This document shows positions 1-64,000 of a DNA stretch of 64,000 nucleotides, in pieces (within the stretch, counting starts at the first letter, position 1; each line of letters opens with the position of its first letter). Origin of the DNA: Acidiferrobacterales bacterium (GTDB lineage: Bacteria; Pseudomonadota; Gammaproteobacteria; Arenicellales; Poriferihabitantaceae); the NCBI GenBank assembly GCA_019633985.1, contig JAHQWE010000005.1:56258-120257 (forward strand). Reading direction: 5' to 3'. The translations under genes and the position numbers were made by a program. The notes under the pieces were generated by a model. That model ran no database searches and was not told the DNA's origin. It saw only the letters and a list, made by a program, of their open reading frames with translations.

Positions 1-1180
1 CTATCTGAAGCAAACCAAACCTGAGATTGAGTCTGTCGCCTCGAAAGCGACTCTGCCTGTTGTCGCCGCCCAGCGTATTGCCAAGTCAGCGATTGCTCCG
101 GGATTGACTCTATTTGGCCAAATAGAAGCACCCAGAAACACCGTGTTAACCGCCGGAATAGCAGCCGATGTACTCGCCGTAAACGTTTTGGAGGGGGACA
201 TAGCGGTCAAAGACCAGCCTCTGGTCCTCCTGGATCAAGCAGATATCAACCTAGACATTTTGCAGAGACAAGCAGAAGTAGTGGAAATTGAGGCCCAGTT
301 GGAAAGTGATCGAAGCCGGTTTGAAGCGGATAAGGAAGCGCTTAAACGAGAGAAGCAGCTGGTTGCTCTCAGCAATAAAGCCGTTGAGCGAGCCAGCACT
401 CTGGCCCGTAGCAGCGCAGGCACCGAAGCGACGCTGGATGATGCCTTGCAACAGGTACAGCAACTTTTACTTGCAGTGACCCAGCGAGAGTTGGCAATCG
501 CCGATTTTGAGTCGAGGCAAAAACTTTGGCGGGCTAGACTGGAGAAAGCGAAAGCGGTATTGGCTCGTTCGAAACGTGACCTTGAACGCACAGCAGTAAG
601 GGCACCCTTCGATGGCAGAGTGATTGACGTCATGGTTTCTCCAGGAGATCGAGCTGGATCCACGACCCAGTTGGTCAGGATATATGACGATACGGCGCTG
701 GAAATTCGTGCTCAGGTACCGAGCAGGTATGTGCCGGTGCTGAGGAATGCCATCGCGGACAAACAATCTGTCAAGGCAGTCATGATTGACAACGCGAGAG
801 AGATACCGCTCACTCTGGTTCGCCTGGCTGCAAGCGTTGTTCAAGGGCAGGGGGGGGTTGATGCGTTTTTTCGCGCGGCGCCAGGATCGCTTCCTGCACT
901 GGGAAAAACGGTAGAACTCCAACTTGAGTTACCAGCAATAGCGAACGCGGTGGCTTTGTCACCCGAAGCTTTATATGGCTCAAATTTAGTCTATAGAATT
1001 ATTGATGGTGCACTGAAAGCACAATCTGTAGAGAGATTGGGACAAACGCTTGGCGGGCCGAACGGGGGGCGAATGCTGGTTCGCGGTGATGTTTTCGATA
1101 CAGGTGATCTGGTGTTGGACTCTCGTTTGCCACAGGCCATTGATGGATTGCGCGTAACCATAGAAGGGGAACCAGAGTAA
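1..1180 (+). CDS. RND efflux periplasmic adaptor (HlyD/MFP family), 5' partial
   Basis: Periplasmic adaptor of a tripartite RND pump, linking the inner-membrane permease to an outer-membrane channel. The reading frame is open from base 2, so the true start and the signal peptide/lipobox lie upstream of the window; the track's start at 104 is an internal TTG. Seen: a first lipoyl half near the N-terminus, a long charged heptad-rich stretch (roughly residues 60-150 of the listed ORF) as expected for the alpha-hairpin, then the second lipoyl half (RAPFDGRVIDVMVSPGD) and a beta-barrel region. The stop overlaps the next start (TAATG), so it is translationally coupled to the permease. Substrate cannot be told from sequence. 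Confidence 0.9.
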   Translation, partial: YLKQTKPEIESVASKATLPVVAAQRIAKSAIAPGLTLFGQIEAPRNTVLTAGIAADVLAVNVLEGDIAVKDQPLVLLDQADINLDILQRQAEVVEIEAQLESDRSRFEADKEALKREKQLVALSNKAVERASTLARSSAGTEATLDDALQQVQQLLLAVTQRELAIADFESRQKLWRARLEKAKAVLARSKRDLERTAVRAPFDGRVIDVMVSPGDRAGSTTQLVRIYDDTALEIRAQVPSRYVPVLRNAIADKQSVKAVMIDNAREIPLTLVRLAASVVQGQGGVDAFFRAAPGSLPALGKTVELQLELPAIANAVALSPEALYGSNLVYRIIDGALKAQSVERLGQTLGGPNGGRMLVRGDVFDTGDLVLDSRLPQAIDGLRVTIEGEPE

Positions 1181-4100
1181 TGGCTGTCAGAGGGGCAGCG
1201 TCATCGATGCCGGGCCTGGACGCTCGCGGTGGTCTGATCGGTATCTTTTCCAATCATCCGGTTGCCGCAAATCTTCTGATGGTGATGATGTTGCTCGCAG
1301 GTTTCTGGGGAGTGAGGCAGCTTAACACCCAGTTTTTTCCGACATTTGCCATCGACTATGCCAGCGTGAGGGTAGTGTGGAGTGGGGCAAGTGCAGAAGA
1401 TGTAGAGGAACTTATTACGACTTCGCTCGAACAGTCTTTGAGGGAGGTGGATTTCGTCAAACAGATTACATCGACCTCATCGGAAGGTGTGGCATCAGTG
1501 TCTCTTGAGTTTCTTGAAGGCACAGACATGGCGAAGGCGGTTGATCAGGTTAAACAACAGGTCGATCAGGTTCAAAACCTGCCCGCTGACGCTGAAGAGC
1601 CGGTGGTTAGTCAGGTCATTCGCTATGAGACAGTGGCGCGGTTGATGATTACCGGGGGTCAGAACGTTGCAGAATTAAGACCCCTGGTAAATCGATTCGA
1701 GGCGGAGCTGTTGAATCGTGGCATTGCCAAGATTTTTATACGCGGACTCCCTGATGAGCAAATAGCGATTGAGGTACCGGCGCGCAATTTGCGCGAATTA
1801 GGCCTGTCGCTGGACGATGTGGGGCAGCGAGTTGCAGCCTGGTCGAGGGACGTACCGGTCGGCATTATCGGAAGAGGAGAAATATCACGCCAGCTAAGAT
1901 TCAGTGAACGGCGGGAGAGCGAGTTAGAGTTCGAGAGTATTCCTGTTGTTGCCGAGCAAAACGGCCGAAGGGTGGCGCTGGGCGACGTTGCCGAAATTAC
2001 CCGCAAGCCCCGAGATGGACAGGTATCCATCACTTTTAAAGGTCAGCCTGCGGTAGAACTCAGACTTAGCCGCACCGAAAACAGCGATAGTCTGGAAGCT
2101 GCCAACATTTTGCACACCTGGCTCGAAGATACTCGACCGACGTTACCTCCGGGTGTGGAAGTGGTCACCTACAACGAGCGCTGGAAGGCACTACAGGGGC
2201 GAATCGGGTTGTTGGTTAAAAACGGTGTTGGTGGCCTGGCGCTGGTGCTCATCATTCTATTTCTATTTATGAATGGCCGAGTGGCATTTTGGGTTGCGGT
2301 AGGTATTCCTGTTTCCTTTATGGCATCTCTTGCCGTTCTTTATGCAGTGGGTGGTTCGATCAATATGCTCAGCCTATTCGGATTAATAATGGCCCTGGGT
2401 ATTATTGTTGACGATGCCATCGTGGTCGGTGAAGAGGCCATGAGTCAATATCAGCAGGGACAAAATCGTGCACAGGCTGCAGAGAATGCTGCGCGAAGAA
2501 TGTTAGGGCCGGTATTTTCTTCGTCTCTTACTAGTATCGCTGCGTTTATGCCGTTACTTTTGGTCGGAGGGATTATTGGTTCAATCATGCAAGCCATACC
2601 GGTGGTGGTAATTTGTGTCATTATCGCGTCGCTGGTGGAGTGTTTTTTAATCATGCCAGGTCATCTTACACACTCGTTCCGAAAGCTGGGAAACCGACCA
2701 GACACTAGAATTCGTAAACGGTTAAATGCCGCATTTGATCGTTTTAGGGACTTGCGGTTTCGACCATTCGTGAGCGCGGCGGTGGATCATCGCTGGACTA
2801 CGCTCTCTGTTGCGATTGCCTTGCTCACAGTGACAGTTGGTTGGTCTGCGTCTGGCAGAATCGGCTTTCAGTTTTTTCCCACAGCAGAAGCAGATCGCAT
2901 TTTTGCAAATGTTGGTTTCGTTTCAGGAACACCCTCAAGGGTTGTACAGAAGTATCTGGATGAAATGGAGTCCGCATTGAGAGAGACCGAAGAAGAGCTG
3001 GGCTCTGAGTTTGTCTCTCTGGTGGTAAGCCGTCATGGAGAGCTGGATGGCGCAAGTGGTCGCGGAGATCACTTTGGCAGCGTCCGCGCCGAGCTTGTCG
3101 ACCCTGACAGGCGAGAGGTACGCAATCGCGACATTATTAAAGCATGGAGAGACCGATTACCGCCTATCCCAGGACGTGAGTTTATGAGTATCGTAGAACC
3201 ACGCGCTGGACCACCCGGCAGCGATCTGGATATACGCATTGTTGGTGGCAGTATTCAGCAGGTCAAGGCAGTAGCCGAAGAAATTACCGGCACACTCAGG
3301 CAAATCCCAGGTGTTTCTGGTATCGGCGATGACGCGCCGTATGGCCGGGAACAAATGGTATTGAAGCTCACCCCGGTGGCGGAAGCTCTGGGATTAAGTA
3401 TTGATTCGATTTCGAGACAGCTTCGAGCGGCGTATGACGGGGTGAAAATTCAGGAGCTCTCAGATGGCTTCGATGATATCGAGGTTCGCTTAATGCTCCC
3501 AGAAAGCGAGCGGGATTCGGTTGCCAGTTTGTCAGAACTTGATATCGTGTTGCCGAATGGCAATCTAGAGCCAATCGGAAATCTGGCAACCGTCGAATTG
3601 TCCCGCGGTTTCGAAACCATCAGGCATTCGGATGGCAGATTAGCAGTGACAGTCACCGGGAGCGTTGATCCAACGGTGGGGAATGCCAATCAGATTCGCA
3701 AAGACCTTGAGGCTGAGTTATTGCCTTCCCTTGCCAATCAGTACGGCGTGACTTTTGGGTTTGGTGGGCGCCAGCAGGACCAAAAAGAGACGTTAAGTGA
3801 TATGAAAGTGGGTCTGGTTCTAGCCTTGAGCATGATCTACCTGGTTCTTTCCTGGGTATTCGGTTCCTACGGCTGGCCGCTCATTGTGATGTTTATCATT
3901 CCTTTTGGCGCTGTCGGCGCTATTTGGGGGCACGTTGCGATGGGAATCGACCTTACCGTCCTGTCTCTTTTCGGCTTGTTTGGGTTGTCAGGGATTGTAG
4001 TGAACGACTCCATTATTCTTGTGGTGTTTTATCGAGATTTGCGCATAAAAGGTATGCGAGCGCGAGACGCTGTGATCGAGGCAGCTTGCCAGAGACTACG

Positions 4101-4323
4101 CGCCGTACTGCTAACTTCCCTTACGACAGTGGCAGGTCTGACCCCATTGCTGTTTGAGACATCACTGCAGGCCCAGTTTCTCATTCCGATGGCGACCAGT
4201 CTGGCGTTTGGGCTCGCATTCGCGACTCTCTTAGTGCTATTTTTGGTGCCTTCTCTGCTGCTCATTTACGAGAATGCAGCAAATCGCTTGAAACCCAAGG
4301 AGCCAATTGCGGTAACGATCTAA
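1180..4323 (+). CDS. RND efflux transporter permease (AcrB/HAE-type)
   Basis: Inner-membrane proton-driven permease of about 1047 residues, the usual RND length. One TM segment lies near residues 30-50, followed by a large periplasmic porter region, a TM cluster around 345-500, a second periplasmic region and a final TM cluster. Motif GIIVDDAIVV at about 407-416 carries the acidic pair of the TM4 proton relay; the mirrored motif in the C-half is GIVVNDSIILVV. It starts one base before the adaptor stop. The two periplasmic halves place it among multidrug/lipophile exporters rather than MMPL proteins. Its substrate is unknown. The outer-membrane channel is not in the window downstream and may lie upstream. 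Confidence 0.93.
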   Translation: MAVRGAASSMPGLDARGGLIGIFSNHPVAANLLMVMMLLAGFWGVRQLNTQFFPTFAIDYASVRVVWSGASAEDVEELITTSLEQSLREVDFVKQITSTSSEGVASVSLEFLEGTDMAKAVDQVKQQVDQVQNLPADAEEPVVSQVIRYETVARLMITGGQNVAELRPLVNRFEAELLNRGIAKIFIRGLPDEQIAIEVPARNLRELGLSLDDVGQRVAAWSRDVPVGIIGRGEISRQLRFSERRESELEFESIPVVAEQNGRRVALGDVAEITRKPRDGQVSITFKGQPAVELRLSRTENSDSLEAANILHTWLEDTRPTLPPGVEVVTYNERWKALQGRIGLLVKNGVGGLALVLIILFLFMNGRVAFWVAVGIPVSFMASLAVLYAVGGSINMLSLFGLIMALGIIVDDAIVVGEEAMSQYQQGQNRAQAAENAARRMLGPVFSSSLTSIAAFMPLLLVGGIIGSIMQAIPVVVICVIIASLVECFLIMPGHLTHSFRKLGNRPDTRIRKRLNAAFDRFRDLRFRPFVSAAVDHRWTTLSVAIALLTVTVGWSASGRIGFQFFPTAEADRIFANVGFVSGTPSRVVQKYLDEMESALRETEEELGSEFVSLVVSRHGELDGASGRGDHFGSVRAELVDPDRREVRNRDIIKAWRDRLPPIPGREFMSIVEPRAGPPGSDLDIRIVGGSIQQVKAVAEEITGTLRQIPGVSGIGDDAPYGREQMVLKLTPVAEALGLSIDSISRQLRAAYDGVKIQELSDGFDDIEVRLMLPESERDSVASLSELDIVLPNGNLEPIGNLATVELSRGFETIRHSDGRLAVTVTGSVDPTVGNANQIRKDLEAELLPSLANQYGVTFGFGGRQQDQKETLSDMKVGLVLALSMIYLVLSWVFGSYGWPLIVMFIIPFGAVGAIWGHVAMGIDLTVLSLFGLFGLSGIVVNDSIILVVFYRDLRIKGMRARDAVIEAACQRLRAVLLTSLTTVAGLTPLLFETSLQAQFLIPMATSLAFGLAFATLLVLFLVPSLLLIYENAANRLKPKEPIAVTI

Positions 4324-4406
4324 AAGCAGCGATCTTCATGCAGACGACAGAATATCCGTCTACAATTGTGTTCAATCAATACGTGAATACAGGAGGATCC
4401 TGAAAA

Positions 4407-5849
4407 ATGATAATAGAGATACCACGCCCTGGTAAAAGGGGGGGGAATAGTTTGACTTCGTGCAAGAGCATGCTGAAATTGGCGGCCGTTAGTCTTGCCT
4501 CTTGCGGCTTGTTGAGCTCACCTGCTCTGGCGATTGAATCCTTCACTGATTCCATTTCTCCCACCGGTTACCTCGCATTTGATAGCAAGAGTCAGGCTCA
4601 TACAGGTGGATTATGGTACCAGCTGGAAGAAAGCGATTCCCGGGACTGGTTAACGCGATATACCGAACCTGGCGAGACTCTGGTGCGATCGACCTTGTCG
4701 CTGGACCAGCAGTTCACCAACCACCGGTTGCATTTTGGGCGGGCGGAAGCCAGTGACCAACAGTTCAATCAATTTGGCGTTTCCTTGGGTAAAACCACAG
4801 TGCTCGGGTTTAGTGGTGAAGGCAACACCACCAGCAGTATTGCGCACAGATACAATCACGTTGATCCGTTTCATTTTCACGGTGGCTTGCGTCAAAACTA
4901 TCGCTACGATGGTGCACACTTCGCCTATCAGTTGAATGCCAACAATCAAATTGGGTTTACCCAGACCGTGATCACCGCTCCTGACTTATTTGATCGCACC
5001 GTAACCGGATTTGATTGGCAGGGCCGAAGAGCCAGCATGTCGCTGATGCAAGTTTCGGTAGGTGATGAGGATGCAGGTGTCGCCGCCAGTGGAGTCATGC
5101 GGTTTGGCCGCTTGAACGTTGCCGCGGACTACCTGCGAGCCGAAAATGATGCAACGTTTGCCAGTCTGGCGTTTCAAACTTACTCTCAAGATGGCAAGCG
5201 CTTTGGGCTACGTGCAGAGCAACGTCGAAATCCGCTTTTTTCAGACGCCAACGAAAATCGGGTAACTTTTAGTTTGGCTTTTGATATTCAGTCTGTGCCG
5301 CGTTTTAACGCTGAGGAAACAGAAACAACTGAAGACGAAACAGTTCAAAAAGGAAAAGGCGCAGGTCTATTAATTGGAGCTGGCGTAGTTGGAGCTGGTG
5401 TGGCAATCAGTTCAGGTGGAGGTGGCGGATCCGATGGCCGAGCGCGATTTAGCACGCAACAAGAATCCGCTTTTAACGTGCTGAATAGCATTAACCCTAC
5501 TTCGGTTCGGCAAAATAGAGAGCATGGCGGATACGTTTATCGCAATGCCGATGGAAGCTTTTCTTCAACCGTACCGATTCAGGGCGAATTAGCCAGCGTG
5601 TCGTTACCCGCCCCGCAGTCTGTTGCGCCTCCAGGAGGCCAAACCACGGCAAGCTATCATACTCACGGGGGGTTTGATCCACGATTTGATAACGAAAACT
5701 TCTCTCCTCAGGATATTATTTCTGACATTGTATTTGGTCTAGATGGTTATCTTGGCACACCGGCGGGTCAGTTTAAGTATCACAACCTTCGCGCCAACAC
5801 GATAGTAACTCTAGGCGGCCCCGGAACCCTGGCGACGGGATCACTCTAA
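4407..5849 (+). CDS. Exported barrel-like protein with C-terminal JAMM/DUF4329-type domain
   Basis: 480 residues with an AGGAGG ribosome site 10 nt before the ATG. The N-terminus ends in a signal-like segment (LASCGLLSSPALA). Residues about 50-300 are rich in alternating aromatic/polar strands, resembling an outer-membrane beta-barrel or autotransporter-type sheet. A hydrophobic glycine-rich stretch follows at about 317-343 (ending SGGGGGSDG). The C-terminal 130 residues match what I recall of DUF4329 and contain a complete JAMM-like set: E372 (NREHGG), H418/H420 (HTH), S433 and D436 (SPQD). JAMM proteins are zinc isopeptidases or peptidases, and DUF4329 is common at the C-terminus of polymorphic-toxin proteins. 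Function here is unknown. The small exported gene just downstream may be its partner. Confidence 0.7.
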   Translation: MIIEIPRPGKRGGNSLTSCKSMLKLAAVSLASCGLLSSPALAIESFTDSISPTGYLAFDSKSQAHTGGLWYQLEESDSRDWLTRYTEPGETLVRSTLSLDQQFTNHRLHFGRAEASDQQFNQFGVSLGKTTVLGFSGEGNTTSSIAHRYNHVDPFHFHGGLRQNYRYDGAHFAYQLNANNQIGFTQTVITAPDLFDRTVTGFDWQGRRASMSLMQVSVGDEDAGVAASGVMRFGRLNVAADYLRAENDATFASLAFQTYSQDGKRFGLRAEQRRNPLFSDANENRVTFSLAFDIQSVPRFNAEETETTEDETVQKGKGAGLLIGAGVVGAGVAISSGGGGGSDGRARFSTQQESAFNVLNSINPTSVRQNREHGGYVYRNADGSFSSTVPIQGELASVSLPAPQSVAPPGGQTTASYHTHGGFDPRFDNENFSPQDIISDIVFGLDGYLGTPAGQFKYHNLRANTIVTLGGPGTLATGSL

Positions 5850-5864
5850 GTCGGGTTTGGGGTA

Positions 5865-6347
5865 ATGAAAAAACGGTTTGCCAGCCTTTTGGGCCCTAGA
5901 GCAGCGGCATTGCTGCTGTTCTGGTCCAGTTGTGTACTGGCTACGCAGGACGCAGCAGTATCAGAAGCCAGGGAATTTGTGCAGAGAGCCCATCTATGCG
6001 GGCTTGATCATGGGTACCAGTGTTCTGAGCCGGTGGAGAGCGATTTTATAGGTCTGGACGCCGATAGAGCGATGGTACCAGGCAGCTATCTGGCTGCCTG
6101 GCAAGTTGCACTAGAAGCATTTCGATCGATTGAGGATTTATCATCTGGAGAAAAACAACTGCAGCACTACAAGATTGGTTTTAGTGAAAACGAAACCCAG
6201 TACGTTGTGCATTTTCAGGCGCTGTTGTTACCTTCGATGAGCGAAGGTGAGCCCAGCGGAATCATGCGAGGTACTTTTGGTCGAACGACCCGCTATTGGA
6301 TTAATAAAGATTCAATGAAAGTAGAAAAGAGGTTGTACTACAAGTAG
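5865..6347 (+). CDS. Small exported protein of unknown function
   Basis: 160 residues, not recognised. The N-terminus is a clear signal peptide (MKKRF, a hydrophobic run, then a likely cleavage after VLA). The mature part holds two cysteines close together (HLCGLDHGYQC), possibly a disulfide, and a mixed alpha/beta composition. It starts 15 nt after the JAMM-domain gene, so the two are almost certainly co-transcribed. The position suggests a periplasmic partner, chaperone or inhibitor of that protein, but this is inference from context only. Confidence 0.75.
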   Translation: MKKRFASLLGPRAAALLLFWSSCVLATQDAAVSEAREFVQRAHLCGLDHGYQCSEPVESDFIGLDADRAMVPGSYLAAWQVALEAFRSIEDLSSGEKQLQHYKIGFSENETQYVVHFQALLLPSMSEGEPSGIMRGTFGRTTRYWINKDSMKVEKRLYYK

Positions 6348-6375
6348 TAAATTATCGGGCTAGCGCTGAATCACT

Positions 6376-7386
6376 CTACACAACGATTGCATTGCGAAGC
6401 TTCGTAATTTCGTCTACCTCCGTTGGTATATCTTTCCCTCGCATCCTCTGTAGTCGCGGCTGGTTTACCGCTTGGTTTTCTCCAAGATCGCTGGCGACAC
6501 TGCGCGCGGAGTCTGGGTCATTACAAATCAACACCATGTCGCAACCCGCAGCCAACGCTTTGTTTGCTCTCTGCGTTGGTGAACCCGCAACTTCTGCACC
6601 TTTCATCGTTAAGTCATCGCTAAAAACCAAACCATTAAAACCCAACGACTGTCTCAAGACTTTCTGTATCCAAAAAGAAGAGAATGTTGGAAGGTCTTGG
6701 TCGATATTGGGAAAAGCGATATGGGCGGTCATTACCGCTGCGAGTTGATTACCCAATTGCCGATAGGGCTTGAGATCAGAACGCAGAATTTCCTCAAAAG
6801 ACCGTTGGTCGCTGGGCGTCTCTAGATGGGAATCTTCTACCACCCCACCGTGTCCGGGAAAGTGTTTTCCTGTGGCCTGCATTCCAGCGCTCATCATCCC
6901 GTCTATGTAGGCGGAAGCTAACTGAGTGATGCAATCAGGATGTTCATGGAATCCGCGGTCTCCGATGATTTGACTCTTCGGGTTGGCGATATCCAGAACC
7001 GGAGCAAAACTGAAATCAATTCCAAACTTACGAAGCTCCAAAGCCATAAGCCTAGCGGCGCTGTAGGCTCGTTGCACAGCATTTTCCGGATCTGCTCGAA
7101 TATCCGTTCCCAGGGACAGGAGTGGCGGCAATGCCACGAAGTGTTCACGGAAGCGTTGAACCCTGCCCCCTTCCTGATCTACGGCAATGAGTAACGATGG
7201 AGAGCGCAGTTGCTTGATTTCGTTGATCAGATTCCTTAATTGCGCAGGGGATTCAAAGTTTCGGCTGAATAGAATCACCGCGCCCAGTGCAGGCTGTTGT
7301 AAAAAGCGGCGCTCCTCAGTGGTAAGAGACAGTCCGGAGACATCCGCCATTAAGGGGCCGAGCGGTAAATTTACGATGCTATTCAT
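6376..7386 (-). CDS. nagZ: beta-N-acetylhexosaminidase (GH3), peptidoglycan recycling
   Basis: Cytosolic glycosidase that removes N-acetylglucosamine from anhydro-muropeptides during cell-wall recycling. Family GH3 signatures are present: DQEGGRVQR, the KHFPGHG loop carrying the catalytic-dyad histidine, and FSDDLTM with the nucleophile Asp. Length of 336 residues is normal for NagZ. The track begins at a TTG; the following ATG (7386) gives MNSIVNLPLGPLMADVSG, which fits the family better. The start overlaps the 3' end of the upstream YkuD gene by 8 nt, so both are in one transcript. No signal peptide. Confidence 0.95.
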   Translation of the reverse strand: MNSIVNLPLGPLMADVSGLSLTTEERRFLQQPALGAVILFSRNFESPAQLRNLINEIKQLRSPSLLIAVDQEGGRVQRFREHFVALPPLLSLGTDIRADPENAVQRAYSAARLMALELRKFGIDFSFAPVLDIANPKSQIIGDRGFHEHPDCITQLASAYIDGMMSAGMQATGKHFPGHGGVVEDSHLETPSDQRSFEEILRSDLKPYRQLGNQLAAVMTAHIAFPNIDQDLPTFSSFWIQKVLRQSLGFNGLVFSDDLTMKGAEVAGSPTQRANKALAAGCDMVLICNDPDSARSVASDLGENQAVNQPRLQRMRGKDIPTEVDEITKLRNAIVV

Positions 7387-7879
7387 CAATCAATACCGGT
7401 GTTCCCACCTTGAGCAAATCGAACAGAAAAATCACTTCCTGGTTACGCATACGGATGCACCCGTGGGAACCAGGTACGCCCATTTCTACTTCGTCCGGTG
7501 TGCCATGTATGTAGACATAGCGACGCATGGTATCGACCGAACCCAGCCGATTCCTGCCGGGTTCACAGCCGCTCAACCAAAGAATTCGAGTAAGAATCCA
7601 GTCTCGATCGGGATATTTTTGGCGTAACTCCGGATGATAGATTTCACCGCTCGGACGTCGGCCAATAAAAACAGTGTTTGCGGGGGCATCATGGCCGATT
7701 TTAGCGCGAATGATGTGCATGCCTCGGGGCGTGCAGAAACTGCCGTTTTCCTCACCGGCGCCATTGCCAGCGGTGGATACGGAAAAAATGTGTGTGGTCT
7801 CACAATTTTCGACAACAGCAAGTGTTTGCGAGGCGATATTAATCTCAACCTGAGTGGCCGGCCCGTCGTGTTCTCTCAT
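7379..7879 (-). CDS. YkuD-family protein without signal peptide, probable cytosolic L,D-carboxypeptidase
   Basis: 166 residues that are almost entirely the YkuD fold, with the catalytic histidine at H125 (HGTPDE) and the SHGCIRM box holding nucleophile C141. Classical L,D-transpeptidases are exported, but this one has no signal peptide or TM helix. Signal-less YkuD proteins such as Acinetobacter ElsL/LdtJ act in the cytosol as L,D-carboxypeptidases that trim tetrapeptides in peptidoglycan recycling. The 8-nt overlap with nagZ, another recycling enzyme, supports that role here. Family assignment is secure; the carboxypeptidase activity is inference. Confidence 0.88.
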   Translation of the reverse strand: MREHDGPATQVEINIASQTLAVVENCETTHIFSVSTAGNGAGEENGSFCTPRGMHIIRAKIGHDAPANTVFIGRRPSGEIYHPELRQKYPDRDWILTRILWLSGCEPGRNRLGSVDTMRRYVYIHGTPDEVEMGVPGSHGCIRMRNQEVIFLFDLLKVGTPVLIDE

Positions 7880-7888
7880 TATCGGCTG

Positions 7889-8386
7889 CTATGTATTTAC
7901 CGAAGGCTTACCGCGAATAGCAGAGAGTAAACCACTACAGGCAGATTCAAGTAGATCAAGGACATGATCAAATCCATTCTCACCACCGTAATATGGGTCG
8001 GGCACTTCTTTCAGATCGGTCGTGCTGGAAAATGAAAGCATGAGCTGAATTTTTTTTGCTGCATCGGGTTCGATTGAATCGGCTGCGAGTGCCCGGAGGT
8101 CTGATTGGTTGGAGAGATCCATAGCAATAATGTGATCAAAGTGCGAGAAATCTTCAACGGCGATTTGACGCGCTCTCAGCTGATCGATCTGGTAGCCTCG
8201 CCGTGACGCGGCAGCCTGGGCACGGGTATCCGGCGGATTCCCGATATGCCAGTTACCGGTGCCAGCGGAATCTATCATGATCTGGTCAGACAGGGCAGCG
8301 CGCTGGACCTGGTCTCTAAAAACCCCCTCTGCGGACGGCGAGCGACAGATATTTCCCAAGCAGACAAAGAGGACAGAAGTGGACAA
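7889..8386 (-). CDS. Low-molecular-weight protein-tyrosine phosphatase
   Basis: 165 residues with the family P-loop CLGNICRSP right at the N-terminus (nucleophile C9, Arg15) and the late general-acid motif DPYYGG. The only in-frame start is TTG at 8386, giving MSTSVLFVCLGNICRSP, which aligns with family starts. It lies 4 nt after spoT and 9 nt before the YkuD gene in the same direction, so it belongs to the spoT-to-nagZ run. No tyrosine kinase or capsule gene is nearby, so the substrate is unknown; it may be a housekeeping type. Confidence 0.92.
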   Translation of the reverse strand: MSTSVLFVCLGNICRSPSAEGVFRDQVQRAALSDQIMIDSAGTGNWHIGNPPDTRAQAAASRRGYQIDQLRARQIAVEDFSHFDHIIAMDLSNQSDLRALAADSIEPDAAKKIQLMLSFSSTTDLKEVPDPYYGGENGFDHVLDLLESACSGLLSAIRGKPSVNT

Positions 8387-8390
8387 GCTC

Positions 8391-10601
8391 TTAGCGACTG
8401 CGTTGCAGTTTGATGACCGATTTGTCGAGGTGAAGTTCTCGCATGATTTCAGCGAGATGGTTTCGATTCAATACTTCTATTACAAACAGCATACGTGAAA
8501 CATTACCGGCCTGCTCTTCGACAGTGAGTTTATTGATATTGGCATCATGGGAAGCGATGATATTGGTCAGCTCTGATAATACTCCCGGTTGATTGCGGGC
8601 GGTCAGCGTCAGTAACACCTCAAAATTACCCTTGGTATTTTCTGACCAGTTCAAATGAAAAAATTGATCCGGATGCTTCATTACACTGCGTGTATTGGCA
8701 CAACGAAGGCGATGGATCACCAGACCCTTGTCAGAAGTGGTGGTGCCAATGATTCGGTCATCGGGGATGGGGTAGCAGCACTTTGCGTAGTTCACCAGTA
8801 AACCCTCGGTGCCTTCAATGGTCATTTTTCCGTAGTTGGTTTTATTGTTGCTTTTGGGTTTTGCTCGGGTCTTTTTTTCGGGCAGCATTACCTCAGCCAA
8901 AAACTGCTTCGCCACCAGCGGCGCCAGCCTTTTACCAAAACCAATATCCGCCAGCAGTTCTGGCCAGTCCTTCAGATCAAGCGCGTTCAGCAGCGCGATT
9001 TTATGGTTACTGGGAATACGTATACGTCGGTAGCCTTGATCCCAAAGTGCTTTCTTGAACAGCTTTTGTCCCAACTTTACCGACTGCCTGGTTTTTTGTT
9101 TGTTCAGGTAATGGCGTATGGTCGAGCGCGCTTTCGAGGTTACCGCATAATTCAACCAACCCGGCTCGGGTCGCGAACGATTCGATGTGATAATTTCGAT
9201 ATGGTTGCCATTGCGTAAATTCTCATACAGTGGCACCGCCCGGTTATCGACCCTCGCTCCGACGCAGCGATTGCCAATGTCAGTGTGCACCGAGTATGCG
9301 AAATCCAGGGCAGTGGCGCCTCGTGGCAGGCGCTTGATGTCTCCCTTAGGTGTAAACACATAGACTTCGTCCGGATAAAGATCAGCCTTGAGGTGTTCGA
9401 TAAACTCGCCGGAATCTGACGACATCTGCTGAGATTCCAAAAAGCTGCTTAACCATTTTTGTGCGAGCTGCTGTGGAGCAGATTCATCGGTGGTGTCGGT
9501 TTTGTATCGCCAGTGTGAAGCGACTCCTGATTCCGCAATTCGGTGCATCGCGCGACTACGAATTTGGACTTCCACCGGTTGACCATAGGGGCCGAATACC
9601 GACGTGTGTAAGGACTGATATCCATTTGCTTTCGGGATCGCGATGTAGTCCTTAAAACTGGCGGGCCTCGGCTTATAGAGAGTATGAATAATGCCGAGCA
9701 CCAAGTAACACTGGTTGCGATTGTCGGTAATCACCCGTAACGCATTGATGTCGGCGATATCACGCAGGTCAATTTTGAGCTGCTTCTTCGCTTTACGATA
9801 AATACTATAAATGGTTTTTTCGCGGCCACCAACTTCAGCGATAATGTTGTGACGTCCGAGTGCCTCGTTAATTTTCAGGCAGGCCTCGTCAACGATTGAT
9901 TTTCTTCCTCTGCTGTTGCTGTCGAGCATTTTCTTTATTGCTCGATAGCGCTTTGGGTGCAAATTTTGAAGCGATAAATCTTCGAGAGTGGTGGAGAGCT
10001 CTCTCATGCCGATGCGGTTAGCGATCGGGGCATAGATATCCAGGGTTTGCTTGGCAATACGTTGGCGCTTCTCTTCCTTGAGCGAACCGAGGGTTCGCAT
10101 ATTGTGCAGTCGGTCGCAGAGTTTGATGATAATGACGCGAATATCCTGCGCCATGGCCATGAACATCTTTCGAAATGAGGCGGTTTCAGCGCTTTCCGGA
10201 TTCTGTCTGGAGTCGAGTTCCAGCTGGCTTACTTTACTGACACCATCAACGAGCAGCGCCACGTCTTCGCCGAATTTTTCCGATAGCTCGGCCAGGGTAA
10301 CGGGAGTATCTTCAACCACATCATGCAGAATCGCAGCGACGATAGTGCGGCTGTCCATGCGCATCTCTCCCAATATGCCGGCGACGGCAACCGGGTGAGA
10401 GATATAGGCTTCCCCACTTTGGCGGGTTTGCCCTTCATGGGCTTGAGCGCCAAATTCGCAGGCGAGATCGATCTCGGCAAGGGACGCGGTGTCCATGTAC
10501 TCGCCGAGTTTATTGAGTAATGCTTTTACCAGCGGTCGATGGGATTCATCGACCCTGGATTCGGGTCTGGAACGGAAGAGTTTTGCTTCAGGAAGCGGCA
10601 T
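8391..10601 (-). CDS. spoT: Bifunctional (p)ppGpp synthetase/hydrolase, RelA/SpoT family
   Basis: Controls the stringent-response alarmone. 736 residues with the full long-RSH layout: HD hydrolase domain (H69, HD at 93-94 in ILHDVVEDT, and KLCDRLHNMRTL), synthetase domain around 235-360 (REKTIYSIYRK, ALRVITDN, NGYQSLHTSV), TGS domain around 410-475 (VFTPKGDIKRLPRGATALDFAYSVHTDIG in pieces), and a C-terminal ACT domain from about 660. The intact HD pocket indicates SpoT rather than the synthetase-only RelA. It sits directly after rpoZ, the order known in E. coli and Pseudomonas. The N-terminus is about 30 residues longer than usual before KLGEYMD. Confidence 0.96.
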   Translation of the reverse strand: MPLPEAKLFRSRPESRVDESHRPLVKALLNKLGEYMDTASLAEIDLACEFGAQAHEGQTRQSGEAYISHPVAVAGILGEMRMDSRTIVAAILHDVVEDTPVTLAELSEKFGEDVALLVDGVSKVSQLELDSRQNPESAETASFRKMFMAMAQDIRVIIIKLCDRLHNMRTLGSLKEEKRQRIAKQTLDIYAPIANRIGMRELSTTLEDLSLQNLHPKRYRAIKKMLDSNSRGRKSIVDEACLKINEALGRHNIIAEVGGREKTIYSIYRKAKKQLKIDLRDIADINALRVITDNRNQCYLVLGIIHTLYKPRPASFKDYIAIPKANGYQSLHTSVFGPYGQPVEVQIRSRAMHRIAESGVASHWRYKTDTTDESAPQQLAQKWLSSFLESQQMSSDSGEFIEHLKADLYPDEVYVFTPKGDIKRLPRGATALDFAYSVHTDIGNRCVGARVDNRAVPLYENLRNGNHIEIITSNRSRPEPGWLNYAVTSKARSTIRHYLNKQKTRQSVKLGQKLFKKALWDQGYRRIRIPSNHKIALLNALDLKDWPELLADIGFGKRLAPLVAKQFLAEVMLPEKKTRAKPKSNNKTNYGKMTIEGTEGLLVNYAKCCYPIPDDRIIGTTTSDKGLVIHRLRCANTRSVMKHPDQFFHLNWSENTKGNFEVLLTLTARNQPGVLSELTNIIASHDANINKLTVEEQAGNVSRMLFVIEVLNRNHLAEIMRELHLDKSVIKLQRSR

Positions 10602-10636
10602 TCATTCCCAGGTGATCACCCTATACAGGCAACTAA

Positions 10637-10957
10637 CTAATTGCCAGCCAGTTGCGCGGCTAGCGCAGCGTCCAGATCGCTGGTTAAGGAATCTTCACCT
10701 TCCACAGTCAATTCTTCCCCTTCTTCGCCTTCAGAGAAATTGAGCTCAGGAATTGAGGTTTCTTCTTCCAAGATGGAGGGTCCGATAAAACCTTCTGCGA
10801 TTTCACGCAGAGCGATGACGGTGGGTTTGTCATTCTCTACAGGAACATGGGGTTCTGCGCCCAAAATCAGCTGGCGGGCACGTTTCGTGGCAACCAGAAC
10901 AAGCTGGAAGCGATTGTCTACATGCTCCAGGCAATCAGTTACGGTAATTCTTGCCAT
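10637..10957 (-). CDS. rpoZ: DNA-directed RNA polymerase omega subunit
   Basis: 106 residues beginning [23 protein letters not shown], the conserved omega N-terminus, with RARQLI and [13 protein letters not shown] following. Omega assists assembly of RNA polymerase around beta-prime and forms part of a ppGpp-binding site. The C-terminal tail is acidic (many E/D), as in other gammaproteobacterial forms. It lies 35 nt before spoT and downstream of gmk, so the three form the usual operon. Confidence 0.96.
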
Positions 10958-11091
10958 TTCTCTATCCTCTTAAATTCAATGCAATCTTAACAAAAAAGCG
11001 GTGCCACCCTAAATGAGACTAAAACCAGTAATTACAATGGTTTGGGTGCACACCCGTTATGGCCGCAGTTTCTACTGCAGCCGGAAATTCT

Positions 11092-11646
11092 TTACAGTCC
11101 GTCAACCGCCGCGATGAGTTGCGCTAGGGCGTTATCAAAATCATCATTGACGATAATTTTATCGAATTCATCGCTATGACTGATCTCGTTGCGTGCTTCC
11201 AGCATACGGTGAGCAATCACTTCCTCACTATCCTGGCCTCTATCTCGTAAGCGTTGTTCGAGCGCTTCGAGCGAAGGCGGCATTACGAACACGGACACCG
11301 CTCTGGGAAATGCTTCTCTGACTCTTCTTGCGCCTTGCCAGTCGATTTCCAGAATCGCATGTTTACCTTCGTTCAATCGATCTTCGATCGCCTGGACGGA
11401 TGTGCCATAGCGGTTTCCAAACACAACGGCATGTTCCACAAACAATCCATCTCCAACCATCTCCGCAAACTGCGCATGATCAACAAAATGATAATGCACC
11501 CCGTTTTCTTCACCAGGTCGAATGGACCGGGTAGTATGGGATACGGTTAACCCCACGTCCTGCCGAGAATCTACCAGCGCGCGGGTCAAACTGGTTTTGC
11601 CAGCACCAGACGGCGCAGAAACAATAAGAACACCAGGAGAGTCCAT
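11092..11646 (-). CDS. gmk: Guanylate kinase
   Basis: Phosphorylates GMP to GDP with ATP. The P-loop SAPSGAGKTSL appears near the N-terminus, followed by SHTTRSIRPGEENGVHYHF, the GMP-binding region, and EIDWQGARRV. The track's first codon is a TTG; the ATG at 11646 (MDSPGVLIVSAPSG) gives 184 residues, close to the usual 205-residue length or slightly shorter. It is first in the gmk-rpoZ-spoT run, with 134 nt separating it from rpoZ, enough room for an internal promoter. Confidence 0.95.
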   Translation of the reverse strand: MDSPGVLIVSAPSGAGKTSLTRALVDSRQDVGLTVSHTTRSIRPGEENGVHYHFVDHAQFAEMVGDGLFVEHAVVFGNRYGTSVQAIEDRLNEGKHAILEIDWQGARRVREAFPRAVSVFVMPPSLEALEQRLRDRGQDSEEVIAHRMLEARNEISHSDEFDKIIVNDDFDNALAQLIAAVDGL

Positions 11647-11750
11647 CACGACCAAAACAATTCAACGGGCAGATTACGGTAAAGGCGCAGGATTGCGCTC
11701 ACTCGCGTAAAAACCGCTTGTCGAGGCCGGTTCAGCGCGGGGCGCGTATT

Positions 11751-12617
11751 CTATTCGATATTCTGCACTTGTTCACGCATCTGATCGATCAAAACCTTCA
11801 ATTCTACCGATGCGTTCGTATTTCGAAGGTCCACCGCCTTCGATCCCAGCGTATTGGCTTCACGATTGAGTTCTTGCATCAGAAAATCGAGGCGCCTTCC
11901 TGCCGGTTTCTTTTGCCCAATCACACGTTGTACTTCATCAAAGTGCGTTTCTAGCCGATCCAGCTCTTCGCTGACGTCGCTTCGAGTCAGTAATATTGCC
12001 AACTCCTGTGACAGTCTTGCCGGATCTATTTCGTCTCCTAGCTCTTCCAGTCGGCGATTCCAACGCTGTTTGAGCCCGAGTTCTATATCAGGCAGCGCAT
12101 CCCGCAGCGAAGATACAATCACCCTAGAGTCGTCAATTCTGTCCAGAATCATCTGTGCCAGCCTCTCCCCCTCCCGATTGCGAGCGATGACCAGGCCATC
12201 CAGCGCTTCGCTCAATCCATCCTGCGCCGCCTTCGTCAGCGCATCCTCGTTGGCCTCGGGCTGTTTCAAGATTCCTTGCCAGCGCAGGACATCCAGTGAA
12301 TGGGGAGAGGTCACGTTGGGCATGCGCGACTCCACGCTCTGCAGGGCGGAAGCAAGCGCCTCCAGTGCCCCGTCATTGATTTCCATTTCCAGAGTTTCAC
12401 CCTTGCCCGCTTCATATTTTAGAAGGGCATCAATTCGCCCTCGGTTAACGCGCTCGTTGATGAGGGTCCGACAGCGGGTTTCTATCACTTTAAGCTCGTC
12501 GGGGAGTTTGAGATGCGCGTCGAGATAACGATGATTGACGCTTCGAACCTCCCAAATCAGACTGCGTCCCTGGAATTCAGTTTGCGTTCGGCAAAAGGCC
12601 GTCATACTCGCGGTCAT
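11751..12617 (-). CDS. yicC: YicC family endoribonuclease
   Basis: 288 residues from the ATG at 12617 (MTASMTAFCRTQ), which aligns with the E. coli YicC start MIRSMTAYAR; the 35 extra residues in the track are upstream sequence. Conserved family features include VNHRYLDAHLKLPDEL, RVNRGRIDALLKYE and the C-terminal KAVDLRNTNASVELKVLIDQMREQVQNIE segment (seen in pieces). YicC proteins are RNases implicated in sRNA (RyhB) degradation. Placed about 100 nt upstream of gmk on the same strand, as in related genomes. Confidence 0.93.
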   Translation of the reverse strand: MTASMTAFCRTQTEFQGRSLIWEVRSVNHRYLDAHLKLPDELKVIETRCRTLINERVNRGRIDALLKYEAGKGETLEMEINDGALEALASALQSVESRMPNVTSPHSLDVLRWQGILKQPEANEDALTKAAQDGLSEALDGLVIARNREGERLAQMILDRIDDSRVIVSSLRDALPDIELGLKQRWNRRLEELGDEIDPARLSQELAILLTRSDVSEELDRLETHFDEVQRVIGQKKPAGRRLDFLMQELNREANTLGSKAVDLRNTNASVELKVLIDQMREQVQNIE

Positions 12618-12994
12618 CGCATTGCTCCGGGTGATTTTTTTTCTCGGCGGGCTTCGGATCATATCAAAACCAGTCCCTGGACTGCAGGTAAATCCCTGCT
12701 CAGAGCGGTGCTTTTGCAACATATTCCGAAATATCTTTTCAGGAAATCAATGAGATACTTCGCTATGGGAAAAGCAGGTGATCTGATACTATCTCGCCTC
12801 AGTGTTGCTGCTCGATCTGTAGCGATTTAGCGTAAACAGGGTCGCCTCGGAAATTCTCACGACACGGTGCTGGGTATATTCTTGATAGACCTTCAACCTG
12901 GGTTTTACCCGCAATTCATCGACAACATAAAACTGGATATCTGGAGGCTACGCTGCTCAACCACCAAATTGGATAGCGAAGTGAACAATCGTTA
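12618..12994. other. Intergenic region between divergent yicC and kinase genes
   Basis: 377 nt without a supported gene. It must carry the promoters of yicC (leftward) and of the kinase (rightward), but I could not pick convincing -35/-10 boxes. The only structure I noted is a perfect 6-bp inverted repeat, CAGTCC-CT-GGACTG, at 12671-12684. The plus-strand ORFs listed across it are extensions of yicC-antisense frames and are not credible. Confidence 0.5.
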
Positions 12995-13984
12995 ATGGGA
13001 ATTTTTACTAAAAAGCCAGCCAAGGAACCTGAAGAACAGGCTCCTGCTGAGACAAACAGCGAGCAAACACGTCGCTATCCTATTAAATCGGGAGAGTCGA
13101 TAGAAAACTATTTGGTAGAAGGGGTCATTGGCGGTGGTGGCTTTAGTATTGTTTATCGCGCCTTCGATGCAACACTCGGAGAGAGTGTTGTACTCAAAGA
13201 ATACTTCCCCAACCTGCTCGCTATTCGCGGCAGTGGCAATGATATCAAACCGATCACTCCGAAAAAGAAATCGGCATTTGATGTTGGGATGCAGCAATTC
13301 TTCGCGGAAGCGCATGCGCTGTCGAAAGTGAGCCATCCAAATGTGATTAACATCATTAACGTATTTCGCAGTAATAACACCGCTTACATGGTATCCAAAC
13401 TGCAGCCAGGGAAAGATTTACGATGGATGATCAAACGCTGTCAGGGGGATCTTGATCAAGGATTTATTCAAAAGGTAATGCCCCCGGTGATTTCCGGCGT
13501 CGACTCTTTGCATCGAGCAGGAATACTGCATCTGGATATCAAACCGGCCAATATCTTACTGCGGACAGTTGGTGGGCCATTGCTGCTGGATTTTGGCGCG
13601 AGCAAAACCATGAGTCGTCAGGAGAGATTTAGCAGCTTCCAGACCCTGACGCCCGGCTTTGCTCCCCCGGAACAGCATCACAAAGCGGAACTTGGCCCGG
13701 GCTCTGATATCTATGCCATTGGCGCGACCATCTACGCCTGTGTCACTGGTCGACCACCACCGACTTCTTTGAAACGGGAGCAGAAGGAGCGAGAGTTGAA
13801 ACTGAAGGGTGCAGAGAAGAATGTATCGAATAGTGTAATTGAAGCACTTAAATGGGCGCTGGAGTTAGAAATGAACAAGCGTCCGCAAAATGTTCGAGAA
13901 TTTGCCAACCTTTTGATGCAGGATTCGGAGTGGGGTTCTTATGACCTGTTTCAGGAAGATCTGATGCGGAACTTCGGGCGCTAA
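12995..13984 (+). CDS. Hanks-type serine/threonine protein kinase, soluble
   Basis: 329 residues. Kinase subdomains are all visible: glycine loop IGGGGFSIVYRA (about 44-55), the ATP-anchoring lysine in VVLKEYF (about 68), catalytic loop HLDIKPANILL (about 178, an L replacing the R of HRD), DFGASK (about 199), GFAPPEQ and DIYAIGATIY. The missing HRD arginine places it outside the activation-loop-dependent RD kinases, so it may be constitutively active. There is no TM helix or extracellular sensor domain, only a 40-residue charged N-terminal lead. No PP2C phosphatase or T6SS gene is adjacent. Substrate unknown. Confidence 0.92.
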   Translation: MGIFTKKPAKEPEEQAPAETNSEQTRRYPIKSGESIENYLVEGVIGGGGFSIVYRAFDATLGESVVLKEYFPNLLAIRGSGNDIKPITPKKKSAFDVGMQQFFAEAHALSKVSHPNVINIINVFRSNNTAYMVSKLQPGKDLRWMIKRCQGDLDQGFIQKVMPPVISGVDSLHRAGILHLDIKPANILLRTVGGPLLLDFGASKTMSRQERFSSFQTLTPGFAPPEQHHKAELGPGSDIYAIGATIYACVTGRPPPTSLKREQKERELKLKGAEKNVSNSVIEALKWALELEMNKRPQNVREFANLLMQDSEWGSYDLFQEDLMRNFGR

Positions 13985-14042
13985 TCCCCCCTTTCCAAGT
14001 GCAGCAGCTGCAGAGGACGCAGTGCTTATTCAATATGTCTCC

Positions 14043-14849
14043 TTATTCCTCCTGCGGTGGTGTTGCCGTTAGCTGCAGTTTCCTATAGTTGAACCCCGTT
14101 TCTATTGTTGGCTTCACAACTTGAAAGAAAGGGGAGACGTCAAAATCCCGCGGCGTAAACAGGCTGTGGTGTCGAATGTGGAGAATCTCCTGTTCGATAA
14201 ACCATTGCTTGGAGTGATAGGGATGTCCTGAACCGCTTGCATCCTTCGGTTTTATAGTCGGCAAAATGGGATAGTGGATAGACTGAAAGGTTTCGGCAAT
14301 CAATGTCGAACAGATTGCCCGAGAGGGATCTCCGCTACCCAACGCAATCATGCGCCGCCGAAATCTTGCGGGAATAGGCGGTGTGGGTAAGAGATAGCGC
14401 ATCAGGTCGATAATATGTTTGAGATCGTAGTCTTTACCGATCGCAGCGACCATTTTGCTCACAAGTATTTTGCGGTCTTCCGGCGACAGGCCGATCGGGC
14501 GACATATCCGCGTATTGATATGGTGGTATCGGGATAATGGCGAAGCAATCACACCCTTCCCAAGCTCAGCCTCTACCAGGGTGCAGCGCTCACCGCTCTC
14601 AGTATATTGCTCGGTCGCCCCCCCAGCAAAAAATGCGGCATGGGACCAGGTTGATTGCGTGAGATACTTTATTACGTTACTGATTCTGGTGTCGCCCTCC
14701 ACCAACAAAATATCCCCCGGTTGCAAATGCCGGTGTAATCCAGGGGATTCATGGCTGGAGAAGCTCGTGTAGTTCTTAATATTTCTCGTGAGATAGGAGG
14801 CGAGCGCCTTCCCGATTTTTTCCCGAGCTCGATTGACTAACAACGACAT
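14043..14849 (-). CDS. YiiX/YaeF-like permuted papain-fold (NlpC/P60-related) protein
   Basis: 268 residues. The order of motifs is that of the circularly permuted papain-fold family: LQPGDILLVEG, then WSHAAFFAGG with the catalytic histidine, LVEAELGKGV, and late in the chain RAICSTLIAETF with the nucleophilic cysteine. Such proteins hydrolyse amide or thioester bonds in lipids or cell-wall material; the true substrate is unknown. There is no signal peptide, so a cytosolic or membrane-surface location is likely. It is the last gene of a minus-strand envelope set (FemAB-like, BON-like, 40-aa membrane protein, this gene). Confidence 0.8.
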   Translation of the reverse strand: MSLLVNRAREKIGKALASYLTRNIKNYTSFSSHESPGLHRHLQPGDILLVEGDTRISNVIKYLTQSTWSHAAFFAGGATEQYTESGERCTLVEAELGKGVIASPLSRYHHINTRICRPIGLSPEDRKILVSKMVAAIGKDYDLKHIIDLMRYLLPTPPIPARFRRRMIALGSGDPSRAICSTLIAETFQSIHYPILPTIKPKDASGSGHPYHSKQWFIEQEILHIRHHSLFTPRDFDVSPFFQVVKPTIETGFNYRKLQLTATPPQEE

Positions 14850-14927
14850 TCAGAACTGTAGAGAAAGCAGGCTATCGAGGCTATTTCCGATTCGATTGGC
14901 ATTCGTTTGCTTCATAGAATAGTGAAT

Positions 14928-15050
14928 TTAACTGGACACCGCATTCTTGCGGACTCGTTCTCGAACCCCTCTGGCAATCCAGCCAAAACAAAACCCGGCC
15001 AGAGAAGCGACCAGTAACCCAATAGCGATTTCACCTAATAAATAAGCCAT
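14928..15050 (-). CDS. 40-aa single-TM small membrane protein (not in ORF track)
   Basis: ATG at 15050 to TAA at 14928: MAYLLGEIAIGLLVASLAGF and onward to a basic C-terminus (WIARGVRERVRKNAVSS). One TM helix of about 22 residues with small-residue packing (ASLAGFCFGW), followed by an Arg/Lys-rich tail that should stay in the cytosol. It lies between the BON-like gene and the YiiX-like gene on the same strand, in what would otherwise be a 270-nt gap. I recall similar short proteins annotated next to envelope genes in other gammaproteobacteria, but cannot name a family. Confidence 0.65.
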   Translation of the reverse strand: MAYLLGEIAIGLLVASLAGFCFGWIARGVRERVRKNAVSS

Positions 15051-15119
15051 AGCTGTGATTTGATATCTAAATGAGTATTCTCAAGATGGACAGTTTTCCC
15101 GCTCTGCGGACTGGTTTTG

Positions 15120-16565
15120 TTATTCATTCCCCACCGTCATCCAGTTAATGATACGCATATCGGGAAACATGGTGTGAAGAGAATTCGCTACCGCGAAATG
15201 CGCCGCTTTGTTTTTAGCGTCACCGCTTACCATCACCGCATTGTCCGCTACTGTTAATCCAAACGCGCTATCGGGAATAGCCGGTGTTAAAACCGACCAT
15301 CGATCAAGCCATTCACTAAACGCCACATTTGGCTCAACACTAATGAATGCTTCCAGCTCGGTCACACCGAGTTGTTCTTTCAAAGTCTCGATCAAGTTGG
15401 CCCGTGCTCGAATCCCCGGCATTCGGCCACTTACGATAGCTCTGCTACTGTCGCGGAATAATGAAATTTCTGGCTTCCTCGTGGCTGGATCAACAAACAA
15501 CTGGTTGTCTACCAGGGACGCTAGCTCCGCACGCTCGATGGCGATCATCACTTCTCCCAGTTGTTCACTACTGTCGACCCGACCCCATAGCACTAGCCCG
15601 TTACCGCTTGTTTCCAGTCTGAGGTCATGTACCTCGCTCAAGGCTGGTAGTACTTTTGCAACTCTTCGAATCAGCCTGGGGCTGGACAGAGTGGTGTTGT
15701 ACTGAAGGTCACTGGTGACCGCATCTTCCTCATCGACATCGGCAAGGGCAACTAGCCCGCGCAGCAGCTGTTTACCGGTTTTAGGATCTGGAATTTGCCC
15801 GCGAAGAGCGGCGCCGTTCCAGCCCGCTATCAGAGAGATAGAAGCACTGTTTTGATCTTCCGCCACACGAACCTGATAGTTAACCTTGATGTCTTTTCCA
15901 AGTCGAGCAGACAGTGCATATCGCAAGCGATTTTTCTCGTCAGCATCGGCGGCAACACCAGTCACCATGAGAACATCGCGCCAGCCATAAAGCGTAAACT
16001 GCTCTAGACCGATCAATGTTTCCAACGCAGGTTGAGCAGCGTTGATCCAAAATGGTGTGCCAAGCCGGTCGTCGATTCGAATGCGATCACGTATTCCCGC
16101 TTCCGGAAATGCACGCTTAACCGCCTGTACCACAAGGTCCAGGTCGTTGCCGGCAAGCTGGCCTTCCAAACTTATTTTGTGTTGTGTTCGGGAAACTTGT
16201 AGTTCGGCGGAGGGTTTTGGTTTTTGTTCTACCTGCTTCATCACTCGTCTAACTGAAGGTAGCGCATATGCTTTCTCCACCAGCTGACCGAGGTTTCGTC
16301 CAGGTTCGATTGTGCCGCGAAAAATTACCGTTTGGCCATCGACGGAGGTGAGAGGAGTTGCCCAAGTATGGTCTAACAACAACGATTCCACATCTGTTTC
16401 CACACCATTCGCAATTTTGCTCTGTAGAGTAATACAGAGTGTCACTAGCAGTATCGACATGATGATTACACCCCAATACACCACGCGCTGCATTGCTTGA
16501 TGCGCGGGCATACGCTCGAGCTCTTCAAATGTTGATATCAGCGCCGCGAGAGAACGACCTAACAT
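15120..16565 (-). CDS. Inner-membrane-anchored protein with BON-like repeats
   Basis: 481 residues with an N-terminal cytosolic segment, one TM helix at about 29-48 (VVYWGVIIMSILLVTLCITL) and a long periplasmic part. That part consists of several 60-80 residue alpha/beta units of the type 'GTIEPGRNLGQLVEKAYALPSVRRV' and 'VVLWGRVDSSEQLGEVM' (shortened), which resemble BON domains: a strand, GxV, a helix, then a V-rich strand. BON repeats bind membranes or peptidoglycan and are often fused to OmpA. No OmpA domain follows here. Its 5' end overlaps the preceding gene's stop by 7 nt. No precise function can be given. Confidence 0.75.
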   Translation of the reverse strand: MLGRSLAALISTFEELERMPAHQAMQRVVYWGVIIMSILLVTLCITLQSKIANGVETDVESLLLDHTWATPLTSVDGQTVIFRGTIEPGRNLGQLVEKAYALPSVRRVMKQVEQKPKPSAELQVSRTQHKISLEGQLAGNDLDLVVQAVKRAFPEAGIRDRIRIDDRLGTPFWINAAQPALETLIGLEQFTLYGWRDVLMVTGVAADADEKNRLRYALSARLGKDIKVNYQVRVAEDQNSASISLIAGWNGAALRGQIPDPKTGKQLLRGLVALADVDEEDAVTSDLQYNTTLSSPRLIRRVAKVLPALSEVHDLRLETSGNGLVLWGRVDSSEQLGEVMIAIERAELASLVDNQLFVDPATRKPEISLFRDSSRAIVSGRMPGIRARANLIETLKEQLGVTELEAFISVEPNVAFSEWLDRWSVLTPAIPDSAFGLTVADNAVMVSGDAKNKAAHFAVANSLHTMFPDMRIINWMTVGNE

Positions 16566-17701
16566 ACTGTGTTCGTCTGATAGGGGGAGTGTTTTTCAAC
16601 GGCCCGTATGTAGCCGCGAACTCCGGACTGTTCGCGCTCAACGAAGTCGGCGATGGCTTCCCGGAACGGTTGCCCGGCAATCCAGTGAAGCGAACGCGTT
16701 TGTGTGGGGATAAACCCGCGCGCAATCTTGTGTTCGCCTTGAGCGCCTGGGTCAAAACGTTGCAAGCCTCTCTCGATACAATACTCAATGCCCTGGTAAT
16801 AACACACCTCGAAATGCAGGCTGTCCAGATAACCACGGCACCCCCAGTGTCGTCCATACAAGGTGTGCTCGTCCGCGTACATCAGCGCACCGGCGATACA
16901 CACGTCCTGTGCATAGACCAGCACCAGCAATACATGGTCAGGGAGTTCGCTGGCTACCTGCTTGAAAAACCCTACATTGAAGGCAGGTGATCCATATTTG
17001 CGATCATAGATAGCCCGATACATGCTCGTAAATTCGGCCCAGTCATGATCGGTTGCAGTATGCCCATCCAGACGTTTAATCTGAACCCCGGATTCAGCTA
17101 CCTTGCGTCGCTCCTGCCGTATGTTCTTTCGTTTTTTCGATTTTAGAGTTAAAAGAAACTCGTCGAAACTACGATAGCCACGGTTGTGCCAATGAAATTG
17201 GCAGTCAATCCGCATTAACGGCTCATGCTGTTGCAGAGCGGAAAAGTCGGCCTCTCTGACAAAGAGTGAATGCGCACCACTGAAGTGATGTTGGTGCATG
17301 AACTGTCTGAGCCCTGCAATCAATTTCTCACTGATTTCAACTATCCTGTCGGCAGGCGCTAAAACTCTTTGCCCGGTAGCAGGCGTAAACGGAATGGCGT
17401 TAACTAACTTGGGATAATACTCCATTCCAGCGCGGTGATAGGCATCTGCCCAAGCGTGGTCAAAGACAAACTCTCCCCAGGAGTTGTGTTTCTCATATAA
17501 AGGCATTGCTCCGAGCAGATTATCTCCGTCATCGTAGCAAGTGAGATGGCGAGGAATCCAGCCTGCATGTTCTCCAACACAGCGGTGCTGTTCCATCGCC
17601 GCGAGGAATTCGTGGCGCAAGAAAGGGTAGTCATTATCAACCATTGCATTCCATTGATGCGGGTCGATATCTGCGATGCGTGAATACAGTTTGATTTGCA
17701 C
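16559..17701 (-). CDS. FemAB-like / DUF482 GNAT-fold acyltransferase
   Basis: 380 residues, starting with GTG at 17701 (MQIKLYSRIADIDPHQWN). The conserved family features are the N-terminal NxxNDYPFLRHEFLAAME pattern, DHAWADAYHRAGMEYYPKL, FHWHNRGYRSFDEFLL, a KRKNIRQERR basic stretch, and the C-terminal FDPGAQGEHKIARGF box. This family ('peptidogalycan biosynthesis/recognition') has a double GNAT fold like the FemAB aminoacyltransferases, but most members have no demonstrated substrate. It heads the minus-strand envelope run and overlaps the BON-like gene by 7 nt. Confidence 0.87.
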   Translation of the reverse strand: MQIKLYSRIADIDPHQWNAMVDNDYPFLRHEFLAAMEQHRCVGEHAGWIPRHLTCYDDGDNLLGAMPLYEKHNSWGEFVFDHAWADAYHRAGMEYYPKLVNAIPFTPATGQRVLAPADRIVEISEKLIAGLRQFMHQHHFSGAHSLFVREADFSALQQHEPLMRIDCQFHWHNRGYRSFDEFLLTLKSKKRKNIRQERRKVAESGVQIKRLDGHTATDHDWAEFTSMYRAIYDRKYGSPAFNVGFFKQVASELPDHVLLVLVYAQDVCIAGALMYADEHTLYGRHWGCRGYLDSLHFEVCYYQGIEYCIERGLQRFDPGAQGEHKIARGFIPTQTRSLHWIAGQPFREAIADFVEREQSGVRGYIRAVEKHSPYQTNTVC

Positions 17702-17833
17702 CCCTTGATTTTAATCCACCACCGCAACAGTCACCACCTACAATGCGGCTCTGGCAGGCGAGTTAGTGCAACTGACAGGTCCAGCCCAACATCCTATAAT
17801 CTGTGATCAGTTAACTCATCTCTATAGAGTGTG

Positions 17834-19264
17834 ATGGATCAAATAACACGATTCTGCGGTGTATTGCTGCTACTAACCACTTTGGCAGGATGTGCCACCA
17901 ATCCCGTAACCGGGTCTCCCAACCTGGTGTTAATGAGTGAAGAGCAAGAAATTGCCCTGGGGCTGAAGACCCATAAAGAGGTATTAAAACAATATCAGGT
18001 GTACGATGATCCCGAGCTACAACGCATGGTAGATCGTCTTGGCCAGGAACTTGCCGCGCGAAGCCACCGTAGTCATCTTGACTTCACCTTCACTGTTTTG
18101 GATTCCCCACAGGTAAACGCATTTGCCACACCTGGGGGGTATATCTATATCACTAGAGGCATCATGGCATATATGAATAATGAGGAGGAGCTCGCTGGTG
18201 TCCTGGGGCATGAAATCGGGCATGTTACTGCCCGCCATAGCGTACGGCAGCACAGCGCTCAGACAGTGGCTGGTCTCGGTTCTCTGGGTATGGCAATCCT
18301 ATTTGGTGATCGCGCCGCTGCTCAAATGAGCTCGCAACTCGGGAGGGCGCTAGTCAGTGGTTACGGTCGAAATCATGAGTTGGAAGCGGATCGACTGGGG
18401 GCGGAATATCTGGCAGAAATAGGATATGACCCCGAGATGATGCTAGGGGTGGTTGGTATTTTGAAGGATCAGGAAGAATTTGAGAAGCAACGGGCGGCAG
18501 ACGAAAATCGTCAGCCTCGCACTTATCACGGTGTTTATGCGACACACCCCCGAAACGATCAGAGATTAAAAGAGGTGATACGAGCTGCCGAGAGATTTAA
18601 AAATCCAGATGCTCGCTACAGCGATCCGAAAGATTTTTTAAGAAAAATAGAAGGTATTACATTTGGAGACAGTGAGTCTCAGGGTGTGCTGCGAGGCAAC
18701 AATTTCTATCACAAACCGTTGGATCTCCATATTCGGTTCCCCAAGAACTGGCGTGTAGAAAACCAACCCACTCAATTGATTTCACTAGGGCCAAACCGTC
18801 AAGATGCGATGCTGGTTAAGCTTGGAAAGCAGGATGGCGCAACAACACCGGAACAGTTTTTACGCAAGAATTTTCGAAACTTGAGAAACGGCCAATCACT
18901 GAATGATGGAAGCTACACCGGGATTACCGAAGGTAAAACACCTTTTGGTCAACGGCCCGTTCGCGTCGCGGCAAAATTCCACGGCAATCAGGTTCTTGTG
19001 TTTAACGGGTTTTCAAAAGGAAACCTCAACACCCAGACGTTTTTCAATACAGTTTCCAGCGTACGTACACTGAAACGCCGGGAGAAAAAACTAGCGAGTA
19101 CCAAGAAGATCAAACTGGTTCGAGCCAAACGCGGGGATACTTTTGAAAAATTGTCGAGACGTTCGTCGCTGGATCAGTACGCAGTGGACCAGCTGCGATT
19201 GTTAAACGGTATGTACCCGGATGGCGAACCTGTGACCGGCCAGCTGATTAAAATTATCAAATAA
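17834..19264 (+). CDS. M48 family metalloprotease lipoprotein with C-terminal LysM-like domain
   Basis: 476 residues from the ATG at 17834. Lipobox LAGC near residue 21 predicts outer-membrane lipoprotein sorting. The zinc site is HEIGH (about 126-130) in the context GVLGHEIGHVTARH, with the third ligand Glu in NHELEADRLGAEYL. This is the BepA/LoiP-like periplasmic M48 group that handles outer-membrane protein quality control. Instead of the TPR tail of BepA, the last 50 residues (RAKRGDTFEKLSRRS...LRLLNGMYPDGEP) look like a LysM peptidoglycan-binding module. It is 28 nt upstream of glnE but functionally unrelated. Confidence 0.9.
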   Translation: MDQITRFCGVLLLLTTLAGCATNPVTGSPNLVLMSEEQEIALGLKTHKEVLKQYQVYDDPELQRMVDRLGQELAARSHRSHLDFTFTVLDSPQVNAFATPGGYIYITRGIMAYMNNEEELAGVLGHEIGHVTARHSVRQHSAQTVAGLGSLGMAILFGDRAAAQMSSQLGRALVSGYGRNHELEADRLGAEYLAEIGYDPEMMLGVVGILKDQEEFEKQRAADENRQPRTYHGVYATHPRNDQRLKEVIRAAERFKNPDARYSDPKDFLRKIEGITFGDSESQGVLRGNNFYHKPLDLHIRFPKNWRVENQPTQLISLGPNRQDAMLVKLGKQDGATTPEQFLRKNFRNLRNGQSLNDGSYTGITEGKTPFGQRPVRVAAKFHGNQVLVFNGFSKGNLNTQTFFNTVSSVRTLKRREKKLASTKKIKLVRAKRGDTFEKLSRRSSLDQYAVDQLRLLNGMYPDGEPVTGQLIKIIK

Positions 19265-19292
19265 CCTTTCCCACGAAGGAGTACTGGCAAAC

Positions 19293-22151
19293 ATGTCAGC
19301 TTCAGCCCCTTTGCCGGACATTTTCTTCAAGGCGAACTTGCCACAGGTCTTCCTCGAAGCTCTTTCTCTGTACTGGCTGCGCCTTGTCGAAGCCGCTGAA
19401 GACGCTGGTTCCAGCGATCTCGTTACCTTTGCCAAGCAACAGGAAGCGCTGCCCCGTGTTTGGTGTGCCAGTGATTTTGTCGCTAACTGGTGCATCAGGC
19501 AGCCTAAAGCATTCGCGACCATGTTGGACGCCGAGGTGTTTGATAACGCTATTTCAGAGAAAGAATGGCTAGAACATCAATCTCGAATGGTTACCGAGTG
19601 CGCAGATGAGAACACCCTGGATAGAGACCTTCGCGCATTTCGACAACAGTGTATGGTGAAAATCGCCTGGAGAGATCTTGCCGGATTATCGAAGGTAGAA
19701 GAAACCATGGCGTCGGTATCCAGACTTGCAGAGGTTTGCCTGCATGTCGCACTGGAATGCCATCTGCGATGGCAGTCGTTGAGGGCGGGGGTGCCTCGAG
19801 GGGGCGATGGCGAAAGATCAAAAGTTGTCTGCCTCGGGCTCGGCAAGCTTGGCGGCGGAGAGCTTAACTATTCATCTGACATCGATCTGATTTTTGCCTA
19901 CGACCAGAGTGGGCAAACAGATGGCGACAAAGTGATGGACAACCAGGCGTATTTCACTCGAGTAGTGCAGAAGATCATTGGCACCCTGGACAGGATTGAC
20001 GCTGGTGGATTTGTATTCCGAACCGATCTACGCCTGCGACCCAATGGCGACAGCGGCCCCGTTGTACTGTCTTTCTCAGCGATGGAGCACTACTACCAGA
20101 CCCACGGCAGAGACTGGGAACGCTATGCCCTTATCAAGGCCCGTGCAGTTGCCGGCGACGCAGAAGCGGGCAAACAGCTTTCGGAAATGCTGCGACCTTT
20201 CGTCTATCGAAAATATCTTGATTACTCTGCGTTCGATTCCATCAGGGAAATGAAGCAGTTAATCGAAAGGCAACTTGGCGCAGGAGGTCTTGAGGATGAT
20301 GTCAAACTTGGACGTGGCGGAATTCGAGAAATCGAATTTCTGGTGCAGAACTTTCAGCTGATTCGAGGTGGCAGAGAACAGGCATTTCGGACCCAGTCTC
20401 TCTACACCGCAATGAACGCACTTTTAAACTATGGATTAATGCAGGCTGATCAGATTGATCAGCTTACCGCCGCCTATCGATTTTTACGAAATACCGAACA
20501 CCGGCTACAGATGGTAGCGGATAGACAAACACAAATTTTGCCCTCGCAACCGGTGGAACGCTTGCGACTGGCTTTGTCCATGGGCTATCCAGACTGGGAG
20601 AGCTATCTGGTTCAGCTGGATCATCATCGAGACTATGTTCAAAGTGTATTTAGTGAGGCATTGACGGACCCCGTCGCGAATGAAAACGATGATGAGCTTG
20701 ATTTACTCGCAGCGGTGTGGACCCAACAAACTACCGGGGAAGCGGCTGTAGAGGTTCTTGACAGGATGGGTTTTCGAAAAGCACAAGACTGCGTGTCTCT
20801 GCTCACCGAGTTCTATGGCGGAAAACTCTACCAGGCTTTTGCCTCAGTTGAGCGCCAACGATTGGATCGACTGATGCCTCTGGTACTGAAAGAGACCGCT
20901 AGCTATTCTGATAGCCTACGCACTGTGAGTGCATTTATCTCCTTAGTCGAGGCCATTGGCAGACGCTCGGTGTACCTGAGTCTATTGGTGGAAAATCCGA
21001 TTGCACTCAAGCAGCTTTTAAAGCTGTGCTCCGCTAGCTCCTGGATTTCCCGCCACATCGGGCGTCATCCCGTCGTGCTTGACGAGCTGATTCAGCCTCT
21101 GGAGTCGGTTGTGGCACAAACAACCGCAGAGGTGAGTGACGCACTCTATGAGCGTCTGAACCAAGAAGAATCTGGGGATGAAGAGGGTCGCATGAATGCG
21201 CTGCGCGAGTTTTATCACGCGAGAGTGTTGAGAATTGCTGCACTAGATGTGCGCGGCATTTTTGACGTCCATACGATTCAGCATTCCTTGACACAACTGT
21301 CCGAGGTATTACTTCGCTGTGTACTGGATGATGCATTAGCGATTGTCGAAAAAAAGCAGGGTACTCCACCTGGGGATATCGGTATCATTGCCTATGGCAA
21401 GTTTGCCGGTGCGGAGCTTGGTTACCATTCTGATCTGGATATTGTGGTTTGTTTCCAGCCCTCTCCCGGAGTTGCTTCTACCTCCGCCGAATACTTTTTT
21501 AGTCGAGTCGGCCAAAAACTGATTCACTTAATTAGCACCCGAACGCGTGCGGGTGTGCTGTTTGAACTGGACATGCGATTACGCCCAAGCGGGCGTAGCG
21601 GTACCCTGGTAACTTCGCTAAAAGGGTTTGCCGATTACCAGTTGGCTAATGCGTGGACCTGGGAGCACCAAGCGTTAGTGCGAGCAAAAATGGTGATCGG
21701 TAGTGACTCTATGCGCGAACAGTTCGAATCGATACGCAGCAAAATTCTGGCTCTCCATCGAGATCAGGAAAAGCTCAAAACAGATATCCTGGATATGAGA
21801 AAAAAAATGCAGGAAGCCAACAGCCAGTCCAGCGACACTCTTTTTGATCTAAAACTGGACCACGGCGGCATCGTAGATATCGAGTTTTTGCTGCAATATC
21901 TGGTTTTAAACTTTTCCCATCAGCATCCTTCCCTGTTGCAACCCAGATCTACCCAAGATCTGGTGGAGGGACTGGCTCTAGAGGGACTAATATCTGAGGA
22001 TGACGCGCGTTTTTTAGCTGCAACCTATCGCGAATATCTGCGCAGATCCCTGCAATGCAAGCTCATGGAGCAACCCGTAGCGATTGGACAGACAGAAATG
22101 TTGCCTGAACGCCGGCGTGTTCAAAATATCTGGGATTCGAGTTTTAGTTGA
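19293..22151 (+). CDS. glnE: Bifunctional glutamine synthetase adenylyltransferase / adenylyl-removing enzyme
   Basis: 952 residues, the normal GlnE length, with an AAGGAG ribosome site. The two nucleotidyltransferase domains show their paired metal motifs: GLGKLGGGELNYSSDIDL (about 181-198, adenylyl-removing half) and YGKFAGAELGYHSDLDI (from about 700, adenylylating half), each with the G-x-G...D-x-D pattern. GlnE adjusts glutamine synthetase activity in response to GlnB and glutamine. It is followed by ilvE and waaF, the order found in Pseudomonas. Confidence 0.97.
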   Translation: MSASAPLPDIFFKANLPQVFLEALSLYWLRLVEAAEDAGSSDLVTFAKQQEALPRVWCASDFVANWCIRQPKAFATMLDAEVFDNAISEKEWLEHQSRMVTECADENTLDRDLRAFRQQCMVKIAWRDLAGLSKVEETMASVSRLAEVCLHVALECHLRWQSLRAGVPRGGDGERSKVVCLGLGKLGGGELNYSSDIDLIFAYDQSGQTDGDKVMDNQAYFTRVVQKIIGTLDRIDAGGFVFRTDLRLRPNGDSGPVVLSFSAMEHYYQTHGRDWERYALIKARAVAGDAEAGKQLSEMLRPFVYRKYLDYSAFDSIREMKQLIERQLGAGGLEDDVKLGRGGIREIEFLVQNFQLIRGGREQAFRTQSLYTAMNALLNYGLMQADQIDQLTAAYRFLRNTEHRLQMVADRQTQILPSQPVERLRLALSMGYPDWESYLVQLDHHRDYVQSVFSEALTDPVANENDDELDLLAAVWTQQTTGEAAVEVLDRMGFRKAQDCVSLLTEFYGGKLYQAFASVERQRLDRLMPLVLKETASYSDSLRTVSAFISLVEAIGRRSVYLSLLVENPIALKQLLKLCSASSWISRHIGRHPVVLDELIQPLESVVAQTTAEVSDALYERLNQEESGDEEGRMNALREFYHARVLRIAALDVRGIFDVHTIQHSLTQLSEVLLRCVLDDALAIVEKKQGTPPGDIGIIAYGKFAGAELGYHSDLDIVVCFQPSPGVASTSAEYFFSRVGQKLIHLISTRTRAGVLFELDMRLRPSGRSGTLVTSLKGFADYQLANAWTWEHQALVRAKMVIGSDSMREQFESIRSKILALHRDQEKLKTDILDMRKKMQEANSQSSDTLFDLKLDHGGIVDIEFLLQYLVLNFSHQHPSLLQPRSTQDLVEGLALEGLISEDDARFLAATYREYLRRSLQCKLMEQPVAIGQTEMLPERRRVQNIWDSSFS

Positions 22152-22388
22152 CAACGACAACCGGCTTAATTAAAAGAGTCTTTCGTTTTCGGGATGCATA
22201 AACCTGAGAATTTCGCAGAAGCTGCCTCATGAATATCACCTTGGATTCGCGGAAAGCTGAGAACCTGGATTGGTGCTGAGCTTATTGTTGAAAGTGCGCT
22301 GAACAGCCGGATTTTCAATGCATGGCGGTTCCCAAGATTGTTGAAGAGATGGTTTCATCCCTAAAGTAAAATTTCCTGGAGTTATTTG

Positions 22389-23309
22389 ATGTCATTTAGC
22401 GACCGCGACGGCGTGATCTGGATGGACGGTGAAATGGTGCCGTGGCGAGATGCCAAGGTCCATGTTCTGACCCATACCCTGCACTATGGAATGGGTGTAT
22501 TCGAGGGCGTACGCGCCTATCATGCAGAAAAAGGAACGGCGATATTCAGGCTGCAGGATCACACCAAGCGTCTGATTCAGTCGGCCCATATCATGGGAAT
22601 GAAAATGCCCTTTAGTGCCGATGAAATTAATCAAGCCCAGATAGAAGTCCTGCGGGAAAATAAGCTCGAGTCTGCGTATCTCCGACCAATGGCCTTTCTC
22701 GGTTCGGAAGGTATGGGGCTGCGCGCAGATAGCCTGAAAACACACCTGTCAATTTCAGCCTGGGAATGGGGTTCCTACCTGGGCGAAGAGAATATGAAAA
22801 ACGGCCTGAGGGTGCGAGTTTCTTCGTTCGCACGCCACCATGTCAACGTCAGTATGTGTCGCGCAAAGGCCAACGGCCACTACATCAATTCGATGCTTGC
22901 CCTGCAAGAAGCAATTGACACAGGATACGATGAAGCGCTGCTTCTGGATACCAGCGGTTTTGTGATGGAAGGAAGCGGAGAAAACCTGTTTGTGATTCGT
23001 GATGGCGTGGTTTACACACCGGATCTAACCTCAGCGCTGGACGGCGTGACCAGAAAAACAGCGAACAGAATTATTGCTGATGAGGGGTTGGAACTGGTTG
23101 AAAAACGCATCACCCGAGATGAAGTATATATTGCCGACGAAGCCTTTTTTACCGGTACCGCAGCGGAGGTAACACCGATTAGAGAGGTGGACAATCGCAC
23201 CATTGGGAGCGGCACCCGGGGTCCGATCACGGAACGCATACAGAGCCGGTTTTTTGATGCGGTTCACGGGCGTGTTCCAGAATATGAGGAATGGTTAACC
23301 TATGTCTGA
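22389..23309 (+). CDS. ilvE: Branched-chain amino-acid aminotransferase
   Basis: PLP enzyme catalysing the last step of Val, Leu and Ile synthesis. 306 residues from the ATG at 22389; the track's first codon is a TTG, and CTGGAG lies just upstream as ribosome site. Conserved class IV features: GMGVFEGVRAY, RLQDHTKRL, KANGHYINSMLA with the PLP lysine, EGSGENLFVI, GVTRKTANRII and EAFFTGTAAEVTPI. The 237 nt between glnE and this gene hold nothing I can identify beyond the expected promoter. Confidence 0.96.
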   Translation: MSFSDRDGVIWMDGEMVPWRDAKVHVLTHTLHYGMGVFEGVRAYHAEKGTAIFRLQDHTKRLIQSAHIMGMKMPFSADEINQAQIEVLRENKLESAYLRPMAFLGSEGMGLRADSLKTHLSISAWEWGSYLGEENMKNGLRVRVSSFARHHVNVSMCRAKANGHYINSMLALQEAIDTGYDEALLLDTSGFVMEGSGENLFVIRDGVVYTPDLTSALDGVTRKTANRIIADEGLELVEKRITRDEVYIADEAFFTGTAAEVTPIREVDNRTIGSGTRGPITERIQSRFFDAVHGRVPEYEEWLTYV

Positions 23310-23529
23310 CATAACAGAAAACGCCACGGGTCAAAGCGATCAACCAAATGCAAATCAACGGGTTGAAGTGACGGCCAAAGACTTGCCACTGCACTGCCCG
23401 ATGCCGGGAAAGCGTTTATGGGACTCCCATCCAAAAGTGTTTCTGCCGATTGCCGATAGCGGTGAGGAAACTTGCCCGTATTGCGGTACCGTTTACGTCT
23501 TGATTGGACCGGCTGGGTCAGGTCACTAA
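23302..23529 (+). CDS. CHCC zinc-finger domain protein
   Basis: 75 residues. The C-terminal half carries a CHCC-type zinc knuckle: LPLHCPMPG, then W-x-SHPKVFLPI and ETCPYCGTVY, matching the zf-CHCC family (related to the NDUFS6 subunit of complex I). It overlaps the end of ilvE by 8 nt, so it is coupled to it. The role of the stand-alone bacterial form is not established. Confidence 0.88.
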   Translation: MSDITENATGQSDQPNANQRVEVTAKDLPLHCPMPGKRLWDSHPKVFLPIADSGEETCPYCGTVYVLIGPAGSGH

Positions 23530-23606
23530 AGCGGCTGAGAGCGACGGCAATGTCGGTGAATAGCCCGGCAATCTGCGCTTTAAGGAAGGTGGAGGGCTAG
23601 ACTGTA

Positions 23607-24629
23607 GTGTTTGAACCCACTCGTTATCTCATCGTCGGCCCCTCGTGGGTTGGCGATATGGTGATGGCGCAGAGCCTCTTCAAGCTGCTGAAGTCAAACC
23701 AGCCGGAATCCGAAATCGCCGTATTAGCGCCAGCCTGGAGCGAGCCGGTACTCGCAAGAATGCCAGAGGTAGATCGCAGTATTGAGATGCCAGTTGGTCA
23801 TAATTCCCTTGGAATCCGTCGGCGATATCACCTGGCGAAGGAGATAAAAGGTCAATTTGATCAGGCTGTTGTGATGCCAGGCTCTCTAAAGTCGGCACTG
23901 GTACCCTGGTTCGCCCGTATTCCTGTAAGAACCGGATTTGTGGGTGAGCAACGCTATGGCCTGCTTAACGACATTCGCAAACTTGACAAGCAAAAACTAC
24001 CGCTGCATGCACAACGGGTGGCTGCATTGGGGCTGGCGAAATCCGAGCCGCCTCTGCCCCTAGAGAAAATACCCAAGCCTGAATTGATCTCCAGCGAGGG
24101 CAATCGATCAACGGTGAGCCAAAAACTAGGGATAAATCCTGAGCATAAATCCATCGTTCTCTGCCCGGGGGCAGAATTTGGTCCGGCAAAGCAGTGGCCG
24201 GCTGGTTACTTCGCGGCGGTCGCCAATTGGGGAGTAGAGAACGGCTATCAGATTCTCATTATGGGTTCTTCGAAGGATGCAGAAATTGCTGCCAGCATCG
24301 CAAGAGATGTGTCAGGAATCTTTGACCTAACCGGAAAAACAAGCCTTGGTGACGCGATTGATTTGATGTCCTTGGGGTCTCATGTGGTGAGCAACGATTC
24401 TGGTTTGATGCATATCGCGGCGGCGCTTGGCTGCAATCTGGTAGCGATTTATGGATCTTCGAGTGATCGGTATACGCCACCATTGTCAGAATCAGCGGTT
24501 AAATTGTCATTGGAACTCGAGTGCCAGCCATGTTTTCAGCGCAGTTGCCCGTTAGGGCATCTCAATTGTTTAAACGATCTACCACCCGAGAAAGTGATTG
24601 ACGTCATAGTCGATGGAGGCGACGCTTAA
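23607..24629 (+). CDS. waaF: ADP-heptose:LPS heptosyltransferase II
   Basis: Adds the second L-glycero-D-manno-heptose to the LPS inner core (GT9 family, cytosolic face of the inner membrane). 340 residues from a GTG start. Motifs: YLIVGPSWVGDMVMAQSLFK at the N-terminus, LCPGAEFGPAKQWP, DLTGKTSLGDAIDL, and VVSNDSGLMHIAAALG near the ADP-heptose site. The late CQPCFQRSCPLGHLNCL cysteine block is typical of WaaF. In Pseudomonas waaC follows; here an alcohol dehydrogenase-like gene follows instead. Confidence 0.96.
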   Translation: MFEPTRYLIVGPSWVGDMVMAQSLFKLLKSNQPESEIAVLAPAWSEPVLARMPEVDRSIEMPVGHNSLGIRRRYHLAKEIKGQFDQAVVMPGSLKSALVPWFARIPVRTGFVGEQRYGLLNDIRKLDKQKLPLHAQRVAALGLAKSEPPLPLEKIPKPELISSEGNRSTVSQKLGINPEHKSIVLCPGAEFGPAKQWPAGYFAAVANWGVENGYQILIMGSSKDAEIAASIARDVSGIFDLTGKTSLGDAIDLMSLGSHVVSNDSGLMHIAAALGCNLVAIYGSSSDRYTPPLSESAVKLSLELECQPCFQRSCPLGHLNCLNDLPPEKVIDVIVDGGDA

Positions 24630-24726
24630 CGTTTGCTTGCAGAAGGAAAGACGGGTTGATAGCAATCGATCCGGGTTTTCCCTCAAACTACCATCTCTAG
24701 GAGAACAAGTTTTCTGAGTTAAAACC

Positions 24727-25857
24727 ATGCCAGATCTGAATTACCTATTTGACAATCCATCGACGCGCTTCGATTTGCAGGCGAACCAACCAAAAATGAA
24801 AGCGGTAGTGACTACAGGTACGGGAGGTTATGACAAGCTGGCTTTTCGCGATGTGCCTGTGCCGGAACCCCGATTTGGTGAGGTGTTGGTTAAGGTACTG
24901 GCTGCGGGCGTCAACAATACGGAAATTAACACGCGACTCGGTTGGTATTCGTCCTCCGTGGGGAGTGGAACAGATGAACTATCCACCAACGATTCTGATG
25001 ATCAGATTGATGATGGCGGTTGGAACGAAAAAACGCCATTCCCGCTAATCCAAGGGACAGACTGCTGTGGAGAGATTGTCTCACTCACTAGCGGCGCAGC
25101 TCACCTTGGCATAGGGGATCGTGTGCTTGTTCGGTCCTGCATGCGTCTGAACGGTTTTGACAGTCTAGACAATATTTGGATGGCGTCAGATTTCGATGGC
25201 GCATTCGCACAGTATGTCAGAGTGCCGGCGACTGAAGTATTCAAGATAGACTGTACGTGGAGCGATACGGAATTGGCGACCATACCCTGTGCGTATGGTA
25301 CTGCAGAGAATATGGTGCACCGTGCGAAGGTGAATGAGCGCGACCACGTGCTGGTTCTGGGTGCCTCTGGTGGTGTTGGCTCAGCCGCAGTGCAGCTTTG
25401 CAAAAGAAGGGGTGCGCGTGTGAGTGCGGTGTCAGGAAGCGCAAAAATGGCGGATGTCTCTAGCTTGGGCGCAGACAGTACGATCGCCCGTGGGACAGAT
25501 TTGGCCGTAGAGCTGACAGGTCAGAATGTCACGGTTGTGATCGACAACGTCGCTGGTGAAGGTTTCTCACAACTGATGAAGGTAGTATCACGGGGCGGGC
25601 GCTATGTGTCATCGGGCGCGATCGCTGGCCCATTAGTTCAGTTAGATATGCGCGATTTTTATTTAAAAGATCTTAACTTGATTGGTTGCACCGCCTGGGA
25701 CGAAGCGGTGTTTCCTAATTTGATCTCATATATTGAGCGGGATGAGATCAGACCACTTGTTGCCAAGAGCTTTCCGCTGGAGGACATTGCCGAAGCCCAG
25801 CAAGAGTTTATGGAAAAACGACATTTTGGCAACTTCGTTTTGATACCGTCTCCTTAA
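24727..25857 (+). CDS. Zinc-type MDR alcohol dehydrogenase / quinone reductase-like oxidoreductase
   Basis: 376 residues of the medium-chain dehydrogenase/reductase fold: GroES-like N-terminal domain (MKAVVTTGTGGYDKL, GEVLVKVLAAGVNNTEINTR), then a Rossmann NAD(P) site VLGASGGVGSAAVQL. An insertion of about 25 polar acidic residues (about 80-105, NDSDDQIDDGG) interrupts the catalytic domain. The structural-zinc cysteine cluster of classical alcohol dehydrogenases is absent, so it is closer to quinone-reductase-like or alginate-lyase-associated dehydrogenases. The listed ATG gives a 23-residue lead before MKAVV, and M24 (24796) could be the true start. Substrate unknown. Confidence 0.85.
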   Translation: MPDLNYLFDNPSTRFDLQANQPKMKAVVTTGTGGYDKLAFRDVPVPEPRFGEVLVKVLAAGVNNTEINTRLGWYSSSVGSGTDELSTNDSDDQIDDGGWNEKTPFPLIQGTDCCGEIVSLTSGAAHLGIGDRVLVRSCMRLNGFDSLDNIWMASDFDGAFAQYVRVPATEVFKIDCTWSDTELATIPCAYGTAENMVHRAKVNERDHVLVLGASGGVGSAAVQLCKRRGARVSAVSGSAKMADVSSLGADSTIARGTDLAVELTGQNVTVVIDNVAGEGFSQLMKVVSRGGRYVSSGAIAGPLVQLDMRDFYLKDLNLIGCTAWDEAVFPNLISYIERDEIRPLVAKSFPLEDIAEAQQEFMEKRHFGNFVLIPSP

Positions 25858-25884
25858 GAAGCGCAAGACTGAGGAAATTGACCC

Positions 25885-26295
25885 ATGAAAAATACGCCTT
25901 ATACCGGTGGCTGTCTCTGTGGTTTGATCAAGTACGAGGTCGATCAGATTGAACCCAGAATGGGGCACTGTCATTGTTCGATGTGCCGAAAGTTCCACGG
26001 CGCGGCATTTGCAACGCTTGGTGAAGCGAAGGCAGAGAACTTTAAATGGCTGCAGGGACAAGACAGCTTGGCAAGTTACAAGGCTGATAACGGTACGGTG
26101 CGTCAGTTTTGTAAACAGTGTGGTTCTAGCATGACATTTGCCCCGGCCGATGATGACGGCAAGTTGATTGAGTTTGCTATGGGTACACTGGAGGGAGGGG
26201 CTGAGTTAACGCCGGACGCGCATATCTACGTTGATTCCAAAGCCTGCTGGTTTGAGATTCAGGATGATCTGCCACAGCATAAAAAGGGAAGATAA
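25885..26295 (+). CDS. GFA (glutathione-dependent formaldehyde-activating-like) family protein
   Basis: 136 residues with the CENP-V/GFA zinc ligands: GGCLCGLIKYEV, HCHCSMCRKFHGAAF and FCKQCGSSM. Family members bind two zinc ions; one was described as a glutathione/formaldehyde adduct enzyme, but most have no proven reaction. A GAGG ribosome site precedes the ATG. It is 27 nt after the MDR dehydrogenase, so they are probably co-transcribed and may share a detoxification role, which is inference. Confidence 0.9.
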   Translation: MKNTPYTGGCLCGLIKYEVDQIEPRMGHCHCSMCRKFHGAAFATLGEAKAENFKWLQGQDSLASYKADNGTVRQFCKQCGSSMTFAPADDDGKLIEFAMGTLEGGAELTPDAHIYVDSKACWFEIQDDLPQHKKGR

Positions 26296-26426
26296 CTTTT
26301 TCATTGCAGGACCCCACCGGCGGAAAAATTCAGTGGGTTACAATCCACATTGATCGTATCTTGAAGCAGTAAACAAGCGATACGAGCATTCATCATTCAT
26401 TGATTCAAATTTTCACGAGGTTGGCG

Positions 26427-26789
26427 ATGTCTTTCAGGAAAATTCTTGTCTTGAGCCTGGTTTTTGCAAGCACGTGGTGTGTTTCTGCGTTTGCCGACTA
26501 TGACGACGGTTATCAGTGGGCCACCATAAACCAACCAAAAGATTTCAGTGATTGCGCGAAAATGTTCGGTACCAGTGAAGAGGAAGATGGATGCAATGAC
26601 TACGTGCAGGAAATGTTGTTTGGTGACAGAAAAACCTATGGCCCGAATAATTGCGATGAAGGTTGCAACGGCTATGAAGCAGGGTATCGATGGGCTGAGG
26701 AAAATGGGATTGCTGACGAGTATGCCTGCGAAAGTAAAAACCCGTCGTTCGTAGAAGGATGTCAGCAATTTGCCCGCGACCGGTCATAG
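26427..26789 (+). CDS. Small exported cysteine-rich protein with two repeats
   Basis: 120 residues from the ATG at 26427; the track's TTG start adds residues before the signal peptide. The signal peptide runs MSFRKILVLSLVFASTWCVSAFA with cleavage before DYDDG. The mature 97 residues contain two diverged repeats of about 37 residues with the shared pattern GYxWAxxN...D...C...S...GC: GYQWATINQPKDFSDC and GYRWAEENGIADEYAC. Between them is a third Cys pair (NNCDEGC). An even number of mature cysteines suggests disulfides in the periplasm. Not a family I recognise. Confidence 0.75.
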   Translation: MSFRKILVLSLVFASTWCVSAFADYDDGYQWATINQPKDFSDCAKMFGTSEEEDGCNDYVQEMLFGDRKTYGPNNCDEGCNGYEAGYRWAEENGIADEYACESKNPSFVEGCQQFARDRS

Positions 26790-26891
26790 AGCCAGGGGCG
26801 GAGCAGAATCCGTCGTGATCACTCAGTTAGGCAAACGTTGTTCATGTAGATTTTGACTAGATGACGCGTTTACTGATTCACGAAATATGCA

Positions 26892-27386
26892 ATGACTTTG
26901 TCAGAAACCTACGCTATGCAACAACTCTTAAGCGATCTTCCTCAAACTGGAAAAGTCGAATGGATTGGTGTCAGACCTGGCCGGCGTGAAACTATGCTTG
27001 AACCTGAGGCAATCGAGGTTCGCACGGATGTAGGAATAGTCGGCGACAGATACGCGGGTAAAAGTGGTAAACGCCAGGTAACGTTGATTCAGTTTGAGCA
27101 TTTGTCAGCAATCGCCGGGTTTCTTGGAATCGAGAAAGTACTGCCCAATTCGTTGAGAAGAAACATCGCGATCAGTGGCATTAATTTACTGGCGCTAAAA
27201 AACAATCAGTTCTCTATTGGTTCGGCAGTTCTCGAATACACGGGCCTTTGTCACCCTTGCTCTGCAATGCAGCGACAATTTGGGGCTGGCGGTTACAACG
27301 CTGTGCGCGGGCATGGCGGCATTACTGCAATGGTCGTGGAGTCCGGAGTTATTCGTCTTGGAAATCCATTGCAGGCAATGACGTAG
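26892..27386 (+). CDS. MOSC domain protein
   Basis: 164 residues. Typical stand-alone MOSC features: GVRPGRRE, VGIVGDRYAGKSGKRQVTLIQ, LRRNIAISGINLLAL and the conserved cysteine in LCHPCSAMQ, followed by RGHGGI. MOSC domains bind molybdenum cofactor and abstract sulfur from it, as in YiiM-type N-hydroxylated base reductases. The partner reductase is not nearby. No ribosome site is obvious before the ATG, and a later start cannot be excluded. Confidence 0.9.
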   Translation: MTLSETYAMQQLLSDLPQTGKVEWIGVRPGRRETMLEPEAIEVRTDVGIVGDRYAGKSGKRQVTLIQFEHLSAIAGFLGIEKVLPNSLRRNIAISGINLLALKNNQFSIGSAVLEYTGLCHPCSAMQRQFGAGGYNAVRGHGGITAMVVESGVIRLGNPLQAMT

Positions 27387-27428
27387 ACGCTTTATGATGT
27401 CACTAAATTCATAGTGACAGGAAATCGC

Positions 27429-27713
27429 GTGTGCCGAAATATCAAACAGTTAGCAAACTTTGAACCGCCCGCAACGCCGCAGGAAATTCATGCAGCGTCA
27501 CTGCAATTTGTACGAAAAGTGAGCGGTTTTACCAAGCCTAGCAAGGTGAATGAAAAGGTTTTTGAAGAAACGGTACAGAGTGTTGGTCACTGTATTGAAA
27601 CTCTGCTGCGAACACTGGAGATCCAATCTCCACCCAGAAACAGGGAAGTGGTCGAGATGAGGGCACGGAAAAACGCAGCGCTTCGAAAAAGTTCGTCAAC
27701 TTCTCTAATCTAA
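27429..27713 (+). CDS. DUF2277 family protein
   Basis: 94 residues from the GTG at 27429 (MCRNIKQLANFEPPATPQEI), which matches the conserved MCRNI start of DUF2277; the track's GTG at 27414 is five codons upstream. Conserved segments AASLQFVRKVSGFTKPSK and the late PPRNREVVEMRARKNA are present. The family has no known function. It sits alone, 43 nt after the MOSC gene. Confidence 0.88.
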   Translation: MCRNIKQLANFEPPATPQEIHAASLQFVRKVSGFTKPSKVNEKVFEETVQSVGHCIETLLRTLEIQSPPRNREVVEMRARKNAALRKSSSTSLI

Positions 27714-27844
27714 TATTTGGCAGACAACGGGCCGGATCCAGAGCGTCTCGAAATTGAGGTGAATCTGTCAAGATCGCCATTTATGAATCCTCCAAAGATA
27801 TTCAAATTGATCGCTGGCCTCGATGATTTACCCAGGGTTTCTCC

Positions 27845-28192
27845 ATGATCAAAAGAATCGTCGCCAATATCAAAACTGACAATTTCAAGCAGACACAAGT
27901 GTTTTATCAGGAAATCCTTGGAATGGAGCTATTGATGGATCTCGATTGGATTCAAACATACGGCAGTGGAACAGAGATGCCGGTGCAGCTGAGCGTCGCT
28001 TCAGAAGGAGGCTCCGGAACCGAAGTACCAGATCTGTCGATTGAAGTTGAAGACCTTGACCAGATTTTGGATAGACTGCAAGCGGCATTCGTCCATGTAG
28101 AGTATGGACCTGTCCATGAACCTTGGGGAGTCAGGCGCTTTTTTGTCAGAGATCCCAACGGAAAGCTGCTTAACATTTTGCAGCATACTTAA
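27845..28192 (+). CDS. VOC/glyoxalase family protein
   Basis: 115 residues with a pair of beta-alpha-beta-beta-beta units typical of the vicinal-oxygen-chelate fold: VANIKTDNFKQTQVFYQEILGMEL at the start and WGVRRFFVRDPNGKLLNILQ at the end, the latter holding the usual C-terminal metal-ligand strand. Substrate cannot be predicted; relatives include glyoxalases, fosfomycin-resistance enzymes and dioxygenases. It is the last unrelated gene before the polyene cluster. Confidence 0.88.
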   Translation: MIKRIVANIKTDNFKQTQVFYQEILGMELLMDLDWIQTYGSGTEMPVQLSVASEGGSGTEVPDLSIEVEDLDQILDRLQAAFVHVEYGPVHEPWGVRRFFVRDPNGKLLNILQHT

Positions 28193-28273
28193 GTCAGCCG
28201 ATATGGCTGTCGATTTCCCCTGGCCATTGAAACAGTTAAAATGATTGCTTACTTGATTTAACGATATCTGCGA

Positions 28274-29578
28274 ATGGAACCTGACGTACTCATCATAGGT
28301 GGTGGGCCAGCCGGCACTACCGCTGGTGCCCTGCTTGCGCGCAAAGGATATGAGGTAACGCTGCTAGAGAAAACTAAACACCCTCGGTTTCATATCGGCG
28401 AGTCACTGCTTCCCATGAATATGCCGATCCTGGAGTCGCTGGGAGTTTTAGATCAGGTTAAGGAGATTGGTGTCCCGAAAATGGGTGCTGACTTTACTTA
28501 TGGCGCCAAGACACACCAATACCGCACTTACCGGTTTTCGCGTGCGCTGGGTGATACGCCGACAATGGCTTACGAAGTAAAGCGGGAAGAGTTTGATCAT
28601 ATTCTGTTTCGATCCTGCCAGAATGCAGGGGTGACAACCCATGAGCAGACAACCGTTCGCGAGGTACAGTTGACCGAGGGTAAACCCCAAGTTACCAGCG
28701 ACGATGTCGACGGAAACCAAAGAATCTGGATGCCGAAAATAGTCATTGATGCGAGCGGGAGAGATGCATTTATGGCGTCGCAGCAGGGGTGGAAGGAAAA
28801 AAATCCCAAGCATGCAAGCGCAGCAGTGTTCGGTCATTTTAAAGGGGTGAAGCGTCGACCGGGTCAGGATGAGGGCAACATAAGCGTGTACTGGCATGAA
28901 AATGGCTGGATGTGGATGATTCCACTGAAAGACGATGTGATGAGTATTGGCGCTGTGTGTTGGCCCGACTATCTGAAAACCCGCAAGACTGATCTGCAGC
29001 AGTTTCTGATCGATACCATTCACAGCTGCCCCGCGGCAGGGTCTCGTATGTTGAATTCAGAACTGATTTCCAAGGTTGGTGTGGCATCTAACTATTCCTA
29101 TGGTTCTAGACAATGCTGGTCGGATGGTTTTATTTCGATAGGCGACGCCTACACGTTTATTGATCCAGTGTTTTCCAGTGGGGTTTATCTGGCGATGAGC
29201 AGCGCGCAACGCGCAGTGCCTTCCGTAGAGAACTGGCTCGCAGGAGACGTGACTGCCTTTCGAAGAAGTTGTAAGAAATATGTACGTGATACCAATCGCG
29301 GGTTGAAAGGCTTTTCCTGGTTTATCTATCGGTTTACTTCCCCCGCGATGCGGAATCTGTTCAACAATCCTCGCAATTTTTTTCAGGTTGAAGACGCGGT
29401 AATTAGTATGCTGAGCGGAGATGTGTTCGCTAACAAAAGAGTGGATCGCCGTCTGATCGTGTTTAAGCTGATTTACGCAGTTAGCTGGTTACGTTGCCTG
29501 AAAGAGTCAGTTCGTTCCGCACGGCGCCGACATAGTGTAGCTAAGATTCGAGTCTCAGAAAATCTAGAAGCGACCTAA
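28274..29578 (+). CDS. Flavin-dependent halogenase-like FAD oxidoreductase, APE cluster
   Basis: 434 residues. N-terminal FAD-binding IIGGGPAGTTAGALLA, then PRFHIGESLLP, a block typical of flavin-dependent phenol/pyrrole halogenases, GVPKMGADF with a lysine where halogenases keep their catalytic lysine, and WMWMIP (about 212-217), an exact WxWxIP match. In halogenases that motif keeps the enzyme from acting as a monooxygenase. FISIGDAYTFIDPVFSSGVYL is the second FAD contact. It opens the cluster on the plus strand. It could halogenate the aryl ring, as in xanthomonadin synthesis. A non-halogenating geranylgeranyl-reductase-like role remains possible. Fold secure; reaction inferred. Confidence 0.85.
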   Translation: MEPDVLIIGGGPAGTTAGALLARKGYEVTLLEKTKHPRFHIGESLLPMNMPILESLGVLDQVKEIGVPKMGADFTYGAKTHQYRTYRFSRALGDTPTMAYEVKREEFDHILFRSCQNAGVTTHEQTTVREVQLTEGKPQVTSDDVDGNQRIWMPKIVIDASGRDAFMASQQGWKEKNPKHASAAVFGHFKGVKRRPGQDEGNISVYWHENGWMWMIPLKDDVMSIGAVCWPDYLKTRKTDLQQFLIDTIHSCPAAGSRMLNSELISKVGVASNYSYGSRQCWSDGFISIGDAYTFIDPVFSSGVYLAMSSAQRAVPSVENWLAGDVTAFRRSCKKYVRDTNRGLKGFSWFIYRFTSPAMRNLFNNPRNFFQVEDAVISMLSGDVFANKRVDRRLIVFKLIYAVSWLRCLKESVRSARRRHSVAKIRVSENLEAT

Positions 29579-29629
29579 GTGGTTGGTTTCTACCCGCTGG
29601 TTATAACTCTATGCCCAACAAGCATTGAA

Positions 29630-30445
29630 TTAATTTGAATTTGGGCAAAATCGATAGAGATCAAAACCGGGATACTTGTTGGCGATCTGTATGACACCTT
29701 GTTCGCAACGGATCTCAACCAGGTTAAATCGCCTGATTTGTTGTGCTGCTAAAGCAATTTGATAATCATCGTATAGGAAGCACATTGCGTGATAGCAAGA
29801 CGCTGATTCGAGTGTGGCGTTAGCTAGAGTGTTTTTCTGATCCGCCGGTTTGAATTCAATCGTACCTAGCTCCATCGCACCAATTCCAAGACACTTGGAT
29901 TTCAGGTATGCCTCTTTTTGTGTCCATAGTAAATAAAAATGTGCCGATTGCTCGGTGTTCGGGTCGAGCGCTCTTAGCGTATTCAATTCATCCTTACTAC
30001 AAAATTGTTCAGCGGTGTTCAGATATTCTCTGAGTTTCCCCCGATACTCGATGTCCAGTCCCAGAGGCTGAAATTCGCTCACAGCTACGCCAACCAGATC
30101 GGCACTGTGACTGATACTGAAATGTATGCCGGCCGCTTCTGCTTGGGGGCAGTAAGGAGGTAAATTTTCACGATCTTTGATATTGATCGAAGCTTGGTCT
30201 GGTAGCGATAGATACTGATCGAGCACATATCGCAGTAACCATCTCGATAAACGATATTCCTTCGCGCGTTTGGTCGACATCGAAGCAATTCTGTCGATCT
30301 GGTCTCTGTTTAAACAATGAAACTCATCAAGCTGCTGCAAACACTCGAAATATCTATTGTCCACGACAAAAAGTACGGTGTTCTCTTTTTGGTCCAGGGC
30401 TTTCCGGGTAGAATTTGATAGCATAAGAGCGGGGCCGATTTGCAT
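29630..30445 (-). CDS. 4'-phosphopantetheinyl transferase (Sfp-type)
   Basis: 271 residues. Activates carrier proteins by adding phosphopantetheine. Diagnostic motifs: HFSISHSADLVGVAVS, GLDIEY with the Mg-binding D-x-E, and WTQKEAYLKSKCLGIG (WxxKEAxxK). The N-terminal part has KRAKEYRLSRWLLRYVL, common to Sfp-type enzymes. Being inside the cluster, its likely targets are the two ACPs at 41.5 and 42.8 kb. ATG start at 30445 with GGGAG upstream. It is transcribed against its neighbours and is convergent with the halogenase-like gene. Confidence 0.92.
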   Translation of the reverse strand: MQIGPALMLSNSTRKALDQKENTVLFVVDNRYFECLQQLDEFHCLNRDQIDRIASMSTKRAKEYRLSRWLLRYVLDQYLSLPDQASINIKDRENLPPYCPQAEAAGIHFSISHSADLVGVAVSEFQPLGLDIEYRGKLREYLNTAEQFCSKDELNTLRALDPNTEQSAHFYLLWTQKEAYLKSKCLGIGAMELGTIEFKPADQKNTLANATLESASCYHAMCFLYDDYQIALAAQQIRRFNLVEIRCEQGVIQIANKYPGFDLYRFCPNSN

Positions 30446-30554
30446 GAAATGTTATGATCTCCCTGGGCGTGAGAATCGCTACCGGTGTGCACAGAGATTC
30501 CCAATTTGAGCCATCCCTCTCCAACTTCCTGATACAGCAGAATTCGTCAAAGTT

Positions 30555-31115
30555 ATGAAAAGCCTCAGTGCAATCTTAGCGGTAATTATCGCTGTGGGCT
30601 ATCCACTGATGGTGTACTTTGGACTACAGCAATATGGATCAAGGGGTCTGGCGATTGTGTTACTGGCTGCTGTCTGTATCCGTTACTATCTGGTTCGCCC
30701 AGCGACCACAATCCAAAGCCTTGGCGTTATTGTGGTGGGGATATTCAGCTTATGTATTATCGCTCTCGACAGTGAGCTCTTGTTACGTTTCTATCCGGTA
30801 GTATTAAGCGTCAGTGTCGCTGCATTCTTTTTTTTCTCGCTATGGAGTGAGAAAACGGCTATCGAAAAGTTTGCAGAAATATCAGGCGAAATCATCACGC
30901 CAACAGCGAGATATTATATGCGTCGCTTAACCATCTGTTGGGTGGCATTGATGCTGTTGAATGCAGCAATCGCTGCCTACACAGCACTGTATATGTCACT
31001 GTCTCACTGGACCTTATACAACGGGGTTTTATCTTATCTGCTCATAGGTCTGTTTATGCTCGGCGAATGGCTGTATCGACAACACTATAAACGAACTCGC
31101 GGAACCGCTGGATGA
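30555..31115 (+). CDS. COG4648-type membrane protein of APE clusters
   Basis: 186 residues with about five TM segments (residues ~3-25, 28-45, 52-72, 78-95, and two in the last 60 residues) and a short Lys/Arg-rich C-terminus. Proteins of this kind (sometimes mislabelled 'DNA gyrase subunit B') recur in aryl-polyene clusters, where their role is undefined. The stop overlaps the next start by 4 nt, so it heads a tightly coupled plus-strand operon of six genes. Confidence 0.75.
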   Translation: MKSLSAILAVIIAVGYPLMVYFGLQQYGSRGLAIVLLAAVCIRYYLVRPATTIQSLGVIVVGIFSLCIIALDSELLLRFYPVVLSVSVAAFFFFSLWSEKTAIEKFAEISGEIITPTARYYMRRLTICWVALMLLNAAIAAYTALYMSLSHWTLYNGVLSYLLIGLFMLGEWLYRQHYKRTRGTAG

Positions 31116-31531
31116 CCCCTCTTAATCTGGATCAGCTGCATGACCTAGATGCCATAGCAGCGTCTCTCAATCAGGAGTTCAACCCAAACCAGTGGCCAAC
31201 AATTTCTGATATACGATTTGACGGTGATACTTTGTCTTTGGCGTTAAACGTCACCTCTGACCTCAAATGGTTTGAGGGCCATTTCCCCGATAATCCAGTG
31301 TTACCTGGCGTAGTGCAAGTACATTGGGCCGTCAGCCTTGCGAAGAAACTGCTGGTCAACAATGCAGATTTCAACCAAGTGGAAAACCTGAAGTTCAAAT
31401 CAGTGGTTCTTCCAGAAACGAACCTGACACTTCACTACACTGGATTACAATCGGGCGAAAAAATTCGATTTTCGTTCAACGCCAGTGAAACTGGCGAAGT
31501 GCATTCGGAAGGACGATTGACGTTTGATTGA
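31112..31531 (+). CDS. ApeI-like hotdog 3-hydroxyacyl-ACP dehydratase
   Basis: 139 residues. The motif WFEGHFPDNPVLPGVVQVHW is the FabZ/ApeI catalytic-histidine segment (GHFPxxPxxPG), followed by a hotdog strand pattern (LKFKSVVLPETNLTLHY). It should remove water from beta-hydroxyacyl-ACP to form each conjugated double bond of the polyene. Overlaps 4 nt with the membrane-protein gene and 8 nt with the glycosyltransferase gene. Confidence 0.87.
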   Translation: MTPLNLDQLHDLDAIAASLNQEFNPNQWPTISDIRFDGDTLSLALNVTSDLKWFEGHFPDNPVLPGVVQVHWAVSLAKKLLVNNADFNQVENLKFKSVVLPETNLTLHYTGLQSGEKIRFSFNASETGEVHSEGRLTFD

Positions 31532-32288
31532 ACCAGGCCATCATCTGGAATCAGATTATCAGTGCTGTTTAATTTTGCCGCACTATAATCATGTGCGAGA
31601 GCTTACTCAGTTTTTACCAAAGCTTCTTTCCCTCGATTTACTTTGCATTATCATTGATGATGGCAGTGACGACGAAGAAAAAAGCCGCCTGATTAGGCTA
31701 CTTGAAGATCATCCGAAGATAGAACTGATTTTTCATCATCACAATCGAGGAAAAGGAGCGGCAGTAATGACCGCTGCTGTACACGCAAGGTCTCGTGGAA
31801 TGACCCACATCTTTCAGGTAGACGCTGATGGTCAGCACAATCTGGAAGACGTCAGCGGTTTTATTGCGGCTAGTAAAGCTGCACCCTTAACCATTGTTTG
31901 CGGGAAGCCTGTTTTTGACGAGACGGCCCCAAAAGCGCGGGTTTATGGCAGAAAAGTCACCGACTTTTGGGTTTCTCTGGAAACACTTTCGTTGAAAATA
32001 AAAGATGGACTATGCGGGTTTCGAATCTATCCTCTGGAGCAGCTGGAACGCTTGATGGACGACTACTATCTTGGCCCAAGAATGGATTTTGATACCGAAG
32101 TACTGGTTAAAGCGGTGTGGCATCAGGTTCCGCTACGATTCCTAGACACCCAGGTACAGTACATTCATGATGGTACTTCGCATTTTCACTATCTTAGAGA
32201 CAACCTGGTGCTGATCCGGCTACATACCAGACTCATGTTTGGCATGGTTCGTAGGCTACCCCGATTGATTCTGAACTTTTTCAACTAA
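31524..32288 (+). CDS. Glycosyltransferase family 2
   Basis: 254 residues with GT-A features: LPHYNHVRELTQFLPKL, IIIDDGSDDEEKSR (donor-binding DDGS), and HIFQVDADGQHNLEDV, the metal-binding DxD region. No ATG exists near the family start, so the TTG at 31524, which overlaps the dehydratase stop, with GGAAGGA upstream, is the best choice. In described APE clusters glycosyltransferase and acyltransferase modules are found fused in one protein (ApeJ); here the next gene supplies the acyltransferase separately. Likely adds a sugar to the polyene lipid anchor, which is inference. Confidence 0.88.
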   Translation: MIEPGHHLESDYQCCLILPHYNHVRELTQFLPKLLSLDLLCIIIDDGSDDEEKSRLIRLLEDHPKIELIFHHHNRGKGAAVMTAAVHARSRGMTHIFQVDADGQHNLEDVSGFIAASKAAPLTIVCGKPVFDETAPKARVYGRKVTDFWVSLETLSLKIKDGLCGFRIYPLEQLERLMDDYYLGPRMDFDTEVLVKAVWHQVPLRFLDTQVQYIHDGTSHFHYLRDNLVLIRLHTRLMFGMVRRLPRLILNFFN

Positions 32289-33313
32289 TGGCTACGCAAT
32301 CCACACAGGGTTCAGACTCCGCGCATTCTGGAAAAACCAAACACTGGTCGGAATTCCAAGAAGCCGGGACCTTGCTAGGCTTTCGTTTTATGCTTGGCGT
32401 TTACAAGGTTTTCGGGAGATGGGTATTCAATTTGATTTTATATCCGGCGATGGCCTATTTCACCGTATTTAGACCGCAGTCTCGGAAGGCTTCGTTAGGG
32501 TTTTTGCAGACTCACTACCGTTTTAACCCAAGCTACTGGAAATCACCTCCGGGATTTCTTGATGTCGTTAAACATTTTATGCAATTTGGCCATAGCGTAT
32601 TGGACAAACTCCTGGCATGGAGTGTGCCCATTGGGAAAGACGCATTCGATGTTCCCGACCAGAAAGCGATTGATACGTTTCATGACGATCCGCGTGGCCA
32701 GTTGATCATCGGCAGTCATTTGGGGAATCTGGAATTTTGTCGGGGATATATGAGCCGATATCATGATCGCACGATCAACATATTGTTACACGATCGGCAT
32801 GCGGCAAACTTCGTAGAAATGATGCGACGAATCAATCCACTCTCCAGGCTTTATATTTATCAGGTCGACAGTCTCGATATCGGGACGATTCTTGAACTGA
32901 AAGCCAAAATTGAAAACGGGGAGTGGTTGTTTATTGCCGGCGATCGGGTTCCCCTAAGTGGTTATTTACGCACGACCAAGGTTTCTTTTCTCGGAAAGCC
33001 TGCCTGGTTGCCGATTGGTCCGTATTTGCTCGCAAAGTCACTGGGTTGTCCGGTGAAAATGATTTTTGCATTTCGGATGGCTGGCAAAATCCGCCTTGAG
33101 ATCGCGTCTCTGGGTGATCGTATTGAACTGGTTCGTGGGGACCGAGAGGGACAAATTAATGCGCTGGCGCAACGATTTGCTACCGAGCTTGAGGATCGTT
33201 GTACCAGAGCGCCCTTTCAGTGGTTTAATTTTTATGATTTTTGGAGTGATGCTCACGCTACTGAAAAAAGTGAGACGGCGGTAAAACCCGTCATTCCGGC
33301 GGTAGATCGTTAA
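32288..33313 (+). CDS. LpxL/HtrB-like acyltransferase
   Basis: 341 residues, membrane-associated acyltransferase of the lipid A lauroyl/myristoyltransferase superfamily. Seen: a hydrophobic N-terminal segment (NLILYPAMAYFTVF), the HxxxxE motif in GSHLGNLEFCRGY, and AGDRVPLSGYLRTTKVSFLGKPAWLPIGPYLLA in pieces. Probably transfers the polyene or a fatty acid from ACP to the glycosylated anchor. One-base overlap (TAATG) with the glycosyltransferase gene makes a coupled pair equivalent to the fused ApeJ form. Confidence 0.88.
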   Translation: MATQSTQGSDSAHSGKTKHWSEFQEAGTLLGFRFMLGVYKVFGRWVFNLILYPAMAYFTVFRPQSRKASLGFLQTHYRFNPSYWKSPPGFLDVVKHFMQFGHSVLDKLLAWSVPIGKDAFDVPDQKAIDTFHDDPRGQLIIGSHLGNLEFCRGYMSRYHDRTINILLHDRHAANFVEMMRRINPLSRLYIYQVDSLDIGTILELKAKIENGEWLFIAGDRVPLSGYLRTTKVSFLGKPAWLPIGPYLLAKSLGCPVKMIFAFRMAGKIRLEIASLGDRIELVRGDREGQINALAQRFATELEDRCTRAPFQWFNFYDFWSDAHATEKSETAVKPVIPAVDR

Positions 33314-33314
33314 C

Positions 33315-33776
33315 ATGTGCCCTCAACCGGATCATCTCTATCGATATCTCCCCCATCGTCCGCCGATGCTGCTGCTGGACCGGTTACTCGACGTTCAGTC
33401 AACGTGTTCAGAAGCAGCGATTCAAATAACGTCAGATTCAACGTTCTATATACCGCACAAAGGCGTACCTGCCTGGATCGGCATAGAATATATGGGGCAG
33501 ACAGCTGCAGCGATTGCCGGCTATCAGTTGGAGGCGGGTACGCTGGCCCCCCACGTTGGTCTTCTTTTAGGCACTCGTAAATATCGCGCTGCGATTGAGT
33601 GGTTTGCGCCAGGCACTGATTTGAGAGTGCGATGCAATGAACGAGGTGTTATGCCAGGCGGCATTGCGACATTTCAGTGTGAAATCGCATTGATCGAAGC
33701 TAGTCAGTCTGAATCGGTGGTGGCGACGGCGAATCTAACAGTCTACCGAACTACTATGAAACCGGAATCTGGATGA
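33315..33776 (+). CDS. ApeP-like 3-hydroxyacyl-ACP dehydratase (copy 1)
   Basis: 153 residues with the ApeP signature YLPHRPPMLLLDRLLDV, then PAWIGIEYMGQTAAAIAGYQ, and LLLGTRKYRAAIEWFAPGTDL. The hotdog fold with LPHxxxMLLxD distinguishes it from the ApeI type. It is coupled to the downstream ketosynthase (4-nt overlap). A second ApeP-like gene lies at 37.5-38.0 kb on the other strand, also next to a ketosynthase, so this pair looks like an inverted duplicate. Confidence 0.87.
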   Translation: MCPQPDHLYRYLPHRPPMLLLDRLLDVQSTCSEAAIQITSDSTFYIPHKGVPAWIGIEYMGQTAAAIAGYQLEAGTLAPHVGLLLGTRKYRAAIEWFAPGTDLRVRCNERGVMPGGIATFQCEIALIEASQSESVVATANLTVYRTTMKPESG

Positions 33777-34999
33777 ACAGGCGAGTAGTGATTACCGGAG
33801 GTGGTACGGTATCTGCGCTTGGCAACAGCTGGGCTACCGTGCGAGACGCCCTGCGTTCCAAAACAAACTCTGTGAGAGTGATGGAAGAGTGGGAACAATA
33901 CCCTGATCTGAAAACGCGATTAGCGGCTCCGGTGCAAAACTTCGAGATGCCTGAACGTTACACGCTAAAGAAAACCCGGAGTATGGGTCGTGTGGCAAAG
34001 CTGGGGATAATCGCCACAGAACAGGCATTAGAGTCTGCGGGATTGCTGAACGACCCGGTTATCAAAAACGGCATGACCGGTGTCAGCTTTGGCTCTGCAA
34101 CCGGTAGCAGCGATGCCGCACTGGAGTTTTTTAATCTCTTGGAGCGTCAATCGATGTCAAAAATCAATGGCACGACGTATTTGCGAATGATGAGCCATAC
34201 CGCTGCGATCAATATCAGTGTTTGCTTTGGAACAACCGGGCGAATGCAAACAACCTCGACAGCCTGTACTGCCGGTAGTCAGGGCATTGGCTTCGCATAT
34301 GAAACAATCAAAAGCGGTCAACAAGATGTGATGATTGCCGGCGGTGCAGAAGAGTTGTGTCCCACTCAAGCCGCGGTGTTCGATACAGTGTACGCAGCAA
34401 GTGTGAGGAACGAGCAACCTGAATCAACCCCAAGACCTTTTGATCAGGCCCGGGATGGGTTGGTGTTGGGGGAGGGGGCGACAACGCTTATTCTAGAATC
34501 CTATGAGCATGCGATGGCGAGAAACGCCACGATACTTGCTGAGGTGGTTGGATTTGCAACCAATACAGATGGCAAGCACATTGTGCGTCCCAATCAGGCA
34601 ATGATGGAGAGCGTGATGGCAATGGCATTGAAAAGCGCGGAGTTAACGGCCACGGAGATTGATTATATTTCTGCCCATGGTACCGGCACAGAACATGGCG
34701 ATATCGCGGAGAGTTGTGCCACAGAACAGGTGATGGGTAATGCAGTTCCGATCAGTTCTCTGAAAAGTTATACCGGTCATACGCTCGGTGCTTGTGGCGC
34801 TTTCGAGGCGTGGGCGGGAATTCATATGATGAACGAAGGGTGGTTTGCGCCCACCTTAAATCTTGTTGATGTCGATCCCCGGTGCGGAAACCTGGATTAC
34901 ATTCGTGAAGAGAATCGGACAATTACGGCGACCCACTTCATGAGTAACAACTTTGCTTTTGGTGGTGTCAATACATCACTCGTTTTTCGGAAAATCTGA
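33773..34999 (+). CDS. beta-ketoacyl-ACP synthase, FabF-like (copy 1)
   Basis: 408 residues with intact Cys-His-His triad: nucleophile in TSTACTAGSQGIGF (about 164), SAHGTGTEHGD and YTGHTLGACGAFEAW. Chain-extension condensing enzyme for polyene assembly. The closest relative in the window is the ketosynthase at 35.5-36.7 kb; they share long stretches such as AGGAEELCP, TPRPFDQ and NNFAFGG. Last gene of the plus-strand operon that begins at 30.5 kb, convergent with the YbjQ-like gene. Confidence 0.93.
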   Translation: MNRRVVITGGGTVSALGNSWATVRDALRSKTNSVRVMEEWEQYPDLKTRLAAPVQNFEMPERYTLKKTRSMGRVAKLGIIATEQALESAGLLNDPVIKNGMTGVSFGSATGSSDAALEFFNLLERQSMSKINGTTYLRMMSHTAAINISVCFGTTGRMQTTSTACTAGSQGIGFAYETIKSGQQDVMIAGGAEELCPTQAAVFDTVYAASVRNEQPESTPRPFDQARDGLVLGEGATTLILESYEHAMARNATILAEVVGFATNTDGKHIVRPNQAMMESVMAMALKSAELTATEIDYISAHGTGTEHGDIAESCATEQVMGNAVPISSLKSYTGHTLGACGAFEAWAGIHMMNEGWFAPTLNLVDVDPRCGNLDYIREENRTITATHFMSNNFAFGGVNTSLVFRKI

Positions 35000-35027
35000 G
35001 CAACGCTTTCCCAAAATCGGACCAGGG

Positions 35028-35477
35028 CTATTCAGTAACCACAAATTCGCCTTTTAGCGCCACACCGGCGATCACATTCCCGGCGCCACACTCAAATTCA
35101 TAGGGGCTCGAGAATTCGATATTTTTATAGTTGCTCTTGATATTGACCACCGCATTGGCGCCAAGCTGTTCCGCTTTCTTTTGCATTTGAATAATTGCGG
35201 AGATGAAAACCCATTCACAAGCGAATAAGTCGGTTTTATTAAACGCGTTGGTTTTTTTATTTGTTCTGCCTGAACCATAGGACTTGATGACTGGGGGTAT
35301 TGCCTGACCACTAAAGTAAAGACGAATTCCAGGGTTGATCTTACCCAATGCGGATTCGCTGTTGAGGGCATCCGCGATAGAAAACCGAAGCCGGTTGTCC
35401 CGAGCATAGGCATCGGAAGTCAGCAGGCTTGCTGAAACAAATACAGCTATCAGGGAAAGGGTGACAAAGTTTTTCAT
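35028..35477 (-). CDS. Exported YbjQ/DUF74-like protein of APE clusters
   Basis: 149 residues from the ATG at 35477; the track start lies inside the upstream ketosynthase. Signal peptide MKNFVTLSLIAVFVSASLLTSDAYA. The mature part contains KKAEQLGANAVVNIKSNYKN, a pattern shared with heavy-metal-binding YbjQ-like proteins, and two cysteines (FACEWVF, FECGAGN). Homologues in APE clusters are often misannotated as excinuclease subunits. It directly follows the ketosynthase stop (2 nt), so it belongs to the same transcript. Role unknown, probably periplasmic. Confidence 0.75.
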   Translation of the reverse strand: MKNFVTLSLIAVFVSASLLTSDAYARDNRLRFSIADALNSESALGKINPGIRLYFSGQAIPPVIKSYGSGRTNKKTNAFNKTDLFACEWVFISAIIQMQKKAEQLGANAVVNIKSNYKNIEFSSPYEFECGAGNVIAGVALKGEFVVTE

Positions 35478-35478
35478 A

Positions 35479-36714
35479 TTAGGGGTTCCACTTTTTAAAA
35501 ATGAGAGAAGTGTTGATACCACCGAACGCAAAATTATTGCACATCACATATTCGGCCTCCAGATGTCTACCAGTGCCAACGATATAGCCGAGCTGGGCGC
35601 AGTTCTCCGCGGGTTGGTTGAGGTTAAGCGTGTGGCTAAACCAACTCTGATTCATCATTTCAATGCTCGCCCAGCTTTCAATCGCGCCGCAGGCGCCCAG
35701 GGTATGCCCAATATTGCCCTTGAGAGAACTGAAGGGTATGTCAGGACCAAACAAGTTGGCGGTTGCTTTGGATTCAGCAGCATCTCCGTGCTCGGTTCCG
35801 GTTCCGTGGCCATTCACATACTGGATATCTTCGGCTTGAAGACCGGCATCATCGAGAGACAGCTGCATGACAGAGCCCATGCTGTCACTATTAGGTTGGG
35901 TAATATGATCGCCATCGCAGTTGGTGCCAAACCCAACCAGTTCTGCGTAAATATTTGCCCCTCGTTGTTTGGCGTGCTCCATTTCTTCCAGAATTAGAGT
36001 ACAGGCCCCCTCACCGATGACGAGCCCGTCACGTTGCTGGTCAAATGGCCTGGGTGTGAGATTGGGGGTGTCATTCTTAAGGCTGGTGGCATAAAGAGTG
36101 TCGAAAATAGCCGCTTCTGATGGACACAATTCTTCTGCTCCGCCAGCGACCATCGCTATCTGTTTTCCATATCGAATGGAATCGAACGCGTAACCAATAC
36201 CCTGACTCCCTGACGTACAAGCGGTAGAGGTATTGAATACACGACCTTTTAAGCCAAAAAAAACCGCGATGTTGGCAGCAGTTGTATGACCCATTAGACG
36301 TATATAGGTTGTCGCATTCACCTTGGAACTATCGCCGCCCGAGATCATATCGGTAAGATCTTGTATGGCGTCTGTTGAACCTGTGCACGAGCCGTAAGCA
36401 ACTCCTACCCTGCCGCTAGTGAGAATTTCGCTATCAAGCAAACTGGCATCTATTAACGCCTGCTCTGTGGCGGCCGCCGCCAGTGCAGCGACCCGTCCCA
36501 TAGAGCGCGTTTTTTTTCGCTTCCAATGGATTGGTGTTGAAAAGTCGGTGACTAGCGCTGCGAGTCGGGTAGATAGACCGTCAATGGATTCCCAATCTTC
36601 CATATAGCGCACGGCACTTTTGTTCGACATCAGCGCATCGCGGAACGCTGACCAGCTATGACCGAGTGGCGTGATCGCGTGCATGCCGGTGACTGCTACC
36701 CGGTGCAATGCCAT
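35479..36714 (-). CDS. beta-ketoacyl-ACP synthase, FabF-like (ApeR-like, copy 2)
   Basis: 411 residues from the ATG at 36714, which overlaps the ketoreductase stop (TGATG); the track adds an upstream GTG. Active-site residues are intact: TSTACTSGSQGIGYAF, NGHGTGTEHGD and NIGHTLGACGAIESW. With the dehydratase and ketoreductase upstream it reproduces the order ApeP-ApeQ-ApeR known from the E. coli and Xenorhabdus APE clusters. It is a clear paralogue of the ketosynthase at 33.8-35.0 kb, facing it on the opposite strand. Confidence 0.93.
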   Translation of the reverse strand: MALHRVAVTGMHAITPLGHSWSAFRDALMSNKSAVRYMEDWESIDGLSTRLAALVTDFSTPIHWKRKKTRSMGRVAALAAAATEQALIDASLLDSEILTSGRVGVAYGSCTGSTDAIQDLTDMISGGDSSKVNATTYIRLMGHTTAANIAVFFGLKGRVFNTSTACTSGSQGIGYAFDSIRYGKQIAMVAGGAEELCPSEAAIFDTLYATSLKNDTPNLTPRPFDQQRDGLVIGEGACTLILEEMEHAKQRGANIYAELVGFGTNCDGDHITQPNSDSMGSVMQLSLDDAGLQAEDIQYVNGHGTGTEHGDAAESKATANLFGPDIPFSSLKGNIGHTLGACGAIESWASIEMMNQSWFSHTLNLNQPAENCAQLGYIVGTGRHLEAEYVMCNNFAFGGINTSLIFKKWNP

Positions 36715-37475
36715 CAACACATACCACCGTTGACAGCGATTACCTGCCTGGTGATGTAACCGGCATCATCCGAAAACAAGAATCCGATTGTGGAAGCTAT
36801 GTCCTCAACATTGCCAAACTTTCCCATCGGTATCATCTTTAACGCCTCTTCCTTGTGTATCGATTCCGTCATTTCGGTTTCGATTACACCTGGTGCGACA
36901 CAGTTTACGGTTATCTTGCGTTTAGCTAACTCTATCGCCAGCGCTTTGGTGGCACCAATAATTCCAGATTTCGCGGCGCTATAGTTCACCTGACCTCGAT
37001 TACCAATCAACCCTGATACCGAAGATAAGGTCACGATGCGCCCGCCGGAACGGAGTCGTATCATCGGCATAATAAGCGGATGTAAGACGTTATAAATTGA
37101 ATCCAGATTAGTGTGAATGACGCTGTCCCAGCGTTCCGGTGTCATGGCTGGGAATGCGTCATCTGCCGCGATCCCGGCATTACACACTACGCCATAGTAC
37201 GCACCATGGTTTTCTAGTTGCTGTTCAAGAACGGCTTTTGTGGATTCCCGGTCGCTGACATCAAACTGCAGGATGTCGGCAGTGCCGCCTGATGAGTGTA
37301 TGTCTTCAGCAGTTTGCTCCGCTAGGTCGACCGCACTTTTACAATGAACCGTCACATGAAAACCCTTGTTGCCGAGTGTCAAAGCCGAAGCGCGACCAAT
37401 GCCTCGACTTGCACCGGTTATCAAAACCCTTCTGGGCGGGATGTTGTTATCTGAAGGTGGCTTGGGAGAGTTCAT
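36714..37475 (-). CDS. 3-oxoacyl-ACP reductase, FabG-like (ApeQ-like)
   Basis: 253 residues, short-chain dehydrogenase. NADPH site VLITGASRGIGRAS, CNAGIAADDAF, catalytic Ser and Tyr-x-x-x-Lys in TLSSVSGLIGNRGQVNYSAAKSG, and the closing VIAVNGGMC. It is the only ketoreductase of the cluster and would serve every extension cycle. Its start overlaps the dehydratase stop by 4 nt (ATGA) and its stop overlaps the ketosynthase start, so the three enzymes of the elongation cycle are translationally chained. Confidence 0.94.
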   Translation of the reverse strand: MNSPKPPSDNNIPPRRVLITGASRGIGRASALTLGNKGFHVTVHCKSAVDLAEQTAEDIHSSGGTADILQFDVSDRESTKAVLEQQLENHGAYYGVVCNAGIAADDAFPAMTPERWDSVIHTNLDSIYNVLHPLIMPMIRLRSGGRIVTLSSVSGLIGNRGQVNYSAAKSGIIGATKALAIELAKRKITVNCVAPGVIETEMTESIHKEEALKMIPMGKFGNVEDIASTIGFLFSDDAGYITRQVIAVNGGMC

Positions 37476-37978
37476 AAAATGGTTTGTGAATTGCGTTGCT
37501 GCTCATTTATTTTGGAACGAGCAATCACATCATTCGGATTGTCGGGCATGACAGCCTTGATGACGGCGCTTGCTACTTTTCCATCACCGAATTTGTTCCG
37601 ATTTGCGTGATGTAACGCGCAGTCATAGACACCGATTCCTTCCTCGTCACGAAACGTTTGTTCAATACATGCATGGAAGGTGGTGCCTGCTCGGTACGCT
37701 TTTTCGTCAATTGACATGATTCTGGCGCCAATTATAAATCCAATTGTGACAGGTTTACCTTGTTCTAGTTGCCGAATTCCAGCATGTGCGGCTGCCGATT
37801 GGCAGAGATACTCCATACAGATCAAACTCGATATACTACCGTCCACATTTTCGAAAAGATCACAATTCATCTCACCAGCCGAAGTTTCTATATGATCGTC
37901 ATCCCAGGTCAGGATTTGGTCTATTAGCAACATAGATGAACTATGTGGGAGAACTTGATGCGGATAGTAAGTTTTCAT
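37472..37978 (-). CDS. ApeP-like 3-hydroxyacyl-ACP dehydratase (copy 2)
   Basis: 168 residues: VLPHSSSMLLIDQILTWDDD, ICMEYLCQSAAAHAGIRQLEQG, IGFIIGARIMSIDEKAYRAGTTF in pieces. Same LPHxxxMLLxD and EYxxQ[ST]AAAxAG signature as the gene at 33.3 kb. It carries a C-terminal extension of about 20 polar residues not seen in copy 1. Expected to dehydrate hydroxyacyl intermediates; whether the two copies act on different chain lengths cannot be seen from sequence. Confidence 0.87.
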   Translation of the reverse strand: MKTYYPHQVLPHSSSMLLIDQILTWDDDHIETSAGEMNCDLFENVDGSISSLICMEYLCQSAAAHAGIRQLEQGKPVTIGFIIGARIMSIDEKAYRAGTTFHACIEQTFRDEEGIGVYDCALHHANRNKFGDGKVASAVIKAVMPDNPNDVIARSKINEQQRNSQTIL

Positions 37979-38000
37979 TCTACTTGCTAGCGTTTCATTG

Positions 38001-40283
38001 TCACCGCAAGGAGGGCTGAGGCAATGGCTGCAAATGCGCGTAGATAAAGGTGCCGGCGAGATTCAGGCCATTGCCAATCAAAACAGTGATTCCAAAAGCA
38101 TGCACCACTGGAATGCTGCTTAGGCTCAGTAACCCAAAGGACAGAAGGCTAGTTAGTGCGGAAAGAAATACCGCTTGCAAGGTCATCTGTGATTCATTAT
38201 GTAGTTCAGAAACAAAAATAACGTAGTCCATTCCGAGACCAAGTACAAGGAACAATGCCATTGCATGAAATAACGTAATACCTGGACCAAAAACACTTAG
38301 AAGTAGCAAGGTCGATGTCACCGCGCCAACGGGTACAAGCATCATCGACAATTTTCGCCAGGAACGATATCGAATATAAACTGTAATCGCGACCAGCAAA
38401 AAAGCCAGTGCCAGGAATCTGGCAGAAGCCTCTCGTTGGTTTTTTAGTGCCTGTGAGGACAGCGATGTAATGTCGATAAAATCGACTCCAGGAACGTCCT
38501 GCCATCTCGTAGAATTAGATTTAACTTCTGAAATATCCTTAATCAGTGCGAAAGAATAATACGTGCCGTGATATTCAAGCGCTAGTGGGGGTAGAGAAAG
38601 TGTGGGATCCTGGAATAGCGCCAGGGGCGATAGGATCTTGTCAGCGGCCAGAGCAAACTCTGTTTGTAACGGCTTTGCTTCGATTCCGAGATCGTTTAAA
38701 AAGAGCTCAATGGCCCCGCCGCCGATATATAGTGATTCCTGTGCTCGGATATTAGTGCGTTGCACTGCGGGCGGCAGCAACCAGTTTGAAATGGTAACCA
38801 GAGTATCCGCGGGATATTTTTGTGTGAGTGAATCAACGCGCTCAAACAGCGACTCTTCATCTTTTGCGCGGATAACAAAATACTGACCTGGTTCCAATTT
38901 AGAAGAGTGTTTGGCGACTAGTTTTTCCTCCTCGAGTAATGCAGTAGACGGATTGAAGAATGCACGGGGACTATCATTTCCACGTATCCCATAGAGCGCG
39001 AGTGCCATCAGCGTGCATACCACGGCACCGATCATGATCGGGTGTTTTAAGGCAAGTGGTGCGGTGAAGTTAGTGAGCGCCTTCACTATCGGTGGAAGGA
39101 ATGTCGGGTTAACCGTGACGCTCGACCCCATCAGTTTGTTCGCTAGCGCGAGAACCGTCAACCAGGCAGCCACCAACCCCGAGCAGGAGAATACCGCGAT
39201 TTTTTGCAGAGAAACAAGTTCGGACAACCCTAGTGCGCCGTAGCCAATTAAAGAAGAGACCAGACTAAGCTTCATCGCATTGAGTAATCCTGCATGCGTG
39301 TTCTCAGTAGCCAGATTGGAATGGCAATAGAAGTAATGGAGCGAGTAATCAATGATGATACCGATTAGACTAGCGCCGAAAACGATTGTTAATATATGTA
39401 TCGAACCATAAAGCCAATGGGTGATCACAAAGGCGAAAACAATGCCCATGGCGACCGAGACGAAAGGTAATAGTAGTGGTCTGAGAGAGAAAAAGGTGAG
39501 CAGCAACAGAGTAATAATGGCTAACACCGATACCGCGCTGATCAACTGAATATCGCTCCTTGCCTCTCCAGCCGCTTCGGCGGCGAAGAAAAATACCCCC
39601 GAGCGATAGATATCTATTTCTGTATAGGTTTCATGGACCTGTTGTTCGATTTCAGACAACGCGGATTGCAGTGATTGCTGTACCGCTGTCTCAAGGCTAT
39701 TCAAAGACAATTGAACTCGAACTAGTTCAAAAGGTTGTCGTATATCGCCGCGGGGAGTTGCGTTGAACTGTTGAAACAGATAGTCCGAAAACCATCCAAG
39801 TGGATCCTGATGAATTGGCAGCAGTCTGGCGGTGTCAGCTATTTCGTAGAGCCTCTCATTGGCTCTGTTAACCAACTCTTTCTTGGATAAGTCGGTAATA
39901 AGGTTCTTATGTGATTCAGTAATTAAACCGAAACGATGGGGAGTCAGCGAATCGACAAGCTGAGCGGAAACCCGCGAATTACCAATATCTGCCTGCACAC
40001 CCGGTAGTTTCAAAAGTCTATCGCTCACCATCACCGCGACCTCGGCAACAGTTTGTTCACTTGTTCCAGTGATTAATAGTGTGAATCGGCTTTCGATATC
40101 CTTCGAAAGCTCTGCGACCGCGTGCTGTAAGCCCTGGTCTGAGGTGAGCTGTGGTGAGAGATCTTTCAGATTGGTGTCAATACGCAGAGATTGACCACGA
40201 TGCGCAACAAAAAAAACAATAATTACCAGCCAGAGGAAAACGAAACTGATTTTCGTCGAGTTGTGAATTGGAGCAGACTTCAT
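38001..40283 (-). CDS. MMPL-family RND exporter (ApeM-like)
   Basis: 760 residues from the ATG at 40283; the TTG at 40301 in the track has no better ribosome site. One TM near the N-terminus (FVFLWLVIIVFFVAHRG), a periplasmic loop to about residue 250, a TM cluster (IQLISAVSVLAIITLLLLTFFSLRPLLL onward), a second loop from about 440, then the final TM cluster (YIRYRSWRKL ... GLGMDYVIFVSEL). Each cluster has the GxxxDY proton-path motif (IGIIIDYSLHY, LGLGMDYVIF). Such proteins in APE clusters are thought to move the finished lipid out of the inner membrane, working with the LolA-like carrier encoded 21 nt upstream. Confidence 0.9.
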   Translation of the reverse strand: MKSAPIHNSTKISFVFLWLVIIVFFVAHRGQSLRIDTNLKDLSPQLTSDQGLQHAVAELSKDIESRFTLLITGTSEQTVAEVAVMVSDRLLKLPGVQADIGNSRVSAQLVDSLTPHRFGLITESHKNLITDLSKKELVNRANERLYEIADTARLLPIHQDPLGWFSDYLFQQFNATPRGDIRQPFELVRVQLSLNSLETAVQQSLQSALSEIEQQVHETYTEIDIYRSGVFFFAAEAAGEARSDIQLISAVSVLAIITLLLLTFFSLRPLLLPFVSVAMGIVFAFVITHWLYGSIHILTIVFGASLIGIIIDYSLHYFYCHSNLATENTHAGLLNAMKLSLVSSLIGYGALGLSELVSLQKIAVFSCSGLVAAWLTVLALANKLMGSSVTVNPTFLPPIVKALTNFTAPLALKHPIMIGAVVCTLMALALYGIRGNDSPRAFFNPSTALLEEEKLVAKHSSKLEPGQYFVIRAKDEESLFERVDSLTQKYPADTLVTISNWLLPPAVQRTNIRAQESLYIGGGAIELFLNDLGIEAKPLQTEFALAADKILSPLALFQDPTLSLPPLALEYHGTYYSFALIKDISEVKSNSTRWQDVPGVDFIDITSLSSQALKNQREASARFLALAFLLVAITVYIRYRSWRKLSMMLVPVGAVTSTLLLLSVFGPGITLFHAMALFLVLGLGMDYVIFVSELHNESQMTLQAVFLSALTSLLSFGLLSLSSIPVVHAFGITVLIGNGLNLAGTFIYAHLQPLPQPSLR

Positions 40284-40303
40284 GATGAGCCGATCAAACA
40301 AAT

Positions 40304-40972
40304 CTAATGATCGGTTTGGAGCATGTCCATGACTTTTCTCGGGAAGTAAAGACTTTCGCAGAGGAGCGGACTTTTCTTAAAAATGCTCGCACACTCCTCG
40401 GTCCCCTGAAAACGAAACTCGGAGGTTTCCAATATCGAAATCGCAGTGTTCGATTTTTCATTGCGGACCAATTCAATATCAATGGTATTGTCTGACCGTC
40501 GGAGCAGAATTTTTTGTAAATGTTTCCTCGCAGATATTTGATTGGGGATGAATTCCACTACTGTCTCATCGTCAGGTTCGGGGACGATAGTAAAATTTTG
40601 ATTCAATGAGGAGATGTCACCTCCCATTAATGCTCGTAACGATGTAGACATACCCCGATGGACCAGGCCTTTTAAAGCACTAACCGAGCCCTCTCTGTCA
40701 AAACGGAAGTTCAAGTCCTCGCTGGTATAAATAGTCGTGTTCTTGACGGGAGTTTCTGTGTGCCAGATTACACCGGCGCGGCAGTCGAATAAAAATCGCC
40801 CGGTTGATCGTAATGGTGCTGGGAGCTCTTCGAGGACTCGGTTTTGCTCAAACTCGCCATGGTATTGACACGATTTGGGAAGCCAATCCTGCAGCGATTC
40901 AGCTGCCAGCAGCACGGAGGAGCAGGCAGAAATGGTGAGTAGAAAGAGTAAGAGCTGAGAGAGAGGTTTCAC
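40304..40972 (-). CDS. LolA-like outer-membrane lipoprotein carrier (ApeL-like)
   Basis: 222 residues from a GTG start with an exported N-terminus (LSQLLLFLLTISACSSVLLAAES). The mature body has the half-barrel strand pattern of LolA: YHGEFEQNRVLEELPAPLRSTGRFLFDC, GVIWHTETPV, SLRALMGGDISSLNQNFTIV. Probably shuttles the hydrophobic product across the periplasm. The GTGA overlap with the thioesterase gene couples them. The C-terminus is longer than housekeeping LolA and includes four extra cysteines overall, possibly disulfide bonded. Confidence 0.85.
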   Translation of the reverse strand: MKPLSQLLLFLLTISACSSVLLAAESLQDWLPKSCQYHGEFEQNRVLEELPAPLRSTGRFLFDCRAGVIWHTETPVKNTTIYTSEDLNFRFDREGSVSALKGLVHRGMSTSLRALMGGDISSLNQNFTIVPEPDDETVVEFIPNQISARKHLQKILLRRSDNTIDIELVRNEKSNTAISILETSEFRFQGTEECASIFKKSPLLCESLYFPRKVMDMLQTDH

Positions 40973-41403
40973 CGCATTGCTTCCACCATCTCAATCAATC
41001 GGGAGGGCGATTCGAACTGCATTTGTCGGTTTTTTACATCCACCGCTACCTGAGTGGTATAGCCCTTGGTGATTTTTTCCTTTGATTCCTTGTCAAAGAT
41101 TTCATAGTTGATTTTCAGCCGATTTTGCCATTCGACCAGGGTAGTGCTCACAACAAAAACCTGGGCAAAAACCAGAGGAGCGACAAACTTGATTTTCATA
41201 TCTACTACGGGGAAAAAGTATCCATCTTCTCGCATCACCTGGTAGTTGTACCCCACCTTGTCGAGAAGGTGGCAACGTGCTTCTTCGAAATATTTCACGT
41301 AATGCCCATGCCACACCACGTCGCAGGAGTCGACGTCATAAAACGGTGCTTTAATTTCGATAGCGTCAGTGATCATGGTGGCCGTTGGCTGGGTCGATGT
41401 CAT
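40969..41403 (-). CDS. 4HBT-type acyl thioesterase (ApeK-like)
   Basis: 144 residues, hotdog thioesterase of the YbgC/4-hydroxybenzoyl-CoA type: FYDVDSCDVVWHGHYVKYFEEARCHLL holds the catalytic Asp region, followed by VVDMKIKFVAPLVF. In APE clusters this enzyme is thought to release or proof-read ACP-bound intermediates. It lies between the ACP gene (62 nt upstream) and the LolA-like gene (overlapping). ATG start at 41403. Confidence 0.88.
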   Translation of the reverse strand: MTSTQPTATMITDAIEIKAPFYDVDSCDVVWHGHYVKYFEEARCHLLDKVGYNYQVMREDGYFFPVVDMKIKFVAPLVFAQVFVVSTTLVEWQNRLKINYEIFDKESKEKITKGYTTQVAVDVKNRQMQFESPSRLIEMVEAMR

Positions 41404-41464
41404 GCCAGGAATGCGATCGAGAGTGCTTTGAGCGGGCCTGGTGTTTTGTTTTACCTTGACTCGA

Positions 41465-41734
41465 CTAAGCGGTCGCTACGACAGGTGTGTTCATAATTCC
41501 ATGGACTGTTCGTACTACGTCTTCCATGGTTTTCACCTCACGAAACGCTTCCTGCTCGATTTTGACGCCAGTCAGGTTTTTTAGCTCAACCATTAAATCC
41601 ACAGCATCAATACTATCGATATCCAAATCTTCATAGAGGTTGGATTGCATGCTGATTTTGTCCTCTTCGATTTCAAAGAGCTCTACCATGAGCGTTTTGG
41701 TATGACGGTAGATCTCTTCCTCAGAATGACTCAT
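41465..41734 (-). CDS. Acyl carrier protein (ApeF-like)
   Basis: 89 residues with the phosphopantetheine-attachment serine in DLDIDSIDAVDLMVEL. Acidic, four-helix ACP size. The C-terminus extends with a short hydrophobic/polar tail (HGIMNTPVVATA). It carries the growing polyene for the minus-strand enzymes downstream. A second ACP with a slightly different site (DGLGLDSIDALEIA) lies at 42.8 kb, matching the two-ACP arrangement of characterised APE systems. Confidence 0.93.
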   Translation of the reverse strand: MSHSEEEIYRHTKTLMVELFEIEEDKISMQSNLYEDLDIDSIDAVDLMVELKNLTGVKIEQEAFREVKTMEDVVRTVHGIMNTPVVATA

Positions 41735-41820
41735 TGTAATTAAATCAATAGCTTAGATAATAAAGCGTCTGCGCGCGAGCCCGAGTATAGCATCGTGAAT
41801 TTGGCATCACAGACTTTCTG

Positions 41821-42612
41821 TTAGTGCTTATTCACCAAATTTTGAAAATAGGATTGTAAAAAACGCGTGAGATGACGAACCTGAATTGGCTTTGGCCTCG
41901 AGGTGTCAATACATTCCTCTATTACGATCTCAGGCAGTCCACGTAGCGTAAACAGCGGTGGTTGACTCGGTACTTGAAACCACTTTTCGTGTTTTCGCAA
42001 CGTGATCGGATCGCAGTCAATGAGAATAGGTTGAATAGGAGCGCCTGCTGCGACCGCGATATGCGCGCCACCGCGCTTGAAGTCGAGGTTTTTCAGGTCG
42101 ACGGTACGCGTTCCCTCTGGGAAAATAATCAAGTTTTGTCCGCCCTTCAGGTTATCCGCAGCGACTGCAATCAGATCGTCAGTGTCATTACGGATAAACC
42201 CCGCCATCGTTACGACTGCAAATGTGAAGGGGTTTTTCCACAATGCCGCTTTGACTATGCAATTTACATCAGGCACTGCGGACAGAATGAATACCACATC
42301 AAGTAAGGTTGGGTGGTTAGCAATAAACAGCTTCCCAGTTGTTTTTCGTTTGAGAGAAGCGTCGATATCGAAACGCAGCAGACCCAGACTACGCATGATC
42401 CTCACGTATAACCACAGGAGCCAGCGCATGCTGTTGCGAGTCCAGCATTGTTTGGTCGAAGCACTGATGGGTAGCGGGTAAAGCAACAAGGCAAATAGTA
42501 GCCCAAGAACCAGTGCCCCCAATCCAAATAGCATGAAGCTGAACCCGGTGGCCACAATCCGCCAGATTCGAAAGACTGCACTGGATTTGATGGATGCGGT
42601 TAGGCTGGTCAC
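41821..42612 (-). CDS. PlsC-like 1-acylglycerol-phosphate acyltransferase family protein
   Basis: 263 residues from a GTG start. Hydrophobic N-terminus (FMLFGLGALVLGLLFALLLYPLPI) anchors it to the membrane. Acyltransferase motifs NHPTLLDVVF (HxxxxD variant NHPTLLD), GFIRNDTDDL and FPEGTRTVDL are present. Within APE clusters a PlsC-type enzyme may attach the polyene to a glycerol or sugar backbone. First gene of the minus-strand operon that runs down to the YbjQ-like gene; divergent from the ACP/ligase pair across a 173-nt promoter region. Confidence 0.9.
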   Translation of the reverse strand: MTSLTASIKSSAVFRIWRIVATGFSFMLFGLGALVLGLLFALLLYPLPISASTKQCWTRNSMRWLLWLYVRIMRSLGLLRFDIDASLKRKTTGKLFIANHPTLLDVVFILSAVPDVNCIVKAALWKNPFTFAVVTMAGFIRNDTDDLIAVAADNLKGGQNLIIFPEGTRTVDLKNLDFKRGGAHIAVAAGAPIQPILIDCDPITLRKHEKWFQVPSQPPLFTLRGLPEIVIEECIDTSRPKPIQVRHLTRFLQSYFQNLVNKH

Positions 42613-42785
42613 AAAGTTAAATGGCGAGATGGAATTTGAGGCAGTGATACCTGACGGGCCGTTAATTTATCATTGATCAGTACGCAGTTCCCGATCGTCA
42701 ACATGCTTTCCGTGCGTGATTTTACGCGCTGTTTTGTAATAGACTCGCGGTTTGTGAAACTCAAACCGATTAGGAACAACTGAGA

Positions 42786-43055
42786 ATGGCCGATCAATCA
42801 CCCGCCGAAGCAAAAATGGCTGAGCTAATCGTAGAAGCGCTCAACCTGGAGGATGTTGCCGCCGCAGAAATTGATCCGGAAGCGCCATTGTTTGGCGATG
42901 GCCTCGGGCTGGATTCCATTGATGCACTGGAGATTGCGCTCGCAATTTCTCAGGAATATGACGTTCAAATGCAGGCAGAGGAAGAGCACACTCGGGAGGC
43001 GTTTGCGACGCTTCGTAGTTTGAATCAGTTCGTTGAATCCAATCAAAAAGCCTGA
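42786..43055 (+). CDS. Acyl carrier protein (ApeE-like)
   Basis: 89 residues, acidic, with the modification serine in FGDGLGLDSIDALEIALAI. The GLDSIDALE form is typical of the ACP that receives the activated aryl starter in APE-like systems. It is followed 55 nt later by the acyl-activating ligase, its probable loading enzyme. First gene rightward of the divergent promoter at 42.61-42.79 kb. Confidence 0.93.
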   Translation: MADQSPAEAKMAELIVEALNLEDVAAAEIDPEAPLFGDGLGLDSIDALEIALAISQEYDVQMQAEEEHTREAFATLRSLNQFVESNQKA

Positions 43056-43110
43056 TTCGCGAAAACGGACCACTGCTGGTAGTGATTGAGGCTTAAGTGG
43101 CCCTGGTGTC

Positions 43111-44490
43111 ATGTCTAAAGAAACCGTGTCAGCGTTAATTACCCGGCGACTTGATTCTCCAATATGTCATATCTCTCGCCCGCTTCGTGTGCTTGCGAAA
43201 GCCCAGGGTTATATTTCTGCCGCCACCTTTCTTCATCACGTTGAAACACTGTCGAAGTTGTTGCCGGATGGGCAGTACGCGGTTAATTTATGTGGGAATC
43301 GCTATCTCTTTATGCTGTCTATGTGCGCAATTATTCTCAAGCGCCAGACTAACTTATTTCCGCCAAATAAAAACCCCGCGACTCAGTTAGGCCTGGCACA
43401 ACGCTATCCCGATACTTACGTCATCCACGATGGGACCGAGATCGCTGCCGGCATAGAGAATATCAATTTGGATCAGCTGCCCGCGCAAAAATTTGGAAAG
43501 CGGGCCGAAAACACAGTGGTACCGGATATTCCATCAGACCACCTCGCGGCTATTTCCTTTACCTCTGGGTCTACCGGTCAGTCAAAGCCCAACTATAAGA
43601 GCTGGCATTGCCTGATGGAGGGCGCTGGTATCAATAGTGGCTATATGCTGGATGACTCTCTGGCCTCGGGACAAGTTGTCACTACCGTCCCGGGACAGCA
43701 CATGTGGGGCCTTGAAGCGACAGTGATGCAAGCAATGACACAAGATATTTGTATGTCAGATGCAAGTCCGCTATTCCCCAAAGATATCCAGGCGTTGCTA
43801 TCACAATTAAAAGCGCCGCGAATCCTGGTGTCGGCGCCAGTTCACTTGCGTGCTATGGTGATGAGCGGTCTCGCATTCCCGCAGGTGGAGCGGGTGCTAT
43901 GCGCCACGGCACCTTTGGATGTGGAAATCGCGGAAAAAGCTGAAGCGTGCTTTGACGGCGAGCTGCGGGAGATTTATGGCTGTAGTGAAGTGGGATCAAT
44001 GGCTTTTCGGAGAACCGCCAAAGAATCAGAGTGGAATTTGTTTTCACAAATCCAGATGACGCAATCGGGTGACATAACCATAGCGTCGGCAGACCATGTT
44101 CCCGAACAGGTTGAAATGCAAGATATGATTCGCTTCACCTCATCCGGCCGCTTCCGCCTAAACGGGAGGCAATCAGACATGATCGAAATCGCCGGCAAGC
44201 GTGGTTCGCTCAAGGAACTGAATGCGATGTTGATGAAAATCGAGGGATTAAAGGACGGAATCATTTTTTTACCGGAACAAAATCGAACGGTACCGCGATT
44301 GGTCGCTTTGGTGGTCATGGAGGAAGGCGCTAGTAAAACCCGGGTGAATGATTATTTTCGCCTTCACCTGGACAATGCCTTCGTGCCGAGACCAACGATT
44401 CAGGTCACTGCGCTTCCACGTGAGGAAAATGGGAAATTGCCTAGAAAGAACGTGCTCGACTTTTACAAGCAAATTTCAAGTGGAACATAG
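43111..44490 (+). CDS. Acyl/aryl-ACP synthetase, AMP-forming (ApeH-like)
   Basis: 459 residues, ANL adenylating enzyme. P-loop-like AISFTSGSTGQSKPNYKSW, REIYGCSEVGSMAFR (A5 region), FRLNGRQSDMIEIAGKRGSLKELN (A8) and the C-terminal A10 lysine in LPREENGKLPRKNVL. It is shorter than typical acyl-CoA ligases, as are the APE enzymes. In characterised clusters this protein activates 4-hydroxybenzoate and loads it on an ACP. No enzyme making hydroxybenzoate is in the window, so the starter must come from elsewhere (for example UbiC). Confidence 0.9.
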   Translation: MSKETVSALITRRLDSPICHISRPLRVLAKAQGYISAATFLHHVETLSKLLPDGQYAVNLCGNRYLFMLSMCAIILKRQTNLFPPNKNPATQLGLAQRYPDTYVIHDGTEIAAGIENINLDQLPAQKFGKRAENTVVPDIPSDHLAAISFTSGSTGQSKPNYKSWHCLMEGAGINSGYMLDDSLASGQVVTTVPGQHMWGLEATVMQAMTQDICMSDASPLFPKDIQALLSQLKAPRILVSAPVHLRAMVMSGLAFPQVERVLCATAPLDVEIAEKAEACFDGELREIYGCSEVGSMAFRRTAKESEWNLFSQIQMTQSGDITIASADHVPEQVEMQDMIRFTSSGRFRLNGRQSDMIEIAGKRGSLKELNAMLMKIEGLKDGIIFLPEQNRTVPRLVALVVMEEGASKTRVNDYFRLHLDNAFVPRPTIQVTALPREENGKLPRKNVLDFYKQISSGT

Positions 44491-44589
44491 GGCTTCTAAT
44501 TCTGACAGCTCTCAAACATCCGGAACCCTGGTCTAACCGGCTCGCGCCCACCGATCCAGATCGTACCGGCGGCGAATAAGCTCGAATTT

Positions 44590-46173
44590 CTACGCCAGTA
44601 CCGGGTAACGATAATCGCCCAGTAGATCCTGTTCGTCGTTCGAGAATGGGGGAGGTGAGTCACTGTTCAGTAAACTTTCAATGTGTGCAGCAATGCGACT
44701 CAGCATGTCTACGTGAATGGGTAACTGCTGCGCAATATCGACACGATCACTCTGTTTCAATTGGGTATTGAAATATTGTAGACAAGGCACCTTGTATTGA
44801 TCTAGAAACACACCTTGTGCTGGGAGAATTTTACGCGCACACGCACGCTGTCTGAATAGATGCTGCATTCTCTGGTGGATATCCTGCGCTGTGTTGAGCG
44901 ATGCGGATAGAGATTGCATCAAACGGATATCTGCAATCGACTCTTTGTAAAATAATAAACTCAATACTCCCCAGTAATACGAGTAGTCCCAGAGAAGTTT
45001 CAGTCCCATCATTCGCCGATCACCGAAGCCACCATAGGTGCTGTTATAAATAGCCAGGGTATTCTGAAAAATTGAGTCGATTACTTTTTGGTAGACAGCA
45101 GACTGCAGCCGAATATCCTTTCCAAGTTTGTCGTCTACGACCAACCTGGAGATCAACGTGTTGTTAATGGCAATAAAATCGCTACCAGGGGAATAAAGCG
45201 GATCGGCAAAGAAACCTGCTTCTCCACTGATGCCCCAGCCTGAGTCAGAAAATACCTGCTGACAATCATAAGAGTAGTTGCGAAGAATTTTGAAGTCTAG
45301 GCAGTCTGCGCCAGACATTGCTGCCGCCATCCGCGGCTGGTTTTGTTCAAGCCAGGAGACCGTTGATTGGAAATCTGTCATGCCGCTTTGCGCGAAAGCA
45401 TGGTCGTCGCAAACGATGCCAATACTGGTAATATGAGAAGCTAGTGGAATAATCCAGACCCAATAACCCGGCCCCATGAGATGATTGGTGCTGAGCCAGC
45501 GGTTGCCCGTCGGTGTACAACGATTTCTCCAGTCACTGCTTGTTGACCAGTCGTCGATCTGTATCTCTCTATCTAGCCTGAACCAGACTGCATTACCCGC
45601 ATGGCTATTCGACTTGCCAAGATTCAATTTATTTTTTAGAAGCGACTGCCTGCCTGCGGCATCGACCAGCCACTTTCCCTGGTATGACTGTTTTGACGAG
45701 CCGTGACGAGCGCACAGTTTTTTGAACTTCCCTGAAAGATCAACAGAATCGGTAGAACATCCGTCGACAAGATTGACACCCATTTCTCTCACTGAGCGAG
45801 CCAAGTGGTTTTCGAGGCGTCCCCGATCAATCTGGAAAGTGGGTATACCAAATGTTTGGCTAGCCCCCAGCTCGTCCTGTTCACAAAAATCGCTTTGCGC
45901 AGATCCAAAAAAGCAGCGAATGCCAAACTTCTTCAATTGGTGCTTTTCAAAATGATCTGACAATCCAATGGTGGAATTTAAATAGTGTGAACCAATTTCC
46001 ACTGTGGACTCACCTACCTTGGCTACAGCTTCAGGCACCGGGAACTGATTGCGTTCAACTATCGTGATATCGAGATCTGGTGACTGGTTTTTGAGCTGAT
46101 AGGCAAGTGTCAATCCGGCGAGACCGCCTCCGGCGATCACCACATCCGAAACAGTTTTAGCAGTTTTAGCCAC
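44590..46173 (-). CDS. Flavin-dependent halogenase-like FAD oxidoreductase 2, APE cluster
   Basis: 527 residues from a GTG start that overlaps the chain-length-factor stop by 8 nt. FAD site VVIAGGGLAGLTLAYQL; KVGESTVEIGSHYLN, the GES(T) block of tryptophan-halogenase-type enzymes; HLKKFGIRCFF with lysines near the halogenase catalytic-Lys position; and YWVWIIPL (about 236-241), an exact WxWxIP match. It is longer than the first flavoprotein, with a helical C-terminal part, as in tryptophan halogenases. It could halogenate the aryl head or the polyene. A dehydrogenase/hydroxylase role cannot be excluded. Fold secure, reaction inferred. Confidence 0.82.
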   Translation of the reverse strand: MAKTAKTVSDVVIAGGGLAGLTLAYQLKNQSPDLDITIVERNQFPVPEAVAKVGESTVEIGSHYLNSTIGLSDHFEKHQLKKFGIRCFFGSAQSDFCEQDELGASQTFGIPTFQIDRGRLENHLARSVREMGVNLVDGCSTDSVDLSGKFKKLCARHGSSKQSYQGKWLVDAAGRQSLLKNKLNLGKSNSHAGNAVWFRLDREIQIDDWSTSSDWRNRCTPTGNRWLSTNHLMGPGYWVWIIPLASHITSIGIVCDDHAFAQSGMTDFQSTVSWLEQNQPRMAAAMSGADCLDFKILRNYSYDCQQVFSDSGWGISGEAGFFADPLYSPGSDFIAINNTLISRLVVDDKLGKDIRLQSAVYQKVIDSIFQNTLAIYNSTYGGFGDRRMMGLKLLWDYSYYWGVLSLLFYKESIADIRLMQSLSASLNTAQDIHQRMQHLFRQRACARKILPAQGVFLDQYKVPCLQYFNTQLKQSDRVDIAQQLPIHVDMLSRIAAHIESLLNSDSPPPFSNDEQDLLGDYRYPVLA

Positions 46174-46996
46174 GTTCCAGTTCCAACAACAACGAAGTCT
46201 CAGTGCTTAGCGGCATCAAAATGGAAGACGATCCGTCCCGCAAATTTGCCAGCTTTTCAAACAAACACAATATACGTGCCGAAGGGTTGTTTGTGTAAAG
46301 TGATTGCAAGGCACTCGTCTTGAGAGCAGGCCATTCCACTACATTTTGCTGGACGGATACTTTGAGCAGGGTATCTCCTTTTTTTGCTTCGTCATCGGAA
46401 TTAAAGGGCGATAGCACGAGGGAGGCTGCAAACGGTTGGTCATTGATAAGCACGGGTATCAATTGACCTTTTGCGGGCCCGTCACAAAAGGTGAGTAGAC
46501 TCGGCTTTTGCTCGGTTACCAGCTGAGCCATCGCTTCCAATAAGGTGACGGGGGTCGATTCCTTAAAACCCGCTACTGAACTCGCTGGTTGCATACAGCC
46601 GGTGCTGATAGTCCAGTAGCCTGCAGGGGCATTGTGCACAGAATTATGAAATTTGGTTGGAGACAGTTGCTTGGCTTCTGTATTCAAGGTGGTGCACATG
46701 TAGTGTGTAATATCGATGTCACCAAAACCTGAGCTAAACACGCAACTCAACGCAGAGGGTGCGATGCCCGCTTGTTGGCTTGCTTGCCAGGAGGTTTCCA
46801 CCGCAAGTCTGACAGGCAATGGTGCGCGTCTGCGTTCATTCGAAGGAATAATTTCCGGCTTTGGGCCGGGGGCTTGATCATCTTCATACTGACCAGAGCC
46901 GGCGATATAGGCTTCAAGTATTGGCCAATTAGAGAAACCAGGTCCCCAGACACCGATACCATCGATTCGGCAAGACATAGAAGCACATGCGGTCAA
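46166..46996 (-). CDS. Chain-length factor, ketosynthase-like (ApeC-like)
   Basis: 276 residues, a shortened ketosynthase-fold protein: IDGIGVWGPGFSNWPILEAY at the start, VFSSGFGDIDITHYMCTTL, SPTKFHNSVHNAPAGYWTISTGC, but no intact Cys-His-His triad. This is the shape of APE chain-length factors, which pair with the catalytic KS (ApeO) and set polyene length. The TTG at 46996 is preceded by AGGAG at 7-nt spacing, while the in-frame ATG at 46978 has no ribosome site, so I keep TTG. The partner KS is encoded 168 nt upstream. Confidence 0.88.
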   Translation of the reverse strand: MTACASMSCRIDGIGVWGPGFSNWPILEAYIAGSGQYEDDQAPGPKPEIIPSNERRRAPLPVRLAVETSWQASQQAGIAPSALSCVFSSGFGDIDITHYMCTTLNTEAKQLSPTKFHNSVHNAPAGYWTISTGCMQPASSVAGFKESTPVTLLEAMAQLVTEQKPSLLTFCDGPAKGQLIPVLINDQPFAASLVLSPFNSDDEAKKGDTLLKVSVQQNVVEWPALKTSALQSLYTNNPSARILCLFEKLANLRDGSSSILMPLSTETSLLLELERG

Positions 46997-47164
46997 ACCG
47001 TTGCTCCTGGGAAAAGAATTTCAACACTTCGATTCATAACCGATCTAACACTGATCTTTTGTATTTTGATTTGAAACCGATAAACAAGCGTAGCTAAACT
47101 AGCGCACAGGCGGTTTTCTGTTTTTTTGTATCGACTCAAGTTGGGGAAAAAATGGACAGAATGG
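46997..47164. other. Gap between KS and chain-length-factor genes
   Basis: 168 nt inside the KS-CLF-flavoprotein run. I see no convincing gene. It carries the AGGAG ribosome site for the TTG start of the chain-length factor. It is long enough to hold a second promoter. Confidence 0.4.
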
Positions 47165-48337
47165 TCAGACACGACTAAAAACCAGTGTGCAATTGTTACC
47201 TCCAAAACCAAACGAATTAGACATCACATGGGTAACGGGTTTTTCCGTATTGTCCTTCATCAAATTGAGTCCGAGACCGGACTCCATACGAGTAAGATTG
47301 AGATTTCCGGGTATTAAATTTGTTTCAAATGCATCGAGCGCAATCAGCGCTTCTGTAATTCCCGCTGCGCCAAGAGTATGTCCAGTCCAACCTTTTGTCG
47401 AAGAGCATAACGTCGATTGCGGGAACATTTTACCAACCAGGGTGCCTTCTACGCTGTCGTTCGCCTGGCTGGCGGTGCCATGCAGATTGATATAATCAAT
47501 ATCGGCCGGAGACAGCCTCGATCGATTCAGCGCCTGTTCTATGGCGAGTTTTGCGCCTAAACCTTCTGGATGGGGAGCTGACATATGATGGGCGTCAGAG
47601 CTTTCACCATATCCGCTCAGTATTGCCTTACCTGAGACATCTGCGAAGTCCCCCTGCTCGAGTATCGCAAATCCCGCTGATTCGCCAAGGTTGATACCGT
47701 CTCTGTCTGCATCAAAAGGTCGACACGGATGTTCTGACACCAGTTGCAAAGAATGGAATCCATGTAGAACGCTTAAACACAAAGTGTCAACGCCACCGAC
47801 TAGCGCAGCATCAATCAATCCAAGATCCATCCAGCGGGCCGCAGTGGCAAATACTTTGGCAGAGGAAGAGCAGGCTGTATTCACTGTCATCGCGGGCCCT
47901 GTGATCCCGGTACGTTCAGCGACATAAAGGCTGGGAGCATGTGGATTATGTACCTTGGGTTGACGATATTCCGGTTTCATCGCATTGGTTTCATCCAAAT
48001 CGGCATAAGCTGTTTCCGTTCGATCAATGCTGGATGTGCTCGATCCCATCACGATTCCTACACGCTGGGGGGAATATCTTTCCTTTATTCGATTTATTGA
48101 CTCGGGCAATGAGCCTAGATTTAGACCGATCTCGGCCAGAGCGTTGTTGCGACTCTGCCAAACACCGAGGTTTTGATGATCGACCTCTGACACCCTGCCA
48201 ATCCAGGTAGTTAAGCTCGAGTTAGGAAAATCATTTGGTCGCAGGCCACTCGTTTGACTAAGGAGTGCCTGGCGAATCTCGGGCATACCGACTCCGGCAG
48301 CGCAAACGCAGTCATAGTCAGAAGTAACGATGGTCAT
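47165..48337 (-). CDS. beta-ketoacyl-ACP synthase (ApeO-like), partner of chain-length factor
   Basis: 390 residues from the ATG at 48337 (MTIVTSDYDCVCAAGVG); the track start adds 17 implausible residues. Active-site residues present: TVNTACSSSAKVFATAAR, NLHGTASQANDS, GWTGHTLGAAGITEAL, and the C-terminal SNSFGFGGNNCTL. In characterised APE systems ApeO and ApeC form a KS-CLF heterodimer; adjacency here supports the same pairing. It is the first gene of the leftward KS-CLF-flavoprotein run. Confidence 0.92.
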   Translation of the reverse strand: MTIVTSDYDCVCAAGVGMPEIRQALLSQTSGLRPNDFPNSSLTTWIGRVSEVDHQNLGVWQSRNNALAEIGLNLGSLPESINRIKERYSPQRVGIVMGSSTSSIDRTETAYADLDETNAMKPEYRQPKVHNPHAPSLYVAERTGITGPAMTVNTACSSSAKVFATAARWMDLGLIDAALVGGVDTLCLSVLHGFHSLQLVSEHPCRPFDADRDGINLGESAGFAILEQGDFADVSGKAILSGYGESSDAHHMSAPHPEGLGAKLAIEQALNRSRLSPADIDYINLHGTASQANDSVEGTLVGKMFPQSTLCSSTKGWTGHTLGAAGITEALIALDAFETNLIPGNLNLTRMESGLGLNLMKDNTEKPVTHVMSNSFGFGGNNCTLVFSRV

Positions 48338-48464
48338 TAATAAATACTGGCGGGAACAAAAGACTTTATGGCTACAGAAAAAACCCACATAGACTGCAAC
48401 GGAAAAGAGTTTAACAGCTGCAAATTAGCTTATCTATCCAGAGAACCGACATTATGATTAAGCG

Positions 48465-48487
48465 GCACCTTTCGTGTGTGAAAGTGC
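48465..48487. repeat. Imperfect inverted repeat in divergent promoter region
   Basis: GCAC(C)TTTC, a six-base spacer, then GAAAGTGC: an 8-bp inverted repeat with one bulged base. It lies in the 254-nt region between the leftward ApeO-like gene and the rightward MipA-like gene, where an operator for either would be expected. No known regulator site was recognised. Confidence 0.4.
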
Positions 48488-48591
48488 ATAAAAATCTTAA
48501 GGGGGAACCTCCAGACGACCCAGCGATCCAAAAACCATCCTGGGGCCTTTCTCAGTGAAGACATCAATAAAAAACTACAAACGGTATCAGA

Positions 48592-49413
48592 ATGAAAATA
48601 GTGTTAGCGGCTTTCACCAGCGCAGTGGTATTTACGGCCTCTGCAGCCCAGGCGGAGCGACTCCCGGTTTATGAATTAGGTATCGGACCAGGAGCGATCT
48701 ATCAAAACTACTATCTCGGTACCAAAGATACCCGCAGTTTTGCTTTTCCCGCGATCGTGCCGATTTACCGCGGCGAAACGTTCAAATCTGATGAGGAAGG
48801 CGCCAGAGCGCAGCTGTTTAAAGATGATAAATACAAACTGGACCTGAGTGTTGATTTCAACTTAGCGATCGACAGTGAAGATATTCGGTTGCGAGAGGGA
48901 ATGCCGGATATTGATAGTGTTCTGCAGATAGGCCCCTCGCTTCAGATTACCCTTGACAAAAACGCTGATCGGGAATGGCGCATTCGGCTGCCGTTGCGCT
49001 TTGGTTCAACTATTGGCAGCGATTTCGAAACCGCTGGGTTCACCTTTTCTCCAGACATCACCTATCTGCGAGATCTGCATTTCGCAGGGAGTCCCTGGCG
49101 ACTCGGTCTTTCAGCTGGGCCGCAGCTCGGTACCTCTGACTATCACGCGGTCTACTATGGAGTGGACGAAGCGTTCGTCACGGCCGATCGAGAGGCCTAT
49201 GATCCCGATGGGGGACTAACAGGCTACCGATTCCTGGCAACGTTTACCTCTAAAACCCCAAAACGCATTACCAGCTGGTTTCTGCGTTATGAGAATTTGA
49301 GCGGCGCCGCCATTGAGGATTCTCCCCTGGTAGAGCAGAGTGATGGCTGGACCGTGGGGTTTATCTATAGCGTTCTTCTGTTTAAGTCGAAAAAACTGGT
49401 AGAAGTCGAGTAG
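48592..49413 (+). CDS. MipA/OmpV family outer-membrane protein
   Basis: 273 residues. Signal peptide MKIVLAAFTSAVVFTASAAQA. The mature protein starts YELGIGPGAIYQNYYLGTKDTRSFAFP, the family's first strands, and continues with alternating-residue beta strands (LDLSVDFNLAI, VLQIGPSLQITLD, RIRLPLRFGS, SWFLRYENLSGAAIEDSPLV) to a C-terminal strand. MipA-type proteins scaffold murein enzymes or act as porins; the specific role is not inferable. Four nt upstream of an esterase lipoprotein gene, likely one operon. Confidence 0.88.
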   Translation: MKIVLAAFTSAVVFTASAAQAERLPVYELGIGPGAIYQNYYLGTKDTRSFAFPAIVPIYRGETFKSDEEGARAQLFKDDKYKLDLSVDFNLAIDSEDIRLREGMPDIDSVLQIGPSLQITLDKNADREWRIRLPLRFGSTIGSDFETAGFTFSPDITYLRDLHFAGSPWRLGLSAGPQLGTSDYHAVYYGVDEAFVTADREAYDPDGGLTGYRFLATFTSKTPKRITSWFLRYENLSGAAIEDSPLVEQSDGWTVGFIYSVLLFKSKKLVEVE

Positions 49414-49417
49414 TTTT

Positions 49418-50278
49418 ATGGGTGTTGTCAGGTGCTGCGCAATCGCGCTTGGGCTGCTTATTTTACAGGGTTGTACTTCTTTCAAACCTACGGACTTGTA
49501 CTATGACAGTGTACAAACGGAAGACATGGGTTTTGCGGTTGAGTACAGTGTCTACACCCCTCCTGGGTGGACCGAGGAGGAGTCACTGCCACTGATTTTG
49601 TTCTTGCATGGCGGCGGGGACAATCACACCAGCTTTGAGAAACATGGTGGTAATGACTACTTTGATGAGCAAATTACCGCGGGTGATATGCCCAGAGTGA
49701 TATTGGTCTCACCAAACGGTAGATTTGGGCTTTGGGAGAACTGGCATGATGGCAGTCGACTATATCGAGACTGGGTGTTACAAGATATCGTGCCGCAGGT
49801 GCAGGATCAGTTTAATACCCTGCCATGCCCTGAACACTGCCACCTTATGGGAATCTCCATGGGCGGGTTCGGGGCATTGCGTTTCGCTTATTTCGCCGCA
49901 GATTCTTTTTCCAGCGTAAGCGCGATTAGTGCGCCAATCATTGAGAGAGAGGGCGACAAAAAACCCCGGATACCTTTCTTGATACGTTTACTCCTGCCCA
50001 TCGAACGCATTTTTGGCTCCGATTTCAAAAACAATTTCGTTCGGGAAAACCCCTATAACTCCTGGGTCAACGATCCTCGTCTGCGGGATATGCGCTTGCA
50101 GCTAATCTGGGGTTCAGAAGATCGCGACGGCATACGTCTGTCCAATCGCCGCCTGTCAGCTCATTTGGTTAAAAACAATAAGTCACATGACGCGTTTGAA
50201 TACCAGGGCAATCACAAGTGGGTGGCGTGGAAACCTAACTTTAATCGTGTCGTTAGTTTTCTTGTTAACAAGCAGTAG
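49418..50278 (+). CDS. Esterase (alpha/beta hydrolase) lipoprotein
   Basis: 286 residues. Lipobox LQGC at about residue 19 predicts lipid anchoring. The esterase-D-like catalytic core is visible: LPLILFLHGGGDNHTSFEKH (oxyanion HGGG), LMGISMGGFGALRFAYF (nucleophile in GxSxGG), and GSEDRDG plus GNHKWVAW carrying the likely Asp and His. Substrate unknown; feruloyl-esterase-like and trehalose-mycolyltransferase-like proteins share this fold. Adjacent to the MipA-like gene and just outside the polyene cluster, so a role in modifying the exported product is possible but unproven. Confidence 0.87.
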   Translation: MGVVRCCAIALGLLILQGCTSFKPTDLYYDSVQTEDMGFAVEYSVYTPPGWTEEESLPLILFLHGGGDNHTSFEKHGGNDYFDEQITAGDMPRVILVSPNGRFGLWENWHDGSRLYRDWVLQDIVPQVQDQFNTLPCPEHCHLMGISMGGFGALRFAYFAADSFSSVSAISAPIIEREGDKKPRIPFLIRLLLPIERIFGSDFKNNFVRENPYNSWVNDPRLRDMRLQLIWGSEDRDGIRLSNRRLSAHLVKNNKSHDAFEYQGNHKWVAWKPNFNRVVSFLVNKQ

Positions 50279-50427
50279 AAGAACTACTCCCGACACGTGA
50301 TACAGGTCTGAGGATTGCAGCCGATTTGGCTTTCTCTTCTCTGTGGCAATTCGTGTTGATGATACTCCTTGAGTTTGTTGGATCTGCGGGAATATAAAGT
50401 AGCCGTCAGCGAAGGCGTAACACGTTT

Positions 50428-51078
50428 CTAGTCATCCCACTGCACGTCGAACTTTCGCACAATTGAGCCTATCTGATCGTGATTTAAAAGATTCGGGTTC
50501 ATCCCTCGAGTAAGTAGAGTGAGCCTGGCGGTTTCCTCGAGTTCTTCCATGGCGTAGGTGGCGGCGAGCAAATCTTTTCCGGCCACTACCGGGCCGTGAT
50601 GCGCCAATAACACAGCGGAACGTTTTCCAGCGAGTCCAGTAACCGCATCCCCCATGGCCGGGTCACCGGGCATGTAATAAGGAAGCAGCTTAACCTTACC
50701 CAGTCTCATCACGCTATAAGCGGTAATTGCAGGTAACGCGTTGTCAGGATCAATTTCCGGTAAAACTGATAATGCGACTGAGTGCGTTGAATGCAGGTGG
50801 ACTACCGCCCCAGTCACAGAGCGCGTGTCGTAAAACGCCTGATGTAACGCCATTTCTTTGGTAGGTGCATCTCCCGAAATGTGATTGCCTCGCGGGTTGA
50901 TTTCGCTAATTTTTGCGGGATCCAGATCACGAAAAGAGCTACCAGTTGGGGTCACCAGTAGAGAGCCGTCCTCCAGTCTTGCAGAAATATTCCCCGATGC
51001 GCCGCTGGTAAGGCCGCGATCAAACAGTGATTTCGCGATAGACGCGATTTGTTCGCGCATTGAATTGGCGTTGGTCAT
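50428..51078 (-). CDS. otnC: 3-oxo-tetronate 4-phosphate decarboxylase (class II aldolase fold)
   Basis: 216 residues of the class II aldolase/adducin family: SGASGNISARL, VTPTGSSFRDLDPAKI, zinc ligands in VVHLHSTHSVALS, and LLAHHGPVVAGKDL. OtnC decarboxylates 3-oxo-tetronate 4-phosphate to DHAP. The upstream neighbour is the matching kinase OtnK with a 4-nt overlap, which makes the assignment firmer than family membership alone. Confidence 0.9.
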   Translation of the reverse strand: MTNANSMREQIASIAKSLFDRGLTSGASGNISARLEDGSLLVTPTGSSFRDLDPAKISEINPRGNHISGDAPTKEMALHQAFYDTRSVTGAVVHLHSTHSVALSVLPEIDPDNALPAITAYSVMRLGKVKLLPYYMPGDPAMGDAVTGLAGKRSAVLLAHHGPVVAGKDLLAATYAMEELEETARLTLLTRGMNPNLLNHDQIGSIVRKFDVQWDD

Positions 51079-52310
51079 GAGTTTTTTAAAACAACTGCTG
51101 CTTTGTGAAAAAAGTCTGAGGCCCCAAAATTGCCAGATTTGAGTGCCAGTACCAAATCTCTGCCGGCAACCCTTAACGCCGGTACACCTGGGTCGATCAT
51201 TGGCCCGATTTCCAGATCGGTGGCATTGAGCGCACTCACCACAGCACCAGATGTCTCGCCGCCTGCGCTAATCAATCGGCGTACTCCCCTTTGAATACTT
51301 TCCGCTGCGACCTGGGAGAAAAACTGCTCCACTGCTTCGGCGGCAATATCTCCACCAAATTCTGCCTGCACTTTCGTCACCTCTTCGGGTGTGTCCGATG
51401 TAAATATGAGGGGTAATGCAGTCTGTTTCATTGCCCAGTCAACTGCTTTGGAGGGGGTTTGTGATTGCTCTAGAATCTGTCGCACATCCACTTGTAGCTG
51501 CTTGCCACCACTTTCTCGATGGGCCGCAATTTGTTTTCGGGTTGCATTGGAGCAGGATCCCGACAAGATCAGCGCCGGGCCTGTTTCGCCTTGCCAGTGT
51601 TGAATAGATTGGGCCTGTTCGCGGTAACCGGGTTGATACCCCAATCCAGATCCACCGGTAACTAGATTGAATCCAGCTGTTGCCTGGTTCAGTATCGCCA
51701 GATCCTGCATTTCCAATGCATCGCAAACGATGATCTGACGGCCGTTTTTAGCCATGGCCAGAAGTGATTCAGTCGCTGATCCCGAACGCAACACATCAAG
51801 CGGCAGGTGACCGATCTGACGTTTGGTTTGGTAACCCAGCCAGCGGCGAATGTCTGGATCTGTCATTGGAGTAATCGGATGGTTTTGCAACCCGCTTTCG
51901 GACAATAGCTGGTCATGCACAAACAAGTGTCCTTGATAGATAGTTCTTCCCACAACGGGCACAGCGGGGCAAACGATGACCGGGTCGGTGGTTTGTGTTG
52001 CTTCGATTAATGCGTCAATGACGGGGCCAATATTGCCCTCTCTGGTGGAATCAAACGTCGAACAATACTTAAACAAAAACTGACGGCAACCCTGTTTTGC
52101 CAGCCACTTATAAGCGTCAAGAGATTGTGCAACGGCTTCAGCTACGGGGTTAGAGCGGCTCTTTAACGAAATGATTCCTGCTTCTACATCCCTTGCCGCA
52201 CTATGATCCGGGATGCCGACATACTGCACCGTTTTATAGCCGCTTTGTGCCAACATCAAACCAACATCTGAAGAGCCGGTAAAATCGTCACCGATCACAC
52301 CCAATTTCAT
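51075..52310 (-). CDS. otnK: 3-oxo-tetronate kinase (four-carbon acid sugar kinase family)
   Basis: 411 residues. N-terminal GVIGDDFTGSSDVGLMLAQ is the family hallmark; FKYCSTFDSTREGNIGPV, PVVGRTIYQGHLFV and the C-terminal nucleotide-binding SAGGETSGAVV are all present. It phosphorylates 3-oxo-tetronate, feeding OtnC. The pathway's dehydrogenase (LtnD), isomerase (OtnI), transporter and regulator are not adjacent: the next gene is a divergent peptidase. Confidence 0.92.
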   Translation of the reverse strand: MKLGVIGDDFTGSSDVGLMLAQSGYKTVQYVGIPDHSAARDVEAGIISLKSRSNPVAEAVAQSLDAYKWLAKQGCRQFLFKYCSTFDSTREGNIGPVIDALIEATQTTDPVIVCPAVPVVGRTIYQGHLFVHDQLLSESGLQNHPITPMTDPDIRRWLGYQTKRQIGHLPLDVLRSGSATESLLAMAKNGRQIIVCDALEMQDLAILNQATAGFNLVTGGSGLGYQPGYREQAQSIQHWQGETGPALILSGSCSNATRKQIAAHRESGGKQLQVDVRQILEQSQTPSKAVDWAMKQTALPLIFTSDTPEEVTKVQAEFGGDIAAEAVEQFFSQVAAESIQRGVRRLISAGGETSGAVVSALNATDLEIGPMIDPGVPALRVAGRDLVLALKSGNFGASDFFHKAAVVLKNS

Positions 52311-52420
52311 CGTATTACTTCATTCAACTTTGAGGGCGCGGAGTTTAACATCGGAATGAGTCTGTCTTTAAACGCGTTTGTTCGGAGTGTAAATTGATCT
52401 CTACGTTTCAACTTTAAAAA

Positions 52421-53107
52421 ATGGTATTTGCAGCACTGACTATGATTCTCTTGCTCTGCAGTTTCTTACCGCAGTGGTGGGTCAAGCGTGTCATCCGGCT
52501 GCATAGTGGTGAGATCGACACTTTGCCGGGGACGGGCGGTGAGCTGGCGGTGCATTTAATAAAGCGGTTTGATCTGAACGGTGTGCGGGTGGAAGAAACA
52601 AAACCATTTACCGATCACTATGACCCGAACGACAATTGTGTTCGTCTGGGGGCTGACAACTATCATGGAAAATCAGTCACTGCTATCGCGATTGCCGCAC
52701 ACGAAGTTGGACATGCAATGCAGTTTACACGCGGGGAAACCATTTCAAAGTTACGGGGTAAATACATTCCTGTCTCTATTGCCCTGGGCAAACTTGGGGC
52801 CTGGCTCTTACTGGCATTTCCGTTGGTCTCCATCATCACGAAATCTCCGTCGGCGATGATTGTCATGTTGGGGCTTAGTGTTCTCTTGCAGCTAGCTGGT
52901 GCAGCGATGTATCTGATTGTGTTGCCGGAAGAGTGGGACGCCAGCTTCAACAAAGCCTTGCCGATACTATTGGAAGGAGAGTATTTACCGGAAGAGCACC
53001 TGGACGGGGCGCGGAAAGTGTTGAGAGCAGCGGCGCTGACGTATTTTGCTGGGGCGCTGGCGAGCGTTGCGAATATTGGCAGATGGTTATTACTGCTACG
53101 GCGTTGA
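52421..53107 (+). CDS. Membrane zinc metallopeptidase (YugP-like)
   Basis: 228 residues. A hydrophobic N-terminus, then a cytosol- or membrane-facing zinc site AAHEVGHAMQ (about 92-101), followed by two or three TM segments (VSIALGKLGAWLLLAFPLVSIIT, SAMIVMLGLSVLLQLAGAAMYLIVLP) and a final one (ALTYFAGALASVANIGRWLLLL). The DPNDNCVRLGADNYHGKSVTAIAIAAHEVGH arrangement is typical of the family. Physiological substrate unknown. Confidence 0.9.
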   Translation: MVFAALTMILLLCSFLPQWWVKRVIRLHSGEIDTLPGTGGELAVHLIKRFDLNGVRVEETKPFTDHYDPNDNCVRLGADNYHGKSVTAIAIAAHEVGHAMQFTRGETISKLRGKYIPVSIALGKLGAWLLLAFPLVSIITKSPSAMIVMLGLSVLLQLAGAAMYLIVLPEEWDASFNKALPILLEGEYLPEEHLDGARKVLRAAALTYFAGALASVANIGRWLLLLRR

Positions 53108-53112
53108 AGTGT

Positions 53113-54288
53113 TCAAGAGCGTAGACGGTTGGCGATCAGATAGAGCATCAACCCGCTTAGAGACAATAGAAGCATGACACTTAAAACAAGATTGTATCCA
53201 CCGTTGCGCCATATCAACGCTCCGAGTAACGGTGCCGCAGCGCTTCCCAATAGGTAGACCAGGGCGAGAGCACCAGATTTAGCACCAAACTGGTTTTGAC
53301 CTAGCAGATCTCTAGCTATCACTGGTCGAATAATGCTCACAATTCCATAGCTGCAGCCAAACAGAATGACAAATAATACGAGGAGCGAGGGGTTGGAACC
53401 GGCAAGCAGCAAAATAAGCACAGACAACCCCATAAAAATAAAACAAAAAATAGCGACCCCATGGTTAGTGACATGGGCCGCAGAGACCGTCATGATCAGC
53501 CTGCCGGTTACCTGCATGGGGCCAATAAACGCGGCAATCGTCACTGCCAGATCCTTTGCCACGGAGCGTTGATCAAGGATAGCGAGCAGGTGATGCAAGG
53601 TCACCCCGTGAACAACTCCGAGCAGAGAAAAGCTGATCGAAAGCAACCAGAACAATGGTAGTTTGGTGAGGCGGAGTGGCTTGATATGCTGTGCAGCCCT
53701 TTCTTCACTATCTCCTGGCGCGCGCTCGTTTTCCAGCTGCCTCGAGGCAGACCACAGGGCCGGCGCAGAGATAAATAAAACAATCAGGGCAAAAATGCGC
53801 AAACACTGACGCCATCCGTACGCTTCGCTGAGAACGTGGGCTAGAGGAAAACTGATCGCGCCGGCGAAACCGGCGAGCAGGGTGATGCCAATGATGGCCT
53901 GTTTGGCATGCGCTCCCCGGCAGCGGGTTACGATGGCGAAGCACGGCTCATATAGCGTGCAGGCAAAAGCAAACCCGATGACGCACCAACCCAGATAGAA
54001 CTGCCATATCATGTCGACAAAAGACAACAAATACAGCGAAAATGCACCTAAGATGCTGCCAAATCCCATAACTAGGCTGCCAAGTCCACGATCTATCCAA
54101 TTGCCAACCAGCGGTGCAAAAAATCCGGACACTAAAATCGCCAAGGTGATGGCACCGGTTATTTCGGACCTTGCCCAGGCCATCGACATCTCCCAATCCA
54201 GCAACAATGCCGGAAAGACGTACAACAGGCTGGCCCAGACCGTAATTTGACCCAAAGCCATCAATAAAAGCTGTCTGTCACGAAACAT
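53113..54288 (-). CDS. Major facilitator superfamily transporter
   Basis: 391 residues with twelve predicted hydrophobic helices and a short loop between 6 and 7 (SRQLENERAPGDSEERAAQHIKPLR). Loop 2-3 motif GNWIDRGLGSLVMGFG corresponds to the MFS motif A region. Similar to monocarboxylate/oxalate:formate-type symporters in the pattern of the N-terminal half, but the substrate is not identifiable. Its start faces nrdJ across a 310-nt region. Confidence 0.88.
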   Translation of the reverse strand: MFRDRQLLLMALGQITVWASLLYVFPALLLDWEMSMAWARSEITGAITLAILVSGFFAPLVGNWIDRGLGSLVMGFGSILGAFSLYLLSFVDMIWQFYLGWCVIGFAFACTLYEPCFAIVTRCRGAHAKQAIIGITLLAGFAGAISFPLAHVLSEAYGWRQCLRIFALIVLFISAPALWSASRQLENERAPGDSEERAAQHIKPLRLTKLPLFWLLSISFSLLGVVHGVTLHHLLAILDQRSVAKDLAVTIAAFIGPMQVTGRLIMTVSAAHVTNHGVAIFCFIFMGLSVLILLLAGSNPSLLVLFVILFGCSYGIVSIIRPVIARDLLGQNQFGAKSGALALVYLLGSAAAPLLGALIWRNGGYNLVLSVMLLLSLSGLMLYLIANRLRS

Positions 54289-54401
54289 TTTGGCTGAATT
54301 TAGAGACGGTTTCCCGGCAGATCATAGACGAACGCAAGGCTGAATTGGTGTCCACTCGAGAAATCACGATGTTACAAAAAAATGAAAAAAGTTTTTGACG
54401 A

Positions 54402-54450
54402 ACCCAACATATTGGGGTTACTATCGATAAATCGCCACTACATATAGCCA
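54402..54450 (+). promoter_or_regulatory. Pair of NrdR boxes upstream of nrdJ
   Basis: Two palindromic sites: core CAACATATTG (54405-54414) and core CTACATATAG (54438-54447). Against the NrdR box core CwAtATaTwG each differs at one position, and at the same one. The core starts are 33 bp apart, about three helical turns, as in known tandem NrdR operators. NrdR represses ribonucleotide reductase operons in response to dATP/ATP. The sites lie about 150 nt before nrdJ. Confidence 0.72.
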
Positions 54451-54517
54451 CTTGGCTTTTTTCGCGTTTTATTTGGGGAAATCAGTTAGTTGCGAAATAG
54501 AGATAAGGAAACTTCTA

Positions 54518-54569
54518 ATGTCGAAAAATCAGGAATAAGCAAGGAAAGTAAAAGATGTTGAAAAATTAA
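54518..54569 (+). promoter_or_regulatory. Two mini-ORFs in the nrdJ leader
   Basis: ATG-TCG-AAA-AAT-CAG-GAA-TAA at 54518-54538 and ATG-TTG-AAA-AAT-TAA at 54555-54569. Each is preceded by AAGGA at 8-9 nt spacing, as good as many real ribosome sites here. They end 60 and 29 nt before the nrdJ ATG. They could be upstream ORFs that tune nrdJ translation, or chance events in A/G-rich sequence. Confidence 0.3.
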
Positions 54570-54598
54570 AAATTAGCTAGCAAGAGGATAAACAACGT

Positions 54599-56770
54599 AT
54601 GAAAACGGCCAACGCAGCCGCCACCGCCGCCCCTCAGGCGAGTGAAACTATGAAAACACAAAGCCACACTGGTCAATCGCTAGATGCGCTTTCCCTTCAG
54701 CCGGCTTCCATTGATATCTGGGATAAGAAATATCGATTGAAAACCATGGAAGGCGAACCAGTGGATGCCAGTATTGAAGAAACTTACCAGCGAGTTGCCA
54801 CCGCTTTAGCCGAAGTTGAAGAAGGAAAAGCCAAACAAGCTCTTTGGCATGACAAGTTTGTCTGGGCTTTGCAAAACGGCGCGATTCCCGCGGGGCGCAT
54901 TACCTCCAATGCCGGAGCACGAGAACATAAACCTGCCACCAGTACGATTAACTGTACTGTCTCTAACACCGTCCCTGACTCTATGGATGGCGTTTTGAGC
55001 TCTGTTCACGAAGCTGGCCTGACTTTGAAAGCAGGCTGCGGAATCGGATACGAATTCTCCACGTTGCGTCCCAAGGGCGCATTTGTCAGCGGCGCCGGGG
55101 CCCACACCTCGGGGCCGCTGTCCTTTATGGATATATTCGATTCCATGTGTTTTACAGTGTCATCAGCAGGTGGGCGACGTGGTGCACAGATGGGCACCTT
55201 CGATATCAGTCACCCAGATATTCAGGACTTTATTCGTGCTAAACGGGAAGATGGTCGGTTACGTCAATTCAATTTATCCTGCCTGATTACTGATGAGTTT
55301 ATGCAGGCGGTCAGAGATAACGCAGAGTGGAAGCTATCATTTCCTGCAACCAAGCTTGAAGTGGAAGATGAGCGCTATGACATTGTCTGGAGAAACTGGG
55401 CTACCTCTGAGGGCTATACAACTAATGATCGTGGTGAAGTAGCTTGTCGGGTTTACAAGACCATCCCGGCAACCAAATTGTGGAATCAGATTATGAGCTC
55501 CACTTATGACTATGCGGAACCGGGTTTTATTCTGGTCGACAAGATCAATGAGATGAACAACAACTGGTTTTGCGAGAATATACGTGCCACTAACCCGTGT
55601 GGAGAGCAGCCCCTGCCACCGTATGGTGCCTGTCTGCTCGGGTCGGTAAATCTCACGCGATTCGTCGAAAACCCCTTTTCCGATGAAGCTGCGTTTAACT
55701 GGGAGAAATACCGCGAAGTCGTTGCAGTATTCTCTCGTATGCTCGACAACGTGGTGGAAATAAACGGTTTGCCATTGACCCAGCAGCAGGATGAAATCCG
55801 CTCCAAGCGTCGTCACGGCATGGGCTTTTTGGGTTTGGGTTCCGCCTGTACCATGCTCAAAATGAAGTATGGCAGCAAGGAGTCGTTGGAGTTTACCGAA
55901 GAAGTCGCAAGGCAGATGGCCCAGGTGGGTTGGGAGACGGGTGTTGATTTGGCCGAAGAAAAAGGTTGCGCGCCGGTACTGACAGAGGATTTCACCGTTA
56001 CCACTGAAATGCTGGCACATCGCCCTGAAATGATCAAAGACGGTTATCAGGTTGGTGATGTTGTGAAAGGTGCGGTATTAATGGGTCGATACAGTCGTTA
56101 TATGCAGCAGTTTCCCGAAGACCTGCAAAATGCGATTGCAGAAAAAGGCTGTCGCTATACCCACCATACCTCGATAGCACCCACAGGCACGATAAGTTTG
56201 TCGTTGGGGAATAACGCCAGCAATGGTATTGAGCCATCCTTTGGTCATATGTATAGCCGTAACGTGATTCGCGAAGGCAAAAAGTCGAAGGAAAAGGTGG
56301 ATGTATTCTCCTACGAATTGCTGGCCTATCGTCATTTGGTTAACCCTGAAGCGATGCCGTATTCTGAAGACGAGGATAAACAGCTGCCGGAATACTTTAT
56401 TACCGCAGATGACATCAAGCCCAAGCAGCATGTAGACGTTCAGGCCGCGGCGCAAAAATGGATAGATTCATCCATTTCCAAAACAGCCAATGTTCCTACC
56501 GATTTTCCTTTTGAGGATTTTCAGGATATTTATCAGTATGCCTGGGAGAAGGGGTTAAAGGGGTGTACTACTTTCCGTTTTAATCCTGAAGTGTTTCAGG
56601 GTGTGCTGGTAAAAGAACAGGATCTTGAAAATACCACTTACCGATTTACCCTGGACAACGGTGAAGTTGTAGAAGTCAAAGGCAACGAAGAAATCGATTA
56701 CGATGGTGAAACCCATACCGCAGCGAATCTATTCGACGCCCTGAAAGAAGGCTACTACGGCCGGTTCTAG
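54599..56770 (+). CDS. nrdJ: Class II (adenosylcobalamin-dependent) ribonucleotide reductase, catalytic subunit
   Basis: 723 residues, NrdJa of the split Pseudomonas-type enzyme. Reduces ribonucleotides using adenosylcobalamin, independent of oxygen. Seen: INCTVSNTVPDSMDG and CGIGYEFSTLRPKGAFVSG early, NPCGEQPLPPYGACLLGSVNL around residue 331 with the thiyl-radical cysteine, FLGLGSACTMLKMKYGS, and IAPTGTISLSLGNNASNGIEPSF. No N-terminal ATP-cone is apparent, only a 40-residue polar lead. The C-terminus lacks the usual CxxC redox pair, which is supplied by the next gene. AGAGGA ribosome site. Confidence 0.95.
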   Translation: MKTANAAATAAPQASETMKTQSHTGQSLDALSLQPASIDIWDKKYRLKTMEGEPVDASIEETYQRVATALAEVEEGKAKQALWHDKFVWALQNGAIPAGRITSNAGAREHKPATSTINCTVSNTVPDSMDGVLSSVHEAGLTLKAGCGIGYEFSTLRPKGAFVSGAGAHTSGPLSFMDIFDSMCFTVSSAGGRRGAQMGTFDISHPDIQDFIRAKREDGRLRQFNLSCLITDEFMQAVRDNAEWKLSFPATKLEVEDERYDIVWRNWATSEGYTTNDRGEVACRVYKTIPATKLWNQIMSSTYDYAEPGFILVDKINEMNNNWFCENIRATNPCGEQPLPPYGACLLGSVNLTRFVENPFSDEAAFNWEKYREVVAVFSRMLDNVVEINGLPLTQQQDEIRSKRRHGMGFLGLGSACTMLKMKYGSKESLEFTEEVARQMAQVGWETGVDLAEEKGCAPVLTEDFTVTTEMLAHRPEMIKDGYQVGDVVKGAVLMGRYSRYMQQFPEDLQNAIAEKGCRYTHHTSIAPTGTISLSLGNNASNGIEPSFGHMYSRNVIREGKKSKEKVDVFSYELLAYRHLVNPEAMPYSEDEDKQLPEYFITADDIKPKQHVDVQAAAQKWIDSSISKTANVPTDFPFEDFQDIYQYAWEKGLKGCTTFRFNPEVFQGVLVKEQDLENTTYRFTLDNGEVVEVKGNEEIDYDGETHTAANLFDALKEGYYGRF

Positions 56771-56785
56771 GAGAGATAATTTAGA

Positions 56786-57511
56786 ATGAGTATTAAAATT
56801 GAGAAGAAGATCGTTGGCTATGATGTGATCAAGCCGGATGATCCGCAGGTTGAGAAAGCGAAAGCAGATATCAAGGAATCAACCATCGACAACGACACGC
56901 GAGAGCAAGCCAAAATCGTGCAGATGCACGAGAAGGTTGTTCGCCCGGAAATGTTGATCGGTAGTACCTACAAGATCAAAACCCCAGTTTCTGAACATGC
57001 TTTTTACATCACCATCAACGATATGGTGCTGAACCCCGACACTCCCTATGAAAAGCGACGGCCGTTCGAGATTTTTATCAACTCGAAAAACATGGATCAC
57101 TATCAATGGATTTCGGGTTTAACGCTGATTATCTCGGCCGTGTTCCGTAAAGGCGGTGACGTCACATTTCTGGTGAATGAATTGCAGAGTGTGTTCGATC
57201 CAAAAGGCGGCTACTTTAAGAAAGGCGGTAAGTTTATGCCCTCACTGGTAGCAGAGATTGGGGAAGCGATTGAAAATCATCTAAAGATGATTGGCATGAT
57301 TGTGGATCCAGGCCTAGACGAACATCAACAAAAGCTGATTGACGATAAACGCAAGGAATTCAATGAGAGGCAACAGGCTTCTTCGGGTCAGGCATCTAGC
57401 TCCGAGTTCCCTGAAGCGGCAGTGCTTTGCGCCAAATGCAATACCAAAGCTTCAATCATGATGGACGGATGTATGACCTGTTTGAATTGCGGTGATAGTA
57501 AATGCGGTTAA
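56786..57511 (+). CDS. nrdJb: NrdJb, second component of split class II ribonucleotide reductase
   Basis: 241 residues, 15 nt after nrdJ. The body has the TSCPD-type region (EKRRPFEIFINSKNMDHYQWISGLTLIISAVFRKGGD in pieces; EIGEAIENHL). The C-terminus is a cysteine cluster, C215-x-x-C218, C229-x-x-C232-x-x-C235 and C240, fit for zinc binding or for re-reducing the active site. In Pseudomonas aeruginosa NrdJb is needed together with NrdJa. Together the two genes correspond to one full-length class II enzyme of other bacteria. Confidence 0.92.
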   Translation: MSIKIEKKIVGYDVIKPDDPQVEKAKADIKESTIDNDTREQAKIVQMHEKVVRPEMLIGSTYKIKTPVSEHAFYITINDMVLNPDTPYEKRRPFEIFINSKNMDHYQWISGLTLIISAVFRKGGDVTFLVNELQSVFDPKGGYFKKGGKFMPSLVAEIGEAIENHLKMIGMIVDPGLDEHQQKLIDDKRKEFNERQQASSGQASSSEFPEAAVLCAKCNTKASIMMDGCMTCLNCGDSKCG

Positions 57512-57544
57512 TCTGCCTACTGGCGTAGATAATCGCTCGAGTTA

Positions 57545-57588
57545 GTCTGGTATAAGTCAGGCAAAGGTCAGGTAGCGATCAGGCAATA
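57545..57588 (+). repeat. Four tandem 11-bp repeats after nrdJb
   Basis: GTCTGGTA, GTCAGGCA, GTCAGGTA and ATCAGGCA begin at 57545, 57556, 57567 and 57578, exactly 11 bp apart. The intervening three bases vary (TAA, AAG, GCG, ATA). Such helix-phased direct repeats are typical of arrays of DNA-binding-protein half sites. They lie 33 nt after nrdJb and about 90 nt before the 49-aa small gene. Confidence 0.6.
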
Positions 57589-57636
57589 ACTGTAGCGAGG
57601 TTTATTCAGCACTACTTCTGCTACAAAGCGCGCTGT

Positions 57637-57672
57637 GATACGGTACAGAAATCTGAATTTTTGTACCGTATC
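57637..57672 (+). repeat. Perfect 11-bp inverted repeat just before a small ORF
   Basis: GATACGGTACA at 57637-57647 and TGTACCGTATC at 57662-57672, spacer 14 nt, ending 5 nt before the ATG of the 49-aa gene. As RNA it forms a stable stem that would mask the ribosome-binding region; as DNA it could be an operator or a weak terminator (a T run is in the loop, not after the stem). Confidence 0.65.
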
Positions 57673-57677
57673 CGAAG

Positions 57678-57827
57678 ATGGAGTTGTTTCTCCTGCTTGT
57701 GCCAGCAATTTTTATCCCCGTCGGTTTGAGTATCGCTGGTATTTGGTGGTTGCTGAGTGATAGCAACGATGAAGAATATGAAAGTGATGAAGATAGCGCG
57801 GAAGCTGACGATTTTGATGGGCTGTAA
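57678..57827 (+). CDS. 49-aa single-TM protein with acidic tail (not in ORF track)
   Basis: MELFLLLVPAIFIPVGLSIA, then GIWWLL completes one TM helix of about 24 residues, and the remaining 23 residues are strongly acidic (SDSNDEEYESDEDSAEADDF). The composition is not random: hydrophobic half, acidic half, one clean stop. GAAG lies directly before the ATG, so translation may depend on opening the inverted repeat just upstream. No family recognised. Confidence 0.55.
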   Translation: MELFLLLVPAIFIPVGLSIAGIWWLLSDSNDEEYESDEDSAEADDFDGL

Positions 57828-57998
57828 CAGGGTTACTCGGGCCGCTTAAGTTGTGACGCCAAAAAGGGAATTCAAATACTCGCCTCGATTACAACCAGCT
57901 TTTTTATAACCGTTCGTTTTGGGTAACTGTGAGTGACCGGGTCAACTGCAGTCTTTTGTTCTTCCTCCTGATCCTTCGTCTTTATTCATTTGTCGGGC

Positions 57999-59462
57999 TC
58001 AATGTTGCTGCCCGATTGGAACAGCAGGAAGCTCATCCGGATCAGCGAATCCTGGTTTAAATATCTCACTTCGGATAGCGACCAGTTTAGTAATTCTCGC
58101 GGCAACTTCGAATTCACCATCGACCTTACCGGCGCGGATAGCTTCTGATAGTTCAGCGTCACTGCTCCAATCTCCACACTCTGTTAGCGCTTTTTCGGCT
58201 CTTGTTCGGTCACCGGCATAGAGGTGTTCTCTCTCGACGATGCCCAATACATTCTTTACCATAAGCGCGGTCAGTTTATTTGGTGAAGATAACTCTCCTA
58301 GCACTGAGTCACTTAAGGAAGCTCTGGCAATGGCAAGGAGGTCTTTACCGGTAGATTGATGTGGTCTTTGTGGATGGGTGGAAGGCGCAATTTCATTGGT
58401 ACAACCAAGGTCTCTCTGATCTTCGGCATGTTGGCAGATGTTCCCGCCGGTCATCCTCATGATGATTAATTCAAGCTGGTCGACAATACGGCTGGTTATT
58501 GCCATGGCAAGGGAGGGCTCTTTACCAGAAAGATGACGATCGCCCTGTTGCAATGCTATGACCGCCCATCGGAGATGGGCGACCAGTTCCCAGAACTTGA
58601 CCGCATCATGTGCGATTTTTCGTCCACTCGCCATTTCGTAGGCGTCGTAGAACGTAGTACGGCTGGCGAGCCCTCCGGCCTCCAGATCTGGGCGGCTAAA
58701 CCTCCAACATTCGGCACAAAACCAGCCAATATCCGACATCGGATCACCAAAGCCACTGAATTCCCAGTCCAAAATCGCAGTAAGTTGGTCTTCGTGGATC
58801 AAAAAATTTCCGGTACGGAAATCGCGATGGATAAAGACCGACTCCAGCTGTTCTGGCATATGGCGCTGTGCCCAGCGAAGCCCCCACTCGAGGGCAGGAC
58901 GACAGATCTGATGTAGATCCAACCACCGCCGCAGATCTGACAGCTCTCCTTGTGCGTGATTTCGTCGCGAACGACCAATACTACGCAGCCCGAATTCGGC
59001 TGGATCCAGATCATGTATTTTTGCCATCTCTGCTGCCAGCTGTTGGGTGATGACCTCGCCGACACCACTACTGGCGGCGTTCTTTACGACTTTTGGACCA
59101 AACCCAAGCCCGTCGACTTTATCAACGAGTGAAAATCCTTGACCGAGAATAGCGTCATCGCCACAGTAAGCGACGGGTGCGGGAACGGAGACACCATGTT
59201 GATAAGCGGCTTGCAAGATACGAAACTCTTCTTCTCGGCTGCGGCTTTCGGCAATAGTGGCTGCGGCATTGGTACGAAGAACAAACTCCTTAAGCTGTTT
59301 CTCGTTGTTTTTAATCAATAGCGCATGCACCAACCAGTTTTGCTGTATCGCACCGCCATCCAATTGGGAGAACTGTTCAATTTCAACCTGATCTGCTGAG
59401 CAGACCTGTGCGATCCATGATGCCAGTTTTCGCAGGCCATCCGGATTAATGGACAGACTCAT
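57999..59462 (-). CDS. Aminoglycoside-phosphotransferase-fold protein fused to DUF6285-like domain
   Basis: 487 residues. N-terminal APH/choline-kinase fold: QLDGGAIQQNWLVHAL, catalytic FIHRDFRTGNFLIHEDQLTAILDWEFSGFGDPMSDIGW. From about residue 365 a separate helical domain begins (QRPHQSTGKDLLAIARASLSDSVLG), which I recall as DUF6285 and which is often a separate gene next to this phosphotransferase. It lies 6 nt after the acyl-CoA dehydrogenase stop; the dehydrogenase/APH pair is related to the ACAD10/11 system, which phosphorylates and dehydrates 4-hydroxyacyl-CoAs. That role is inference. Confidence 0.85.
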   Translation of the reverse strand: MSLSINPDGLRKLASWIAQVCSADQVEIEQFSQLDGGAIQQNWLVHALLIKNNEKQLKEFVLRTNAAATIAESRSREEEFRILQAAYQHGVSVPAPVAYCGDDAILGQGFSLVDKVDGLGFGPKVVKNAASSGVGEVITQQLAAEMAKIHDLDPAEFGLRSIGRSRRNHAQGELSDLRRWLDLHQICRPALEWGLRWAQRHMPEQLESVFIHRDFRTGNFLIHEDQLTAILDWEFSGFGDPMSDIGWFCAECWRFSRPDLEAGGLASRTTFYDAYEMASGRKIAHDAVKFWELVAHLRWAVIALQQGDRHLSGKEPSLAMAITSRIVDQLELIIMRMTGGNICQHAEDQRDLGCTNEIAPSTHPQRPHQSTGKDLLAIARASLSDSVLGELSSPNKLTALMVKNVLGIVEREHLYAGDRTRAEKALTECGDWSSDAELSEAIRAGKVDGEFEVAARITKLVAIRSEIFKPGFADPDELPAVPIGQQH

Positions 59463-59468
59463 AGCGAG

Positions 59469-60689
59469 CTAACTCCAAGACCAGAAATTGTTACCCTGAT
59501 CCTGATACATTGCTGAAAGCACCATTTGATGTACTTCGGACGCACCATCCACAAGTCTGGCCTGACGGGCATAGCGGTAAATCCATTCCAAGATAGTGTC
59601 TTTAGAATAGCCTCTTGCGCCGCAAAGCTGAATCGCGGTGTCTGCGGCCTGATGTAAGGTATCGGCGACATGCAACTTTGCCATTGAGATCTCCTTCTTT
59701 GCGAAGTCTCCCTGATCCAGTTTCCAGGCAGCATGCATTACCAGCAGACGGCCAATTTGAATCGAGTGGGCAAGTTGACCAAGCTTTAATTGCACAGACT
59801 CTCGATCGGACAATCGCATCCCAAAGCCTTCGCGCTGGGAAACGTAGTCATTGGCAATTTCCATACAGCGCTTCGACAGTCCCAGCCAGCGCATACAATG
59901 TGTCAGGCGCGCAGGCCCCAGACGGATCTGGGTGAGTTTGAGGCCGTCACCTACTTCCATCAGCCGATTTTCGTCAGGGATACGTAAACCATCGAATTTA
60001 AGTTCACAGTGCCCTCCATGCTCTTCCGGGCCCATAATGCCAATCCGTCGAACAATCTCCCAACCCGGTTGGTCTTTGTGAAAGAGAAAAGCGGTTAGAG
60101 CGCGTCTTTTTTCTTGTGGGTCAGGATTGGTCCGGGCAACTAGAATAAAGTGTGCCGCATTTGCGGCACCCGTGATAAACCATTTTCGTCCCTCTACCAC
60201 CCATTCTTTGCCCCGTAGTGTGGCTGTGGTTTGGATCATTGAAGGGTCAGAACCCCCTCCAGGTGCTGGTTCGGTCATCGCGAAAGCGGATTGCACCTCG
60301 CCTTTTATGATGGGTTCTAGCCAGCGATTCTTCTGTTGTTCACTTCCCACCTTCTCTAGCACTCGCATATTGCCATCATCGGGGGCAGCACAATGAAAAG
60401 TAACCGGACCAAATATTGATCGATTCGCTTCTTCATACAGAATCGCCTGGTCGGTAAACGAAAGGCCCATGCCGCCTCGTTGCGTTGATACCTGTGGTGC
60501 CCAAATTCCCGCTTCGCGGGCTAGCTGGCGTTTTTTATTCAACAAATTCTGGTCGATATTTTCATACTGATCAAAATTGTCACTTTCACTTTCCAGCGGC
60601 AATAAATGTTGATCCACGAATTCGCCGACGCGTAGCCGGAGCAATTCGATAGCTTGGTTTGCGGAAAAATGGAGGTTTTCTGGAGACAT
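59469..60689 (-). CDS. Acyl-CoA dehydrogenase (ACAD10/11-like)
   Basis: 406 residues, FAD enzyme. AFAMTEPAPGGGSDPSMIQT and EWVVEGRKWFITGAANAAHFILVARTNP are the FAD/substrate motifs; RRIGIMGPEEHGGHCELKFDGLRIPDEN follows; C-terminal AIQLCGARGYSKDT contains the family closing motif. The 4-residue overlap of function with the neighbouring phosphotransferase suggests 4-hydroxy fatty acid or lactone catabolism. ATG at 60689; its promoter region is the long intergenic space that also contains a sigma-54 promoter pointing the other way. Confidence 0.93.
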   Translation of the reverse strand: MSPENLHFSANQAIELLRLRVGEFVDQHLLPLESESDNFDQYENIDQNLLNKKRQLAREAGIWAPQVSTQRGGMGLSFTDQAILYEEANRSIFGPVTFHCAAPDDGNMRVLEKVGSEQQKNRWLEPIIKGEVQSAFAMTEPAPGGGSDPSMIQTTATLRGKEWVVEGRKWFITGAANAAHFILVARTNPDPQEKRRALTAFLFHKDQPGWEIVRRIGIMGPEEHGGHCELKFDGLRIPDENRLMEVGDGLKLTQIRLGPARLTHCMRWLGLSKRCMEIANDYVSQREGFGMRLSDRESVQLKLGQLAHSIQIGRLLVMHAAWKLDQGDFAKKEISMAKLHVADTLHQAADTAIQLCGARGYSKDTILEWIYRYARQARLVDGASEVHQMVLSAMYQDQGNNFWSWS

Positions 60690-60764
60690 AGAAGAGTGTT
60701 GAAGGGTTGAATTTGTCGATGAAAGGAGACTTTAGTTAATCCGATTCACAATTTTCGGCTGGTT

Positions 60765-60779
60765 TGACAATATTTGTCA
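60765..60779. promoter_or_regulatory. Palindrome TGACAA-N3-TTGTCA, candidate enhancer-binding site
   Basis: Perfect 6-bp inverted repeat spaced by TAT, centred about 175 bp upstream of the sigma-54 -24/-12 element. Activators of sigma-54 bind palindromes at 80-200 bp upstream, so distance and form fit. It could equally be an operator for the leftward acyl-CoA dehydrogenase, whose ATG is 76 nt away. Regulator not identified. Confidence 0.4.
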
Positions 60780-60933
60780 TGTCGAAATCGTCATTTTTCA
60801 CTTAATTTGCGCATTGATACACTGACCATTTTAGGCGGTCGCAAATTCCGATAAGCATATTTAAAATTTTATTATTGTTTGTTTTCAATTAGATAAGTAT
60901 TTTTATTGTCAAATTTAAATACAGATATAAAAG

Positions 60934-60952
60934 TTGGCACGGCCATTGCTTT
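60934..60952 (+). promoter_or_regulatory. Sigma-54 (RpoN) promoter
   Basis: TTGGCACGGCCATTGCTTT. This matches the consensus TGGCACG-N4-TTGC exactly, including the invariant GG (-24) and GC (-12) with correct spacing. Predicted transcription start is about 60960-60961. The upstream 90 nt are strongly AT-rich, suited to DNA bending. Confidence 0.8.
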
Positions 60953-60959
60953 AATCAAA

Positions 60960-61088
60960 CCAGAAGCCGCAAGGCTGGGGGTATTGACCAAAACCGACAA
61001 GTTCATAGAGGTGAAAGTGGTACGTTGAAAGGGAAGGTTCGAATCGGTCTTTAGACTGACTGGTAAAGAGCCTTCCCAATTTTTTTTG
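60960..61088 (+). ncRNA. Candidate sigma-54-dependent small RNA or attenuated leader
   Basis: About 128 nt between the predicted sigma-54 start and the T-run of an intrinsic terminator. It opens with a short hairpin AGCC-GCAA-GGCT (60965-60976, GNRA-type loop) and ends in a 10-bp terminator stem. There is no credible ORF inside; a five-codon GTG-started frame near 61010 is too short to count. Sigma-54 sRNAs such as Qrr, CrcZ, GlmY and NrsZ have this build, but the sequence resembles none that I can recall. Alternatively the terminator attenuates the downstream 124-aa gene. Confidence 0.45.
61031..61088 (+). terminator. Intrinsic terminator
   Basis: Stem GGGAAGGTTC (61031-61040) / GAGCCTTCCC (61068-61077), ten pairs with one G-T wobble, an inner small stem GTCT-TT-AGAC, then AA and eight T. 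It lies 120 nt upstream of the next gene rather than after one. Confidence 0.8.
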
Positions 61089-61207
61089 GGGAAACGTTAC
61101 AAAAGCCACTTAATCACCCATAACTTAATACTAAAGCGTAAAGATAGATCCCGAAACAGGGACAAAAAATTAAATTGAGCTCCAGGGTATCGGGAGCGGA
61201 CAAAAAA

Positions 61208-61582
61208 ATGAAAGTTATAAATACAACATTAAATGAAAAAGAGTTAACTCAGCTGGCATTAGCAGCAACTGATGTGGTTCACGCGATGGACCTCGAGCTG
61301 CCTGATTTCACTGAAACCAAAGCACTGTTCATAGCGCTTTTGGATACTCTCGAAGAGCGTTATAAGGATAATGAATTATTATTCGATGCCCGAGCGGCAA
61401 TTTTGAGTCAACCGACTCGCAAGATGGACATCTACATGATTACCCAGAAGCTGGTCAAGCTGGCTCGTGCCGGACGACCTTCCGCAACGGAACGGTTTGC
61501 TTCTCGCCAAGTTCGGCAGTTTTCCGGTGTTGTTCGCCACTCCGCATTTGACACACTGACCGTGGCAGCGAATCAGCACTAG
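61208..61582 (+). CDS. Hypothetical 124-aa helical protein
   Basis: Not recognised. The ATG at 61208 is preceded by GGGAG at good spacing; the track's TTG at 61175 is not. Sequence MKVINTTLNEKELTQLALAA onward is mostly amphipathic helix (TKALFIALLDTLEERYKDN, ITQKLVKLARAG), with a basic, Ser/Arg-rich C-terminal third (RPSATERFASRQVRQFSG). No signal peptide or TM helix. It is a monocistronic unit closed by a strong terminator, and its leader follows the sigma-54 promoter/terminator element. Confidence 0.7.
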   Translation: MKVINTTLNEKELTQLALAATDVVHAMDLELPDFTETKALFIALLDTLEERYKDNELLFDARAAILSQPTRKMDIYMITQKLVKLARAGRPSATERFASRQVRQFSGVVRHSAFDTLTVAANQH

Positions 61583-61620
61583 GCTTCCTCGCAGTCGCAA
61601 GGGCTGCAGAGTCAAACAAT

Positions 61621-61650
61621 AAAAACGCCCGCGTATGCGGGCGTTTTTTT
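61621..61650 (+). terminator. Intrinsic terminator after the 124-aa gene
   Basis: Stem ACGCCCGC (61625-61632), loop GTAT, GCGGGCGT (61637-61644) with flanking A and T runs giving a continued stem, followed by T7. The A run on the left makes it partly bidirectional. Confidence 0.88.
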
Positions 61651-61785
61651 GTTCGTTTATGTTTCGATCAGTTCTCGGCATAATTCAGGGAGATTTCATA
61701 CACTATTGGCTTTAATCAGCGTGTAATACACACTTGCAGGGGAGCTACACTGAAACAATTAAACTTTTTGTTTAGATCGTGTCAA

Positions 61786-62433
61786 ATGCGGTTTCTCGCT
61801 CCAGTGGTGCATCGCAATATCCAAGCTTTAACTGCCATCGCGATGATTTTAGGCATGCTCATGCTGACAGGTTGTGTCAGCACTCCACCGAACCATCGCG
61901 AAAACCTTTGCAAGATATTTATGCAAAAACCCGGTTGGTATGCAGCGTCGGTAAAGGCCGCTTCGCATTGGAAGGGGCCGATACACGTCCCGATGGCCAT
62001 TATGGCTCAGGAATCCGCTTTTCGAGCGAAAGCCAAACCGCCAATGCGCTTCTTTCTTGGGATCATCCCATACGGTCGTGCTAGTAATGCCTATGGTTAT
62101 CCTCAGGCTCTGGACAGCACCTGGGCAACTTATCGTCGAGACGCGGGATCGATATTCAGTCAGCGAGACAATTTCGATGATGCCATTGATTTCATACAGT
62201 GGTACATGCATCAGACTGCCATTCAGAACAAGGTACCCAAAAAGGACGCCTACAATCAGTATTTGAATTACCATGAAGGACAAGGTGGGTTCCGGCGTGG
62301 CACTTACCGGAAAAAGCAGTGGCTGATCAATACCGCCCGACGAGTTGAGCAACGGTCACAGCGATACCAACAGCAGCTGGCTAGTTGCTTGCCTGCTCTT
62401 GAGAAACGCAGGAAGCGGCGGTTTTTCTTTTAA
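61786..62433 (+). CDS. Transglycosylase-SLT-like lipoprotein
   Basis: 215 residues from the ATG at 61786, with lipobox LTGC at about residue 30 after a hydrophobic signal. The body has HVPMAIMAQESAFRAKAKPP, where the E in AQESAFR is the position of the catalytic Glu in lytic transglycosylases; then GYPQALDSTWATYRRDAGS and YNQYLNYHEGQGGF. The late basic tail KRRKRRFFF is unusual. It probably cuts or binds peptidoglycan at the inner face of the outer membrane. Start choice is uncertain: no clear ribosome site precedes this ATG, while GGGGAG lies near an upstream in-frame CTG/TTG. Confidence 0.82.
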   Translation: MRFLAPVVHRNIQALTAIAMILGMLMLTGCVSTPPNHRENLCKIFMQKPGWYAASVKAASHWKGPIHVPMAIMAQESAFRAKAKPPMRFFLGIIPYGRASNAYGYPQALDSTWATYRRDAGSIFSQRDNFDDAIDFIQWYMHQTAIQNKVPKKDAYNQYLNYHEGQGGFRRGTYRKKQWLINTARRVEQRSQRYQQQLASCLPALEKRRKRRFFF

Positions 62434-62464
62434 ACAAAGCAGAGAATGAGATACTAGTAAATCG

Positions 62465-63391
62465 ATGACTTCTGAAGAGAAAACGGGAAAGCGAATTTCC
62501 CTGGTGTTAGGCAGCGGTGGTGCCAGGGGTTTAGCACATATTGGTGTCATTCACTGGCTAGAGGAACATGGCTATGAAATAGTCTCTTTAGTCGGTTGTT
62601 CCATGGGAGCATGCATTGGCGGTATACATGCAACGGGAAAACTGAGTATCTATGAGGAGTGGGTGCGCGCTATTCGTAAGCGACATATTGTGTCTTTGAT
62701 GGATGTGACTTTTCGAAAAGGCGGATTACTCAAGGGTGATCGCTTGTTTACAACCCTTCGAGAACTCCTGGGGGAGCATCAAATTGAGGATTTGCCGATT
62801 AAATTCACTGCAGTGGCTGTCGACATCAATAAGTCTAGAGAGGTGTGGTTGACTGAGGGGCCGATGTTTGACGCGATTCGGGCATCGACCTCTATTCCTT
62901 TGCTATTCACTCCAGCTAATGTTGGTGACAGGAAATTGATAGATGGTGCGGTGATGAATCCGATTCCCATTGCTCCCACGGTTGGCGATCATACCGACCT
63001 GGTGATTGCCGTAAACGTGAGTGGTGAACTTACGGAAGGAGTAAGTAGTGCAGCCAAAATTCAAGTGGATGAAGATACACATAGCGAGACCAGGACAGGT
63101 AAATTGCAGGAGCGGATTGTTCATTTCCTTGAAGGAATGAGTAGCCATCGATCGGCCCATAAAGAGGAGGAAGAGTCCATCACCGATGTTGTGTACACGG
63201 CGTTCGACGCAATGCAGAGCACCATTGCGAGACAGAAGCTTGCAGCTTATCCGCCTGATATTTTGATAGACATTCCCCGCAATGTGGCAAGTATTATGGA
63301 ATTTGATCGAGCGGAAGAGTTGATCGAGCTGGGATATACTGCTACCGAACGTACTATGAATAAAGCCCCATTGGCTGAACTATCTGATTGA
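62465..63391 (+). CDS. Patatin-like phospholipase (RssA/NTE-like)
   Basis: 308 residues. Oxyanion loop LGSGGARGLAHIGV, nucleophile serine in VGCSMGACIGG (GxSxG), and catalytic Asp in LIDGAVMNPIP: the Ser-Asp dyad is complete. No signal peptide, so a cytosolic or inner-membrane-surface lipase. A 65-residue charged insertion (QVDEDTHSETRTGKLQERI and KEEEESITDV) follows the catalytic Asp. Starts 31 nt after the transglycosylase-like gene, same strand. Confidence 0.92.
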   Translation: MTSEEKTGKRISLVLGSGGARGLAHIGVIHWLEEHGYEIVSLVGCSMGACIGGIHATGKLSIYEEWVRAIRKRHIVSLMDVTFRKGGLLKGDRLFTTLRELLGEHQIEDLPIKFTAVAVDINKSREVWLTEGPMFDAIRASTSIPLLFTPANVGDRKLIDGAVMNPIPIAPTVGDHTDLVIAVNVSGELTEGVSSAAKIQVDEDTHSETRTGKLQERIVHFLEGMSSHRSAHKEEEESITDVVYTAFDAMQSTIARQKLAAYPPDILIDIPRNVASIMEFDRAEELIELGYTATERTMNKAPLAELSD

Positions 63392-63493
63392 CAATTGTCA
63401 GATCTGACTGGAAATGAATTCGCATTCCGTGATTACAACGTGGTGCTGTTACACTTCAAGCCATTCTAACCAACCAAAAATCATTACTGATCC

Positions 63494-64000
63494 ATGACCA
63501 TGAACCTGTACGGGAGTCTATTGTCTCCGTTTGTTCGACATTGCCGCATTGCACTAATGCAGGAGCAAATCGCCTTTGAATTTGTTGAAGCGGATAATGA
63601 TACGAGCGCAGAACAATCACCAACCAAAAAAGTCCCGTATTTAAAAGACGGCGTTTTATTGTTGAGCGATTCCAGTTCCATTGTGAAATACGCAAGGGAG
63701 CACTCCGGGAACAAACGATTTCTTGAAGACATCAACGACTTTGAACTCTTTACGATGACCAATACGCTGGTTGATAGTGCTCTCAATTTATTCTTTTTGG
63801 AAAAGCATGACTTGACCCCTGCGAACGTGGGTTATCTGGCGCGGCAACAATCGAGGCTAGATGATGGTCTGAAAGAGTTAAACAACCGTTTTGATCCATC
63901 CAATGGGGTTGCAACTGATAGCGCTATCCGATGCGTATGCTTTATCGACTGGGCGCTGTTTCGCAATCGGATCTCTATCGACGGTCTTGATAATCTGCAA
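63494..64000 (+). CDS. Glutathione S-transferase-like protein, 3' truncated by window
   Basis: Open frame of 169 codons to the window end, absent from the ORF track because no stop is reached. MTMNLYGSLLSPFVRHCRIAL is the thioredoxin-fold start of GSTs; KKVPYLKDGVLLLSDSSSIVKY contains the conserved cis-Pro (VP) and the SS/DS glutathione gamma-Glu contact; a helical C-terminal domain begins at about residue 85. Substrate unknown. Confidence 0.85.
   Translation, partial: MTMNLYGSLLSPFVRHCRIALMQEQIAFEFVEADNDTSAEQSPTKKVPYLKDGVLLLSDSSSIVKYAREHSGNKRFLEDINDFELFTMTNTLVDSALNLFFLEKHDLTPANVGYLARQQSRLDDGLKELNNRFDPSNGVATDSAIRCVCFIDWALFRNRISIDGLDNLQ

What the first reader, a model, noticed from the sequence alone, without database searches (positions are those of the whole stretch)
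28274..29578. Halogenase signature in the first flavoprotein of the polyene cluster
It has GGGPAG, PRFHIGESLLP, a lysine in GVPKMGADF and an exact WxWxIP (WMWMIP). These are the marks of flavin-dependent halogenases acting on phenols or pyrroles on carrier proteins. A hydroxybenzoyl-ACP made by the adjacent cluster is a plausible substrate, parallel to bromination of xanthomonadin.
Basis: partly seen in the sequence, partly recalled or inferred. Interest (0 to 1): 0.7.

Follow-up and report, generated by a model that had tools for sequence, protein, structure and literature searches.

The report
Probable halogenase of a pigment cluster
This gene most likely encodes a flavin enzyme that puts a halogen (probably bromine) on the aromatic end of a yellow light-protecting pigment; it is a distant relative of XanB1 from the Xanthomonas pigment cluster, whose chemical job has not, as far as I could find, been shown directly.

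Summary
The intact 434-aa ORF at 28274-29578(+) carries every quoted motif. The lysine (K69) aligns with the lysine at the K-x-G position in PltA, CmlS, CndH and FasV, is invariant in 36/36 orthologs, and is absent from this genome's hydroxylases. Sequence and Foldseek searches put known flavin-dependent halogenases (FDHs) ahead of every hydroxylase and geranylgeranyl reductase.

New identification: it is the ortholog (44-53% identity) of XanB1, annotated 'putative reductase/halogenase', in the Xanthomonas pig cluster, where it lies exactly between the ACP gene and XanB2 (3-hydroxybenzoate synthase). Orthologs sit in aryl-polyene neighbourhoods across the class and beside XanB2 in 44 of 54 relatives examined, which points to the aryl starter as substrate.

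A second FDH-like protein (44590-46173,-) is the ortholog of the Xanthomonas gene labelled 'halogenase' beside the KS/CLF pair. A congener has the same cluster and that second protein but lacks this gene at the matching site. Two FDHs fit the two bromines of xanthomonadin I (inference).

Main caution: Azoarcus has an apparent XanB1-position gene (arcA) yet makes a non-halogenated pigment. No activity is shown here. Ordinary in kind, moderately interesting.

The parts
28274..29578 (+). XanB1-type flavin-dependent halogenase-like protein ('FDH1'), 434 aa
   Evidence: XanB1 by synteny and PMC3838355
28298..28315 (+). GGGPAG, FAD-binding Rossmann motif (residues 9-14)
28382..28414 (+). PRFHIGESLLP (residues 37-47)
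   Evidence: invariant in A1
28469..28495 (+). GVPKMGADF; K69 at the K-x-G catalytic-lysine position
28907..28924 (+). WMWMIP (W.W.IP motif, residues 212-217)
29630..30445 (-). 4'-phosphopantetheinyl transferase, convergent with FDH1; in the block absent from the congener
30555..31115 (+). IspA-like membrane protein (xanthomonadin 'membrane protein' position)
31112..34999 (+). ApeI-like dehydratase, GT2, LpxL-type acyltransferase, ApeP-like dehydratase, ketosynthase
35479..41403 (-). ketosynthase, FabG, dehydratase, MMPL exporter, LolA-like, YbgC-type thioesterase
41465..41734 (-). acyl carrier protein 1 (PF00550)
41821..42612 (-). AGPAT-type acyltransferase
42786..43055 (+). acyl carrier protein 2 (PF00550), upstream of the AMP-ligase
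43111..44490 (+). AMP-ligase (aryl-ACP loading candidate)
44590..46173 (-). second FDH-like flavoprotein ('FDH2', ortholog of the Xanthomonas 'halogenase' H), WVWIIP, K in LKKFG
46166..48388 (-). CLF-like half ketosynthase (PF13723) and ketosynthase; CLF overlaps FDH2 by 8 nt

Best explanation
The gene encodes a flavin-dependent halogenase, orthologous to XanB1 of the Xanthomonas xanthomonadin cluster. Reduced FAD (from a separate flavin reductase) reacts with O2 and halide to give hypohalous acid, which reaches the substrate through a tunnel bearing K69. The most likely substrate is the electron-rich ring of a hydroxybenzoyl or young aryl-polyenyl chain held on the cluster's ACP, and bromide is the most likely halide, giving a halogenated aryl-polyene pigment. 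Shown here: sequence family, predicted fold, conserved catalytic-position lysine and W.W.IP, orthology to XanB1, and genomic linkage to XanB2, ACP and aryl-polyene genes in relatives. Inferred: activity, aryl ring as the site, ACP-bound timing, bromide; the chemistry is that of characterised FDHs. The flavin reductase partner is unassigned, but two candidates exist in the genome.
For: Profile search of PDB: FDHs at E 1e-79 to 1e-23 (Mpy16, ChlB4, FasV, CndH, CmlS, PltA, RadH, Bmp2, CtcP, PltM), plus the uncharacterised 3nix flavoprotein; first geranylgeranyl-reductase-type chain only at 1e-14. AlphaFold2 model pLDDT 86.6; Foldseek ranks 1-40 are FDHs or 3nix, first hydroxylase-type at rank 41. 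K69 invariant in 36/36 orthologs and aligned with PltA, CmlS, CndH and FasV lysines; this genome's FAD_binding_3 hydroxylases lack it. Orthologs in Xanthomonas loci, including X. arboricola pv. juglandis (L013); xanthomonadin I was described from X. juglandis (PMC3949708). Gene order IspA-like membrane protein-ACP-FDH1-XanB2-AMP-ligase-dipeptidyl peptidase in L013 matches the published BMP-ACP-XanB1-XanB2-AMP-l-DP. All 21 sampled neighbourhoods outside the named xanthomonads hold aryl-polyene-type genes; XanB2 adjacent in 33/33 named xanthomonad and 11/21 other loci; ACP within 1.5 kb in 41/56. Lysobacter enzymogenes OH11, reported to lack a cluster halogenase gene, makes non-brominated pigment (PMC3691225). 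Two flavin reductases in the genome.
Against: Azoarcus BH72 arcA, annotated 'halogenase' and next to XanB2/arcB as FDH1 orthologs are, coexists with non-halogenated arcuflavin C41H52O4 (PMC3949708); that arcA is an FDH1 ortholog was inferred from gene order only. PMC3838355 lists XanB1 among genes required for xanthomonadin synthesis, which a mere tailoring enzyme need not be. No halogenase equivalog cut-off is met: CmlS profile 187 bits against 900. The window lacks XanB2, and neither XanB2 nor UbiC was found in the 88%-complete genome (the XanB2 family search had no positive control), so the starter's source is unknown. In the window FDH1 is about 12 kb from the ACP, not adjacent.
Confidence: 0.6

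Rival explanations
1. FDH2 is the only halogenase of the cluster, and FDH1/XanB1 is an FDH-fold enzyme that does another oxidation or reduction on the aryl starter or chain (hydroxylation, dehydrogenation).
For: Azoarcus arcA (XanB1 position) with a non-halogenated pigment and no second halogenase in its gene list; XanB1 reported as needed for pigment and named 'reductase/halogenase'; FDH2 is the gene labelled plainly 'halogenase' in Xanthomonas.
Against: Catalytic-position lysine and W.W.IP invariant in FDH1 orthologs; nearest structures are proven halogenases; FDH2 is itself the more remote of the two from known FDHs (best E 2e-27 for FDH2 against 1e-79 for FDH1); L. enzymogenes makes polyene with no cluster halogenase gene, so such an enzyme is not needed for the polyene there (PMC3691225).
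Confidence: 0.22
2. A halogenase lineage that is silent or starved of halide here, so that the pigment made is normally non-halogenated.
For: Azoarcus case; PMC3691225 reports xanthomonadins with 0-2 Br.
Against: Catalytic residues are kept in every ortholog aligned.
Confidence: 0.11
3. Geranylgeranyl reductase or aromatic hydroxylase of the general UbiH/PHBH type, with chance FDH-like motifs.
For: TIGR02032 (geranylgeranyl reductase family) matches at 119 bits.
Against: Below that family's cut-off of 158.8; PDB geranylgeranyl-reductase-type chain at 1e-14 against 1e-79 for halogenases; hydroxylases of this genome lack the lysine and sit on very long separate branches.
Confidence: 0.04
4. A maturase-like peptide-modifying hydroxylase (QhpG, LodB, GoxB type) of FDH fold.
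For: QhpG profile 152 bits and LodB 108 bits, second and fourth best NCBIfam matches.
Against: Both under their cut-offs (240, 400); PDB QhpG 1e-12 against 1e-79 for halogenases; the neighbours are aryl-polyene genes.
Confidence: 0.03

Closest known systems
XanB1 of the Xanthomonas pig (xanthomonadin) cluster
   Same: Orthologous by sequence (48-50% identity over nearly the whole protein) to the gene at the exact XanB1 position between ACP and XanB2; same lysine and W.W.IP; same aryl-polyene pathway context.
   Different: In the window it lies at the cluster edge beside a PPTase and a glyoxalase, about 12 kb from the ACP and without XanB2. The chemistry of XanB1 itself is not, to my knowledge, established.
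Mpy16, PltA and ChlB4 (carrier-protein-dependent FDHs)
   Same: Fold (TM 0.81-0.82), 26-29% identity, lysine, W.W.IP.
   Different: FDH1 is one residue shorter before the lysine and lacks their insert before W.W.IP; they form a separate branch in the tree; different pathways.
CndH and CmlS
   Same: First and third best single-sequence PDB matches; lysine at K76 and K71 equivalents; GW.W.IP motif almost identical.
   Different: No long C-terminal domain like that of CmlS; different pathways.
3nix, Cytophaga hutchinsonii flavoprotein
   Same: Close fold match (TM 0.85-0.86), FDH-like lysine and W.W.IP.
   Different: Function unknown; groups with another subfamily present in the window's family (L006, L007).
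FDH2 of the same cluster (44590-46173)
   Same: FDH-like motifs, same cluster, ortholog also in xanthomonads.
   Different: 527 aa, distinct clade (100/100), GEST instead of GESL, linked to KS/CLF rather than to XanB2/ACP.

Membership tests
Flavin-dependent halogenase | GG(G)PAG FAD-binding motif and FDH-type fold | tested here: met
Flavin-dependent halogenase | Conserved active-site lysine | tested here: met
   K69 aligns with PltA, CmlS, CndH and FasV lysines; 36/36 orthologs
Flavin-dependent halogenase | W.W.IP motif | tested here: met
   WMWMIP; W212, W214, I216, P217 invariant
Flavin-dependent halogenase | Lysine about 10 A from FAD in a tunnel | not testable with these tools
   Model coordinates and FAD docking not available; only fold match and alignment
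Flavin-dependent halogenase | Two-component, needs a flavin reductase | tested here: inconclusive
   Two PF01613 proteins in the genome, neither in the cluster
Flavin-dependent halogenase | Halogenates a substrate | not testable with these tools
   Needs enzyme assay or pigment mass spectrum
XanB1 orthologs (xanthomonadin cluster) | Discrete ortholog group by sequence | tested here: met
   Class survey: 35 genomes above 480 bits, next below 260 bits; the tree did not resolve the group as one rooted clade
XanB1 orthologs (xanthomonadin cluster) | Sits in an aryl-polyene cluster | tested here: met
XanB1 orthologs (xanthomonadin cluster) | Adjacent to XanB2 chorismatase (a neighbourhood trait, not defining for the protein) | tested here: not met
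   True of 44/54 relatives, but no XanB2 in the window and none found in the genome
CmlS equivalog NF033113 | Score above curated cut-off 900 | tested here: not met
   187.5 bits; not a CmlS
Geranylgeranyl reductase TIGR02032 | Score above cut-off 158.8 | tested here: not met
   119.2 bits
QhpG NF049967 | Score above cut-off 240 | tested here: not met
   152.6 bits

The most novel reading that the evidence does not exclude
Aryl-polyene pathways use two separate flavin halogenases with divided labour: FDH1/XanB1, tied to the starter genes (XanB2, ACP, AMP-ligase), halogenates the aryl ring, and FDH2, coupled to the KS/CLF pair, halogenates the polyene end. That would explain the two bromines of xanthomonadin I. 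FDH1 would be an optional plug-in that separates singly from doubly halogenated pigments among congeners.
Probability: 0.35. Interest if true: 0.6.

Novelty: new member of a known kind. Interest (0 to 1): 0.4.

Why it matters
Brominated xanthomonadins have been known since the 1970s, yet I found no biochemical assignment of the brominating enzyme in the papers held here. This protein family, defined by orthology and found in about 9% of the class genomes sampled, gives a concrete candidate. Its link to XanB2 and ACP predicts the aryl starter as substrate, and the congener that has the same cluster and FDH2 but lacks FDH1 offers a natural comparison.

Tried and rejected
Geranylgeranyl reductase and QhpG/LodB readings: rejected on profile cut-offs and PDB ranking. 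A QhpG search across 143 genomes for tree outgroups found nothing and had no positive control. XanB2 and UbiC in the own genome: none found, in an 88% complete genome. Flanking repeats that would mark a mobile insertion of the FDH1 block: only weak chance-like repeats; GC and GC3 of FDH1 do not stand out. Promoter scan: nothing above shuffles. Viral contigs with FDH2: none. HMMER's alignment put K69 on the first of two lysines in Mpy16 and PltA; MAFFT and the single-lysine homologs CndH and FasV show that it is the second. Review and original papers on xanthomonadin genes (MPMI 2020; J Bacteriol 2002) were not held.

Full report
WHAT IS THERE. The ORF at 28274-29578(+) is real and intact: 434 aa from an ATG. 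All four motifs are exact: GGGPAG (9), PRFHIGESLLP (37), GVPKMGADF (66) and WMWMIP (212). It is the outermost gene of an aryl-polyene cluster running to about 48.4 kb: PPTase, IspA-like membrane protein, ApeI- and ApeP-like dehydratases, GT2, LpxL-type acyltransferase, three ketosynthases, FabG, MMPL exporter, LolA-like protein, thioesterase, AGPAT, two ACPs, AMP-ligase and a CLF-like half ketosynthase. A second Trp_halogenase-family flavoprotein, FDH2, lies at 44590-46173(-) and overlaps the CLF-like gene by 8 nt. These two are the only PF04820 proteins found in the genome.

FAMILY. With one sequence, the best PDB matches are CndH 8e-52, Mpy16 1e-49, CmlS, FasV and ChlB4 (molecule names taken from the Foldseek list, where 5buk is Mpy16, 5bva is Bmp2 and 8zop is FasV). 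With a profile of 28 orthologs the FDHs run from 1e-79 to 1e-23, the uncharacterised 3nix flavoprotein among them, and the first geranylgeranyl-reductase-type chain is at 1e-14. NCBIfam: CmlS 187 bits, QhpG 153, geranylgeranyl reductase 119, LodB 108, all below their cut-offs, so no named equivalog applies. The AlphaFold2 model has pLDDT 86.6; Foldseek ranks 1-40 are FDHs or 3nix, and the first hydroxylase-type hit is at rank 41. The tree separates FDH1 and the reference FDHs from this genome's hydroxylases, but those have very long branches, the deep order of FDH1 against the references is not resolved, and FDH1 did not come out as one rooted clade; I therefore rest the family call on scores, residues and fold, not on the tree.

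THE LYSINE. Characterised FDHs of this group read ...K-x-G. CndH and FasV have a single lysine there (chain positions 76 and 78); in CmlS and PltA it is the second of two (chain positions 91 and 76, which fit the published K71 and K73 after subtracting construct residues; that numbering is from memory). FDH1 reads P-K-M-G; MAFFT places K69 in that column. It is invariant in 36/36 orthologs, as are the W, W, I, P of the W.W.IP motif wherever that stretch is covered. FAD_binding_3 hydroxylases of the same genome lack it. Distance to FAD could not be measured.

IDENTITY: XanB1. A scan of named genomes returned 35 relatives, nearly all xanthomonads: Xanthomonas, Lysobacter, Luteimonas, Pseudoxanthomonas, at 48-53% identity, plus one Methylococcaceae MAG at 45%. 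They sit with orthologs of the window's cluster genes. In X. arboricola pv. juglandis (L013) the order is IspA-like, ACP, FDH1, XanB2 chorismatase, AMP-ligase, dipeptidyl peptidase. The published order in X. axonopodis pv. manihotis is membrane protein, ACP, XanB1 (putative reductase/halogenase), XanB2, AMP-ligase, dipeptidyl peptidase, with a separate 'halogenase' H at the other end (PMC3838355). FDH1 is therefore XanB1 by sequence and position, and FDH2 corresponds to H, since L013 carries it at 98-1720 beyond FabG. Xanthomonadin I, described from X. juglandis, is dibrominated (PMC3949708); that one bromine is on the ring and one on the chain is from memory.

DISTRIBUTION. In 369 genomes of the window's class (Gammaproteobacteria by inference: L066 groups with Luteimonas at 100/97), 35 have an FDH1 ortholog above 480 bits, with the next group at 260 bits or less. 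FDH2 is in 8 of 369; only the window's genome and G410 have both in that sample, whereas 19 of 20 genomes of FDH1-bearing relatives, all 19 xanthomonads, have both. Of 21 sampled FDH1 neighbourhoods outside the named xanthomonads, all hold aryl-polyene-type genes, though one has only a single such match. XanB2 (PF21168) is adjacent to FDH1 in 33/33 named xanthomonad loci and 11/21 others. An ACP lies within 1.5 kb in 41/56, divergent in 39. FDH2-only loci show no XanB2, and FDH2 lies beside the CLF/KS pair in all that are long enough. This is why I favour the aryl starter as FDH1's substrate; it is inference from linkage.

A PLUG-IN. Congener G020 has the same cluster (60-88% aa identity), including FDH2 (76%), but MOSC is followed directly by the IspA-like gene: the small ORF, glyoxalase, FDH1 and PPTase (about 3.1 kb) are missing at that site. 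No FDH1 ortholog was found elsewhere in that 86% complete genome. Gain in the window's lineage or loss in G020 cannot be told apart; no clear repeats or base-composition shift mark the block.

PRODUCT EVIDENCE FROM THE LITERATURE. Lysobacter enzymogenes OH11 is reported to lack a halogenase gene in its cluster and makes a pigment without bromine isotope pattern (PMC3691225). Steroidobacter cummioxidans 35Y, with a full xanthomonadin cluster, makes a dibrominated pigment (PMC5979037). Against: in Azoarcus BH72, arcA ('halogenase') lies next to arcB (XanB2) and arcC (outer-membrane protein), the same order as OmpV-XanB2-FDH1 in L119 and L121, yet arcuflavin is C41H52O4 with no halogen. Either halide was lacking, or ArcA does not halogenate; its sequence could not be tested here. 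PMC3838355 also cites XanB1 as required for pigment, which would suggest more than tailoring.

CONCLUSION. Most likely (0.6) an FDH of the XanB1 type acting on an ACP-bound aryl substrate. The chief rival (0.22) is a non-halogenating FDH-fold enzyme with FDH2 as the true halogenase. The kind of enzyme and pathway are known; what is useful is the orthology, the two-halogenase pairing, the linkage-based substrate prediction and the natural FDH1-minus congener.

Noticed in passing
window 44590-46173 (-): Second FDH-like flavoprotein (WVWIIP, LKKFG, GEST), ortholog of the Xanthomonas 'halogenase' H beside the KS/CLF pair; its start overlaps the CLF-like gene by 8 nt.
   Followed up: yes
window 27387-30554; L147 13380-13526: About 3.1 kb (small ORF, glyoxalase, FDH1, PPTase) present in the window is absent at the same site in congener G020.
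   Followed up: yes
L061/L062 (G026, Xanthomonas phaseoli ATCC 49119): The FDH2 ortholog is split over two reading frames, which suggests a frameshift; its pigment would bear on FDH2's role.
   Followed up: no
L090 (G222:C286:4487-5749): FDH1 ortholog with an in-frame TAG early in the gene; pseudogene or sequencing error.
   Followed up: no
L006 (G021), L007 (G019): Relatives in the window's own family carry a different FDH subfamily that groups with the uncharacterised 3nix flavoprotein (100/100).
   Followed up: partly
whole genome G000: Neither XanB2-type nor UbiC-type chorismate enzyme was found, so the source of the hydroxybenzoate starter (and ubiquinone ring) is unexplained; the genome is 88% complete.
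   Followed up: partly
window 33773-34999 (+) and 35479-36720 (-): Two closely related PRK09116-type ketosynthases lie end to end, convergent, an apparent duplication shared with congener G020.
   Followed up: no
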